From Beroe forskalii (Eukaryota; Ctenophora; Nuda; Beroida; Beroidae): a DNA stretch of 64,000 nucleotides. A program made the translations under genes and the position numbers. Each line of letters opens with the position of its first letter. The stretch's first letter is position 1. Of this stretch, positions 1 to 64,000 are shown piece after piece. The notes beneath the pieces were generated by a model. The model had not been told where the DNA came from. It saw nothing but the letters and a program-made list of their open reading frames with translations, and did not search any database. The stretch covers positions 186,001 through 250,000 of the forward strand of contig WFMF01000027.1 of the NCBI GenBank assembly GCA_011033025.1, in the 5' to 3' direction.

Positions 1-248
1 TGGTCGTTCAAACTGGTGGTTCAAACAAGTGGTGCCTAATAAAGGTTTGAATAAGGTTTTCAACCTTTCGCTATAATCTACAGCAAGAGATCGATGCAAC
101 GTATTCCTGAGAGACTAAGTAAATCATGGCCCACACTTAGAGGTCAAATGTGACTTAAATTAGTTTTTAGGGTGCCGGGTGGGGGTGGGGGGCTCGACCC
201 CTGATTGAGGGGGAGAGGGTCAACTCCCGATTGACCCCCTCAACTCAC
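1..248 (-). other. Intron sequence of the large minus-strand gene
   Basis: This stretch lies downstream, on the minus strand, of the splice donor (GTGAGT on the minus strand) that ends the exon at 249-406. It holds a G-rich tract (about 170-195) and a short imperfect inverted repeat around 192-240 (CGACCCCTGATTG / CAACTCCCGATTG-like). No exon is visible, so the gene continues beyond the left edge. Confidence 0.55.
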
Positions 249-3200
249 CACGTTGTCCACTTCCCGCAGCACGCTAGCCAGGTTGAGAAGCACAGCATTC
301 CTTAAACACTCCCTGTTCCGAGTTTGCTGGGACACGAGCTCCAGGACGGAAGGGACGGAACTAACTACTCCCTCCCTCCACTTCTTGTGGTCTTCTCTCA
401 GCAGACCTGGGAAATTCACACTTACTTAGGTCTTCCATGAACGGCGTGCAAAGTTTCAGCTCAATCGGCCAAACTTGGGATATAGTTTTATACCTAGTTT
501 CATTCAATGTGATATTAAATCAAACAGCAAATTTTGGACAATATCCCACGAGTACCTATTTCGTGCTGTCTGTCCCTGCTACTCATCTTAACCACGTTCT
601 CCAGCTGTTCTCCCTCCACGGAGTCCACGAGTTGTTGTAACATCTCCCTTTCTCCCTCATGCTTAGTGTACAACAGGGAAACAAGAACCTCCTGCAGCTC
701 ACCTGACAGAGTTGAGAGACTTCAGTAGTAGGGGGTGTCACTATGGAAACACAGACTGTCTCTTACTGTTTCCATGGTTACATTCCCCTATTAAGGTAGT
801 TCATCATTACCAACGTGTGAAAGGGACGTCAGTAGTACTAACGTCTCTAAAAATTATTCCTAAAATAAGTACCATGATTTTAGGAATAATTTTAGGCATG
901 ATTTATTGTTTATAGTTCTATGGATGGCGTTGGACAGTAAATCTTTTGCGCCTTAAGTGGGCAGTCTTTTGTCAAGCTTCAACTTCTTTCAAATATTTTT
1001 AAATTCATACCTGCTTCTACTGTACTGATATCGATCTCATGCCCATTTCCTATTAGTCCGGTCTTGGAGTTTGCCCTCATGAGTTTGTTCTTCCTGGCAG
1101 CTATCCTAGCTTTAGCTAGAGCTACCTGACGTTCTCTTTCTGACAGGACTCTGTGGAGAAGAGATCAGGAATTTAAAATAAACCTTTTTCATCAGAAGAA
1201 ATAAAACGCTAGCATTGCTATGAGTATCAAATTTTCAATGCGTAAATTTCGAGACTTTTCAGAAATCTCAATAGATCAAATTTCATGACAACATGTAATA
1301 GATAGGTATATCCGTATATATCTACTCTTAACCCACCGATCTCCCTGTTTCTTCGCCATTCCCAGTACCAGCATTGCCTCCTCCAGCGTTCCCTCCTGCT
1401 GTAGCATCCTCTGTTCCAACCTCAGCTTCACCCTCAGCGCCTGTCTGTCTCGTGCTGAGGTGAACTCGTCCTCAGCGTCAAGGAGTCGTCTCATAAGCTC
1501 CTCCTTCTCAGCTTCAAACCTAAGGTTATAAGTTGGTAGGATGTGTGCTGAAAACTGTACTCCGCTGACTTCGGCTCCACTATTTTTCCTTCAAACCTAG
1601 GTCAATAAGTTAAAGCAGAGCGTACTGCAGACTGAAGGTATTGTTCATTGCGCATCGAAGGCTCCACTATTTGAATTATTGCATCTTTTCAAATGTTGTA
1701 TCTTTCCGAATGTTCGCAAAACAATTAAGGCAAAACATCAAGCCAATAAAACTCAAAGATGCCTACCTCGCCTGTAGGATCTCGTGGAAGGTATCCTGAT
1801 TGTTCTCCACAACATTCCCCTGATCGTCTCTGTATTCCACTATTTCCACCTCACTACCGTCTTCTAGTACCACCTTCTTTAACTGTCTCTTCAACTTCTT
1901 CCTAAGGGTTTCATGAATGCCAATCACTTTTTCAATCTCTTTATTGAAAACCCACTCTTTTTACTCTCCCGGACTTCTCAAATTAACTTGGATTTGAATC
2001 CAAGGCTGGGAATCTAAGCTACAAATTTACATGACCTCTATTTTCGAAGAAATGCGATGAGAATTTCAAGACTTGAAAATTAACTCTTCTCAAACAAAAC
2101 GAACTACTAACTAACTACTCACTTCTCTTCCAATCTCCTCAGATACTCCTCCTGGAAATGCCGAATATCTCAATCACCCCCTGCTCATTGGCCAGAGCCT
2201 CTGCTAACATAGCCTCCACCTCCTCTCCCCGTCCTTCTCTGCGGAGTTTGCGGGCTTGCAGCCGCGCCTCAGCGATCCTGAGAGGAATAAATTTGAAAAT
2301 CTTGAGATATGAATAGTTGTTGTTAGTGTTGAGCAAAGTATATTCATGAAGTTTTCCAACGCAGTTAATTCGCATTAACATCACTTGAATTCAAAGTTCA
2401 AATTAAATATTGAAATGAACCGGTCAAGTATTGATTATTTCTAGCCATGATTTCCATGATTAACTCAGGGTGACACACATGGGTGACACACTCCCACTTT
2501 CACTCACTTCTTCTGTTGTTCCTGCTGAGAAAGCAGGGCCCACTCCTGCTCTCCCAGTGTCTTCATGAGAGCAGCAGCGTACAGCTTATCTTTCAGAAGA
2601 TCGTACTTGTGATCCAGTTCTTCAGCAAGCTAACAGAAAATTACGAAATAACATTGCCAAATTTCAATTGTAAACCGACCGTAAACTCCTCGCAAAATTT
2701 TGGAGAATCAATTTTTCTGATTTGATCACCCATTTAAAATAATGAATGATTGAATGAATCACACTCAACAACAGAATAAATGACTTATGAAAATGTCAAT
2801 ATGATGTATCACCTATTTATTTACCTGCTCGTCCTTGTTCAGAATAACAGGAGTGAAGCAAACATTTGCCACAGAGCCGACTATTCCCGCGTTGACGTTG
2901 TGATGGAGGGTTATCTTCAGGCTGGCTAGCTCCAACATAGTCTGAGATAATAGGGGGTTGTAGGCAGGAAGTCAAATAATTAAATGGATCTAATACGATG
3001 TAGATAAGTAGATAGCAGATGGATGCCTCAGAAGGATAACTAAGTAGTTAACTAGAACAACAGCAACTTGCTGCATAGCTGTATAACTAGCTATACGACT
3101 ATGTGGAAGATGAGATGTTAGGTTAAGCACAATCTGTCTTTCCAGTCCTGGGGTCTAATTAATGAAGCGTGAACTGTACAATTCCTAGTTTTGAGAAGCA

Positions 3201-4853
3201 ACAGTGAAATTGCTAATTATCATTAGTGCGCAGCAATGCAATCAATGTTGCAAAGAAACCTGTACAATATGAATTTATATCACGCATTTCTATCGATTCA
3301 CGATTTACTGCACGCGCGAAGAAATAAAATCACTCCGAAGTGCGAAATTATCATCTCACCATGTCATGAAGAGATCTGATGCTATCACTGATATCTTGGA
3401 CATGATACCGGATCAGCTCTGCCAACAACTCGACTTTAGCCTCGCGTGTTATAACCCTCGCCTTCTCCTCGTCACTCGTGCTGCTCCAGGAACCTGTTTA
3501 GAAAATTAATCCAAACTAGACAGGTGATATTGTACACAATTTGAACAATTTTAATCTGAAATTTTTTCAAGTGAATCAAGCCATCAACCGCTCTATCATT
3601 GATCGTCCAGCTATTAGGTGTCAACTCCCACATGGTCTTAACCAACGCGTTTCACTTTGCTAAATTATATGGTTTGCAATCTTTTGAAAAGCACGGTGTT
3701 AAGGCTAGCGCCCAGTGACCGCAATGAAAGAAGAAATGGAAGAAATGCCGCACCTCGGTACTTGATCCGCTTCATGACGGTGTGCATCTTGAGAATGATT
3801 GCGGAGGAGAGGAGACGGCGTTGTTCCTCGTGGAGAAGGGAAGTGGTGGAGGAGGAGTCCTCGTCAAACACCGCTGAGAATGGGGATTTAGAGAGTTGGC
3901 TGAGAAGGAGGGAGTTTGGAGAATGGGGAGGTTTAAAATTGATGTGTGAGAATGATTTTTAATAGTCAGATGACATTTAGTTACTCAGTTACCCAGTCGA
4001 CATTTCAACGGGGCATTAGGAGCCGCGACTCGAAAATTTCAAAACTCCTCTACTCACTCATTGCTTTGAGTTGGCTCTGAACTTCGCTCCACTGCTCCCT
4101 CAGTATCCTCATCTTCTCAACCCTCTCCTTTTCTCCATCCCCTCCTCCCTCCTTCGCAAGCATTCCACTACTGTCAGGTTCTGGTATGTTTGTTAGAATG
4201 CTGGTCAGGAGAGACAGCTCCATAAGGTGGTGCTTGTGTAGACATGTCACCAAATACTCCTGTGGGAGGGGGAAATACGATAAGTAGACTGTTACCTTCA
4301 CGAAGTCATTCAATCGAGAAAGGGACAAAGCATAAATTGGGACAGTGGGACATTTATGAATTCCATTTATTCGATCTAGCCTCCCAAGTTCCAAGCTGCG
4401 TTCCAGCTGGGCTATTTTGGGCTTTGAAACCCCAAGAAACGCAACTGTAACTGACAGAAAATCGAGAAACCCGAAAATTTAATTACATTTGCGTCGCGCG
4501 CAGAACAAAATCTTAGATATAAGGACCCCCAAAGTGCGCGCGGCGTGGGAACTTTTAGCGAATGATCGCTGTGATCTGAACATAGACTGTCCATGGAGAC
4601 CATGCGCTCGGGCCAAAAAGCTCTGACACTGGGACAGACCGGACCTCTTGCAGATCTCTCTTCTTCCTAACTTCTGCCTCCGTTCATAATAAATATTCGG
4701 GAGCTTCTGAAAGTCTGAATTAGGATTTAAAGTCTAGAAGTTAACCCACCCTGTAAGAAGCAATGGAGTAGTGGATTGTAGCGTAGTCCCTGACTAGAGA
4801 TATCATCCCTTTGCTGCCCAGCGGGGCTTTCCTGCCCCATTCCTCAGTGTAAT
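249..4853 (-). CDS. C-terminal coiled-coil exon block (12 exons) of the large minus-strand gene
   Basis: Exons in transcript order are 4,750-4,853; 4,058-4,259; 3,754-3,873; 3,360-3,493; 2,825-2,941; 2,508-2,629; 2,123-2,277; 1,767 to about 1,940; 1,337-1,519; 1,011-1,150; 556-702; 249-406. Composition shifts to Glu/Lys/Arg/Leu heptad-like sequence, for example EEVEAMLAEALANEQ, LKRQLKKVVLEDGSEVEIVE and RDRQALRVKLRLEQRM, which suggests long coiled coils. In the exon 2,123-2,277 the frame entering from upstream hits a stop, while a coding-like frame (YLRRLEEK before the donor) lies in another register, so one shift of +1 or -2 near 2,160-2,170 is implied. The acceptor of the next exon is also uncertain. 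The other exons keep phase. The reading frame leaves the window open. Confidence 0.78.
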
Positions 4854-7800
4854 CTGAGGTTTGGTTTAAGTTTGTACATTTAACAGCACAATAACAAAAG
4901 GTTCCTTAGAGAAGCTTAGCCTTCTTTGGAATGCCATATCTACTTCCAGAAAAGGTAGTCGATTAAGTCTAAAATTTGTAAATAATTGAAGTAAATTAAA
5001 AAGCGTGATTTGCTTTCTAGATAGTTTTGTAAAGCTGCTTACTGCTGAGGAAGGCTCGTGCAGCCCTCCTGACGACACCCTGACACGTGACAGTCACGTG
5101 ACTAGACGCTATCACGTGACTTATAGCCATCATCCTGAGTAGGTGGGAGAGGTAGCAGGTAATGACGTCACTAGGCAGGTTGTCTTGGTGACGGAGGACG
5201 AGGTTGCCATAGTAACACAGCAAGGAGGTGAGGGTCAGGGAGGGCTGCGTGGAAAGGATGTGCTGGATCTCACGACTGAAGGGATAGATGAGCTGGTGAG
5301 ATTCTTGGAAATTTGATCAAATGACTTACTTAGTGATTTTAAGAGTATCCTAAAAGTTTCATAAGTTCTTGAGACACATTGCAAGACCATACCCATTTTT
5401 CATACCCGTATTGTGATAGAGACAACAGCAAATCGGGTGACTGCTCGAGGTAGATTTTGGTTTGGGTATCAAGGAGCTTGCTCAACCTGAGTTCCCTTTC
5501 TTCATTTGACAGGTTTTCATCCTGGGGGAAGAAAAGATCCATGAACTTAACAGTATTCCACCTTGGCCCGGATAAGAAACGACTGAAGGTGGACAGATTT
5601 ATCCACCTCCATTTTCTCGGCTTCTGAGTGGTTTTTGAAGTAAACAAAAATATCCTCTATTTCAGTGTTGGTCAATGGTTTAGTTGAGCTAAGTTTTGTC
5701 ATCGAACTTTAAATAACTTTTTAATTTCAATTAATTAAGCCGGTAATTAATATTTGCACACAGGAGCGCTATATACGGGCTATATAACGGACTAATTGAG
5801 TTACGGCTTGCGCGGAAGATATTTTGTGGCCACATGGCAAGTATAGTAATTCCTGGAATGTTTCTTTGCGGGGCCTAATTTCACTGCTGCCGGGTTGATA
5901 TGATCATAAAGATAGACACCTTTTATTACGATATAATTGAATCTACACTTGAGTGTAACATGATCAATGTTGACCGAGATTCAAGATTTTCCGTTTCAAG
6001 CAGAAAATCTCCACGCTCTGTAGCAGAGTAGAAAGCTAATAGACGTTCAAAAATTAGAAAAACAAAAAAACTGTCTTTGTCTTATTCTGTTATAGGTACC
6101 TACTGATACCACTGTCGATGTCATAGTACTGTTGCATAATGACAATTGACACTCCTCTATAGTGTAACTGTTGTAGAGTCGTAGTACTGTCGCATAATGT
6201 ATGCTGTCGCATGTATACTGAATAATGACACCTCTTCATAAATATCAATATATGTAACTGTCGTAGTACTGTCACATGATTATCTGTCATCTGTCATATA
6301 ACTGTTGTATTATATTGTAGTATTGTATAGTGACACCGTCTCATATTTAACTGTCGTAGTACTGTCGCATGATGTACTCAGTACTGTCGTCTGTCATATA
6401 ACATTTATTAGGTATAACTGCTTTATACTTTTATTAGGTATAACTGCTTTATACTTTTATAGTGTACCTATAATGACACAGCTTCGCAAATATGTAACTG
6501 TCGCATAACTGTCGCATGATTTTCTGTCATGACTGTCGCATAACTGTCGCATAATGACACTTCTCTATAATAGAACTGTCGTAGAACTCGACTCGTAAGA
6601 TGTACTGCCGTCTGTCAAATTGTAATTACTGTTGCATAATGACACCACCTCGCAAATATGTAGTACTGTTGCAGTACTGTCGAATGATGTAGGTACTGTC
6701 GTCTTTCATATAACTGTTGTATAGTGACACCGCCTCAATTCTCATAAATATGTAACTGTCGTAGTACTGTCGCATGATGTACTGTAATAACTGTCGCATT
6801 TATGGACACTTTTTTATGATATAACTGTCGTTGTACTTTCGCATGATTTTCTACCGTAGGTTTATGTCATATTACTGTCGCATAATGACACTTTTAAATA
6901 ATGTAATTGTCGTAGCACTGTCGCATGATGTTCTTCCGTCTGTCATATAATATTTATTAGAACTGTTGTATTTAAATCATAATGACACTGCCGCAAATAT
7001 GTAGTATTGTTGCAGTACTGTCGCATAACCCACTGTCATTACTGTTGTACACTCGTGCCTATAACAGTCGCATAATGACGTTCATTAGAAAGTACTAAAG
7101 TATGAGAAAAAGAAAAACGCCTTTGTAGGTATACCTACGTCCTACAGCCGTGATCTGAAATAAGGAAGTAACTGCAAATTTGTGAGAACATTTCAGGCAT
7201 TATGCGATTTTGTTATCTGGAAGAAGGAAGTATCTTACGTAGATACTTCCTTTTCCCGATAAACCATGAAAAAGCGGCAATGATTTGGTGCAGTTGCTTC
7301 CTTTCCTGAACATAATATTATGGTGGGCTGTTGCGAATAAAAGGAAGTAACTGATTAGATTATCAGAATACTATTATTATTACCAAAAGAAGTAAGTGTA
7401 GGTTTAGCCGAGAATATTTTCAAATCAATTGCAATTCATCCATTACCTTGGATGCTCTGATGACTAAATTATATCCGAAACTATCTCATCAAAAATAAAA
7501 ATTTGAAACCTACTGTCGTTATCTAGCATTCATTTTGAAAATAACGCACTTTTGTGTTTCACATTTTTCGATGGGATATTTTCGAATAAACATTAGGAAA
7601 TTCATATGATATAGGTACCTAGGTACTGAGCGATGAATGATCATAATTCAGACGGCCTGTAAAATTGTCAGTTTCTTCCTTTTTATCCATAAGCGCCGGC
7701 CGTAGGTAATATGTTCATTGTTCAGGAAAGGAAGTAACTGCACTAAAAAAGGAAGTAACTGCACCAAATCATTGCCGCATTATGCCATTATCTAGGTACC

Positions 7801-10800
7801 TACGTAAGATACTTCCTTAGATTCCAGATATTAGATAACAAAATCGCGAAATCCCTGAAATATTCTCAAAAAAATGGCAGTTAGTAGTAATAGGTACTTC
7901 CTTTAAAATTTTTCACTTTTCAGGGACATTTCACGCAAATGACCTAGCCCATCTTGTAGCTTTGTAGAGGCTCAACGAGCTGAAAATGTTGGTAGGTACA
8001 GGACACAGGTACTTCCTTTTTTCCAGATCACGGTAATATAGAGATATAATAGTTCTATAAAAGTATAAATTTGACGCAGATGTTTCATTTTCCACAAAAT
8101 CATCAAATAATTCGGTCTTTGAACTGGTTTTTGGCTCATGATTGAATTGGCATTAACCCAAATATAATACCTATCCCATTTTCAATTGGCATCCTTTTTC
8201 CTACTTATATATAGGTGCAGTAGGTACCTATAAGCTCACTCCACAGTGTGAAAAATTGCGTTTATTTATCTCAATGTAGCAATTTCCTGTTGAAAAGCAT
8301 TAGAATCTTCGAACTCCTCCCTTGTGTAACATGATGAACACACTTTTATACGTAGGTGCTTAGGATAGGCGGTTGGCATGACGGGCACCATTGTGAATCC
8401 AAGCAGTAAATCAATGACGTTGACTGTACATGGGTATTATATGCAATAATGTGGTGTTCCAATTAAGCAGGTTGCAACTTTATCCCTATCTAAACATCCA
8501 AAACCCGATCCAGACACTCGTGATACTAATTATATACAAGGCAGTTTAACGTCATCAACATGTGACTTCAGTTGTGAAAGTGACGAAATTCAATTGTACA
8601 AAACGTGTGCGTGTAATTTTCAATTCGTGTATGCGTTTGTATTTGCTCATAACTCCGTAGGGGCTAATCTGTTATATCACTGATTCAATGCTTCGCGCTC
8701 TTTGATCTTACGGAACGTGATTGAAATAATTGCTGAATACCATAAGTTTATGCCGGTAATTATAATGCGCAATTAGAGGATATCACATATCAGACTTGTG
8801 GCGGTGGATAAAACGTCCACCTTCAGTTTTAAGCCCTTTTTGCGGGTAATTAATTTAAAATTAGGCGTAATTAATTAACTATATGTGGTAGAGTTTTAGC
8901 TTATGTTTCAACGCACTCAAGAAAGATAGAACGGAGGATACTGAAAAGGCCATGCTACTGTTACTTATAATAGTCGAGTTATGAGCCGTCAAAGTTGAAT
9001 TTGGATAAACCTATCCACATATTGGCTGAATACTGTTAAATCTGAAATAATGACGCCTCTATTATGAATGTTTTTGGGGTAGAGCAAAACCTCGTTCAAT
9101 TGACACGAAAACACGATTTTCCTGATTTTGAAGGGCCATAAATCTAATAAACCTACCTTGAGGAGCTGCATCTCAGTAACCACAACATCATTAATCGGTG
9201 TCATCTGAGTAGGGAGCAGTCCCCACCTTGACTCAGAGGGAACCACCTTCATCCCACAGCCCTCCAGATACTCCCTTGTGATAACAGAGTGATCTGTGGA
9301 AGAGGCGCCTGAAGGGAGACGGGACATGAGGTAGGGATGGAAGGACATCAGAATTTCCCTTTAATCACAAACGAAAATGAGATCAAATGATATAGTCGTT
9401 TTTGATTGATGATCAAAGTTTGAGATGGTAAAACGGCAACTTGAAATCCCCTATTCTCCACTATCAAGGTGTAGAAGAATCTATGCCAATGTACCTGTAG
9501 TGATGGGATGAGTTGTAGAAGAGGCGCCAGCAGTCACTGACTCTGTTGAAGAGACAACAGCTGCTTGTGGCTGAGGGGAGGGAGTATTTGCAGAGGCATA
9601 TGGCACAGATGAAGCAGCAGCAGGGGATGGTTCGAGGTCCTTGATGGAGTTTTGAGATTCGATGAGACGGTATAACTCCAAATCTCCTGTAGATAGATTA
9701 AAACTTATCGGTAAAAATTTGCTCATCTACAATCTTGAAATTGTGATTAAAATGAGAAGGAAGGGCAATGATTTCATAATCACCGTTTGAAATAAATTGA
9801 ACCGTGGATAAATTACCTCTGTCACTGAGTTTCAGAATCCGTTGGAGCACAAGCATGAACCAACTTGCCAAATCAGTTTTACTGAAAAACAAGTTGGCAT
9901 TATACATTTTTGGAAACTACACTGGAACCTTGAAAGGTTTAAAGCTTCAAAGTTCAAGGTTTTGCCTGAAGGTACCACTTGACTCACCACTTTTCAGTTA
10001 AATCCTTGGCACACAGAACATGCCGGATGTTGTCGTTGTATCCGGTCGTTATACCAGTCCGAGTTGACTGAACCAGCACTGACAGCTCCAGCTTACCCTG
10101 AAACGGAGAGAATTCTTACAAAAGTTGGCGAAACGCCAAAATAAGGAGGTTTTAGGATGGCTCAATATGGAAAGATTCCAAAAGCTGCCGCAATACCTTT
10201 TATTAAGACAAAAAGGGCGATTCGATCAGGAAAAATCTACATGAGTACGCTTCATACATCATCAAATATACTGACCATTGTCAACATGTCTGCGATGCAA
10301 GTCGTTGCCTCATCCATTTGGCAGAACAGGAGTTCCGATAGCAGCTTAGTCTTGTCTTTGGAGCTTTGCGCAACAAGATCTTTGAATATTGAGATCTGAG
10401 GAATTCAAATCCCGTCCAGGTCATACTGTCATACAAAAAATGAGATACCTAATAAGGTTTGCACTTGGCATTTCCAAAAAAAGATCTCGCACAGCAATTG
10501 GCATCCCCTTTGCCTCCTTAGGTACCTGTTTGTTTTGCAGGGACTTTAAGAAAGCACCAGTGATCTGCCTACTTCTCATCTCCTCCCGAATTCCCTTCAG
10601 CTTGGCTTCTTCCTCGTCCAAGCTCAATGTTTTTTCTTCCGCCTTTACTGAAAGGTAAAGATTGCAGTTGCCGTATTGTTGCTAAATGACGAATGATCAA
10701 TCGAGGAAGATTTTATGACCGAGGCCTGCTCCTCGGTACGTAGAACGTTTATCTTCGATCTGGGCCGACGACTTGGTCCATCGTGTTGAATATGTCTAAG

Positions 10801-13800
10801 TAATGTTAAACCTAGCTGGTTGTGGATTTATGGGTAAGTTTAGATCCGACAAAGGTCACAAGGTACTCACCATTGACAAGAGCACAGAAGCTGCTCTGTT
10901 CACTGGAGTGTTTCTGTTGAGCAGGTAGATCTTTGGGAAAGCTGTCTTCTAGCAGGAAAGTTATTCAATAACGGTGAAACTTTGTGAACAATTTAAGGCA
11001 TGACATGCTATCCTGATAGTTTTGAAAAGTCGCTTACTGCTAAGGAAAGCCCGTGCAGCCCTCCTGACGACACCCTGACATGTGACAGTCACGTGACTAG
11101 ACGCTATCACGTGACTAATAGCCATCATCCTGAGTAGGTGGGAGAGGTAGCAGGAGATCACGTCACTAGGCAGGTTGTCTTGGTGACGTAGGACAAGGTT
11201 ACCATAGTAACACAGCAGAGAGGTGAGGGTCAGCGAGGGCTGCGTGGAAAGGATGTGCTGGATCTCACGACTGAAGGGAATGGATAAGCTGGTAAGATTC
11301 TCGGGAATCTGATGAAATGACTTACTACCTAGTGATTTTATGAGTATCCTGAAAGTTTCATGAGTTCTTGAGACACATTGCAAGACCATACCCATTTTTC
11401 ATACCCGTATTGTGATAGAGACAACAGCAAATCGGGTGACTGCTCGAGGGAAATTTTGGTTTGGGCATCAAGAAGCTTGCTCAACCTGAGTTCCCTTTCT
11501 TCATTTGACAGGTTTTCATCCTGGGGGAAGAAAAGATCCATGAACTTAAATCTGAAATACTGACGCCTCTATTATGAATGTTTTTGGGGTAGAGCAAAAC
11601 CTCGTTCAATTGACACGAAAACACGATTTTCCTGATTTTGAAGGGCCATACATCTAATAAACCTACCTTGAGGAGCTGCATCTCAGTAACCACAACATCA
11701 TTAATCGGTGTCATCTGAGTAGGGAGCAGCCCCCACCTTGACTCTGAGGGGAACACCTTCATCCCACGGCCCTCCAGATACTCCCTTGTGATTACAGAGG
11801 GGTCTGATGAAGAGGCGCCTGAAGGGAGACGAGGTGAGATTGGGATTGAGTGATAGGACATTTCCCATCAACCAAAGACGAAAATGTGATCAAATGATAT
11901 AGGCTTTTCGGATTGATGATCACAGTTTGAGATGTAAAACGGCAATTTATTGAAATCCCCTATTCTCCACCATCAAGGTGTAGAAGGATCTATGCCAGTG
12001 TACCTGTAGTTATGGGATGGGACGTAGAAGAGGCGCCAGCAGTCACTGACTCTGTTGAAGAGACAACAGCTGCCTGTGGCTGTGGGGAGGGAGTATTCGC
12101 AGAGGCATATGGGGCAGAAGCAGTAGGATCAGGGGATGGTTTGAGATCCTTGATGGAGTTGTGGGATTCGATGAGACGGTATAACTCCAGATCTTCTGTA
12201 GATAGATTAAAACTTATCGGTAAAATGTGCTCATCTACACTTTTAAAATTGTGATTAAAATCAGATGGAAGGGCAATGAATTCATAATCATTAATCACCG
12301 TTTTAAACAAATTGAACCGTGGATAAATTACCTTTTTCGCTGAGTTTCAGAATCCGTTGGAGCACAAGCATGAACCAACTTTCCAAATCAGTTTTACTGA
12401 AAACAATTAATAAAATGTAAGCTTGCAAAACATCAAAGGTTCATTCATCTTCCTCACTTCCAATTCATCGGTTTAAGAGTTCAAGGTTTCGTCTGAAGAT
12501 ACCACTTGACTCACCACTTTTCAGTTAAATCCCTGGCACACAGAACATGTCGGATGTTGTCGTTGTACCCGGTCGTTATACCAGTCCGAGTTGACTGAAC
12601 CAGCACTGACAACTCCAGCTTACCCTGAAATGGGGAGATTTCTCATAAAAGTTGGCAGAACGCCAAGATAAAGAGGTTTTGGGGTGGTGCAATATGGAAA
12701 AATTCCAAAAGCTGCCGTAATGCCTTTCGTAAGACAAAAAGGGCAATTTGATCAGAAAAACCTACATGAGTACGGGACATCACCGATTACTGACCATTGT
12801 CAACATATCTGCGATGCAAGTTGTAGCCTCATCCATTTGGCAGAACAAGAGTTCCGATAGCAGCTTAGTCTTGTCTTTGGAGCTTTGCGCAACAAGATCT
12901 TTGAATATAGAGATCTGAGGAATTTAAATCCCGTTCAGTTTATACTGTCATACAAAAAATGAGATACCTAATAAGGTTTGCACTTGGCATTTCCAAAAAA
13001 AGATCTCGCACATATTTGACATCTTTGTTTAGTACCTGTTTGTTTTGCAGGGACTTTAAGAAAGCACCAGTGATCTGCCTACTACTCATCTCCTCCCTAA
13101 TTCCCTTCAGCTTGGCTTCTTCCTCGTCCAAGCTCAATGTTTTTTCTTCCGCCTTTACTGAAAGGTAAAGATTGCAGTTGCCGTATTGTTGCTAAATGAC
13201 GAATGATCAATCGAGGGAAGATTTTATGACCGAGGCCTGCTCCTCGGTACGTAGAACGTTTATCTTCGATCTGGGCCGACGACTTGGTCCATCGTGTTGA
13301 ATATGTCTAAGTAATGTTAAACCTAGCTGGTTGTGGATTTATGGGTAAGTTTAGATCCGACAAAGGTCACAAGGTACACACCATTTACAAGAGCACAGAA
13401 GTTGCTCTGTTCACTGGAGTGTTTCTGTTGGAGCAGGTAGATCATAGTCTTCCTTAGGATCTGTCGGTAGGTACCTGCGGAGGTGGTTTCAAGTTGAATA
13501 ATACTGGAAATGATAGGGGCAGTGATCAAGCAAAAATTTGATCAATAGGTAGCCACGAGCCAAATGCCCCTTTCAAGCTTTTAGGGGACAATAAATCGCC
13601 AAATCGAAAGATATAGCAAGGGCAAAAGGCCAGGCTTTTAAAATTATCACTTCGGAAAGTTTTCCCCCGCCCTTAAATCAGGATAGTTAGCTGTTTAAGA
13701 GGCTGCAGTACCTTCTAAAAAGACACTGTGAGACAGCAAGCTGGGATGTTGTAACGTCTGACTGTGCTGGGTGTAGCAGCACAGAATATGATCTGATATC

Positions 13801-16800
13801 CTGCCAAGAACCTTCCAGTTTCTGCTTAACCTAATGAGAAAACGTAAGACTGTAATTGAGATCGCTTCCTTTGACATTTGATATCACAAAAGCACAAACA
13901 CATGGACGGATCGAGTCACATCACTTCTATGCTGTAATTTGTTGACTAAAAAGCCTAAAATTCCAACAAACTCACTCGTAATTCGGGTGAAGATGGACCT
14001 TTTCCAACAGACCCACAAAGCTAGCTGCAGCTTCGAAGTCGTGGTACTCTTGTAAAACGTAGATCTGAAACAGAATTTTGCTTTTGAAGAGTGAAGAACC
14101 TTTTCAACAGATTGGACTTTAACAAAGATACTGAAAATATTACAGAATTTATTTAGGTATTAGGAAATTCGGCAGAAGAAGTGTACGACTGCATTAATTT
14201 TCGATCGTTGGATCCAATCAACCTGATCATAGGATCCAATCTAAGAATCTAATCTACCTGATCTTCGAGGTTGCTAAAGTACAACTGTGTACAGTCAAAG
14301 CACTCTCATATTCGACGTAATCGAAAAATCCATCGCTCAAAAAAGGTATATAAGGGCGAAGACACGAGAACAGAAGGCAAAATTAGATGGATCGACAGCT
14401 TAGGAGTGTCGAGTGGAGCAATGGACAGCGGCCACCAACTCAAAGTTAAGTGGAATTTAGGAATTAGGGAGCGAAACCGGTCAAAGTAACACTAAATTAG
14501 ATCGAAAATTAAGTTTGATGCCACCATGGTACAAAAAAAACGCGGTAAAAGGAACAAATGTGGATGTTTTGATGTGAAAGTCATGATTATAGTAAACGGA
14601 GCGCGCGCGGTCTAAATTTGATTAAGCGCGCATTTCCCGGGCAAATGGCAAATGTGCGTTGCGCGCACTTATTGCCACACTAACTGCTGACAATTTACAT
14701 AAAATTTTCGTTCGGATTTCGCGTCAAAGGTTTCACGCTTCGATTGAGACAGATTCTGCAGATTTGTCTAAAAATATCCTTGAATTCTTCTTTTCGTACC
14801 TGGTATTCTAGTAAAGCTTGTTCAAAGCATCGTGTTCGTGAGCCTGCCTTCTTGAGAGTCATCAGAAGATGTGCCTTATCGTCCTTATACCTGCAGTGGA
14901 CAGATTTCAAAGTGGGAACTTGAGACCAATGTCATTGCGTATAGTGGTGGTCTGGGGCGGAACGCAAGGCAGAATTGTATCAACCATACATGACGATTTG
15001 CTTTCATATTTCGTTTCATATGCCCTTTTTCTGATTTGTCTGTTTTAAGAACAATATACCAACCTTGACTGAATATCCATGAGAATGTTTTCAGATTTCT
15101 TCTCCTCGAATTCTATGTTCGGATCTGAACTACTCATCCATTGATCTTCTGTTGTTTCTCTGTCTGGTCCCATAAGACCGTGTAAGCCTTGATTCAGTAT
15201 CACGCTAGGGAAGGAGTAAAGTGGTGTCAATGTTGAGTGGTGTCAGAGTAAAGTGGTGTCAATGTAAAGTGGTGTCAATGTTGAGTGGTGTCAGGGTCAA
15301 ATTATCGTGCCATTGGAATGTTAAGTAATGGTGTCAAGAACTGAGTGGTGTCAGTGGAAATGTGCGATGTCTGGTGTCAGTTTATTCTTGTTTCAAACTT
15401 CCACCTACCACTTCCCAAAAACGTCCTGTGCTCTGTATAACTCTCCTGACGTGTACAAATCCTGCTCCTTCATCAACATTTCCTCTTCTGTCAGATTATT
15501 CTGAAGCACGAAAGAATAAGAATTGAGGACTGGAAACCATCATATTCATGACGACGAAATGGTTTAGTGGGACTTTTTTTTCTGAAAGCTTAACACCAAA
15601 TCGGGTAAATAAGCATGGAGGAATGTAATAAACTTTTGCCCTCACATTCTTGTTATTCTTCACGATCCATCTATTCCACACTCGCTTGATTTCTTCGTAC
15701 TTTTTGTTGATTGTTTCCAGCAAATCATTATCGTCAACCTGACAAGGAATTAAACCACTGATATCAACTTATTTATCCATTAGTTCACATGTTCAAGACC
15801 TACCTTCGTTCCATAACGTTCAATAATGGAGAAAATCGCGTACAGACTTGAAGATTCTATGCTGCCCTAAACGCATATATTAAGAACTTAAGTACCTTCC
15901 GTTGCACATGACTTACATTAATTCAGTCTAAACATCCACTAGGAGACCGCTGGGTACTTATAATCATTAATCACGTCTAATTCTCTAAATACAGGTTGTA
16001 AGACTCATAATTATCATGTTAAATGGTCTGAATCACATAATACAGGGTAATTAACATTGATTATATTATGTCAAATATGATTTGCGTGTGCTCCTTTATG
16101 ATTTCTCTTTCGACTAGTAGTCCGTAGTCTTAGTTTCATCTTTTGTGAGGAAGTTTGCTGTTAGTTGAAGTCATTTCTGTCTTTAGAATTAGATGTTTGA
16201 AGTACCGTACGTTTTGATAAGAATTTACGAATTGCAATTGTATCAAAATTCTAAAATTGGATAATTAAAATAAGAAAATTCACATTTTTCAATAATCCCT
16301 CACCTCACAAGAGCCCCGCAGTAGAACCTGAGCCACGTTGTCAAGGAAACCAGCCTTAACTCGGTTGCTTAGCAACTCCCTCGTTGACAACACATCATCT
16401 GAAGTCTAAAACGTGACCTGTCATTGACAGCAAACTAAATACTGATCTCCACAATAAAAAAATTTATATCCCATTTCGTTCACAGAATGCTATAAATATT
16501 AATTTGAACTTTGGAGGGGGGGGGGGCTTTAAAATTGAAACAATGCGAGAGCTCCAAATCATTCAAATAAGCCGCCTCCCACCTTGTCAGCCAAGCATTG
16601 CGTGATAACAGCGGTTTCAGCCTCCTGAACCTGCACTAGCTCGCTCATGGCCACTACCATAGCACTGTCCACATCTTCTAATAGCTGATCTCGGTACTGC
16701 ACTAGCAATACCTGGGAAGGGAGGGGTGAGGAATAAAGAGATCGCATCAATTTAAAACTCAGGAGCTTTTTACAGATAAATCGTGATTCGTGTCCAATAA

Positions 16801-17763
16801 ACAATTTGGTTGAATTTGTCAAAAACGAGAGCAATTCAGGGAAAAATCAATGCGGGTAAAATCAGGCAACGGTTAGAAATAATGATTAGAATGAGATGGT
16901 ATCACCTCTATAGATAAGACATTGGATTCTGTGCCGAGCTTGTAGATTATTAAACTATTAAACTAAAAATAGTTTTTCCTTCTTGTACAGTACAACCGAT
17001 GATAGGTCTGAATTGCATGAGTATAATATCAAGGAGCAGTGAGAGAAACCTCATGAAAAAAGGCCTCAACTGTTGTCAGTTATCATTCGTCTTTCTCAGC
17101 GTTCAAGAGAACGGCGTAGATTGACGCTCCTCTCGTTCTTTGTTGAGGGCATTCAATTTGATTCAGTTGACATTTATTAATATTTCTTGATTTGAGGAAT
17201 TCATTTTAAGTTGTTTTCAATTCCAATGTCATATTCTGCCCTGGCCCCTGAAGTTCATCCTTCTCTTAAGGCACAGAGCGGGTTGCACATAGTCATTAAT
17301 TTCAATGTAACATTGAAAAATAGCGTGTATAGTAGCTAGGAGTCGCAAGTTTCAGTGCTGCTGTACACACATTCAAACCCTCACTCTGAACACAGTAACA
17401 AATGAGGGAGGGACGCAAGAACTCATTTCTCTCCTAATATTTGTACTTAGCACGATAGAAGTTACTTTTTGTTTAATTTTCTAATGAAAGTTTAGTAGTG
17501 TTTTTAAGTCCAAATCCTCCAATAGCTGAGTCTTTCACTGTTGCTCTCTGGATCTCGGCCTTCTTTGTAGTTGAATAGAGGATCCGGGATAATTAACGAA
17601 TCATTGTTCAACTGTTTAGCAAATAAGGATACCTAAAATTATTCAGTAATTTGCGAATTCTCTTAACCTTGATAAACATCGCCTTCCTCAGCAGTTCGTA
17701 CTGTTCAGTCAACTTGTCTTGCTTGTTGTTTTTACCATCGTATCTCAGTCTCCAATCTCCTCG
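249..17763 (-). CDS. Large multi-exon gene, unrecognised coiled-coil protein (about 40 exons, partial)
   Basis: I traced about 40 exons on the minus strand. Nearly all have GT donors and AG acceptors, and codon phase carries correctly from one exon to the next. Neither the initiator Met nor the stop codon lies in the window: the rightmost exon (17,668-17,763) opens with an acceptor and the leftmost (249-406) closes with a donor. The visible exons total roughly 1,700 codons. The N-terminal two thirds are mixed, probably helical sequence; the C-terminal third is Glu/Lys/Arg/Leu-rich and coiled-coil-like. I do not recognise the family, and ciliary or tethering-type helical proteins are only guesses. 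Nine exons are tandemly duplicated in frame (separate entries). One exon (2,123-2,277) seems frameshifted, so this copy may be damaged or the base sequence may carry an error. Exons are detailed in four block entries. Confidence 0.85.
5043..10948 (-). CDS. Internal duplicated exon block, downstream copy (9 exons), with transposon in an intron
   Basis: Exons are 10,871-10,948; 10,526-10,647; 10,276-10,395; 9,988-10,097; 9,817-9,881; 9,495-9,686; 9,157-9,308; 5,406-5,521; 5,043-5,275. Eight of nine have exactly the lengths of their counterparts in the upstream copy; only the first differs (78 against 93 bases, both in frame). Splice sites and reading frame are intact, encoding about 396 residues. 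Differences are mostly single substitutions, plus changes in the Pro/Ser/Ala-rich exon. The intron between 5,522 and 9,156 holds a 3,485-bp TTAA-flanked element whose nearer end is only 29 bp from the 3' splice site, so it may displace the branch point. Both copies should be translated in series if the assembly is right; a collapsed or duplicated haplotype is the alternative. Confidence 0.83.
5551..9035. mobile_element. Non-autonomous piggyBac-like element, copy 1 (3,485 bp)
   Basis: The ends are CAGTATTC...GAATACTG, flanked on both sides by TTAA (5,547-5,550 and 9,036-9,039). The tandem duplicate of the host intron at about 11,542-11,560 shows the same sequence with a single TTAA, a natural empty site proving precise insertion with a TTAA target duplication. 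TTAA duplication is diagnostic of piggyBac (and Kolobok) transposons. No transposase frame is present. The interior has a degenerate array of ACTGTCGTAGTACTGTCGCA-type units (about 6,090-7,080) and repeated GGAAGTA(A/T)C motifs (about 7,160-8,020). It probably moves with a transposase encoded elsewhere. Confidence 0.88.
11038..13474 (-). CDS. Internal duplicated exon block, upstream copy (9 exons)
   Basis: Exons in transcript order are 13,382-13,474; 13,036-13,157; 12,795-12,914; 12,515-12,624; 12,332-12,396; 12,004-12,195; 11,667-11,818; 11,405-11,520; 11,038-11,270. Together they encode about 401 residues, starting and ending at phase 1. Landmarks are LDEEEAKLKGIREEM, STRTGITTGYNDNIRHVLCA, a Pro/Ser/Ala-rich low-complexity stretch (exon 12,004-12,195), VITREYLEGRGMKVFPSESR and SREIQHILSTQPSLTLTSLL. 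The intron at 11,521-11,666 keeps the intact TTAA at 11,548-11,551 that received a transposon in the other copy. Intron sequences, not only exons, match the second copy closely, so the duplication is recent. Confidence 0.85.
13712..17763 (-). CDS. N-terminal exon block (10 exons) of the large minus-strand gene
   Basis: Exons in transcript order are 17,668-17,763; 16,583-16,711; 16,304-16,405; 15,804-15,866; 15,646-15,738; 15,409-15,500; 15,064-15,204; 14,800-14,890; 13,976-14,064; 13,712-13,830. Lengths fit exactly the running phases (0,0,0,0,0,2,2,0,2,1). Recognisable fragments include DKLTEQYELLRKAMFIK, YRDQLLEDVDSAMVVAMSEL and IYVLQEYHDFEAAASFVGLL. The last resembles helical-repeat or tethering proteins in character, but I make no family call. 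Introns are short (75-960 bp). The intron between 15,205 and 15,408 carries a small tandem repeat (own entry). Upstream exons should lie right of 17,763, but from about 18.05 kb the sequence is transposon-derived and I found none. Confidence 0.8.
15228..15375. repeat. Intronic tandem repeat, GTGGTGTCA motif
   Basis: The motif AGTGGTGTCA recurs at short, irregular spacing (about 17-33 bp) with fillers such as ATGTTG or GAGTAA. It lies wholly within one intron of the large gene, between exons 15,064-15,204 and 15,409-15,500. It is a young microsatellite-like expansion with no evident function. Confidence 0.75.
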
Positions 17764-18059
17764 CTAAAACAGGGGTTAACTAACGATTTGAATGGAAATT
17801 CGTGGGGATTGATAAGGCAACAGGGATACATTCATCAATTAGTATTTCTAGGTCTAATTTTCGATTCCATTCAATCATTCAATATTTCTTGCTACTTGTT
17901 TCATTTCATATCTTCATTTAACAATTCAATTCCGTATATAAATTCCTATTCTATCTTGATTAATTTCAATGTCTTCATTTAATTTAATTCTTCTGCTCGA
18001 TCTCATTGATTTCGTATAATTTCCACTCCCTCCTACTCACGAGTTGTCGCAAATTGTGA

Positions 18060-18815
18060 CATGAAATATCAACTATGTACGTGTGGTGTGATTCATATCG
18101 TTAAATCTTTGTTTAAAAAATGGTTCTAATTCAAATTGTCATAGACGAACATCCAGTTAGTTTGAAATATAGATATCATATCAAAGAAATGAAATGGGTA
18201 CATCAAAACAAAATATTATTAACGAAAAAGTTTGGATATCGTATTTTCGAATTTAGAAAATTCAATATTTTCGCTGACGTCGGCAAACCTTAAACCCTCC
18301 TCCCCCTGTCATCACCTGTCAGCATTTGAAAACCCCTCCCTCCTGTCGAGTGATGACGTAATATGTGACGGCTCCCCTAAGGTTCTTTTGGATGACGACA
18401 CGCATATGGTAGACATTGTGAATTGCATCTTAGTTCACATAAGCGTGCCAGAGACAAAGTTCCTTCAAAGTTCAGTGAATTCGCCGCGAACTGAGTTCAC
18501 CTGAGTTCGCCCAAGTTCGCCCGTTCACTTGAGTTCGCCGCGAATTCGCGGTGGACATCAGTTCGCCGCGAATTCGCGCGAACTTGTTCGCCTGGGTGAA
18601 CTGGAAAATTGGCGAACTAGTACACCGAATACGCGTATTCGCGGCGAATTCAGGTGAATTCAGGTGAATTCGCCAGAGTCCGCGGCGTCCCGACTTCCGC
18701 GGAGTCCGCCAAAATTTTTTGGCGAACTCCGTTGCGAATTACCTTGAATTCACCTGAATTCACTTGAATTCGCGGCGAATTCGCGGCGAATTGTGTGTAC
18801 TTAAAAAATCGTGGA
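18060..18815. repeat. Inverted-repeat arm, left copy: MITE half plus GAATTCGC-rich block
   Basis: This segment is the inverted counterpart of about 24,249-24,990. At 18,470-18,800 it is packed with interleaved GAATTCGC, TTCGCCGCGAA and GGCGAACT motifs, giving many near-perfect palindromes. The part at about 18,060-18,390 matches half of the GGGAGCCGTCACATATTACG-ended MITE seen complete at 24,707-25,162. The short frame at 18,232-18,504 crosses this junction and is not credited as a gene. Confidence 0.75.
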
Positions 18816-18902
18816 TTATGCCTATTAAACTTTATTAGGTACCTACCTACCTTGTCGGCAGCTGAGGATGCTGTGGATTTCATATGATATTATTAATTTA
18901 TT

Positions 18903-19345
18903 AGCGTTTGCCCGCGAAGATTCGCGGAAACAATCAACCTGCGGTTCGTTTTGTATCCAGCAGCCAACAGCAACTTGCTTCATGACGTCATCTTGGAATG
19001 TAAAGTGATTTTAATCACCTAGGTATCACTTTAACATGCTACCGCTTACCGAGGATTACAGATATTCGCGGAAATGCACGCATAACATACTTTTGTAATT
19101 TGAGACCACCTATATATACACAGCATATATTAGCATTAGTAACGCATGATATTTATTATGCTAATAATTAATTAACGGAAAGCCTGATTCGAATTTATCA
19201 TAGATAAGAATAACTTTTAATTGGGTGAAGATTTTCCCGAAAAAACCGATCAAAAATACTAAATGCATTTCTTATAAACGCATTACACACACATACATAC
19301 ATACATACATACACAGACGCACGAACACTTTGAAATTATTAATAT
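18903..19345 (+). repeat. Dispersed repeat starting TAGCGTTTGCCCGCGAAG, copy 1
   Basis: It is about 440 bp long and matches 26,455-26,890 in the same orientation. It starts GCGTTTGCCCGCGAAGATTC and ends in an ACAT-type microsatellite, then ACGAACACTTTGAAATTATT. The conserved head plus microsatellite tail suggests a short retroposon or a retroposon 3' end. No coding frame is present. Confidence 0.7.
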
Positions 19346-19570
19346 AGATTATGCTATTATGATCATTTTGCTTGCAGAGTGTGGTGACTGCATGGATCTC
19401 AGGTGGCCGACATCGTTCATGCTGATCGCAGTGTTAATGGACTTCATGGAGGAAGCAACACGGTTATAACAGCTCAACGTCCATCAATCTGCAGTTAACA
19501 TCATCATGTAGTCACATCGAGTGTTGGTGCCCTTACTCATAGTCATTATACTGACGATTAAATGTGTTAA

Positions 19571-22500
19571 CAGTATTCCACCTTGGCCCGGATAAGAAAC
19601 GACTGAAGGTGGACAGATTTATCCACCTCCATTTTCTCGGCTTCTGAGTGGTTTTGAAGTAAACAAAAAATATCCTCTATTTCAGTGTTGGTCAATGGTT
19701 TAGTTGAGCTAAGTTTTGTCATCGAACTTTAAATAACTTTTAATTTCTTAATTAAGCCGGTAATTAATATTTGCACAGGAGCGCTATATACGGGCTATAA
19801 TGGACCAATTGAGTTACGGCTTGCGCGGAAGATATTTTAGGCCACATGGCAAGTAGTATAGTAATTCCTGGAATGTTTCTTTTGCGGGGCCTAATTTCAC
19901 TGCTGCCGGGTTGATATGATCATAAAGATAGACCTTTATTGCTGATATAATTGAATCTACACTTGAGTGTAACATGATCAATGTTGACTGAGATTCAAGA
20001 TTTGCTCTAAGCAGAAAAATCTCCACGCTCTGTAGCAGAGTAGAAAAAAGGCCTCCTCCCGGACTGCATATAAGTGATGTTAAGGTATGCAGGCTTTTTG
20101 TTACAGGGTGCCACCCCTATGCGAGGAAGTATCGCATGCATGCCTTTTCCTAGTGGATATGCTGGCCTACATTATCATATGTAGCTTTTTTTGTACAACA
20201 TTGACCTACACTTGCAATCTCGTACAACAGATGCATGCTTTTGTTATGGAGTAGTCGTGCCAATTCCACCCTATGCAGGAGGAAATAACAAATGCATGCC
20301 TTTTCTTTCTGTATGCGCAGGCTTAAATTATCGTATGCATGCTTTTGTGTATCATTCACATATTATATCTCTGCAATCTGGCAACAGATGCACGCTTTGG
20401 TTATGGAGGAGCAACACATAGTTGCTTTACTCCATTCCTATGCCGGACGTTATAATACGTATGCTTTTTCTTTGACCCTTCATAACATATGCATGCCTTT
20501 TATTATGGAGTAGATGTCATGAGATCAAGCTGACTCCACCCCTATGCAAGACGAAGTATCATGCATGCCTTTTCTAAGTGTAGAAGTGTATGCAGGCCTA
20601 AGTTATCGTTTGCAAGCCTTTGGTTAGTGCGTAGTGTTAATCAAGACAAACCTAAGGTTTGTCTGCAGGCTAAGGTTTCTGCATGCATGCTTCCGATTAA
20701 CAGAGGACGACACATAGTTTAGTAAATGATTTTATATATTTTTGTCATGTGTGTAATTACATTTACACCATACACTCACACTCAGCTGATCTACCCCTGT
20801 TCTGAAGTTTATTCCAATCTCCCGTACGAGAAAATATTTTAGGTACCTTAGGAGGTGTATTAATGTGGAGTAAAATTTGGCAGGGTGCAATTTGGGGGAT
20901 CTTTCTCAAATTATTACTTTAGTTAACACATGATAATGGCGTCATTTCGAGCTGTCATGGTGTGTGAAAAATGGGATTATTCCGAAAAATCCCCAAATCA
21001 CAACCTGTCATTAGTGATTTGCCTGTCTGATTCAATTTGCCTAATTAAATTTATGTTTTTTAAATGGTCAATAAATAAACAAGTATAAAATTGCAACAAT
21101 CACGTGAGTTGATCGAATCGCTGCAACTTTTTTGAAGAGTTTCAAAAGATTTTGGGCAGCAACATATTTAGTCGTTTCAAATTCTTTCGGTCCAAATTTC
21201 TTATATGCCTCTTATTATACATATTTGTTCCGTAGGGGAAAGGGCAGAGGCATATAAGCTTTTAAGGCAAATTAAAGGTTCTGATAAGTACCTATCTTAG
21301 AGTGTATTTATACATTTATATAATTATAAATTTATTGTGGAATAATTTATTGTGGAATAATTCTATTTCTATTATTGCTAGATTAGGTTCTCACTCTAAG
21401 TTTCTGGGGGAGGGACCAGCGTAATTTTTGTATTTAAGTATTTAGCCGTTAATTCTACATTGTTTTTGGCCCAAATTTCAGAACAGGATAGATCAGCTGG
21501 AGTGTGAGTGTGTGGTGTTGAATGTATGGTGTTGTACCTATGTACTTACACACGACAAAAAAGATATAAAATTATTTACTCAACTACAGGTGATCAAATT
21601 ATGTCGTCCCTGTTAATCGGAAGCATGCATGCAGAAACCTGAGCCTGCAGAGATGGTACCTACGATGTAAATTTTTCTACATAAGAGCATTTAAAGTAGG
21701 TACATATAAATATTTGTTTGTGCATATGATATGTGTTTATGTATAGTTCTACTGTTGTTTCAATTTGATTAGCACTAAGTACTAACCAAAGGCTTGCATA
21801 TTATGATAATTTCATACACCTACGAAAACAAAGGCCTGCATGTGATATTACGTCCTGCATATATAAGGGATGGAGTCAGCTTGATCTCGTGACATCTACT
21901 CCATAATAAAAGGCATGCATATGTTATGAAGGGTCGCAAAGAAAAGCATATGCACGTATTATAACGTCCGGCATAGGAATGGAGCAAGCTTAACTATGTG
22001 TTAACCTCCATAACCAAAAGCGTGCATCTGTTGTGCCAGATTGCAGAGATATAATATGTGAATGATACACAAAAAGCATGCATACGATAATTTAAGCTTC
22101 ACGCATACAGAAAGAAAAGGCATGCATTTGTTATTTCCTCCTGCATAGGGGTGAATTGGCACGACTATCTATAACAAAAAGCATGCATCTGTTGTACGAG
22201 ATCACAAGTGTAGTCAATGTTGTACAAAAAAGCATGCATACAATGAAGGCCAGCGTATCCACTAGGAAAAAGAATGCATGATATTTCCTCTTGCATAGGG
22301 GTGGAATTGGCAAGGCCTCGTGACAACTACCCCATAACGAAAAAACATGCGTCTGTTGAGTTTGCTTTACATGTCAAAGGTAGGAATGTAGTCATTTGTA
22401 AAAAAGACTGCTCCGACTATAAGAAAACTGCTCAACTTTTTATGAGCTTTTTGCTTCCACATGCATGCTTTATTCAATATGTCTTATGGAAAGCATGCAT

Positions 22501-24248
22501 CATTTAAGGCAAGTCCTGCAATAATGTAATTATGCCAAAATCCACTTGCTATGGCGTGCAGTCATTTAACTAGCAAAGGCGAGCTATTTGGTGACTCATG
22601 CAGTCCGGACTGTGTTGGGGAGCCTTAGAAAGCTAATAGACGTTCAAAAATTAGAAAAAACAAAAAAACTGTCTTTGTCTTATTCTGTTATAGGTACCTA
22701 CTGATACCACTGTCGATGTCATAGTACTGTTGCATAATGACAATTGACACTCCTCTATAGTGTAACTGTTGTAGAGTCGTAGTACTGTCGCATAATGTAT
22801 GCTGTCGCATGTATACTGAATAATGACACCTCTTCATAAATATCAATATATGTAACTGTCGTAGTACTGTCACATGATTATCTGTCATCTGTCATATAAC
22901 TGTTGTATTATATTGTAGTATTGTTAATTGTATAGTGACACCGTCTCATATTTAACTGTCGTAGTACTGTCGCATGATGTACTCAGTACTGTCGTCTGTC
23001 ATATAGGTCTGTCATATAGGTCTAACATTTATTAGGTATAACTGCTTTATACTTTTATTAGGTATAACTGCTTTATACTTTTATAGTGTACCTATAATGA
23101 CACAGCTTCGCAAATATGTAACTGTCGCATAACTGTCGCATGATTTTCTGTCATGACTGTCGCATAACTGTCGCATAATGACACTTCTCTATAATAGAAC
23201 TGTCGTAGAACTCGACTCGTAAGATGTACTGCCGTCTGTCAAATTGTAATTACTGTTGCATAATGACACCACCTCGCAAATATGTAGTACTGTTGCAGTA
23301 CTGTCGAATGATGTAGGTACTGTCGTCTTTCATATAACTGTTGTATAGTGACACCGCCTCAATTCTCATAAATATGTAACTGTCGTAGTACTGTCGCATG
23401 ATGTACTGTAATAACTGTCGCATTTATGGACACTTTTTATGATATAACTGTCGTTGTACTTTCGCATGATTTTCTACCGTAGGTTTATGTCATATTACTG
23501 TCACATAATGACACTTTTTAAATAATGTAATTGTCGTAGCACTGTCGCATGATGTTCTTCCGTCTGTCATATAATATTTATTAGAACTGTTGTATTTAAA
23601 TCATAATGACACTGCCGCAAATATGTAGTATTGTTGCAGTACTGTCGCATAACCCACTGTCATTACTGTTGTACACTCGTGCCTATAACAGTCGCATAAT
23701 GACGTTCATTAGAAAGTACTAAAGTATGAGAAAAGAAAACGCCTTTGTAGGTATACCTACACGTCCTACAGCCGTGATCTGAAATAAGGAAGTAACTGCA
23801 AATTTGTGAGAACATTTCAGGCATTATGCGATTTTGTTATCTGGAAGAAGAAGTATCTTACGTAGATACTTCCTTTCCCGATAAACCATGAAAAAGCGGC
23901 AATGATTTGGTGCAGTTGCTTCCTTTCCTGAACATAATATTATGGTGGGCTGTTGCGAATAAAAAGGAAGTAACTGATTAGATTATCAGAATACTATTAT
24001 TATTACTGTAAAAGAAGTAAGTGTAGGTTTAGCCGAGAATATTTTCAAATCAATTGCAATTCATCCATTACCTTGGATGCTCTGATGACTAAATTATATC
24101 CGAAACTATCTCATCAAAAAATAAAAATTTGAAACCTACTGTCGTTATCTAGCATTCATTTTGAAAATAACGCACTTTTTGTGTTTCACATTTTTCGATG
24201 GGATATTTTCGAATAAACATTAGGAAATTCATATGATATAGGTACCTA
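19571..24248. mobile_element. Piggybac-like element, copy 3, truncated and split by a nested insertion
   Basis: TTAA at 19,567-19,570 is followed by the same left end (CAGTATTCCACC...). The match to copy 1 runs to about 20,046, is interrupted by a 2.6-kb foldback element, and resumes at about 22,625 to run to about 24,248. There it stops abruptly at a GAATTCGC-rich repeat, so the right-hand 1.4 kb is missing. Small extra duplications occur, for example a repeated TCATATAGGTC near 23,000. It is in the same orientation as copy 1. Confidence 0.82.
20047..22624. mobile_element. Foldback element rich in GCATGC, nested in piggyBac-like copy 3
   Basis: The interruption of copy 3 is bounded by related inverted ends (CGGACTGCAT near 20,063 and its complement near 22,600). 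A repeat of about 6 bp (TAGAAA) occurs at both junctions. The arms, roughly 20,050-20,820 and 21,480-22,620, are inverted copies about 70-90% alike by eye, with many GCATGC/TGCATGC palindromes. They surround an AT-rich loop of about 650 bp. No transposase is seen. The superfamily is unclear; hAT-like or foldback are possibilities. Confidence 0.72.
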
Positions 24249-24615
24249 GGGCATAATCCACGATTTTTGCAAGTACACCTGAATTCGCCGCGAATTCGCC
24301 GCGAATTCAAGTGAATTCAGGTGAATTCAGGTGAATTCGCGGCGGAGTTCGCCAAAAATTTTGGCGGACTCCGCCGGAGTCCGCCGGAGTTCGCCGCGGA
24401 CTCTGGCGAATTCACCTGAATTCACCTGAATTCGCCGCGAATACACGCGTATTCGGTGTACTAGTTCGCCAATTTTCCAGTTCACCCAGGCGAACAAGTT
24501 CGCCGCGAATTCTGCGGCGAACTGGTGTCCGCCGCGAATTCGCGGCGAACTCAGGTGAACTTGGGCGAACTCAGGTGAACTCAGTTCGCGGCGAATTCAC
24601 CTGAACTTTGAAGGA
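24249..24615. repeat. GAATTCGC-rich palindromic block, right copy
   Basis: This is an inverted copy of 18,470-18,815, starting with GGCATAATCCACGATTTTT, which is also where the left copy ends. It consists largely of GAATTCGCCGCGAATTC-type units with GGCGAAC variants. It abuts the broken end of piggyBac-like copy 3 on its left and continues into a MITE on its right. It may be part of a larger foldback element whose arms are the two blocks about 6 kb apart. Confidence 0.72.
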
Positions 24616-24706
24616 ACTTTGTCATCACGTCTGGCACGCTTATGTGAGACTAAGATGCAATTCACAATGTCTACCATATGCGTGTCGTCATGGATCCAAA
24701 GAACCT

Positions 24707-25162
24707 TAGGGGAGCCGTCACATATTACGTCATCACTCGACGGGAGGGAGGGGGTTTTCAAATGCTGACAGGTGATGACAGGGGGGAGGGAGGGGGTTTA
24801 AGGTTTGCCGAAAATACGATATCCAAACTTTTTCGTTCATAATATTTTGTTTTGATGTACCCATTTCATTTCTTTGATATGATATCTATATTTCCAAACT
24901 AACTGGATGTTCGTCTATGACAATTAGAACCATTTTTTTAAACGAATTTAACAATATGAATCACACCAATACATAGTTGATATTTCATTTCGGTTGTTTT
25001 GATTCGAAATAGTCAAAATTTGTTTTGAAAAAGAGGGGGTTTGTCAATGCTGACGTCATCATGGGGGAGGGGGTCAGCCAATGATGACAAGTGAAGACAG
25101 ACAGGGGAGGGGGTTGAAAATGGGCAAAAAAGTGATGACATAATATGTGACGGCTCCCTTAG
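24707..25162. mobile_element. MITE with GGGAGCCGTCACATATTACG ends
   Basis: The terminal inverted repeats read TTAGGGGAGCCGTCACATAT on the left and the near-complement on the right. The interior has CATCACTCG-like and purine-rich GGGAGGGGGTT tracts. There is no coding capacity. A related copy lies at 32,789-33,325 and half of one at 18,060-18,390. Ends of this general type (GGGACCGTTCACATA..TACGTAAT) also occur near 39,170-39,200, 48,970 and 49,905. Confidence 0.75.
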
Positions 25163-26454
25163 GGTTAGGGTTTTGATTAGACACTAGAAAAAATTGACAT
25201 CAAGATCTGTGACGTCTTTTGTCAGGTGTTGCCTGACCCTGATGACTTAGGGACATCGATTCGGCTGGATGACAAAACCAGTATCGGCGCATGTAGGCGT
25301 AAATGGCTAAGTCCTTGTGGGTGAGGAGAATGCAGACAGTGGGGAGGCACCAGGATCTGTCTTCTGTGAGGGATGAGTCTGCATGGATGACAAGGATCTG
25401 GGGTTAGGACCTTGATTTTGTTCTCATTTAGATTATTATTTTTCAACTCTTCCTCTTCTCTCTTTCTTTTTATGTGCTCTTTTAAGTCTTCCACGTTATT
25501 TTTCCCTTTTTTTATTTCTATATTTTCTATTTTTTAACTTATTAAAAGCTTTCTTGTTTCATAAAACTGTGGTTTTCTTGCCATAAAACTGGTTGTAAAA
25601 ACTGCCGTTTTTACGCTGTTTGTGCTCAGCCTTTTCATGCTCTTTTTCCGTTTTTCTTTTCATACTTCTCAGTAAAGTTTCTCGTTTGTGTGTATGTTTG
25701 TATGTGTGAGAGTGTGTTTGGGTTTTCTTCTATGTAACGCCTCTTTTTGTTTACATTCATTGTGACTCTTTTTACCTTCCTGTTAATCTGATTTCATTCA
25801 GTGCTCTCCTCCTCCGTGTTTACTTTATCTATTTTTATATCTTACTTTGCGGGTGCCTAATCTCATAGACATACCACTGCGGGTGTGTAATATTCTGTTA
25901 GACTCGGTGTCTCGTGTTTTAATTTTATCCTTATACCTTTGGTTCTACGTTGTTTACTTTCCTTGTTCAGCTTGAGTTTGCTGTCATGAAGTGAGTAAAA
26001 CTTTAACCAGTTGTGAGTCGCATGTTTGTCAGTTTCTTAAAATTTAACATGCTTTTCATATATTTGAGTGATCTTATTTTGAGTTTGGTTTCAGTTCGGG
26101 ATGGATACAGTGCAATGTACTCACTGTCTGTGTCCATGGCCGGGGGTGTAGGTTTCTTGGGCTAGAGCCGAAAAACCGTGTGCGGTACATTTTGTGCCTC
26201 ATAATCACCCTTGCCCAACTGATGACCCTTTGTTAGCCCAGAGCACTTGTTGGTTTTAGGCCTTAAATTATTATTAAAATCATTGAATCTCCTTTATTCA
26301 TACATTTTGACACTTGCATAAATCTATGAGCATGATATGAGCATGATATGAGCATGATATTAAATTACTCCTTTTATTATTTTTGGATTACTAACTATAA
26401 AGACTTGGTGAACAGACTTCAGCAATTCTGTACTGTAGTTTGTAGATAAAAATA
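25163..26454. other. Non-coding stretch without recognised gene
   Basis: This holds mainly T-rich plus-strand sequence with short simple repeats (TGTGTATGTTTGTATGTGTG near 25,690). Around 26,090-26,260 there is a moderately GC-balanced segment that could be the tail of a retroelement. The minus-strand frame at 25,222-25,494 (90 codons, Lys/Glu-rich start then Pro/His-rich) has no recognisable domain, and I do not call it a gene. Confidence 0.5.
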
Positions 26455-26890
26455 CTAGCGTTTGCCCGCGAAGATTCGCGGAAACAATCAACCTGATACC
26501 TTTGGTTCATCTTGTATCCAGCAGCCAACAGCTACTTGCTTCATGACCTCATCTTGGAATTTGTTAAGTAATTGAATCACCATTACCGCTTACCTAGGAT
26601 TACAGATATTCGCGGAAATGCACCGCACAACATACTTTGTAATTTGAGATCACCTATATAGTATTGCCTTTCCATAGCATATATTAGCATTAGTAAACGC
26701 ATGATATTTATTATGCAAATAACTAATCAACGGATGGTCCAATTCAAATTTTCCTTAAATAGTAATAAGCCCCTTAATTGGGAGAAGATTTTACCGAAAA
26801 AAACGATCAAAAATATCAAATGCACTTCTTAAATAGTCATTTTACACAGACAGACAGACAGATGCACGAACACTCTGAAATTATTAATAT
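26455..26890 (+). repeat. Dispersed repeat starting TAGCGTTTGCCCGCGAAG, copy 2
   Basis: This is the second copy of the element at 18,903-19,345, in the same orientation. Here the tail microsatellite is CAGA rather than CATA. Both copies end in AAATTATTAATAT. Both also flank the composite inverted-repeat region 18-25 kb on its outer or inner side, which could be coincidence or a footprint of a segmental rearrangement. Confidence 0.7.
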
Positions 26891-27149
26891 TATATTATTA
26901 TTTGTATTTTTTAGGTAGTTACAATCATTAATTTAGCTATTTAGGTATTTTAATCGAAATGTTATGTAATGATTCTACTCCTTAGGATTCAAATGACTTA
27001 GTTTGACTAAGTGGGTTTCTTTGGAGCAAGGGGTGCTCAAAGGTCTTCCCGGCCCCTCATTTGATGATTCCTGCATGAACAGCTCGTTTCACTTGTTTTT
27101 ATATGGTACCTACCCTACTGTACTGTGTACAAGAAGGAACATACCCAGA

Positions 27150-28019
27150 AGCAAAAGGCTTGTTAGAGAATCAACAACGAACTCTGTACAGATGACGAGC
27201 CAAAGGTGAACAGCTGCCTTGTGAACAGGTATGATGGGGCTGCCGGGCACCTCCCCCGCCACTCAGACGATGAGCCTACAATCCATCCTGAGTCAAAGAT
27301 TTTCACGATCTCCCTCGGGAGTGAGTGTGGTCTGAGGTTCACGGACAAGAGGAGCGGCGAAATCGTCCTGGAGCACCCAGCTAAGCACTGCTCCCTGTAC
27401 TCGATGACAAGGAAGAGTCAGGAAGTATTTGCACACGAGATCGAGCAGGGCTCCATGGGGACAGGCGTCCGGTATAGCCTCACGTTCCGGTCCATTAGCT
27501 GGAGGAATAGGGCGGCCACCTGCATCATTGGAGACTCCAACACCGCCGGGCTGAGCTTTGGGGACGACCCCAAGAAATCATTTGGTCGTGCTCTCCCAGG
27601 TAGGCGGTTTGGAGCACCACTTATCAAGGACATCAAGGCGAGTGACACTGTCGGCTACTAAAACGTGGTCCTAATGGTGGGCATCAACGACCTGAAATCG
27701 GAAAGTGACACCTGGGGATGTACGGGGAGTACGGGGAGTATATAATAATTTAATCAGTAAAATTTCATCAATACAGGCCTATAACCCAGTCCTCCCTACT
27801 AGCTTGAGGAACTGAATAGGAAGGGGGTGTGTTTCAACAGAATGATTATTGGTGAGCTAATCCCCTCAAATTTTGGTGTGACATTTGTGGACGGCTTCCA
27901 GAACTTCCTCGACGAGAACGGCTTGTTGAGCCGCTCTCTGTCGAGGAATCTGAACAGATTCAAGCGTCCAGACTTCTTGCACCTGAATTTGCGGGGATTG
28001 GCGAGGCTTGGGTCCTTAA
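27150..28019 (+). pseudogene. Retroelement remnant: AlkB-like 2OG-Fe(II) dioxygenase domain followed by SGNH-esterase-like domain (5' part)
   Basis: The frame open to 27,661 begins with an AlkB-like domain. NSCLVNRYDG is followed by HSDDE (the HxD iron-binding pair), then a second His (FAHEIE) and GTGVRYSLTFR with the Arg expected to bind 2-oxoglutarate, so the H-D-H-R set looks complete. Directly after comes an SGNH-type start, CIIGDSNTAGLSF. After the stop at 27,659-27,661, VGINDL (27,674 on) and PDFLHLN (about 27,969-27,990) in other registers correspond to later SGNH blocks with the Asn and the Asp-His pair. SGNH esterase domains are known in ORF1 proteins of CR1/L2-type LINEs; the AlkB fusion is less familiar to me. 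The frame is broken by a shift and by the piggyBac-like copy 2. Confidence 0.65.
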
Positions 28020-31000
28020 CAGTATTCAGCCAATATGTGGATAGGTTTATCCAAATTCAACTTTGACGGCTCATAACTCGACTATTATAAGTAACAGTAG
28101 CATGGCCTTTTCAGTATCCTCCGTTCTATCTTTCTTGAGTGCGTTGAAACATAAGCTAAAACTCTACCACATATAGTTAATTAATTACGCCTAATTTAAA
28201 TTAATTACCCGCAAAAAAGGGCTTAAAACTGAAGGTGGACGTTTTTATCCACCGCCACAAGTCTGATATGTGATATCCTCTAATTGCGCATTATAATTAC
28301 CGGCATAAACTTGCGGTATTCAGCAATTATTTCAATCACGTTCCGTAAGATCAAAGAGCGCGAAGCATTGAATCAGTGATATAAATAGATTAGCCCTACG
28401 GAGTTATGAGCAAACACAAACGCATACACGGAATTGAAAATTACATCGCACACAAGTTTTGTACAATTGAATTTCGTCACTTTCACAACTGAAGTCACAT
28501 GTTGATGACGTTAAACTGCCTTGTATATAATTAGTATCACGAGTGTCTGATCTCCCAAAGGTTTTGGATGTTTAGATAGGGATAAAGTTGCAACCTGCTT
28601 AATTGGAACACCACATTATTGCATATAATACCCATGTACAGTCAACGTCATTGATTTACTGCTTGGATTCACAATGGTGCCGTCATGCCAACCGCCTATC
28701 CTAAGCACCTACGTATAAAGTGTGTTCATCATGTTACACAAGGGAGGAGTTCGAAGATTCTCTAATGCTTTTCAACAGGAAATTGCTACATTGAGATAAA
28801 TAAACGCAATTTTTCACACTGTGGGGAGTGAGCTTATAGGTACCTACTGTACCTATATAAGTAGGAAAAAAGGATGCCAATTGAAAATGGGATAGGTATT
28901 ATATTTGGGTTAATGCCAATTCAATCATGAGCCAAAAACCAGTTCAAAGACCGAATTATTTGATGATTTTTGTGGAAATGAAACATCTGCGCGTCAAATT
29001 TATACTTTTATAGAACTATATCTCTATATTACCGTGATCTGGAAAAAGGAAGTACCTGTGTCCTGTACCTACCAACATTTTCAGCTCGTTGAGCTCTACA
29101 AAGCTACAAGATGGGCTAGGTCATTTGCGTGGGAAATGTCCCTGAAAAGTGAAAAAATTTTTAAAGGAAGTACCTATTACTACTAACTGCCATTTTTGAG
29201 AATATTTCAGGGATTTCGCGATTTTGTTATCTAATATCTGGAATCTAAGGAAGTATCTTACGTAGGTACCTAGATAATGGCATAATGCGGCAATGATTTG
29301 GTGCAGTTACTTCCTTTTAGTGCAGTTACTTCCTTTCCTGAACAATGAACATATTACCTACGGCCGGCGCTTATGGATAAAAAAGGAAGAAACTGACAAT
29401 TTTACAGGCCGTCTGAATTATGATCATTCATCGCTCAGTACCTAGGTACCTATATCATATGAATTTCCTAATGTTTATTCGAAAATATCCCATCGAAAAA
29501 TGTGAAACACAAAAGTGCGTTATTTTCAAAATGAATGCTAGATAACGACAGTAGGTTTCAAATTTTTATTTTTTTGATGAGATAGTTTCGGATATAATTT
29601 AGTCATCAGAGCATCCAAGGTAATGGATGAATTGCAATTGATTTGAAAATATTCTCGGCTAAACCTACACTTACTTCTTTTACAGTAATAATAATAGTAT
29701 TCTGATAATCTAATCAGTTACTTCCTTTTTATTCGCAACAGCCCACCATAATATTATGTTCAGGAAAGGAAGCAACTGCACCAAATCATTGCCGCTTTTT
29801 CATGGTTTATCGGGAAAAGGAAGTATCTACGTAAGATACTTCCTTCTTCCAGATAACAAAATCGCATAATGCCTGAAATGTTCTCACAAATTTGCAGTTA
29901 CTTCCTTATTTCAGATCACGGCTGTAGGACGTGTAGGTATACCTACAAAGGCGTTTTTCTTTTTCTCATACTTTAGTACTTTCTAATGAACGTCATTATG
30001 CGACTGTTATAGGCACGAGTGTACAACAGTAATGACAGTGGGTTATGCGACAGTACTGCAACAATACTACATATTTGCGGCAGTGTCATTATGATTTAAA
30101 TACAACAGTTCTAATAAATATTATATGACAGACGGAAGAACATCATGCGACAGTGCTACGACAATTACATTATTTAAAAGTGTCATTATGTGACAGTAAT
30201 ATGACATAAACCTACGGTAGAAAATCATGCGAAAGTACAACGACAGTTATATCATAAAAAAGTGTCCATAAATGCGACAGTTATTACAGTACATCATGCG
30301 ACAGTACTACGACAGTTACATATTTATGAGAATTGAGGCGGTGTCACTATACAACAGTTATATGAAAGACGACAGTACCTACATCATTCGACAGTACTGC
30401 AACAGTACTACATATTTGCGAGGTGGTGTCATTATGCAACAGTAATTACAATTTGACAGACGGCAGTACATCTTACGAGTCGAGTTCTACGACAGTTCTA
30501 TTATAGAGAAGTGTCATTATGCGACAGTTATGCGACAGTCATGACAGAAAATCATGCGACAGTTATGCGACAGTTACATATTTGCGAAGCTGTGTCATTA
30601 TAGGTACACTAGAAAAGTATAAAGCAGTTACCTATACCTAATAAAAGTATAAAGCAGTTATACCTAATAAATGTTATATGACAGACGACAGTACTGAGTA
30701 CATCATGCGACAGTACTACGACAGTTAAATATGAGACGGTGTCACTATACAATACTACAATATAATACAACAGTTATATGACAGATGACAGATAATCATG
30801 TGACAGTACTACGACAGTTACATATATTGATATTTATGAAGAGGTGTCATTATTCAGTATACATGCGACAGCATACATTATGCGACAGTACTACGACTCT
30901 ACAACAGTTACACTATAGAGGAGTGTCAATTGTCATTATGCAACAGTACTATGACATCGACAGTGGTATCAGTAGGTACCTATAACAGAATAAGACAAAG

Positions 31001-31523
31001 ACAGTTTTTTTGTTTTTTCTAATTTTTGAACGTCTATTAGCTTTCTACTCTGCTACAGAGCGTGGAGATTTTCTGCTTGAAACGGAAAATCTTGAATCTC
31101 GGTCAACATTGATCATGTTACACTCAAGTGTAGATTCAATTATATCGTAATAAAAGGTGTCTATCTTTATGATCATATCAACCCGGCAGCAGTGAAATTA
31201 GGCCCCGCAAAGAAACATTCCAGGAATTACTATACTTGCCATGTGGCCACAAAATATCTTCCGCGCAAGCCGTAACTCAATTAGTCCGTTATATAGCCCG
31301 TATATAGCGCTCCTGTGTGCAAATATTAATTACCGGCTTAATTAATTGAAATTAAAAGTTATTTAAAGTTCGATGACAAAACTTAGCTCAACTAAACCAT
31401 TGACCAACACTGAAATAGAGGATATTTTTTGTTTACTTCAAAACCACTCAGAAGCCGAGAAATGGAGGTGGATAAATCTGTCCACCTTCAGTCGTTTCTT
31501 ATCCGGGCCAAGGTGGAATACTG
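28020..31523. mobile_element. Non-autonomous piggyBac-like element, copy 2 (3,504 bp, inverted relative to copy 1)
   Basis: It matches copy 1 end to end in reverse orientation, with few differences. It is flanked by TTAA at 28,016-28,019 and 31,524-31,527. It interrupts the reading frame of the AlkB/SGNH retroelement remnant exactly: removing the element and one TTAA leaves an open frame across the junction for about 50 more codons. Near identity to copy 1 implies recent activity. The short plus-strand frame at 30,785-30,985 lies in its repeat array and is not a gene. Confidence 0.88.
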
Positions 31524-31850
31524 TTAATAAAGAACACTGTTCTCCTCAGGAAATCTGGAGGGGTAGACCGGAGGAAGAAGAGGGTGGTTGACGGGACGTC
31601 TTATCGGGATGTGGCAGCAAGCGGTATACCGGAGCATGATGGCTTCCAAGCGTCATGACTGCACTGAATAAAGAGGTATGTGTTCACTGTTCGGGGGGGC
31701 ATCAACATTGGCCAATCAATTAATGAATGTAACGTTTGTGACCGCGTAATACATACTAAATGCTTCAGCAAGAAACTGTTACTCTAGTAGCTAGCCCAAG
31801 ATGAGTATGCACATGCCCTTGTAGAAGGTTTCTCACCAGGATGTGCTAGT
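31524..31850 (+). pseudogene. Retroelement remnant, 3' continuation after the piggyBac-like insertion
   Basis: From the TTAA at 31,524 the same reading frame as before the insertion continues for about 45 codons (basic, RRKKRVV) to a stop near 31,652. Further on, CNVCDRVIHTKC (about 31,730-31,770) has the Cys-x2-Cys...His-x2-Cys layout of a PHD-like or similar zinc finger, as found in some LINE ORF1 proteins. It is preceded by in-frame stops, so the element is dead. Confidence 0.5.
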
Positions 31851-31934
31851 TTGATGCCTAAGAAAGCACCCTGGGGTACTGCCCCATGTTGCAAGTGGTA
31901 GGACCACGCCCAAAATGACCACGCCCTTTTTTCA

Positions 31935-34905
31935 CTGTACGCGCTTGGCTGAAAATTTGAAAGTCACCATTCTAGACAAATATAGTAATGTGAGGTGTCT
32001 AAATGGGGGTTTTCGAGGTCGCTGAACAGCCTCCAAGTGTCAGTTTGGCCCTATTTGCTTTGGTTTTGTCATTAAAACAAAATCGTGTGAACCGCATTTA
32101 CGCGCGTCAGCTTAAATCTCTAAAAATCGAAAGAAACTATGTTTCTGGTTATTAAAATGAACATTGGGCAGTGTAAAACACTTTTAAAAGTACTTTAAAT
32201 GAATGCTAAGCATGTTTGAAGGGCCTATTCAGTCAAACAAACTCATTCTTTGTACATTCGAGTGGTGCCAGCAGTTGTAAGCATACACTCGTTATTGAAA
32301 ATTAAAAAATTTCAGAATCTTGGACAAATTCAGGCAACATATTACTGTATTACAACTTCTGAGTCTTGAGAAGTGACGTTTTGTGGCTCTTTGAACCTTA
32401 TTATAGAATAACGAGACCTTTGAAAACCTTCCTTGTTAGCTGCCTAGGGAGACACTGTGCATGCTCTGGAGAAAACCTACTGTACTTAAAATTCCACCTT
32501 CCATTCCCTTCAAACTCCTAGTACAGATTTATATATCAGAAAGATAGATCAATTTTAGGGCACACCAAGCCCTTTCCATCTCATTCAAGCAAGTTATACT
32601 ATGTATTAAAACCACATAGAGCTTGTTTTACACTCTAGGGTCCATAACAAGTTTGGCCGCTTAACACTCGGTTTTAACACCAAATCCAAGGATTCTAGAA
32701 GTCAACTGAGGCCAATGACGTAGTTCTATTCGCCTGAGACTTCGCTGTAATGGACAGCTCCTCATTTAGCTGAGTTAAACATTGGGCTCCATAAGGGAGC
32801 CGTCACATTATATTACGTCATCACTCGACCCGGGAGAGGGGGTTTTCAAATGCTGACAGGTGATGACAAGGGGGATGGAGGGGGTTTGAGGTTTGCTGAC
32901 GGTCAGCAAAAATTCTTAACCTTTAGGTAATGTACGATTTCAAACTTTTTAGTTCAGAATATTTTGTTTTGGAGTACCTATTTCATTTCTGCAAAGCTGC
33001 AATTTGGAATCCATGTTTCCGAACTAACTGGGCACGTGAAAGGCTATTTTATGATTGGATGAGGTTCGTCTACAACAATTTGAAGCAATTTTTGATTGTT
33101 TTAAACGAGTTTTACAATATGAAATACACCACACGTTCATGTCTGTTGTTTCGATTTGAAATAATCAAAATTAGTTTTGAAAAAGGAGGGGGCTTTGGTC
33201 AATGCTGACGTCAGCATGGGGGAGGGGGTCAGCCAATGATGACAAATGATGACGAACAGGGGGAGGAGTTGAAAATGGGCAAAAACGTAAAAAGTGATGA
33301 CGTCATATGTGACGGCTCCCTAAGTATATAATCTTTTGATAGATATCTCGTATTTCTGATTTCACAACTCGATATGTACCAATATACCACTGACCAACTG
33401 AAGGCATCTTTTTTACCAAATTCACTCCAATGGGTAGGTGCTATCCATAGCAAAGTATTTAGTGGTGTTAAAAATAAATACCTGTACAGCCGAAACCATT
33501 TTTTTTGGAAATCATAAAAGTTGGGTTTTCAACTCAGACAACATTCTCTTCCAGACAGCATACAAAAACTCAAGCCGCATCAAGAGTCAAATACTGTCAA
33601 AAGTTGATGGTGGATGTGCCTTCGCCCTTCAAGCGAAATCAAGACTTAAGTGCTGACAAGAGTTGAGCGTGTTCAAGTGTGAAGTTGTGCAAATTTAAGT
33701 GAAGTTCAAGTATAGTGCAAGTAGGAATAAATGTACTGATATCAAATTCAAAAAGGATTAACAATTGCCAACAAGATTTATAAGGAACTTTCCAGAGGTG
33801 AATGTTATCAGAGTTGAGTTCAAGAATTGTCTTAGAGAGCAATAGGAACGGGTTGGATCATGGGATTGGCTGTCGATTCTACACTTGGTATTTACAGCAC
33901 TGCGGTATTTAGTATTTACTCTTCGCATGACACCATTAACTCATTAAACTCTTGCAAAGCTCTAGATACCATTTAACCTCTGGTCCTCTGGATTGAAAGG
34001 TTAATAAAGTATTATGATCTGGCGTGAAATCATAGGAGTAAGGAAGGCATTTTACTAGCTCATGCAGACTGCAAGAATAATCAAAATCAAAATAAAATGC
34101 CTTCAGTCGGACTATGGTAGCTGTTGGTATCAAGTTGTGAAATGCGCATTCGATTCCCTGCAAGTCACACTGAGCTTAGGAGTTAGGGCAAGAGTAGTGA
34201 ATTCCATCATACCTGACTTAATTGGTAATAAGTGGTTCTTATCCTTGAATGAGATGAAAAATGCTTGTGTGCTTTAAAAGTGAGCCTGTTCTATCTTCCT
34301 GGCCTGTGAATCTGTACTGATGTTTGAAAGTTTGAAGAGACTGGCAGGTGGAATTTTAAGCACAGTAGGTTTTCTGAAGTGTTGGCACTAGGCAGTAGGC
34401 AGCTAACAAAGAAGATTTTTAAAGGTCTCGTTATTCTATAATATGGTTCAAATAGCCACAAAACGTCACTTCTCAAGTCTCAGACGTTGTAATACAGTAA
34501 TATGTTGCCGGAATTTGTCCAAGATTCTGAAATTTTCAATAACGAGTGTATGCCTACAACTGCTGGCACCACTCGAATGTACAAAGAATGAGTTTGTTTG
34601 GCTGAATAGGTCCTTCAAACATGCTTAGCATTCATTTAAAGTACTTTTAAAAGTGTTTTACACTGCCCAATGTTCATTTTAATAGCCAGAAACATAGTTT
34701 CTTTCGATTTTTAGAGATTTGAGCTGACGCACGTAAATGCGGTTGACACGATTTTGTTTTAATGACAAAACCAAAGCAAATAGGGCCAAACTGACACTTG
34801 GAGGTTGTTCAGCGACCTCGAAAACCCCCATTTAGACACCTCACATTACTATTATATTTGTCTAGAATGGTGACTTTCAAATTTTCAGCCAAGCGCGTAC
34901 AGTGA
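31935..34905. repeat. Large inverted repeat with 0.65-kb arms
   Basis: The left arm (about 31,935-32,600) and right arm (about 34,240-34,905) are inverted copies with scattered substitutions. For example, GTACGCGCTTGGCTGAAAAT near 31,940 is complementary to the sequence near 34,890. The spacer holds a MITE and about 900 bp (33,330-34,240) in which I see no gene. Immediately beyond the right arm begins the probable LTR of the Gypsy element. It could be another foldback transposon, but I could not define its target duplication. Confidence 0.7.
32789..33325. mobile_element. MITE, second copy of the GGGAGCCGTCACA family
   Basis: AAGGGAGCCGTCACAT at the left and ATGTGACGGCTCCCTAA at the right form terminal inverted repeats about 530 bp apart. 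The interior resembles the 24,707-25,162 copy, including GGGGGAGGGGGTCAGCCAATGATG near 33,218. It sits between the arms of a larger inverted repeat (31,935-32,600 and 34,240-34,905). The 92-residue frame at 32,930-33,208 lies wholly inside and is not supported as a gene. Confidence 0.75.
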
Positions 34906-34929
34906 AAAAAGTATAGTAAATACTACAGT

Positions 34930-35575
34930 GGGGTAGATAAACTAGGTCTCGTGTGTAGGGCTTCCCCTCGTAAGAGATAAGAGTGGAACTAGTGGGCGCG
35001 ACCAAACTTCCCCTGCGCAGAACGGGCGCTTCTACAGTTCTACCTAACCAAACCCCTATCTCCTGGTTCCCCTAACACGGGAAGGGAGATCGAGCAGCGG
35101 GGCTCTTCTCAATACCTATACGAATAGTAAGATTCGTAAACGAATAGTGTGATTCGTGTAAATTTCAATAAATAAGTTTATTCGAGAAGTGAGTCTCGAT
35201 GCAAAATCAATCACAAGGTACACGAGTGAAAGAAGTTTATGCGGGCTGACAGTGTTAAAACTGACAGTGAATGACTAAAAAGCTAATTTACAAAGATCAT
35301 GTAACAGAGGAAAATTTTACTCGTCACACGCAGCCTAAAGGATAAAATCGAACACTGACACACAGAGAGGAAAGATCAATGAGCGACCCGCTTATCTGTA
35401 AAAATATATAAGAGATAAAATAACTGATAAATAACTCACATACGCGCAAAGGATAAAATATATAATGCTGCGTGTAATCGATTTAGTAATCAACAGCACT
35501 GTTATCCTGTGTGAAATTCAATGTGATATATTGTGACGTGGTTAACCTGAGAGTTACCCTAAACCACGTTACAAC
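34930..35575 (-). mobile_element. Probable 3' LTR of a Ty3/Gypsy-type element
   Basis: On the minus strand, a G-rich possible polypurine tract (complement of ACCACCACCCCAGG near 35,580) is followed by TGTTGTAACGTGGTTTAGGG, a typical LTR-like start. About 640 bp follow, ending near 34,930 next to the inverted-repeat arm. It lies on the expected side of the minus-strand integrase gene, separated from it only by about 1 kb of element sequence and the nested 6.8-kb foldback. The interior has a short direct repeat (CGAATAGTAAGATTCGT / CGAATAGTGTGATTCGT). No second LTR was found, so the boundaries are inferred. Confidence 0.55.
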
Positions 35576-36214
35576 ATACCACCACCCCAGGAAAAACTGA
35601 TGATGTTAAATCCTAAAACGATTGAATATCAGGTAAAATGGTAGTACAGGAACATGGATGAATTTAGCCCCCAATAGCCCCCATTAGCCCCCATGGGGGC
35701 TACGTGAGGGGCTAATAAGGGGCTAGTGAGGGGCTAATTTTAAGCATTTAGCCCCCATGGGCGCTAAAATAGCGTGGGGGCTACGGTGGGGGCTATAGCG
35801 CCCACGGTGAGGGGCTATTTAGCCCCCAATAGCCCCCATTAGCCCCTCACTAGCCCCTCACTAGCCCCTCACGTAGCCCCCACGGGGGCTAAAAATGAAG
35901 GTTAGCCCCTTATTAGCCCCCATTAGCCCCCATAGAAAAATTAGCCCCCATTAGCCCCCACGGATTTTAAGTTTGTGAATTTCAATGGGGGCTATTGCGC
36001 CCATATGAGGGGCTATTGCTCCCATATGAGGGGCTATTGCACCCATATGAGGGGCTAATTTCGCTGGTTTCTGGCAAAATCAGCTAGCCCCCACCAGCAG
36101 TAAACTTTGTGCAAAAAATGCAAATTTTCAAATCATATTAAAAAACTCAGAAGTCTCAAGATCACTAGCCCCCACCATTATGGAATACATAACTAGGAAT
36201 TTACATCTTACTAG

Positions 36215-38057
36215 ACCCATATTAGCCCCTCACTAGCCCTTATTAGCCCCTCACTAGCCCCTTATTAGCCCCTTATTAGCCCCTCACTAGCCCCTTACTA
36301 GCCCCTTACTAGCCCCTCACTAGCCCCTTATTAGCCCCTTACTAGCCCCTCACTAGCCCCTTACTAGCCCCTCACTAGCCCCTTACTAGCCCCTCACTAG
36401 CCCCTTATTAGCCCCTTACTAGCCCCTCACTAGCCCCTTACTAGCCCCTCACTAGCCCCTTATTAGCCCCTCACTAGCCCCTCACTAGCCCCTTACTAGC
36501 CCCTCACTAGCCCCTTATTGGCCCCTCACTAGCCCCTCACTAGCCCCTTACTAGCCCCTTACTAGCCCCTCACTAGCCCCTTACTAGCCCCTCACTAGCC
36601 CCTTATTAGCCCCTTACTAGCCCCTTACTAGCCCTTCACTAGCCCCTTACTAGCCCCTTATTAGCCCCTTACTAGCCCCTCACTAGCCCCTCACTAGCCC
36701 CTTATTAGCCCCTCACTAGCCCCTTACTAGCCCCTCACTAGCCCCTTATTAGCCCCTCACTAGCCCCTCACTAGCCCCTTACTAGCCCCTCACTAGCCCC
36801 TCACTAGCCCCTTACTAGCCCCTCACTAGCCCCTTACTAGCCCCTCACTAGCCCCTTATTAGCCCCTTACTAGCCCCTCACTAGCCCCTCACTAGCCCTT
36901 ATTAGCCCCTCACTAGCCCCTTATTAGCCCCTCACTAGCCCCTCACTAGCCCCTTACTAGCCCCTCACTAGCCCCTCACTAGCCCCTCACTAGCCCCTTA
37001 CTAGCCCCTCACTAGCCCCTTACTAGCCCCTCACTAGCCCCTTACTAGCCCCTCACTAGCCCCTCACTAGCCCCTTACTAGCCCCTTACTAGCCCCTCAC
37101 TAGCCCCTCACTAGCCCCTCACTAGCCCCTCACTAGCCCCTTACTAGCCCCTCACTAGCCCCTCACTAGCACCTTACTAGCCCCTCACTAGCCCCTTATT
37201 AGCCCCTCACTAGCCCCTCACTAGCCCCTTACTAGCCCCTTACTAGCCCCTCACTAGCCCCTCACTAGCCCCTTACTAGCCCTCACTAGCCCCTTACTAG
37301 CCCCTCACTAGCCCCTTATTTGCCCCTCACTAGCCCCTTACTAGCCCCTTACTAGCCCCTCACTATCCCCTTACTAGCCCCTTATTAGCCCCTTACTAGC
37401 CCCTCACTAGCCCCTTACTAGCCTCTCACTAGCCCCTCACTAGCCCCTCACTAGCCCCTTATTAGCCCCTCACTAGCCCCTCACTAGCCCCTTACTAGCC
37501 CCTCACTAGCCCCTCACTAGCCCCTTACTAGCCCCTCACTAGCCCCTTATTAGCCCCTCACTAGCCCCTCACTAGCCCCTTACTAGCCCCTTACTAGCCC
37601 CTCACTAGCCCCTTACTAGCCCCTCACTAGCCCCTTACTAGCCCCTCACTAGCCCCTTATTGGCCCCTTATTGGCCCCTCACTGGCCCTTATTGGCCCTC
37701 ACTAGCCCTTATTGGCCCCTTATTGGCCCCTCACTGGCCCCTCACTGGCCCCTTACTGGCCCCTCACTAGCCCCTTACTGGCCCCTCACTGGCCCCTCAC
37801 TGGCCCCTTATTGGCCCTCACTGGCCCTTACTGGCCCCTTACTGGCCCTCACTAGCCCCTTACTGGCCCCTTACTGGCCCTCACTGGCCCTTACTGGCCC
37901 CTTACTGGCCCCTTACTGGCCCCTCACTGGCCCCTGGCCCCTTACTGGCCCTCACTGGCCCCTTCTGGCCCCCCCTTACTGGCCCTTACTAGCCCCTTAT
38001 TAGCCCCTCACTAGCCCCTTACTAGCCCCTCACTAGCCCCTCATTAGCCCCTTATTG
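36215..38057 (+). repeat. 11-bp minisatellite TAGCCCCTYAC, left arm of foldback 1
   Basis: About 1.84 kb of TAGCCCCTCAC, TAGCCCCTTAC and TAGCCCCTTAT units follow in almost unbroken 11-bp register. Towards the core (37,660-37,980) the units change to TGGCCCCTYAC. Each complementary unit carries GGGG every 11 bases. The 110-residue plus frame at 37,671-38,003 is a translation of this satellite, not a gene. Confidence 0.93.
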
Positions 38058-40615
38058 CTATCCAGATCATGCATTCGGATCATAGTGCAGCTACTACGTC
38101 ACGTGATATGTCACGTGACATTTCACGTGGCAGACCACAAGAAATGTCACGTGAACTCTAGTTCTCTTCAGTGCAGATTATATCCAGTGCTGATTATATC
38201 CAGTGCTGATTATATCCAGTGCCGAATTTATCCGATTCCAGTTGAAAATAAATCATAAATAAAATTTGTGCGCGGCTCCTTGAAGCAGAAATATACCATT
38301 ACTGATTCTGAAACGGCCCCATAGGTCCACCAAAAACAAAAGTGAATTCCTAAGCCCGCATAGGTGTGTGGATCTGGGATATAGTATATGGTTATACGTG
38401 TTTAGCAAGGGTCAGACACTGACAACGTCTGACAGACTCTTTGAGTTTAAGTCTGTGCGCCTGAGTGCGCGGAGGGGCCAGGCAAGGAACTAAGGAAGGT
38501 ATGTCTCCCATATAAACGGCTCTGAGTGACGTCACAGATCTAAACGTCAATTTTTCTGTATCCTAAACCTATCCATAGCCCTAACCAAAACCCTAACCTT
38601 AAGCCTAACCCTAACCCTAACAAATCCTGACCCTAATCGTGACCCTAACCCGGCCCTAGTCCTCAAAGCGCTAGGTGCGCTTAATTATATTTTTCTGAGT
38701 GACGTCATTGTCATAGATAATGAAGGCTCCCGTTTATATGGGAGACTCACCCTAAGGAAGTCACCCTTACTCACTGCTAGCATTGCTTGTTAACTTTCTA
38801 AACAATAACCATAGCCATAGCTCTAGCTCCCGTCCCTAGCGCGCAACACTCGAAAGTTCGGAGTGTTGTGTTACGAACTCCCCGCGGAAAAAGATGTGCG
38901 CGCGGCGGAGGGTAGAGTAACATCCTACTTGCCCTAACCAGGGCCCTGGTTTCGCGCACAGAGTGCGCGGCGCGGTTTCGCGACGCCCCTGGTTAGGGGA
39001 ACATCCTACAAACGCCCTCTTTATTTCTTAGTATTAGTAAAGGCTACGTCACTAATACTTAGTAAAGTAATAATTAGTAAAGATTACGTTACATGTTATA
39101 GTAACAAATACAACTACTGTAAACTTGATTACGGGGGGGGGGGGTAAAAAACGGCGCGGCGAAAAATTGATTACGTAGTATGTGAACGGTCCCCTAAGAG
39201 GGCGTGCAGCTTCCCCTAACAAGCGTTGCCAGACGTTGAGACCGCGTTCGTAGGATGTTACCCTACCCACGCGCGCGCGGCGCAACATTCCACATTTGGA
39301 CGTCACCTTTGCGCCTTGCTCTAACCAGATCCCTAGTTTTACGCGCGCGCGCCGCGCATTGTAGTTTCGGGACGAAGCGACGCACCTGGTTAGAGGAACT
39401 TTGCGCCTTCGGAGCAACGCCCGTCGACTTCACCTAACCAGGTGGTTACGCGCGCGCGCGCGCGGAATAGGGCGCTGGTTAGGGCAACCCGTCGACAGAC
39501 GTTCGTAGAATGTTTATACCTCGTAGGATGTTACCCTACCCCACGCGCGCGCGCTTTTGGACGGTGAGGTTTGCGCTCTCGCCCGGTTAGATAGCCCGGT
39601 TAGATAGCCGGTTGATAGCCATCCAATCAGAAGAAATAGACGGGCAACGTCCGTCGAGTTTATACCCTACCCACGCGCGCGCGGCGCAACGTTCCACATT
39701 TGGACGTCACCTTTGCGTTGTCTGCCATTGCATTCTGCCCCAGCTTAGCTTAACTTAGGAAGGGTTTGCACTATGCATTAAGTTGTCAGACGTTGTCTGA
39801 CCACCGCGCGTCCACCGAAAGCAAAGGGGTCAGACAACGTCTGACAAGCATTAAGGTTAAGGTTATAACTATAAGGTTCTGGTTATGAGTTAGAGCTCTG
39901 GTTCCGGTTTGGTTTACTGCAATAAGTTGACTTGCTAAACACGTAAATCCCTGTTTGCGTTGTAGGATGTTACCCTACCCTCCGCCGCGCGCACTTCTTT
40001 TTGCTCCGAACTTCCGAGTGTTGCGCGCTAGGGACGGGAGAAATCCGTCTTTGTTTGCGTTGCGCTGGCCAGGCAGGGGGACAGGCAACGCCTGGCAACG
40101 TTGCGCGGCGCGCTTCCCCTATGCGGGCTTAGGAATAAGTTGACCAGCAATGCAAATGCTAGCGGCGTGTAGGGTGACTTCCTTGCCTTCCTAAACCTGC
40201 ATAGGTGTGCGTACGCGCGCCGCGCTTCCCTACGGGACACACTGTGCTGAGGAAGCGCGCCACCCCTCCGCGCTCATGCGCACAGATACAAACTAGAGAC
40301 CGTCAGACGTTGTCTGACCCCTAGCCTTTCACGTTTGCCTCTGGCGGGCCGGCGGGGCGTGCATCTGACAATATATCTATAGGATTTAAGTATCAGTAAT
40401 AGTATTTTTCTGCTTCAAGGATCTAAGTGAAAGAGCCGCGCACGAATTTTACACAACAGTATTTATTTACGATTAAAATAGAGCATCGGATATAATCGGC
40501 ACTGGATATAATCTACACTGGAGGGAACTAAAGTTCACGTGATTATTCTTGTGGTCTGCCACGTGGAATGTCACGTGACATATCAGTATCACGTGACGTA
40601 GTTACATATGCTAAT
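38055..40615. other. Core of foldback 1: palindromic edges and CpG-rich centre
   Basis: Both edges carry a cluster of CACGTG motifs (38,098-38,152 and 40,535-40,600) followed by GATTATATCCAGTGC repeats, in inverted orientation. Inside are a MITE with telomere-like CCCTAA runs (38,503-38,750), GCGCGC-rich stretches (38,870-40,270) with recurrent GTAGGATGTTACCCTACC, and short palindromes of the type GTCAGACAACGTCTGAC (39,786-39,855, 40,299-40,320). The small frames at 39,052-39,417 and 40,028-40,240 show no recognisable domain. Confidence 0.7.
38503..38750. mobile_element. MITE with CCCATATAAAC ends and CCCTAA-like interior, copy 1
   Basis: TCTCCCATATAAACGG at the left and CCGTTTATATGGGAGA at the right are complementary ends about 245 bp apart. 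Next to the ends lie TGACGTCA motifs, and the centre holds degenerate CCCTAACCCTAA runs. Related copies lie at 49,602-49,843, 53,838-54,090 and 54,090-54,355. Confidence 0.75.
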
Positions 40616-41892
40616 AAGGGGCTAGTGAGGGGCTAGCCGCTAGTGAGGGGCTAATAGGGGGCTAATAAGGGGCTAGTAAGGGGCTAGTGAGGGGCTAGTG
40701 AGGGGCTAGTAAGGGGCTAGTGAGGGGCTAGTAAGGGGCCAGTGAGGGGCCAGGCGGGCCAGTAAGGGCTAGTGAGGGGCTAGTAAGGGGCTAGTGAGGG
40801 GCTAGTGAGGGCCAGTAAGGGGCTAGTGAGAGGGGCTAGTGAGGGGCCAGTGAGGCTAGTGAGGGGCCAGTAAGGGGCCAGTGAGGGGCTAGTAAGGGGC
40901 TAGTGAGGGGCTAGTAAGGGGCTAATAAGGGGCTAGTAAGGGCTAGTGAGGGCCAGTAAGGGCCAGTGAGGGCCAGTAAGGGGCCAATAAGGGGCTAGTG
41001 AGGGCTAGTAAGGGGCCAGTAAGGGGCTAGTAAGGGGCTAGTGAGGGGCTAATAAGGGGCTAGTGAGGGGCTAGTAAGGGGCCAGTGAGGGGCTTAGTAA
41101 GGGGCTAGTGAGGGGCCAGTAAGGGGCCAGTGAGGGGCCTAGTAAGGGCCAGTGAGGGGCCAGTGAGGGGCTAGGGGGGCAGTGAGGGGCCAGTGAGGGA
41201 CTGGTAAGGGGCCAGTGAGGGGCCAGTAAGGGGCCAGTGAGGGCCAGTAAGGGGCCAGTGAGGGGCCAGTAAGGGGCTAGTGAGGGGCTAGTGAGGGGCT
41301 AGTAAGGCCAGTAAGGGGCTAGTGAGGGGCTAGTGAGGGGCTAGGCCAGGGGCCAGAGGGGCCAAGGGGGGGCCAGTGAGGGCTAGTAAGGGGCCAGTGA
41401 GGGCCAGGGGCCAGGGGGCCAGTGAGGGGCTAGTAAGGGGCTAGTGAGGGGCTAGTGAGGGCCAGTGAGGGCCAGTAAGGGGCTAGTGAGGGGGCCAGTG
41501 AGGGGGCTAGTGAGGGGCAGTGAGGGGCCAGTGAGGGCCAGTAAGGGGCTAGTGAGGGGCCAGTGAGGGGCTAGTAAGGGCTAGTGAGGGGCTAATAAGG
41601 GGCTAGTGAGGGGCTAGTGAGGGGGCTGAGGGGGCCAAGGGGCTGAGTAAGGGCTAGTGAGGGGCCAGTAAGGGCCAGTGAGGGCTAGTGAGGGGGCTAG
41701 GGGCCAGTGAGGGGCTAGTAAGGGGCCAGTGAGGGGCCAGTGAGGCCAGCTAAGGGGCCAGGAGGGCTAGTGAGGGGCTGGTAGGGCCTGTAAGGGCAAG
41801 GGAGGCTAGTGAGGGCTAGTGAGGGGCTAATAAGGGGCTAGTGAGGGGCTAATAAGGGGCTAGTGAGGGGCTAATAAGGGTCTAGTAAGATG
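40610..41892 (-). repeat. 11-bp minisatellite, right arm of foldback 1 (inverted)
   Basis: This is the complement orientation of the left arm (GTGAGGGGCTA, GTAAGGGGCTA, GTGAGGGGCCA). It is shorter (about 1.28 kb against 1.84 kb) and much less regular: many units have lost one G or fused. The asymmetry suggests the two arms evolve, or were assembled, unequally. Confidence 0.9.
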
Positions 41893-42451
41893 CAAATTCC
41901 TAGTTATGTATTCCATACTGGTGGGGGCTAGTGGTCTTGAGACTTCTGAGTTTTTTAATATGATTTGAAAATTTGCATTTTTTGCTCAAAGTTTACTACT
42001 GGTGGGGGCTAGCTGATTTCGCCAGAAACCAGCGAAATTAGCCCCTCATATGGGCGCAATAGCCCCTCATATGGGAGCAATAGCCCCTCATATGGGCGCA
42101 ATAGCCCCCATTGAAATTCACAAACTTAAAATCCGTGGGGGCTATTGGGGGCTAATTTTTCTATGGGGGCTAATGGGGGCTAATGAGGGGCTAACCTTCA
42201 TTTTTAGCCCCCGTGGGGGCTACGTGAGGGGCTAGTGAGGGGCTAATGGGGGCTAAATAGCCCCTCACCGTGGGCGCTATAGCCCCCACCGTAGCCCCCA
42301 CGCTATTTTAGCGCCCATGGGGGCTAAATGCTTAAAATTAGCCCCTCACTAGCCCCTTATTAGCCCCTCACGTAGCCCCCATGGGGGCTAATGGGGGCTA
42401 TTGGGGGCTAAATTTATCCATGTTCCTGTACTACCATTTTACCGAATATCA

Positions 42452-42925
42452 TCATAAATCAAATAAAAATGAATAAAAAATGTAACTATCTGAAAACCTA
42501 CATCCCTAAATAAAAACCCTTAAAATTGAAAATAAAAACTTGTGTTTGAAAATCTGAAAATTTAACCCTTGGAAAAGCCTTCCTCCCATGAAAATCAACA
42601 CACTGGTGTACAAAGTACCTACCAGTGTGACTACAATATTAAAAATTTCCCAATTAACATTATAACAATCAATTCATATCAAATATAATAATTATTAAAA
42701 ATATCCCCAAAAATTCTGTAAATTTCAACCCAAATAATAACAAAAATAATAACAATGTGAACTGCCAAATATTATGAATTTCAACCTAATGTGCAAACCT
42801 ACGTCCCAAATTATACAGTTCCTTATGGCAAGATGATTCAATTGTCCATAATACTGATATGACCTCCCAAAATCCACTTCCAGAATCCAGAGTTGTGTGC
42901 TGCTGATGATCTTCCCCTTTCTCTC
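42452..42925. other. AT-rich Gypsy-element interior or 3' untranslated region, no gene seen
   Basis: This runs between the foldback target duplication and the 32-bp tandem array. It is A-rich on the plus strand with no domain-bearing frame; the 78-codon minus frame at 42,725-42,961 has no recognisable motif. By position it is the segment between pol and 3' LTR of the minus-strand retroelement. Confidence 0.5.
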
Positions 42926-42930
42926 CCACC

Positions 42931-43084
42931 TATACCCCTGGGAGCTCGGGGTTCCTCCCAACTATACCCCTGGGAGCTCGGGGTTCCTCCCAACTATACC
43001 CCTGGGAGCCTGGGGTTCCTCCCAACTATACCCCTGGGAGCCTGGGGTTCCTCCCAACTATACCCCTGGGAGCCCTGGGGTGGC
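42931..43084. repeat. 32-bp tandem repeat, five units
   Basis: Units of TATACCCCTGGGAGCYYGGG plus 12 bases start at 42,931, 42,963, 42,995, 43,027 and 43,059. Each unit holds a small palindrome (CCCCTGGGAG..CTGGGG). The overlapping frames in both strands here translate the repeat and are not genes. Confidence 0.9.
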
Positions 43085-43094
43085 ATAACTCTGA

Positions 43095-43240
43095 ATCCAG
43101 AACCACAGGGTGGTGGTTCTCTCGGCTGGTGAGAGAATGGGAACCAAGAGAGTGGTTCCTGGTCACAGAGGGGTGACCGACCTGCTGATGTCCTTGGACC
43201 ACTGTGTGGTGGTCCCTGGCCACAGAAAGGTGGCCAGTGG
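43095..43240. repeat. Cluster of short hairpins
   Basis: Successive short inverted repeats include GAACCAAGAGAGTGGTTC (43,140-43,157), GGTCACAGAGGGGTGACC (43,161-43,178), GGACCACTGTGTGGTGGTCC (43,196-43,215) and GGCCACAGAAAGGTGGCC (43,218-43,235). Stems differ while the loops are alike, suggesting compensated stems rather than simple duplication. Confidence 0.75.
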
Positions 43241-43491
43241 GGGCCACTCCAAATAAAAGTTAAACTAAGAGATAGCCCGATCTCCTGTTTCCCCAAAAAG
43301 TGTAAGGGGTGCTGATTACACACTCAAGGAAAGTTATCCACTCTCCTACGCTCTCACTCTCTTAGTGACACGGGATTAAAGTACATCTCCCGCTCATCAC
43401 TGTGTGGTGATCTGAGAATCTCACCTGTGTTGGGTTGGGCATAGGGCACACGAGCTCCTATTCTTAAAACCTGCCCGAAGAAGTCCTAATG

Positions 43492-45195
43492 TTAGTACCC
43501 GAAGCGGTCGGGTGCTACAATCGACGCCCTATTTCTTAAATTGTACCTAGGGGCCGGATGATCCTCTTCACTCTCCTCCTCACTCTCCTCACCCCTGCTG
43601 GTGTTCCTTGAGAATAGGACGGTACTCTCGTTAGCCGTAGTGAACTCGGCTGACTCTTGTACTGGTGACTCTGCCACTCCTATACTCTCAACCTCTCCCC
43701 TCTCCTCGGGAGTACTCTGCTCACTCACCGCCTGAGGTACTTGACACTCCGGTGTCGAATGTACTGGGTCACTGTGTGGTGCCCTTAAAGGTGCTCTAGC
43801 TCGACTGTGGGGTCTCGCCTTCTTTACTCTGACGTACTCCACTCCACTATCACTGCTGTCCTCACTCAGCACAGGGTGTGCTGCCTGAGCAGGGGGATTA
43901 GAAGTCTTGGTAACTGTGGGGTCACCTAATGCTGGATACTTCTTTTAATTGTACTTATTTCTTTGAAAATGTTTCATCTTAGAGATTTTGATCACTTTCT
44001 CAACCCCGGGTGCCAACTGGACCAAGTAGAGGTGGTCGTTGACCGCTTTGTTGACCATAAAAGGACCTCTCCATCTGATGGAGAATTTATGGCTGGGGCA
44101 GTTCACAAGTACATAACATAAATCCCCTGCTTTGAAGAACGGTCCGAGAATGTTCCTGTCGTGTTGATTCTTAGCGTAGAGGAAATCAACATCCGCATTC
44201 TCTCGAACCTTCCTGATGATGTTCTTCATCGTCTTGTACTGTTCGTAGGCAGCAGAGCGTCTTGTGAGAATCTCGGTCTTGACATCATTGTCCACCAATA
44301 GTGAGATTGGGGTGTTGAGCTCTCTTCCAAATACCAGCCTATTACTAGAGAAACCAGTGTGTCTGTTTCTCAAACAGTTGAGTGCGAAGACCGCATATCC
44401 CAAGTAGATGTCCCACTGGTTCTCCTTTCCCTCTGGTATACAGGCTCTCAAAGCTTGATTGACTCTCCTGTTCGACCGTTCCGCTCTCCCCGTGCTTCTG
44501 GAATGGTAAGCAGTGCCGTGTGTCACCTTACAGTCGAAATACTTGCAGACCTGTTCGAAGAAGTCTGCTGTAAATCCTGGATGATTGTCCACGATTATTT
44601 CCTTCGGCTGACCGAAAACGAGGTTCCATCTCCTCACTATCTGTTGAATGTTCTCTTTAGCCGTCTGTGTTCTGACAGGAGCAGCAACAAGGTGATTGCT
44701 CCACGCATCTGTTATGGTAAGAATGTACCTAAACCCTCTCGCAGTGCGTTTCTCACTGTCAGGAACAATGTGATCAATCATCACACAATCATTGAAGCTG
44801 TGGCATCTAATGTGTTGTAATGCCGCCTTCAGGTATCGCTGTGGAGGTTTGATCTCATGGCATTTCTCGCAGGCACTGATGAACTCCTTGAAATCCTCCT
44901 GCATCTTCGGCCAGTAGAAGTGTCTCCTGCATAGATCGACAGTTTGGTCGACCCCCGGGTGGCAGATTGTCAGCTTGTGATGTACCTCCATGATTGCCTC
45001 CTTCAACTTCTCTGGAATAACAATCAAGTCTCTGCCTTGCTCGATGTCCTTACTGACCCACCGTCTTTTCAGCAGTCCATTCTCCACTTTCAAAAGGTTG
45101 AACTGTTTCCAGAATGCTTGCTTTCCAAAAAGGTTTTTCCTCCCATTAGCAGCATGTAGAATCCTCCCAGTAAATTTTAATTGAATTTCTAACAA
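43492..45195 (-). pseudogene. Ty3/Gypsy-type pol fragment: integrase and C-terminal tail
   Basis: The frame from 45,195 to 43,945 encodes an integrase of about 416 residues. It has an HHCC zinc-binding domain (HHKLTICH followed by CEKCHEIK), a DDE core with MIDHIVPD, a second Asp in IIVDNHPGFTADFF, the Glu in STGRAERSNR, and a GPF-type module (IRWRGPFMV). After a TAA at 43,945-43,947 the same frame stays open to 43,492 and ends in the PRYNLRNR...PDRFG type tail common in these elements. Reverse transcriptase, RNase H and gag are missing, so the element is 5'-truncated. The single in-frame stop may be decay or the natural end. The plus-strand frame at 44,359-44,820 is its shadow. Confidence 0.88.
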
Positions 45196-45490
45196 GTGAA
45201 ACAGACGCCTGGAGGCGACAGCTCTCAGAATTAACAGGATTTTAATTAACTTATACCTCCCGATGGAATTTCAGTAGAACGGGTACAAAAAACTGCCTTT
45301 GAAAAAGTAACTGCCTGGAACAAATCTCCCACAATACTGAGGCTGGAACTGTAGAAAAAAATGCATGTGCTCCTTCATAATTTTTTCTGGCAAATTTTAA
45401 AGTTTGGACACTATTTATGGAACACCCTGTAGTTCAGTGCAAGTGTCTACTGAAACAAGTATAAAATTCAGTATCAGTTTGTGGGATTGC
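45196..45490. other. Junction between the truncated Gypsy element and the PEX6 intron
   Basis: No exon or domain is seen here. The retroelement homology ends somewhere in this stretch and PEX6 intron sequence begins. The polymerase part of pol is absent. The segment is plain, slightly AT-rich sequence. Confidence 0.4.
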
Positions 45491-45936
45491 GGGGGTCTGG
45501 GGGCGGCAGCCCCCAGAAACCGGACGTTTTTCAATGAACAGAATTGTCATCTTAATAAGATTTTAACTCTTATTTCAGTCTAGTTTCAAAGCATTTGCTT
45601 GACCTGTTGGCCGTAAACTTGAAATGAAGAAGAATGAAATCCAGTAGGCAGGGGTCTGGGGGCGGCAGCCCCCAGAAGCTGGATGTTTTTTAATGAATTG
45701 AATTGTCATCTCAATAAGATTTTACTTTTAAGCTTTTATTTCAGTCTACAGTAATTTCAAAGCATTTGCTTGACCTGTTGGCCGTACCTAAATATTATGT
45801 AAATTTGAAATGAAGAAGAATGAAATCCAGTAGGCAGGGGTCTGGGGGCGGCAGCCCCCAGAAGCTGGACGCTTTTAACTGAATAGAATTGTCATCTCAA
45901 TAAGATTTTAACTTTCATTTCAGTCTAATTCTAGCA
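45491..45936 (+). repeat. Three tandem copies of a unit carrying the PEX6 3' splice site
   Basis: Units start at 45,491, 45,651 and 45,837 with GGGGTCTGGGGGCGGCAGCC, itself a hairpin. Each holds an ATTTCAGTCTA-type acceptor, with its AG ending at 45,578, 45,744 and 45,923. The third runs straight into the PEX6 exon. So the intron-exon boundary and about 160-186 bp before it were duplicated; the first two copies look like decoy acceptors. Confidence 0.85.
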
Positions 45937-47625
45937 ACATTCACGAGAACCTGCCTCGCTTCCTCCCTGACAAGAAACTGGATGTGATGTGCTCAGAGCA
46001 GCTGGATCGCTTGGAGCAGCAGCTGAGGAGCAGACTTCACAGCCCAGTGATCCTAGTGGCGGAGAAAGGTGAGTAACCATCTGATTGGTCCATTTGAAAT
46101 CACATACGAAGGATATCACGCGATACTGATAGGATGTCGAAAATCCGAGCAATCTGTCAATTTCTAATACGCCAAGTATAGACTTATAGACAAATTATGT
46201 GAAATGTTCATGAAAATACTCTGAAATAGTTCATATCTGAAATAACCGGAGTAAATTAGTGGTGTGAAATGTGTGATATTTTCAGGTAGTTGTAAGCTGG
46301 ACCTGGTTACTAACGTCTGCGGGAGGCTGGGCGTGGGTCTGTTCCATGTTCCAGGAGTGGATTACTGCGGGGAGGCAGCAGGGGCTCTGGAAACCAAGTT
46401 CTCCCTCCTCCAGACTCAGGTCCTGCAGTCCCAGCCCTGCCTTGTTTACCTGGACAACCTGGAGTTGCTGGGGAGAACCCGGGACGGGAGTGCTGAGGAC
46501 CCAAGAGTGGTACTGGCATTGGGACAGTTCCTTGGTGACGTCAGAACAATGTCTGATGTCTACCTGGTGGGAGGTTGTTGTGAGGCAGAGGAGGTAGCCA
46601 TGTCAGTCAGGCATCTGTTTGATATGTGCACTGTGATAGACAGGCCCAGTACTGATCACCTGCTTAAGTGTTTAGAGGATTTCTTTGTATTTGACTCTCC
46701 TGAAGCTGTGACATTGCTGAAGAAATCACTCAGCAAGGTCACGTTGAGGAAGACTTTAAAGCTCATTTCGGAGTTTGAGAAGCATTTAGGATTTGGTTTA
46801 AACGACAATAAGACCGTTAGCCTGATGGTATGTCAAGATGTGTTGAGCAAACTGAAGCTAGGGCAGACCCTGCAGCCCTGTGTACAGGAAACGCGGTGGG
46901 AAGACATCGGGGGAGTGGACCATGTCAGACGAGAGATAGAGGAAACCATAGAGATCCCTCTCAAACACAAGGCTCTGTTCGGACCCAACATCAGCAGGTC
47001 TGGTCTGCTGCTGTACGGGGAGCCAGGATGCGGCAAGACGATGGTGGCACGTGCCATAGCCACCCAATGCCACCTGGCTTTCCTGAGCGTGCAGGGTCCC
47101 GAGCTCCTGCACAGCTTCGTGGGGCAGAGCGAGGAGAACGTGAGGAAGGTGTTTGAGAAGGCCCGGGGCGCCGCCCCCGCCGTCCTCTTCTTCGATGAGA
47201 TAGACGCTATTGCGCCCTCCCGCTCCGGCGGCGTGATGGACAGAGTGCTGGCGCAGCTCCTCACCGAGATGGACGGCTCTGTGGGCGGGGATGTGTTCGT
47301 GATAGCCGCCACTAACCGCCCTGAACTACTGGACCCCGCCCTGCTGCGCCCTGGGCGTCTTGATAAACGGGTAGAGGTGGCGGTGGGCGGGGACGCCGAG
47401 TCCAGAGTGGGCGTGTTCAGGGCACTGTCCAGGCAGCTGAGACTGGCAGATAACGTGTGCTTCAAGACAGTTGCAGAGCTGTCAGGGCCGCTTAGTGGGG
47501 CCCAATGTTACGGAGTGCTGCTCGAGGCGTGCTATAAAGCAGTGCAGAGGTGCATAGATAGTGGTAGTAAGGAGGTAGTGGTCAACTTGACGGATTTAGT
47601 AACTTCTTTGCATGAACGCCGGTAG
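45924..47625 (+). CDS. PEX6: PEX6, peroxisomal AAA+ ATPase, C-terminal half (two exons)
   Basis: Exons are 45,924-46,068 and 46,286-47,625, joined at phase 1 (GAGAAAG|GTGAGT, TTTTCAG|GT), and encode about 495 residues. The first AAA domain (D1) is degenerate: VILVAEKGSCKLD stands where a Walker A should be, and CLVYLDNLELLG where Walker B should be, as known for PEX6 D1. The second (D2) is canonical: WEDIGGVDHVRREIEETIEI, Walker A GEPGCGKT, FLSVQGPELLHSFVGQSEEN, Walker B VLFFDEIDAIAPSR, then AATNRPELLDPALLRPGRLD. The GGVMDR signature and overall similarity fit PEX6 better than PEX1 or p97. With PEX1 it extracts ubiquitinated PEX5 from the peroxisomal membrane. The stop is TAG at 47,623. Human PEX6 is about 980 residues, so the N-terminal half should lie upstream; I did not find it left of the retroelement. 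The minus frame at 46,833-47,465 is a shadow. Confidence 0.93.
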
Positions 47626-48089
47626 CTGTTTCATCTTCTAGACTTCTATATTTGTGCTTATGAAATTAAATTTATGTTAAAGTTTATTTTACCAGACAAT
47701 TTGGAATTTTTGCTAGTTTTAATTTTAGTGATTGATTCACTGTCATTAATATCGGCGCATTCTGCCAAATGGCTGATTACTAGTATAGTGGGTTGTAAAT
47801 CCTTATTTCTTACCGTCATTGTTATTGGGACTGATATATGAAATATATTTTTACTTTATTACTGCTTTACCAATATCATTTCTGTTACACTGATTGAATA
47901 CTTTCATGAGGGTAATGCCATAGTCCAGGCCATACCAAATTCGGCATAAAATTAACAATAATTCAATATTAAATAATATAAATTTATTATTAATGTACAT
48001 CTTTAAGTCGTATACTAATTAATCTTTAAGGAAAATGAAGTAAAGCCCGCCGGACGTAAGACTCTTGTAGCTCTATCATAAGGTAATTG

Positions 48090-49127
48090 ATGACGAATGA
48101 TGAAGGATTGGAGTTTGGAATTGTTTTGCGGGCTTGGAAAGAACGGTGGACAGAGGAGGAATGGTTGGCAGAAGTGATGAAAATCAAAAACAAATACGAT
48201 CCCCTGAAGTTCTCAAGTTAGTAATCACCGAGCGTTTGTTTCTATATACCGCCCCTAAAGTTAAAGATAAATTAACCACTTAGCACCATCTCGCATCAGT
48301 GAAACGCTTCAACTTCTTACCTTAAACACTAACCACCAAATTTTATTAATAACTATAGGAATGTTCCCGAGTTGTCAAGTTATTTGCTAATAAGTACATG
48401 AGTTTCTGTATTTCAGATGTTATACTGGAATTACTGTGTGTCGGTAAGAAACCTAACCTGCAATTACTGCACTACCTGGACCTCTCTATCGCTTGTCAAG
48501 TGCTGCAACTCTCAGTCTTCATCAAAGCTGTCCACGTCAAGTGAGATGATATCCTGCTGTTCTGTGATAACAAATTAGTTGATATCCTACTTTCTGGGAT
48601 TCCAAAGTAGTTGATATCATGTAAACTTGATGCTGAAGTAGTTGATAGTATATCCCTTTCTGTGATACCAAACTAGTTCATATCATGTCAGAGTGATACC
48701 AAATAATAGTTGGTATCATCTTATCATGACTCTGTGATACGGATTGAAAACACCCCTAGGGCGATAATCGATATGACCAACCAGATAACCATTTCAGAGT
48801 AAAGAACAGCGCTCTGGACATCACTAACAGCCTGATATGTACGATAGGGAACCATGTACCCTCCTTAAGGTAACCAAGTCGAAGTGGTATCCATGGTAAC
48901 CAATTGGTGTTCATGGTAACCATGTCAGTCGAAATGATGTCCATTGTGACCAAGTGGTGACCATGATAACCAATACGTAATATGTGAACGATCCCCAATG
49001 TGATATTGAATATTCCTCAGGGATGAGAGTGATGTCGAAGACCCTGGCAAACTGCCCACTGTTCTCTTGGCTTTGGTTGAGTGGCTGGTATACGTACAAG
49101 TTAATGCCATCAAGCAACTCTCATTTG
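48090..49127 (+). CDS. MED24: MED24, Mediator complex subunit 24, first three exons (partial)
   Basis: Exons are 48,090-48,216 (ATG at 48,090), 48,417-48,540 and 49,021-49,127. Phases 1, 2 and 1 carry correctly through clean GT/AG sites. The first exon encodes VLRAWKERWTEEEWLAEVMK, matching the start of animal MED24 (LQAWKERWSDYQW in human). The second (GKKPNLQLLHYLDLSIACQ) aligns with the following conserved helix. The third (LLALVEWLVYVQVNAIKQL) resembles the region near residue 130. MED24 is a tail-module subunit linking activators to RNA polymerase II. The gene starts 464 bp after the PEX6 stop on the same strand. The rest, perhaps 800 residues, must lie further right; only one weak candidate exon was seen. 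Confidence 0.85.
48548..48990 (+). repeat. Degenerate repeats in MED24 intron 2
   Basis: At 48,548-48,735 phrases such as TTGATATCATG and GTGATACCAAA recur about every 50 bp. At 48,770-48,990 CCATGGTAACCAA-type phrases recur, ending next to ACGTAATATGTGAACGATCC, which resembles one end of the GGGACCGTTCACA MITE family. No exon is seen between 48,541 and 49,020. Confidence 0.6.
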
Positions 49128-49601
49128 GTAGGTTGACGTGTAGTATTTGCTTAGTTTACAGTGTATTGAATGAGTGTGAAATATGTTGACAATGCAATGT
49201 ATTGGTTGCATGAAATGTCCTAGCTGATGGTATAAACCGCAATCAGTCGATCACACCACACTTCTCTAACCAAAAAGCTGCCTGTTTTTTTCATGTGAAA
49301 CGGACCTTAAAGTACCAAATCATGAGATTTTGTACTTTTCATTGAGTTATCATTGCACGTAAACTATCCGTTCATTTTGATCAAAATAGGCTGTTAATAT
49401 AAACTATGAAATCGTCTAAGTTATTTCGTCTAAAATGGGGGTCTGTAAAATTCGTCACAACTTTGTTGTTTGTTTTCGTGTCAAATTTGTAACGCGCGCT
49501 GACATTTTGTCTATTATTCAGCACTCGAAACTAGCAATAGCCGCGCGCGCGCCGGCCGCGCTCGCGCGCAGCGGTTATAGCGCAGCGCATTTTGGGCTAG
49601 T

Positions 49602-49843
49602 GTCCCATATAACTCTGGGCTCTTCATTATCTGTGATAATGACGTCAGTCAGAAAAATATAGTTAAGCGCACCTAGCGCTTTAAGGACTTGGGTTAGGGT
49701 CACGATTAGGGTCAGGATTTGTTAGGGTCAGGGTTAGGATTAAGGTTAGGGTTTTGGTTAGGGTCATGGTTAGGTTTAGGATACAGAAAGATTGACCTTT
49801 AGGTCTGTGACGTCACTCAGCCGGAGTTATATGGGACACATAC
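49602..49843. mobile_element. MITE with GTGTCCCATATAACTC ends, copy 2, in a MED24 intron
   Basis: GTGTCCCATATAACTC starts it and GAGTTATATGGGACAC ends it. TGACGTCA lies near both ends, and the middle is GGGTTAGGGTCA-type sequence (inverted relative to copy 1). TA lies next to both ends, compatible with a TA target site. It has no coding capacity. Confidence 0.78.
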
Positions 49844-49899
49844 CGCATTTTGTTATGTTATTTCTTCCAAAATCGGCCATGAGTCAGGAGATCTTGTGT

Positions 49900-50040
49900 T
49901 GTTAGAGATCGTTCACATATAACGTAATCACCGAGGGGGAGGGGTTTCCGAATGATGACGTAACATTTTATTGTAAGAAATACAGCTACCGAAACTTGAT
50001 TACGAGGGGGAGGGGTTAAAATCGGCCAACAATAGCACCC
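49900..50040. mobile_element. Fragment of a GTTCACATATAACGTAATCA-type MITE
   Basis: GATCGTTCACATATAACGTA begins it, followed by GAGGGGGAGGGGTTTCCG and, about 80 bp on, a second purine tract (GAGGGGGAGGGGTTAAAATC near 50,003-50,022). The composition mirrors 39,045-39,195 inside foldback 1. Only one clear end is present. Confidence 0.5.
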
Positions 50041-50802
50041 TGCGCACGTGGGGTGGACACCTTTGCTAGTAGTCTGTGCGCAGGTAGCGACGAGTCGCCA
50101 ATTAGAACAACGTTTGTCTTCGAAAAACGACAAAAGAGTCAAAATTTCTCTTAAAACTTGCATGGAATCAATAGAGCAAAGTCTCAGCTATCCAGAGATA
50201 TAAAGATCATCTGGGAACTCCAATCACAACCTTCGCAATGTCCCATGATGTACAAATGTTGAAAAACGTCGTTTTCCAATTGCGCGTGAACATTGATTGA
50301 TTGACGAGCTTGTGAGGCCCAATTCAAAAAAAGGAGATGCACTTTCGGTGTAGAATAGATTTATCTAGGCATTACAAAAAACCCCATGTCGATAACTCAA
50401 AAAATGTAGGAGCCTTAGGGGTTGCCAGTCAATTGTTGGAAATAAGCACACAGTTGTGCTATTTCGTGGGGTGGACAAGCGTGGGGTGGACAACGCGCGC
50501 GCGCGATTTAAAACGCCAGACTCTTGTTTGCCAAAATAGCGAGAGACCCTTGTCCACCCCACCGTCATTAACAGTGATACCATTTCAGATTTCCTGCAAC
50601 TGTGGCAACCGGCAGTGATTTGATAAGGACAAACAAACTTATTCTTGTTTCAACAGTAGTACTGGGACATAGACAATCAGTATAAAATCAGAGTAGATGC
50701 TTTTTGTCAATTTCATTTTAAAGTTATGTTATAAATGAGTACTATACTACTAACAAGTTATCATATAATATGTACATATACAGCACACGTCATCACTGGA
50801 TG
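50041..50802 (+). other. MED24 intron sequence, no exon credited
   Basis: The frames here (50,337-50,618 plus and 50,365-50,583 minus) show no domain. GTGGGGTGGACAA occurs several times (50,049, 50,468, 50,482 and, inverted, near 50,553), suggesting small repeats. The 8-bp target copy of foldback 2 starts at 50,795. Confidence 0.5.
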
Positions 50803-51384
50803 GGCGAAATGGTAGTTGAGGAACATGACTGATTTCAGCGTAAAATAGCCCCCATTAGCCCCCATAGGGGCTACGTGAGGGGCTAGTGAGGGGCTACGTG
50901 AGGGGCTAGTGAGGGGCTAATCTTGGTGTCTAGCCCCCATGGGCGCTAATATACGGTGGGGGCTATTTGCATTATGTAGCCCTTCACGGTGAGGGGCTAA
51001 AAAGTTCACTTAGCCCCTCACTAGCCCCTCACTAGCCCCTCACTAGCCCCTCACGTAGCCCCCATGGGCGCTAAATCTGCAATTTAGCCCCTCATAGCCC
51101 CTCACAAGACGTTTTAACGAATTTAGCCCCCATTAGCCCCCACGAATTATGTATCTACGCATTTCCGTGAGGGGCTATAGCACCCATATGAGGGGCTAAA
51201 GCCTTCATATGAGGGGCTAATGGGGGCTAAATTTGACTGAATCAGTTAGCCCCCACGAGATTACATTTTGTCGTCAAAATGTCAAAATTATGACATCCAT
51301 TAAACAATTTGAATGCTTTTCTCCACTAGCCCCTCACTTAGTCCTTCGAAACAATTTCCTTAATATTGTTTCCATTCTTAATCA

Positions 51385-52892
51385 CTAGCCCCTCACTAGC
51401 CCCTTACTAGCCCCTTACTAGCCCCTCACTAGCCCCTCACTAGCCCCTCACTAGCCCCTCACTAGCCCCTTACTAGCCCCTCACTAGCCCCTTACTAGCC
51501 CCTCACTAGCCCCCTTACTAGCCCCTCACTAGCCCCTCACTAGCCCCCTCACTAGCCCCCTTACTAGCCCCCTCACTAGCCCCCTTACTAGCCCCTCACT
51601 AGCCCCTTACTAGCCCCTCACTAGCCCCTTACTAGCCCCTCACTAGCCCCTCACTAGCCCCTCACTAGCCCCTTACTAGCCCCTCACTAGCCCCTCACTA
51701 GCCCCTTACTAGCCCCTCACTAGCCCCTTACTAGCCCCTCACTAGCCCCTCACTAGCCCCTTACTAGCCCCTCACTAGCCCCTTACTAGCCCCTCACTAG
51801 CCCCTCACTAGCCCCTCACTAGCCCCTTACTAGCCCCTCACTAGCCCCCTCACTAGCCCCTCACTAGCCCCCTTACTAGCCCCCTCACTGGCCCCCTTAC
51901 CAGCCCCCCTCACTAGCCCCTCACTAGCCCCTTACTAGCCCCTCACTAGCCCCTCACTAGCCCCTCACTAGCCCCTCACTAGCCCCTTACTAGCCCCTCA
52001 CTAGCCCCTCACTAGCCCCTCACTAGCCCCTTACTAGCCCCTCACTAGCCCCTCACTAGCCCCTTACTAGCCCCTTACTAGCCCCTCACTAGCCCCTCAC
52101 TAGCCCCTTACTAGCCCCTCACTAGCCCCTTACTAGCCCCTCACTAGCCCCTCACTAGCCCCTCACTAGCCCCTCACTAGCCCCTCACTAGCCCCTCACT
52201 AGCCCCTTACTAGCCCCTCACTAGCCCCTTACTAGCCCCTTACTAGCCCCTCACTAGCCCCTTACTAGCCCCTCACTAGCCCCTCACTAGCCCCTCACTA
52301 GCCCCTCACTAGCCCCTCACTAGCCCCTTACTACCTTCTCACTAGCCCCTTACTAGCCCCTCACTAGCCCCTTACTAGCCCCTCACCAGCCCCTCTTACA
52401 GCCCCTCACCAGCCCCCCTTACTAGCCCTCACTAGCCCCTCACTAGCCCCTTACTAGCCCCTCACTAGCCCCTTACTAGCCCCTCACTAGCCCCTTACTA
52501 GCCCCTCACTAGCCCCTTACTAGCCCCCTCACTAGCCCCTCACTAGCCCCTTACTAGCCCCTTACTAGCCCCTTACTAGCCCCCTCACTAGCCCCTTACT
52601 AGCCCTCACTAGCCCCTCACTAGCCCCTCACTAGCCCCTTACTAGCCCCTCACTAGCCCCTTACTAGCCCCTCACTAGCCCCTCACTAGCCCCTTACTAG
52701 CCCCTCACTAGCCCCTTACTAGCCCCTCACTAGCCCCTTACTAGCCCCTCACTCAGCCCTCACTGGCCCCTTACTAGCCCCTCACAAGCCCCTTGGTTCA
52801 GCCCCTCACTAGCCCCTTACTAGCCCCTCACTAGCCCTTTACTTGCCCCTCACTAGCCCCTCACCAGCCCCTTACTAGCCCCTCATTAGCCA
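51385..52892 (+). repeat. 11-bp minisatellite TAGCCCCTYAC, left arm of foldback 2
   Basis: About 1.5 kb of CTAGCCCCTCA / CTAGCCCCTTA units follow each other, with occasional units of five C. It is very regular. Unlike element 1, it has almost no TTAT units and only rare TGGCCCC variants. Confidence 0.93.
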
Positions 52893-54821
52893 TTCATATT
52901 GGATGCATGACCATGGTGTAGTTGCTACGTCACGTGCTAATTATGACATCACATGACATAACCCGTGGCACCTCACGTGATATACCTCGAGACATATCAC
53001 GTGACCTCTCTAGTTCTATCCAGTGCTGATTATATCCAGTGCCGATTTCAATTTTAAATCAGTGCCTTGTTGATCGTAACTAAATCATTTATAAGTATAA
53101 TTGCTGATGCAAGCTGTTGAGATTCAGCTTGCCTTGCGCGGCGCCCGCACACACACCTATGCGGGCTTAGGAAAGATTCAGCGCGCAGCATGGTGGCGTG
53201 GAAATCTCACGAATAATAGTTATAAAAGACTAAGACAATTGTCGGCTGTTGACTCGTAGGATGTTACCCTACCCTCGCGCGCGGCGCAACGTTCCACCTT
53301 TGGACGTCACTTTGCGCTCTCGAGTCTCGCCATCCAGTCAGAAGAAATAGACGAGCAACGTCCGTCGAGCTGCCATCCAGTCAGAAGAAATAGACGGGCA
53401 ATGTCCGTCGAGCTGTTGACACACCCTCGTGAGAATCAGTGCCACGTGCACCTCGCTGAAACTTATCTCGGCTGGCGTCGCAGTGGGTTATTCATCGTAC
53501 GACTAAGAGCAACTGCAAGCAGAAGTCATTTAGTTTTACTTAATTAGTGCACGTGCGCAACACTCGGACATTTTGCGGGTCCCGATCCCATTCACTGTTC
53601 CTGCAGAGAGAAGTGCGCGCGGTGGAGGGTAGACCCTTACCAGGACCCTGGTTTATCGCACAGAATGCGATTGCGAGGCAAGCGCGACACCACTGGTTAG
53701 TGGAAGATAAAACCCGCGCCGGGTCGGTCTTCCAAATAAACGGGAGCCTTCATTATCTATGACAATGACCTCTGCTTGCTCTTAGTCGTACGATTAATAA
53801 CCCACTGACGCCAGCCGAGGGTATTTCTCCCATATAAACGGGTATGTGACCCATATAACTCTGGCTGAGTGACGTCACAGATCAAAAGGTCAATTTTTCT
53901 GTATCCTAAACCTAAATATGACCCTAACCAAAACCCTAACCTTAATCCTGGCCCTAAACCTAACAAATCCTGACCCTAATCCTGATCCTAACCCTAACCT
54001 TTAAAGCGCTAGATGCGCTTAACTATAATTTTCTGACTGACGTCATTATCATAGATAATGAAGAGCCCAGAGTTATATGGGACACTAGCCTATAAACGGC
54101 TCTGAGTGACGTCACAGATCTAAACGTCAATTTTTCTGTATCCTAAACCTAAATATCAAAATATGTTATAATTATATGGCCCTAACCAAAACCCTGACCT
54201 TAATCCTTACCCTAACCCTAACAAATCCTGACCCTAACCCTGACCCTAACCTTAACCCTTAAAGCGCTAGGTGCACTTAAATGTATTTTTCTGAGTGAGG
54301 TCATTATCATAGATATAATGAAGCTAAGACCCTAGAGTTATATGGGACACTAGCCCAGCCGAGATGAGCATCAGCGCCGCGCACGTGCAACACCGCAACG
54401 TGGCGCTGATTCTCAGTTCTCACGAGGGTGTGTCAACAGCCGACAATTGTCTTAGTCTTTTATAACTATTATTGGTGAGAATTTCAAGCCACCGTGCTGC
54501 GTGCTGAATCTTTCCTAACCCCGCATAGGTGTGTGTACAGGCGCCGCGCAACGCAAACAGGGATATACGTGTTTAGCAAGCTGAATCTCAACAGCTTGCG
54601 TCAGCAATTATACTTATAAATGATTTAGTTACGATCAACAAGGCACTGATTTAAAAATTGAAATCGGCACTGGATATAATCAGCACTGGATAGAACTAGA
54701 GAGGTCACGTGATATGTCTCGAGGTATATCACGTGATGTGCCACGGGTTATGTCATTTGATGTCATAATTAGCACGTGACGTAGCAACTACACCATGGTC
54801 ATGCATCCAATATGAATGGCT
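52893..54821. other. Core of foldback 2, largely palindromic
   Basis: The outer edges (52,893-53,240 and 54,434-54,821) are inverted copies, including TATATCCAGTGC repeats, GACAATTGTC and CCTATGCGGGCTTAGGAAAG-like sequence. A further inner pair (53,418-53,515 and about 53,780-53,825 or 54,356-54,432) is also inverted. The loop holds two MITEs. CGCGCGCGGCGCAACGTTCC (53,274 on) recurs in the core of foldback 1. No convincing gene is present. Confidence 0.7.
53838..54355. mobile_element. Two adjacent MITEs of the CCCATATAA family in the core of foldback 2
   Basis: Two copies lie head to tail, about 53,838-54,090 and 54,090-54,355. Each has GTGACGTCACAGATC near the left, CCCTAA-type runs in the middle, AAAGCGCTAG(A/G)TGC, and GAGTTATATGGGACAC at the right. 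They occupy the loop of the giant hairpin, so the foldback core has served as an insertion target, or it carries these copies as cargo. Confidence 0.7.
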
Positions 54822-55932
54822 AATGAGGGCCAGTAAGGGGCTAGTGGGGCCAGTGAGGGGCTAGTAAGGGGCTAGTGAGGGGCTAGTGAGGGGCTAGTGA
54901 GGGGCTAGTGAGGGGCTAGTGAGGGCTAGTGAGGGGCTAGTAAGGGCCAGGCAGAGGGGCTAGTGAGGGCCAGTAAGGGCCAGTAAGGGGCTAGTGAGGG
55001 GCTAGTAAGGGCCAGTAAGGGCCAGTGAGGCCAGTAAGGGGCCAGTGGGGCCAGTAAGGGCCAGTAAGGGCCAGTAAGGCCAGTGAGGGGCCAGTAAGGG
55101 CCAGTGAGGGGCCAGTGAGGGCCAGTAAGGGCTAGTAAGGGGCTAGTGAGGGGCTAGTGAGGGGCTAGTGAGGGCCAGTGAGGGGCTAGTGAGGGGCCAG
55201 TAAGGGGCCAGTGAGGGGCTAGTGAGGGCTAGTGAGGGCCAGTAAGGGGCCAGTAAGGGGCTAGTGAGGGCTAGTGAGGCCAGGAGGGGCCAGTAAGGGC
55301 TAGTGAGGGGCCAGTAAGGGGCCAGTGAGGGCCAGTAAGGCGCCAGTGAGGGGCTAGTGAGGGGCCAGTAAGGGGCCAGTGAGGGGCTAGTAAGGCCAGT
55401 GAGGCTAGTAAGGGCTAGTAAGGGGCTAGTGAGGGGCTAGTGAGGGCTAGTAAGAGGCTAGTGAGGGCTAGTGAGGCCAGTAAGGGCCAGTGAGGGGCTA
55501 GTGATGGGCTAGTAAGGGGCTAGTAAGGGGCTAGTGAGGGGCTAGTAATAGGCTAGTGAGGAGCTAGTGAGGGGCTAGTGAGGGGCTAGTAAGGGGCCAG
55601 TGAGGGGCTAGTAAGGCTAGTGAGGGGCCAGTAAGGGCCAGTGAGGGGCCAGTAAGGGCCAGTAAGGGCTAGTAAGGGGCTAGTGAGGGGCTAGTAAGGG
55701 GCTAGTGAGGGCTAGTGAGGGGCTAGTAAGGGCCAGTGAGGGGCCAGTGAGGGCCAGTGAGGGGCCAATGAGGGGGCTAGTGAGGCCAGCTAGTGAGGGC
55801 CAGTGAGGGGCCAGTAGGGCCAGTAAGGCCAGTGAGGGCCAGTAAGGGGCTAGTGAGGGCCAGTAAGGGGCCAGTGAGGGGCTAGTAAGGGGCCAGTGAG
55901 GGGCTAGTAAGGGCTAGTGAGGGGCTAGTGAT
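54822..55932 (-). repeat. 11-bp minisatellite, right arm of foldback 2 (inverted)
   Basis: Complement-oriented units (GTGAGGGGCTA, GTAAGGGCCA) run for about 1.1 kb. As in element 1 the right arm is shorter and ragged, with many GGG instead of GGGG and GGCCAG variants. It ends at GTGATTAAGAATGGAAACAA, complementary to the left subterminal segment near 51,375. Confidence 0.9.
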
Positions 55933-56707
55933 TAAGAATGGAAACAATATTAAGGAAATTGTTTCGAAGGACTAAGTGAGGGGCTAGTGAAGAAAAGCTC
56001 AAAAGCATTCAAATTGTTTAATGGATGTCATAATTTTGACATTTTGACGACAAAATGTAATCTCGTGGGGGCTAACTGATTCAGTCAAATTTAGCCCCCA
56101 TTAGCCCCTCATATGAAGGCTTTTAGCCCCTCATATAGAGTTATAGCCCCTCACGGAAATGCGTAGATGCATAATTCGTGGGGGCTAATGGGGCCACCGT
56201 TAAAACGTCTTGTGAGGGGCTATGAGGGGCTAAATTGCAGATTTAGTTCCCATGGGGGGTTACGTGAGGGGCTAGTGAAGGGCCAGTGAGGGGGGGCTAG
56301 TGAGGGGCTAAGTGAACTTTTTAGCCCCCTCACCGTGAAGGGCTACATAATGCAAATAGCCCCCACCGTATATTAGCGCCCATGGGGGCTAGACACCAAG
56401 ATTAGCCCCTCACTAGCCCCTCACTAGCCCCTCACTAGCCCCTCACGTAGCCCCTCACGTAGCCCCCATGGGGGCTATTTTACGCTGAAATCAGTCATGT
56501 TCCTCAACTACCATTTCGCCACTGGATGGTGATGCAGTGAACTTATAATGTAATGTACAGTGTACACCCTTTAGTACATTAAACAGTGTGGCGGTACTTC
56601 AGTACAACATTCATGTTTTTCACAAAACTTAATAGCAGGATGTAAATCTTGTGATTGTACACAACTGATTATACGATGTAATTAGGAAAAGTTACATTTC
56701 CAGGCAG

Positions 56708-56754
56708 GGGTACCGATGAGCCAATGGGACTTCAACAGTAACGCGGTGATGAAG
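56708..56754 (+). CDS. Candidate fourth exon of MED24 (weak)
   Basis: Using the acceptor GGCAG at 56,703-56,707 and the donor AAG|GTACAT, a 47-base exon fits the incoming phase 1 and encodes VPMSQWDFNSNAVMK. I cannot match it to known MED24, and the intron would be about 7.6 kb including foldback 2. It is reported only because phase and splice signals agree. Confidence 0.25.
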
Positions 56755-56914
56755 GTACATTCAAGGCATTTCACATGAACAAGATTACTTACAGAGCAGG
56801 TTATACACTACACTCTGTATAAGGTGAGAGAATGTATACCTATATACAAGCATGCTGATCACATGATTATGTCCTGCATATCGTAGGTATATAATATAGA
56901 TCACATTATATACT

Positions 56915-58241
56915 ACTAGAAAGGCCCGTTGGGCCTGCTAGATAATAAAGGCACAAATAATAAGCTCTCTAAAAATTTTATAAAGGAGCAGAATTTGCCA
57001 TTATTCGTTGGTTACTTTTAGTAATGCTGGACGGGCAAGTTTTGATAATTATGATTTGCTTTTGTATGATGAAGTTTAATCTGAAAATTAAAACCAAATA
57101 TCGTACTCATACTGAACGTTGAATTAAAGCATTGATTCACGCCAAGAGCAGTCTTCCAAAATCGCAACGTGCTATGCCCAAATTCAAATCAATTTGATAC
57201 AATCTTAGATTGCTCTAAATTCACATTTTCCCGTTACCATCAACTCAGCATTAATTTAAATCGATCGACATCTGCCACAGGTCTATGAAGAGATGCTATC
57301 GGAAAATGGAAATAGCCTCCACGATGTCAACCATACCCGTCCTCCACCTTTAGATCTTCAATTTCAAATGAAAAACAGTAAACAGGCCGTTCTTTCAAAC
57401 GCTACAATGCAGCAGTCAACAACGTATCAGAAAGCACTTGCATAGAATCTTAATTATAATTTCGTAAGAGCACGTGAATAATGTTTGTTTGTGCTCCCGT
57501 ACACAATTAAATTTGAGCTTGCCAAGAAAATATCAAGAGAAATGAATGCAAACGGGAGAAAAGAGGTGCCGTTGCTATGGAAACCAATTTAAGTGCACGT
57601 GCAGATTATGATCAGTTCTATGCGAGTGCTTTCTATTACGCAACTACTTTTAATTGCTGTTATGTAGTTTTTGAAAATATGACGTTTCCTTAACTTCAAG
57701 TTCAAGATCTCAAGATGGAGAATGGACATTACTTGAATAACGGAGGATATTTCAGATGGATTGTTATCATAAAACTGTGGCAGAGTTCGGTCTATAATCA
57801 ATGCTTAGTCGGTGATAACAGTAGTAACTATAATTTTGAAATTGAACGCTTAGAGCAATCTAAGGTTTACAAAAGTGTACAATTTATTCGAGTTGAATAT
57901 AGGTGAAGCAGATTACGAAGAATTGATCCTGGCCCCGGTCAATATGAAAAAAATTGTCCAATGTCAGTATGAGAATCAGTTGTCAGATTTAACATCATCC
58001 CGCGGAACAAAAACGGAACAAAAGTCACATGATTTAGCACAACTGAGACTAATCGTCGAACTATTTTCCACTCTGCTCCTTCATAAAATTCGTTGCTCAA
58101 AACTATTGATCTGATTTCAATTTTTTGATGCGGTAAAAAGTATCCAGTCAATTTGAATGGTAGGTTTCAAAATTTGCAAAAGAGGTGCTGCGTAGCAGCG
58201 CCGAGTGAGCTGTGTGTCTGCAGGCCCAACGGGCCTGCTAG
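56915..58241. mobile_element. Helitron-like or related element with GGCCCAACGGGCC hairpin end
   Basis: Near both edges lie short hairpins: AGGCCCGTTGGGCCT (about 56,921-56,936) and CAGGCCCAACGGGCCTG (58,220-58,237), the latter followed by CTAGT. A terminal hairpin followed by CTAG is typical of Helitron 3' ends. A third, inverted hairpin is at 58,608-58,625. Segments 57,465-57,610 and 58,240-58,390 are inverted copies of one another, so at least two copies or a rearranged one are present. The short frames here (57,715-58,114 and others) show no Rep/helicase motifs. Confidence 0.5.
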
Positions 58242-58604
58242 TTGATTATAATCTGCACGTGCACAAAACCTGTATCCATAGCAACGGCGCGACTAAGCCC
58301 AGCTTAGCCTTCGTTTTCCTTGATATTTTCTTGGCAAGCTCAAATTTAAAATGTGCGCCCGCACAGACAAACATAATTCACGTGCCATCTCCAAATTATA
58401 TATAAGACTAGGTGCAGAGGTAAGAGATAGGGTGTTAGCTGAAGGCATGTGGAACTAGACCAACTTCAATTAGCTTCTTGATTGCATGTGGGGAGAAGCA
58501 TCCCTTATTAGAATGAACAACTCTTACATCTTACATTGGACGTCAATGCTAGTGACGTAAAGAAGGAAGGACCACACCAAATATTTTAGCTAATATTATA
58601 CAGT

Positions 58605-58910
58605 ACTAGCAGGCCCGTTGGGCCAGCTAATACACAGCTCACTCAGAGCTCGCAAATTTCAACCAATGCGATTCAAATCAATTAAGAAAAATTTTACCCC
58701 ATCAAAAAACTCCGATCCGTTCAAAAGTTATTATAATCGCAACGTAATCAAAACACCATTAATAGAAATGAGCGCGCGCGCAATTCTCCGTGCACGTGTC
58801 ACCATGGTTACCCGCACAAATCGTAATGCGCGCGCGTTCCGAAGATGTTTCCGCCGTTACGACAAACAAAAAAACAGAGGTTGCGAAATTATATTAGAGA
58901 TGTAAATATA
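58605..58910. mobile_element. Second, inverted fragment of the same repeat family
   Basis: CTAGCAGGCCCGTTGGGCC is followed by CAGCTCACTCAGAGCTCGC and a segment complementary to about 58,110-58,240. The 95-codon plus frame here is basic and low in complexity, with no recognised domain; I do not credit it. Confidence 0.5.
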
Positions 58911-59136
58911 TGGACCAATTCCATATGGGTAAACTGGTAGGCAATGGCAGAATGTCTGCATGTACAATTATATGCACGCTACACATGGCCGGTCGCATGA
59001 TATTATCAGGTGATACATTTGAAGCTGTGGTGTGTAGTGTGTCAGTGTACGTCATAAACGGATGGTGATGTAATGAAAGAATGGAATGGTACAGGACATT
59101 TTTACAGTACATGTTTCGGTGCATGTAGTAGCGGGA

Positions 59137-59305
59137 ACGGACATTTCATCTCACGACACTTCATCTCAAGGACACTTTATCTCGCGATATGTCAGCTCTA
59201 CGCTAAGGTTAGGTCTGGGTTTGGGTAAAGGGTTATGGTTAGGGTCAGACAGGGGTGATGAAGTGTCCTGAGATGAAATGTCCTGAGATGAGATGTCGCC
59301 CTCGT
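59137..59305. mobile_element. Small MITE with GACATTTCATCTCA ends
   Basis: GACATTTCATCTCACGACAC at the left is answered by complementary GTGTCCTGAGATGAAATGTC at the right. Internal short repeats of the ACTTCATCTCA type and a GGGTTAGGGTC stretch lie between. It is about 165 bp and non-coding. Confidence 0.65.
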
Positions 59306-60100
59306 AGTAGCTTAGTAGCAGTGCGCTGTTTCTGAGTCTCATGACAACTGGTATTTCGAATTTTCAGTTCTTTCTGAGTTGACTCTAATTATAAGCAGTT
59401 TAATGAAGCTCGAGTAATTTGAAAACTGCTTCTAATTGAGTCAACTCAGAAAGAACTAAAAATTTTGGAAATATCTGTTTCAGTACTTCAATACAACATT
59501 CACGCTGTACATAATCACAATATGATGTTTTCCACGGGCCTGTATACATGGATCACATCAAAATTTGATCATACTAACCTCTGAACCCAATTTTCGTCGA
59601 TTTGAACTTCAAAATCTATCTTGAAATGAACCAATATCGACCCCAACTGACCCCCCTGGTGAACCCCACTGATCCTACAGAACCCTATACTGACCCCCCA
59701 TTTGTGCCATTTCTAGCCAAAATTCTACCAATTTTATCAATGAAATTTGGCACATTTTTGATAAGCTGCACTCGCAGATTTTAACGCAGATATGAAAATA
59801 TTCAAAATTGAGTTAAATTCTTCGGGGTTCATCGTGGTTGTTAAATTTTACCCTTTCACCCTGTCAACTCGGTATTATTAATGTCCTGTAGTTTGTAGTT
59901 AGGTAGGTATAAACAAGAATTGCGCCTGCCGACACAATTCTTGTTCAGAAATCATTTTTTTCGTCAAATAATTAGGAGTACTGTTTTAAAAGTTGACCTA
60001 GGGGGTCAATAACTCCCAGAAAATTTTGGCCCGAAAGTCGCTCTTGTCACCCCTGCGCATGGCCACGCCCTTTTTGGGCTTCCTTATAGCGAAAATCGGA
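59306..60100. other. Non-coding stretch with a short inverted repeat
   Basis: AGTTCTTTCTGAGTTGACTC (59,368-59,387) is inverted at about 59,438-59,457 (GAGTCAACTCAGAAAGAACT), a hairpin of about 90 bp. Otherwise no gene is visible. The 60-codon frame at 59,602-59,784 has no recognised domain. Confidence 0.6.
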
Positions 60101-60107
60101 AAAATTT

Positions 60108-60412
60108 TTGACCGTGAAACCTTTTTAATCACCTTGGAAAGTGGTTAGTCTAATATAAACCGAAGGATTGTACTTTTAGTTTATTTTTTGGTCCCGAACT
60201 TCTAGGACCACGCCCAACCCGACTTTCGGCCACGCCCATTTTATACAGGTAAAATGAGTAAAATCGATTTTTGACCATGATACTTTCTTTTAATCACCTT
60301 GGAAAGTGGTTACTCTAATATAAACCGTAGGATCGTACTTAGTTTATTTTTGGTCCCGAACGAGTAGGACCACGCCCAACCCGTCTTTCGACCACGCCCA
60401 TTTTAAAAACGG
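60108..60412 (+). repeat. Tandem duplication, two units of about 165 bp
   Basis: Two diverged copies share ATCACCTTGGAAAGTGGTTA, TAATATAAACCG, TTTGGTCCCGAAC and AGGACCACGCCCAACCCG. They start near 60,108 and 60,274. GACCACGCCC/GGCCACGCCC also occurs at about 31,911 and 60,060, hinting at a wider dispersed family. Confidence 0.75.
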
Positions 60413-60499
60413 AAAATATGTTGATATCGAGATTTTCAAACACAGGATTTGAAAATTAAGTTTTGTAACTTAAATAGAATATGATATTATAAATGTTGA

Positions 60500-62350
60500 C
60501 AAACAGCGCACAAAATTGAAATCAAATTACATCTGCTTCTTCAAATCTTTCTTCTGCAGCTTGAAACTGCTTTCGGTGGAGTCAACGACCAGTACCATTT
60601 CCTGGAAAAGAGGTCTCATATTGTTGAACGTTGTCAAAACCAAGGTTGGTTGTTTGGGGGCAGGGGGTTGGCCTCCACTTTCCAAATTGTCCTTCCATAG
60701 AATATTTTGCTTTTAGAGAATTATTTTTCACACTCAAATCCAATCGGAATGGATCAAAGTAAAACTGTACCGAATGATTTGTTGCCAACTTCTATGGTTT
60801 GGGCTGCCAACATTTGTCACTACGGTTGTTTGGATATGTGCCTAACCTGGCAAACACAGTGGATGCCCTTGCTGAACGGCATGTAAAACAAGGAACTGAG
60901 AGGTTCCTTTCAGTCCAAACAGCTATTGTGTCAAATGTTGGTATTTGTACCAACACCAAAGTGTGTTTCTCAACACAACCCAGATTGATTGCTTTGATCT
61001 TATTTTGGTCAAGAGTTTCAGGGAAATGGCCTGGTTCATGTTTTTAAATTGCTCAGTGACTTTAACTGACGCTTCATACTCTAGTTGAGCAGTTTCAGTA
61101 TACCAAGACCACCATGTTTGACAAGAAGAGCAAGGAATCCTTGCCAAGGATCATCCATTCATTTGGTGTGACTCTACCCCCAACAACAGAAGGGATGAAT
61201 TCATTTGCAATGACTTCCTCCAATGGCTTGAAGAGGTGTCCTATGTTCTATAGTTCTCTGTACATAGGTCCACCATCTACAGAGTCCTTTGGTGAAAGCA
61301 CTAAGGGCTGCTTGAGGATCATCTTCTGCTATTTGAAATTACTGTCTAACATCTTCAATCCAGGATTTCACCTTATCTTCAACATAAGCATGTCCAAATT
61401 CATCTGAACCAATTACAGCTCCAAGTTGTCTCCCTCCCTGAGTTGTGATATTTAGTTTTGGATAGTCTTTGAATATCACCCTTGCTGTATCAGCTAGCTG
61501 TTGACTTTTGACAATTAGCACACACTTCTTTTCCAGGAGCCATATCCAGGGCCAATTTTGCAAAGCTTATCAAACCCTGCATGGATTCCTGTCAACATCC
61601 CAGCACTTGAGGCATCATCTGCATATCAGCATTGCTTGACACTTTCACTAGAGCATTTTCTAGCCTTTCTATGATTGGTCATGTGGAAATGGAATACATA
61701 GGCATGGCATCTGGATCACCTTTTGGTGGTCCCTTTTTTGGAAAGGGGTTTTCTTTGGGAATTAGCAACTTTTGAAGTTGAGGGGGCCCCTTTATTCATT
61801 TTAACCCAGATGTTACTATAAGGTGTGTGAGATCACTTGATAGAGGCCTAATAACCTGCATTACCACTTATGCAACCTTTATACAGTACACAATAGTGAG
61901 CTGCACGTGCAAGTGTTAAATGTAAGGTTATTGAGCCCTCTGTATCAAGCAATCTGCACACATATGCGTTATGCCCATGCAGAATAAGGTGCTGGTTATG
62001 GCAAGGCTCTTTATAGCAGTTGTTCAGGAACTGGTAGATAGGTGGATACTGGACAGAGTTCCCTTTATGCATCAGGGAGGCAGTTTTTCTGTTAAGGCCA
62101 AGCGAATGCATTGTCAGCATCAACCAACAGAAGTGCCTCAGCGTTCTAATCCTTGAAGACATCTGCCATGGCATGTACAGATGCTACTTTTCTTCCAACA
62201 ATTCCTAAACATGTCTGCAATGATCCATTGGAGTTTGCTATTTCATTCCTCAGGAACCGAGCAACAGATATAGCCATAATTCTTCTCATAACCTCTCCAA
62301 TTCCAATAGGACAAACTCCATCACCAATGGAATCAGTCTACATGCCATAA
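60500..62350 (-). pseudogene. Decayed reverse transcriptase of a non-LTR-type retroelement
   Basis: On the minus strand, fragments in several frames follow the order of a reverse transcriptase. First is a degenerate LLLVDA(S/D)NAF-like region (about 62,100), then the catalytic ADD (about 61,618), a GPGYG motif (about 61,550), LNITTQGGRQLGAVIGSDEF (about 61,440) and, after a stop, a QAALSAFTKGL motif (about 61,300). The order and motifs match reverse transcriptases common in marine-invertebrate genomes. Stops and shifts are frequent, so it is dead. I cannot fix the lineage. Confidence 0.7.
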
Positions 62351-62639
62351 GGCAGGAAACATACTTGAAGTCAATGTCTTCAGTGCAGTCTCTTAGTCAG
62401 GTTTGCAATAGATTGACAAAGCTTTTCTGAGACCACTTTGAGGTTATTGCAACAAAGCATATGTTACCACCCATCAGCATCTATTAATGAGGGACCACCT
62501 GAGCCAGATACCTCCTTATGGCTATTGATTGAATGAGTTCTCCATTAATTTCAACTCAAATATGACAAGTTGAGAAATACTATGTAAGAACAGCCAAATC
62601 CAAGCATTTCACAACAAGATGAGTGGTGTGCAGGCCAGG

Positions 62640-63720
62640 GGTGGATCCAGGCTGAAAAAAGTGGCAGGGTTGTTGGCAAATGTTAATTTTCCTCTCAGAT
62701 CTCTTATTAAGATTTTTTTGGTCCGCTCGCTTCACTTGCAAATCAGAAAAACAAATACAAGGAACGGCAATATTATTTTGGATCATGATCCTTATTTATC
62801 TTTCTGAGCGCCGCAGGGGCGAAAATTTGAAAATCTTATAAATATCAAAGACTGTGTCTTTAGCCAATTTAGTTACATAATTTATTACAACAGTCCACTG
62901 CAGTCGAAAATTTTCAAGGTATTTCAGTATTTGGTATCTGAATCTGTCACTCAAGTCAATTTGGTAATGTATAATTTGATTAAAAGCAAAAAAATCAATG
63001 TTTCACATCTAAGATGAGAAGTACGTATGATACCGGGCCACAAGTACATACTAGTACAGACCATTTGAAAAGTACGTATTCGCACCGGGCGTGATTCAAT
63101 ATTTTTGAAAATCGTACCCCTTGTGGAGATGAATTGATCATTATTGTTTCACACATTTGCACGTGAATCACGCCCTAGAACGCTTCGGCAGGTTCTAGAA
63201 TTTGTTTCATATATTTTTTGGTGCCGTAATGCCTGTCTTTTACCCCGCTTTGACAATATAATCCACGAATTCCCCATACGTACTTTTCAGCAGGATTTAA
63301 AAGTACGTACCAGTACGGTTGATTTAAAAGTATGTACCGTACGTACTTCTCATCTTAGTTTCACATAGCTGCGACAGTGTTTATGAATGGCGAATGCCAA
63401 TGTGATAACAAACCTTAAATTGTAAATTCATCACAACAGCCAGCCGCAGGCGAAAATTTCTATATCTGTGGCTGTGTCTAGGACCAATTAAGTAACAAAA
63501 TTTTATCATAAGAGCCTGCTGCGGGCAAAACTTTTCAAGATTTTGCAACTGAATCCGCATCTAGGATCAATTTGGTAATGTATAATTTGATTACAACAGC
63601 CCACTGCTCACAACCCCAACAACCCCACTCTAAAAACAACAACCCCACAACCCCACTACAACCCCACAGCAGAAAAAGTGGCGGGGTTGCAACCCCGCCA
63701 CAACCCCATTGTAGATCCAC
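62640..63720. repeat. Short diverged repeats around CYGCRGGCGAAAATTT, interrupted by a MITE
   Basis: Segments starting near 62,812, 62,895, 63,440 and 63,515 share GC(A/T)GGCGAAAATTT, CTGTGTCT, CAATTTGGTAATGTATAATT and ACAACAGCCCACTGC phrases at about 70-140-bp intervals. Two flanking stretches (62,640-62,680, 63,600-63,720) have GGGGTGGATCCAGGC-like sequence and GGGGTTGTGGG runs. The array is split by the 350-bp MITE. Confidence 0.6.
63009..63358. mobile_element. 350-bp MITE with 8-bp target duplication
   Basis: CTAAGATGAGAAGTACGTA begins it and its exact complement TACGTACTTCTCATCTTAG ends it. The perfect 8-bp target duplication TTTCACAT flanks it (63,001-63,008 and 63,359-63,366). Subterminal AAAGTACGTA motifs recur. 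It is non-coding; 8-bp duplications point to hAT-like mobilisation. Confidence 0.88.
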
Positions 63721-64000
63721 CACTGGTGCAGGCATAAACAATCCAAGGTGTGATGGTGGGTAATGTGTGGGATGGGAGAGAGTGGGGGCCAGGGCTGTTG
63801 AATCTTAGCAGAATTAAATATTTAAATACAGTGATCAATAATGTACCTATAGAGAGAGAAAGACAATGAAAAAAGTCTACAAGGGGCCGGTCCCAGTTTT
63901 TGTTTAGGTTCGGTGGAGGTATAAACAAACAAGAAGTGGTGTCAGCACAGGAGGGGGTCAGAGGTTTGGGAAATGATTCCTGAGTCCATAGTCTTGAAAA
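63721..64000. other. No recognisable feature
   Basis: This is plain sequence to the window edge. Frames present are short and domain-free. Confidence 0.4.

Follow-up and report, generated by a model that had tools for sequence, protein, structure and literature searches.

A multi-copy ctenophore foldback family with arms of an 11-bp satellite, probably mobilised in trans by a Merlin-type transposase

Two foldback elements in one window

The window analysed here, the whole 64,000-nucleotide stretch of Beroe forskalii DNA, contains two copies of one repeat family, referred to as element 1 and element 2. Their features are the following (position 1 is the first nucleotide of the window):

35624..35631, target duplication GAATATCA, left, element 1
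35632..42443, element 1, foldback, delimited by its ends and target duplications
35632..35656, forward strand, left terminal inverted repeat of element 1, 25 bp, sequence GGTAAAATGGTAGTACAGGAACATG
35657..36222, forward strand, left outer domain of element 1, TAGCCCC and GGGGCTA units in mixed orientation, 97-98% complementary to the right outer domain
36223..38052, forward strand, left 11-bp array of element 1, unit TAGCCCCTCAC, 167.7 copies
38053..40616, non-satellite middle of element 1, with inverted modules, 2.56 kb
40617..41886, reverse strand, right 11-bp array of element 1, 118.9 copies, opposed to the left array
41887..42418, reverse strand, right outer domain of element 1
42419..42443, reverse strand, right terminal inverted repeat of element 1, 25 bp, sequence GGTAAAATGGTAGTACAGGAACATG
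42444..42451, target duplication GAATATCA, right, element 1
50795..50802, target duplication ACTGGATG, left, element 2
50803..56520, forward strand, element 2, same family as element 1, ends GGCGAAATGGTAGTTGAGGAACATG, with paralogous empty sites found
51382..52891, forward strand, left 11-bp array of element 2, 135.8 copies
54818..55931, reverse strand, right 11-bp array of element 2, 105.8 copies
56521..56528, target duplication ACTGGATG, right, element 2

The two 25-bp ends of element 1 have no mismatch between them (chance expectation 0.00) and GAATATCA stands on both sides, as stated in the original prediction, which had described exact terminal inverted repeats and a perfect 8-bp target duplication; element 2 was missing from it. 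The description of element 1 as a 6.8-kb near-palindrome held in part: the arrays are opposed and the outer arms closely complementary (98% for 35626-35836 versus 42239-42449, and 97% for 35844-36239 versus 41857-42252), but close palindromy is limited to the outermost ~0.6 kb at either end, because the arrays are of unequal length and their matching stretches, 80-95% complementary, are shifted in register. That almost all of the element consists of 11-bp arrays was overstated, as the arrays sum to ~3.1 of 6.8 kb (about 46%), the ends and outer mixed-orientation domains to ~1.15 kb, and the non-satellite middle makes up 38% of the length. The sole ORF of at least 120 aa in the middle (39052-39429) has no Pfam match, and the middle as a whole has no match to a Merlin or MULE protein. 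Non-overlapping G-quadruplex motifs number 24 and 41 on the two strands of the element. An empty site for element 1 itself was not seen. Element 1 thus has what characterizes a foldback: long inverted arms, formed in part by tandem repeats, and a flanking target duplication.

Copies, ends and target sites across the genome

The end pattern of the family gave 95 matches in the genome, including 30 inward-facing pairs that span 134 bp to 33.8 kb; 35 of the 95 are unpaired. In 19 copies both flanks were read, and the target duplication is an exact one of 8 bp in 15 of these, an exact one of 9 bp in two, and carries one mismatch in another two, with none of 10 bp (0 of 19); its sequence differs from site to site. 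Empty sites were found elsewhere in the genome for 7 of the 14 copies tested, the joined flanks being 91-99% identical. Target duplications are thus a feature of the family across the genome, exact at 17 of the 19 copies read, and together with the empty sites they bear out the view of element 1 as a mobile foldback. Of the 38 ends in the read copies, 37 start with GG (the exception, GA, is one end of copy L043); this count rests on the read ends and not on the 95 matches, since the genome-wide pattern itself required GG. The two ends agree over the first 12 bases in 16 of 16 full-pattern copies, bar one base in copy L018.

The commonest spacing between units in 15 family copies is 11 nt, which accounts for 1396 of the 2338 spacings no longer than 60 nt. 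The arrays differ greatly in length from copy to copy, and also between the arms of one copy, and the smallest copy, of 134 bp, has few units only. Among the matches listed (100 of 494 places), the satellite is confined to the family. Homogenisation of the arms within elements shows in the second subfamily (0.903 within versus 0.800 between, 4 elements) but not in the first (0.828 versus 0.832, 12 elements).

Coding sequences and the Merlin and MULE loci of the same genome

No Merlin or MULE match was obtained by tblastn in 15 family copies, in the 33.8-kb copy on contig C1091 or in the window. The claim that the element encodes no enzyme is consistent with this search of 16 copies, in which no transposase was detected, and mobilisation in trans, also part of the original prediction, is inferred from the same result. 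The full-length relative with a transposase and exactly the same ends that it envisaged was not found, nor, when coordinate lists were compared by eye, was a Merlin gene between or near family ends, the closest lying ~21 kb away on contig C514. The C1091 copy, with two family ends 33.8 kb apart that have CAAAAACC in common, was rejected as a giant autonomous partner: it has RPA-like ORFs (Pfam) and no Merlin or MULE match, and the RPA stretch is single-copy save for one 152-bp match at 88%. Its interior also contains a family copy truncated at both ends, as well as putative pieces of a DnaJ-like ORF. Three other long copies (C420, C325b and C267), likewise without Merlin or MULE match, were rejected as coding relatives; an ORF in C267 encodes an RNase H and is retroelement-like. 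At C336:514315 a satellite-free end of the family type has a MULE fragment ~2 kb away; it was not accepted as a MULE partner, the fragment being dispersed (65 matches) and no second end having been found. Known ends excepted, the short-end pattern GGNNAAATGGTAG was absent within 6 kb of a MULE among the matches listed (contigs up to C269, part of 315 places; control 106). Contigs C725 and C529, which have the flank TCATTTTC in common, were not counted as one split element; on the C529 side ~0.5 kb of satellite is followed by ~9 kb of other sequence.

The Merlin transposase domain PF12762 has 35 matches in the genome, and 11 of these loci were fetched. Period-11 arrays, defined by at least four copies, are found at 8 of the 11, 21-bp arrays at two more and none at the remaining one, versus period-11 arrays in 4 of 32 background tiles (Fisher p = 0.0004, the Merlin loci not being independent) and at 0 of 4 MULE loci. 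The genome has several open Merlin frames, most of which adjoin 11-bp arrays of differing sequence; in the clearest case (L057 and L051) a stop-free frame of 321 aa is flanked by inverted G-rich 11-bp arrays of 29.5 and 24.5 copies. Altogether, five 11-bp units and a sixth of about double length were distinguished, and since two of the five have GGACCT in common, these may not all be independent. Both ends were seen for four Merlin copies, two of which have 8-bp duplications (L060, GAAATACT; L061, GACGATTT) and two (L051, L062) no clear duplication. The first 16 bases are the same at the two ends of L060 and at those of L061, which holds for the element 1 family too. When three family ends were compared with four Merlin ends by anchored alignment, the 12 comparisons gave uncorrected p values of 0.0165-0.395 and were not significant; the AGGAAC common to the ends of element 2 and L060 was also not significant, and was set aside.

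MULE domain matches number 46. Repeats adjoining MULEs are of 16 bp (L053, L055) or 15 bp (L056), and at L054 a 15-bp array sits inside the ORF. The MULE duplications are of 9 bp (L053) or 8 bp (L054, L056), and L056 also starts with GG; the ends of L053, L054 and L056 have 3-4 mismatches within the first 7 bases.

Origin and mobilisation of the family

Sea urchin TU and Drosophila FB elements are foldbacks with short tandem repeats in their arms, TU elements having 8-bp duplications; the unit lengths of both differ from that of the element 1 family, and we know of no Merlin link for either. Tm1, a Mutator/Foldback element of root-knot nematodes, has 13-15-bp units and asymmetric 7-bp end motifs, and some copies carry a Mutator-type transposase whereas other classes do not (PMC3169594). 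Tm1 resembles the element 1 family in having composite terminal repeats that contain short tandem units, unequal arms, 8-10-bp duplications and transposase-less classes, but in the element 1 family the ends match each other and start with GG, and the unit is of 11 bp; the end mismatches of the MULEs L053, L054 and L056 recall the asymmetric ends of Tm1. Tetris of Drosophila virilis has ~220-bp units and terminal inverted repeats that can be as long as 1,735 bp; in 39 contigs its repeats also form arrays that lack the flanking domain (PMC4079207). It is similarly non-coding, with outer and tandem domains, a variable middle, 8-10-bp duplications, a satellite amplified inside and a mobiliser not found; free arrays, however, were not seen for the element 1 family among the 100 of 494 places listed. 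Galileo (P superfamily), as far as the cited parts describe it, likewise has long, internally repetitive terminal repeats, but a P-type transposase and, in one subfamily, ~210-bp units (PMC3573991); further putative transposase-binding sites were located in its tandem repeats, and such a role in Foldback and Phantom elements is there called untested (PMC3573991, PMC3688188). The novelty first claimed for the arms is limited, as foldback arms of short tandem repeats were already known, but kilobase arrays of one 11-mer, together with a likely link to Merlin, exceed Tm1 and Tetris.

The Merlin superfamily (IS1016/IS1595-related) has terminal inverted repeats with a terminal 5'-GG, reported at 24-462 bp, and duplicates 8 or 9 bp of its target; that its copies can contain tandem repeats was noted already in 2021 (PMC8101967). 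The element 1 family has the same terminal GG and duplication lengths, but differs by its inverted arms of kilobases and by the lack of a transposase found in it. As no DDE_Tnp_IS1595 transposase, which marks Merlin, was found in family copies or in an end-sharing partner, we term the family Merlin-like and not a proven member, although a non-autonomous element could still belong to the superfamily. We consider element 1 a complete foldback of a multi-copy family. Because of the GG ends, the 8-9-bp duplications and the 11-bp arrays at 8 of 11 Merlin loci, against none at the four MULE loci and 4 in 32 tiles, the enzyme that moves it in trans is most likely a Merlin-type transposase. Such an enzyme would recognise the GG-starting ends. 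The arms would descend from the short arrays, also of 11-bp units, in the terminal repeats of Merlin, and are likely an enlarged version of the arrays of this period that adjoin most Merlin genes examined. With one unit per helical turn (~10.5 bp), each unit may be a transposase-binding or synapsis-helping site, so that longer arms would recruit more transposase; after loss of the gene, slippage or unequal crossing-over between units could have lengthened the arms to kilobases, and each lengthened copy would then have been dispersed by cut-and-paste. More tentatively, and with a little under even confidence, we suggest that Merlin terminal repeats use an 11-bp, one-helical-turn grammar in which the unit sequence varies by subfamily and the spacing is kept because the transposase forms a filament on one face of the helix; the element 1 family would be a runaway form, its filament track turned into a mobile satellite, with hundreds of units in each element.

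The family could instead be a MULE foldback (taken as having an 8-10-bp duplication, usually of 9 bp), like Tm1 and probably Tetris, mobilised by a MULE transposase of this genome, which has 46 MULE domain matches, MULEs with repetitive terminal regions and 8-9-bp duplications, the GG start and 8-bp duplication of L056 and the MULE fragment 2 kb from the satellite-free end on C336; known foldbacks are, moreover, mostly assigned to Mutator in the portion of PMC4079207 cited. This is nevertheless unlikely, as the repeats at MULE genes are of 15-16 bp and not 11, MULE ends mismatch at 3-4 of the first 7 bases whereas family ends agree over 12, and the copies and window searched have no MULE match. 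More improbable is an origin in another cut-and-paste superfamily with 8-bp duplications, be it hAT, P/Galileo-like or undescribed: such duplications are compatible also with hAT and P, but neither typically has ends that begin with GG, and duplications of 9 bp, even if occasional, fit hAT poorly. It would accord with a transposase search that covered Merlin and MULE, and with the foldback-like form that P elements can take, as described for Galileo in the text cited (PMC3573991).

A substantial possibility, if the lesser one, is that the arrays have no role in transposition and are passive slippage products or passenger G-quadruplex or chromatin elements, as the wide variation in array length, the many G-quadruplex motifs of the G-rich strand and the 134-bp copy with few units would allow. 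Slippage alone, however, does not predict a period of 11 bp common to five differing Merlin units, the sixth being about twice that, and several Merlin units (GGCGGACCTAC, AGTCTCGGAGA) cannot, by inspection, form such G-quadruplexes. That an inversion during assembly produced the two arms, as the unpaired end matches, the contig C725, which stops 269 bp into a copy, and three copies with a single arm followed by other sequence (L023, L025, L028) might suggest, is contradicted by the 30 end pairs at different sites, the duplications of the 19 read copies, which differ by site, and the empty sites, and has next to no probability.

Foldbacks with tandem-repeat arms being known from Tm1, Tetris and Galileo, the new parts are the Merlin link, itself likely, and the helical-turn period. 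The purpose of tandem repeats in foldback arms is an open question in the field. As Merlin arrays differ in unit and the gene-less family keeps the period to kilobases, unit sequence is separable from unit spacing, and the helical-phase idea thereby becomes testable with one purified protein. If the link to Merlin is true, this would be the third superfamily, after Mutator and P, to give rise to foldbacks, and would offer a clear route from a transposon end to a dispersed satellite. In the open-access literature searched we found no report of a foldback in ctenophores or of Merlin with an 11-bp tandem repeat; foldback and Merlin do co-occur there.

The two foldback elements of the window

Two foldback elements are present in the window, and both follow one plan:

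35632-42443: element 1, foldback with opposed arrays of an 11-bp satellite (TAGCCCCTYAC-type unit)
50803-56520: element 2, plan as element 1; ends GGCGAAATGGTAGTTGAGGAACATG, duplication ACTGGATG

Element 1 terminates in an exact 25-bp inverted repeat and is flanked on either side by GAATATCA. Inside each end lies a domain of 0.53-0.57 kb in which TAGCCCC and GGGGCTA units switch orientation, the left and right domains being 97-98% complementary; the opposed 11-mer arrays comprise 167.7 and 118.9 copies and account for about 46% of the element. The 2.56-kb middle is non-satellite and contains a single ORF of at least 120 aa, for which a Pfam search gave no match. When the longest frames from 11 Merlin and four MULE loci of the same genome were used as tblastn queries (E up to 1e-3), no Merlin or MULE match was detected in 15 family copies, in the 33.8-kb copy on contig C1091 or in the window. 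Foldbacks with arms of tandem repeats are already an established kind (PMC4079207, PMC3169594, PMC3573991). Degenerate CCCTAA-type repeats within a common module of about 250 bp were also seen at 38562-38651, 49691-49780, 53921-53999 and 54180-54259, that is, inside elements 1 and 2 and at one place outside both.

A family with target duplications and empty sites

A search of the genome (216 Mb, 1134 contigs, window included) with the family end pattern, GGNNAAATGGTAGTNNNGGAA, returned 95 matches, against 0 for the reversed control. Read along the contigs, 60 of these form 30 inward-facing pairs spanning 134 bp to 33.8 kb; 35 are unpaired, some with a single arm (L023, L025, L028). Among ten fetched ends of the rarer type, eight have the satellite next to them, and a few of the 95 matches may lie outside the family because two of the ten, L040 and L045, do not. 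A genome search for the exact 29-base trimer of the satellite gave 494 places (control, 0); the 100 of these that were listed all fall, by eye, between the two ends of a family pair or, on C232 and C237, directly inward of a family end that has no partner.

Target duplications were scored in 19 copies with both flanks read, and are exact and of 8 bp in 15, exact and of 9 bp in two (L012 and the copy on C267), and with one base mismatched in L019 and L036; L042 (the same insertion as L043, second flank incomplete), the truncated copy inside C1091, in which both ends are missing, and unpaired ends were excluded. For 14 copies, 75 bp per side (fewer for two) were joined with one duplication retained and used to search the genome. 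Matches across the join were found for at least seven of the 14, a lower bound because 40 of 1617 candidates were scored; these 40 included none for element 1, L009, L010, L013, L017 or the copies on C420 and C325b. The join-spanning matches are repeat copies without the insertion, the picture expected of clean insertion.

Identity of empty sites to the joined flanks
element 2: 91-94%
L011: 95-97%
L012: 97%
L014: 95-99%
L015: 99%
L016: 93-94%
L018: 96%

Individual copies depart from the common plan. L036 (C413:79349-79482 of assembly G000) is a 134-bp miniature that retains the two ends and a few units; its flanks are CTTCACACT/CTTCGCACT. Two unpaired ends on separate contigs (L024 and L028, at the C725 end and C529:14727) have the flank TCATTTTC in common and are possibly one broken or rearranged copy. 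At C1091:205712-239499 of G000 (L022, L029, L030 and L021), two family ends with the common duplication CAAAAACC stand 33.8 kb apart; the interval holds about 22 kb with RPA-like ORFs and, by our reading, DnaJ-like pieces, as well as a family copy truncated at both ends. Such an arrangement could stem from host genes having been moved by composite transposition, from an insertion at a later time or from misassembly.

Merlin and MULE loci and the mobilising enzyme

Two transposase superfamilies were considered, Merlin (IS1016/IS1595-related; 35 genome matches, 11 loci fetched) and MULE (Mutator-like; 46 matches, four loci fetched). All loci were picked because of their long open frames; arrays were already known from the first six Merlin loci when the other five were chosen. 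Of the 11 Merlin loci, 8 have period-11 arrays of four copies or more and two have 21-bp arrays; L049 has none.

Repeat units at Merlin loci
L050: 11 bp, AGTCTCGGAGA
L051: 11 bp, CACCTGGGGCA
L052: 11 bp, CCGTTAACCGA
L058: 11 bp, CCCGGGACCTT
L059-L062: 11 bp, GGCGGACCTAC
L047, L048: 21 bp, palindromic

The units differ in sequence among loci, CCCGGGACCTT and GGCGGACCTAC having GGACCT in common. Background tiles of 2.1 kb contained a period-11 array in 4 of 32 cases, three of them with copies of one window repeat; the comparison with the Merlin loci (Fisher p = 0.0004) is optimistic because four of these loci have one unit in common. Tandem repeats within Merlin were already noted in 2021 (PMC8101967), in a survey that reported Merlin hits in three ctenophores. 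The L051 protein has 59 protein hits with E no higher than 1e-40; most of them bear no species name, and the named ones come from Mnemiopsis leidyi (three) and Bolinopsis microptera (one). These names point to a probable ctenophore host, with the reservation that mobile genes can pass between species. In L057+L051, a stop-free Merlin frame of 321 aa is flanked by inverted 11-bp arrays rich in GGGG and resembles a small-scale element 1, but without a clear duplication. L060 has 159-bp arms, 96% alike, and the duplication GAAATACT; among the four Merlin copies with both ends seen, a clear 8-bp duplication is found in L060 and L061 and not in L051 or L062.

11-bp arrays are absent from all four MULE loci. 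Next to the genes lie repeats of 16 bp (L053, L055) or 15 bp (L056), making these loci a second superfamily with repetitive ends in this genome, of a period other than 11; in L054 a 15-bp array lies within the ORF. A conserved MULE transposase fragment, often a 77-aa frame, was also found at C336:512289-512408 and elsewhere (65 matches, most >90% identical), and looks like a family of MULE deletion derivatives.

We consider it probable that the family is moved by a Merlin transposase. Its terminal GG and its 8- or 9-bp duplications agree with the description of Merlin, and its arms are longer than the 24-462-bp TIRs given there (PMC8101967). Against Merlin, alignments of the family ends with four Merlin ends were not significantly better than those of shuffled sequences (12 comparisons, uncorrected p 0.0165-0.395); by comparison of the genome matches, no family end has a Merlin gene closer than about 20 kb; and L056, with a GG start and an 8-bp duplication, shows that both features can occur in a MULE too. 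A MULE transposase is an unlikely mobiliser: the two family ends agree from the first base, whereas the ends of L053, L054 and L056 (themselves inferred, from a scan for duplications combined with inverted repeats) differ at 3-4 of their first 7 bases and match at all of the following 9. In this the MULE ends recall the asymmetric 7-bp ends of Tm1 (PMC3169594).

Possible role of the arms and other window features

Same-orientation units up to 60 nt apart, in 15 family copies, are spaced by exactly 11 nt in 1396 of 2338 cases, and 11 nt is about one turn of DNA. In Galileo, further putative transposase-binding sites have been identified within the tandemly repeated parts of the long termini (PMC3573991, PMC3688188); in the IS607 family, binding of transposase dimers to several subterminal repeats is cooperative, and the resulting filament captures the other end, the motifs being not in every case 10-11 bp apart (PMC6188088). 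By analogy, the Merlin arms of Beroe forskalii may act in an IS607- or Galileo-like manner, with the repeats as putative transposase-binding sites, and the arrays would grow once a copy has lost its gene.

Further features of the window are another repeated element and three coding frames, the last of which may encode a peroxin-type AAA protein:

5547-9039, 22626-24250, 28016-31527: repeated element with stretches of 97-98% identity, in part inverted; 11-bp array TAACTGTCGCA at 6495, 23119 and 30517
27167-27658 (+): 2OG-Fe(II) oxygenase (AlkB-like) frame
43948-45270 (-): integrase ORF (H2C2 zinc binding and rve) of a gypsy-like retroelement, between elements 1 and 2
46255-47622 (+): 456-aa frame with two AAA ATPase stretches
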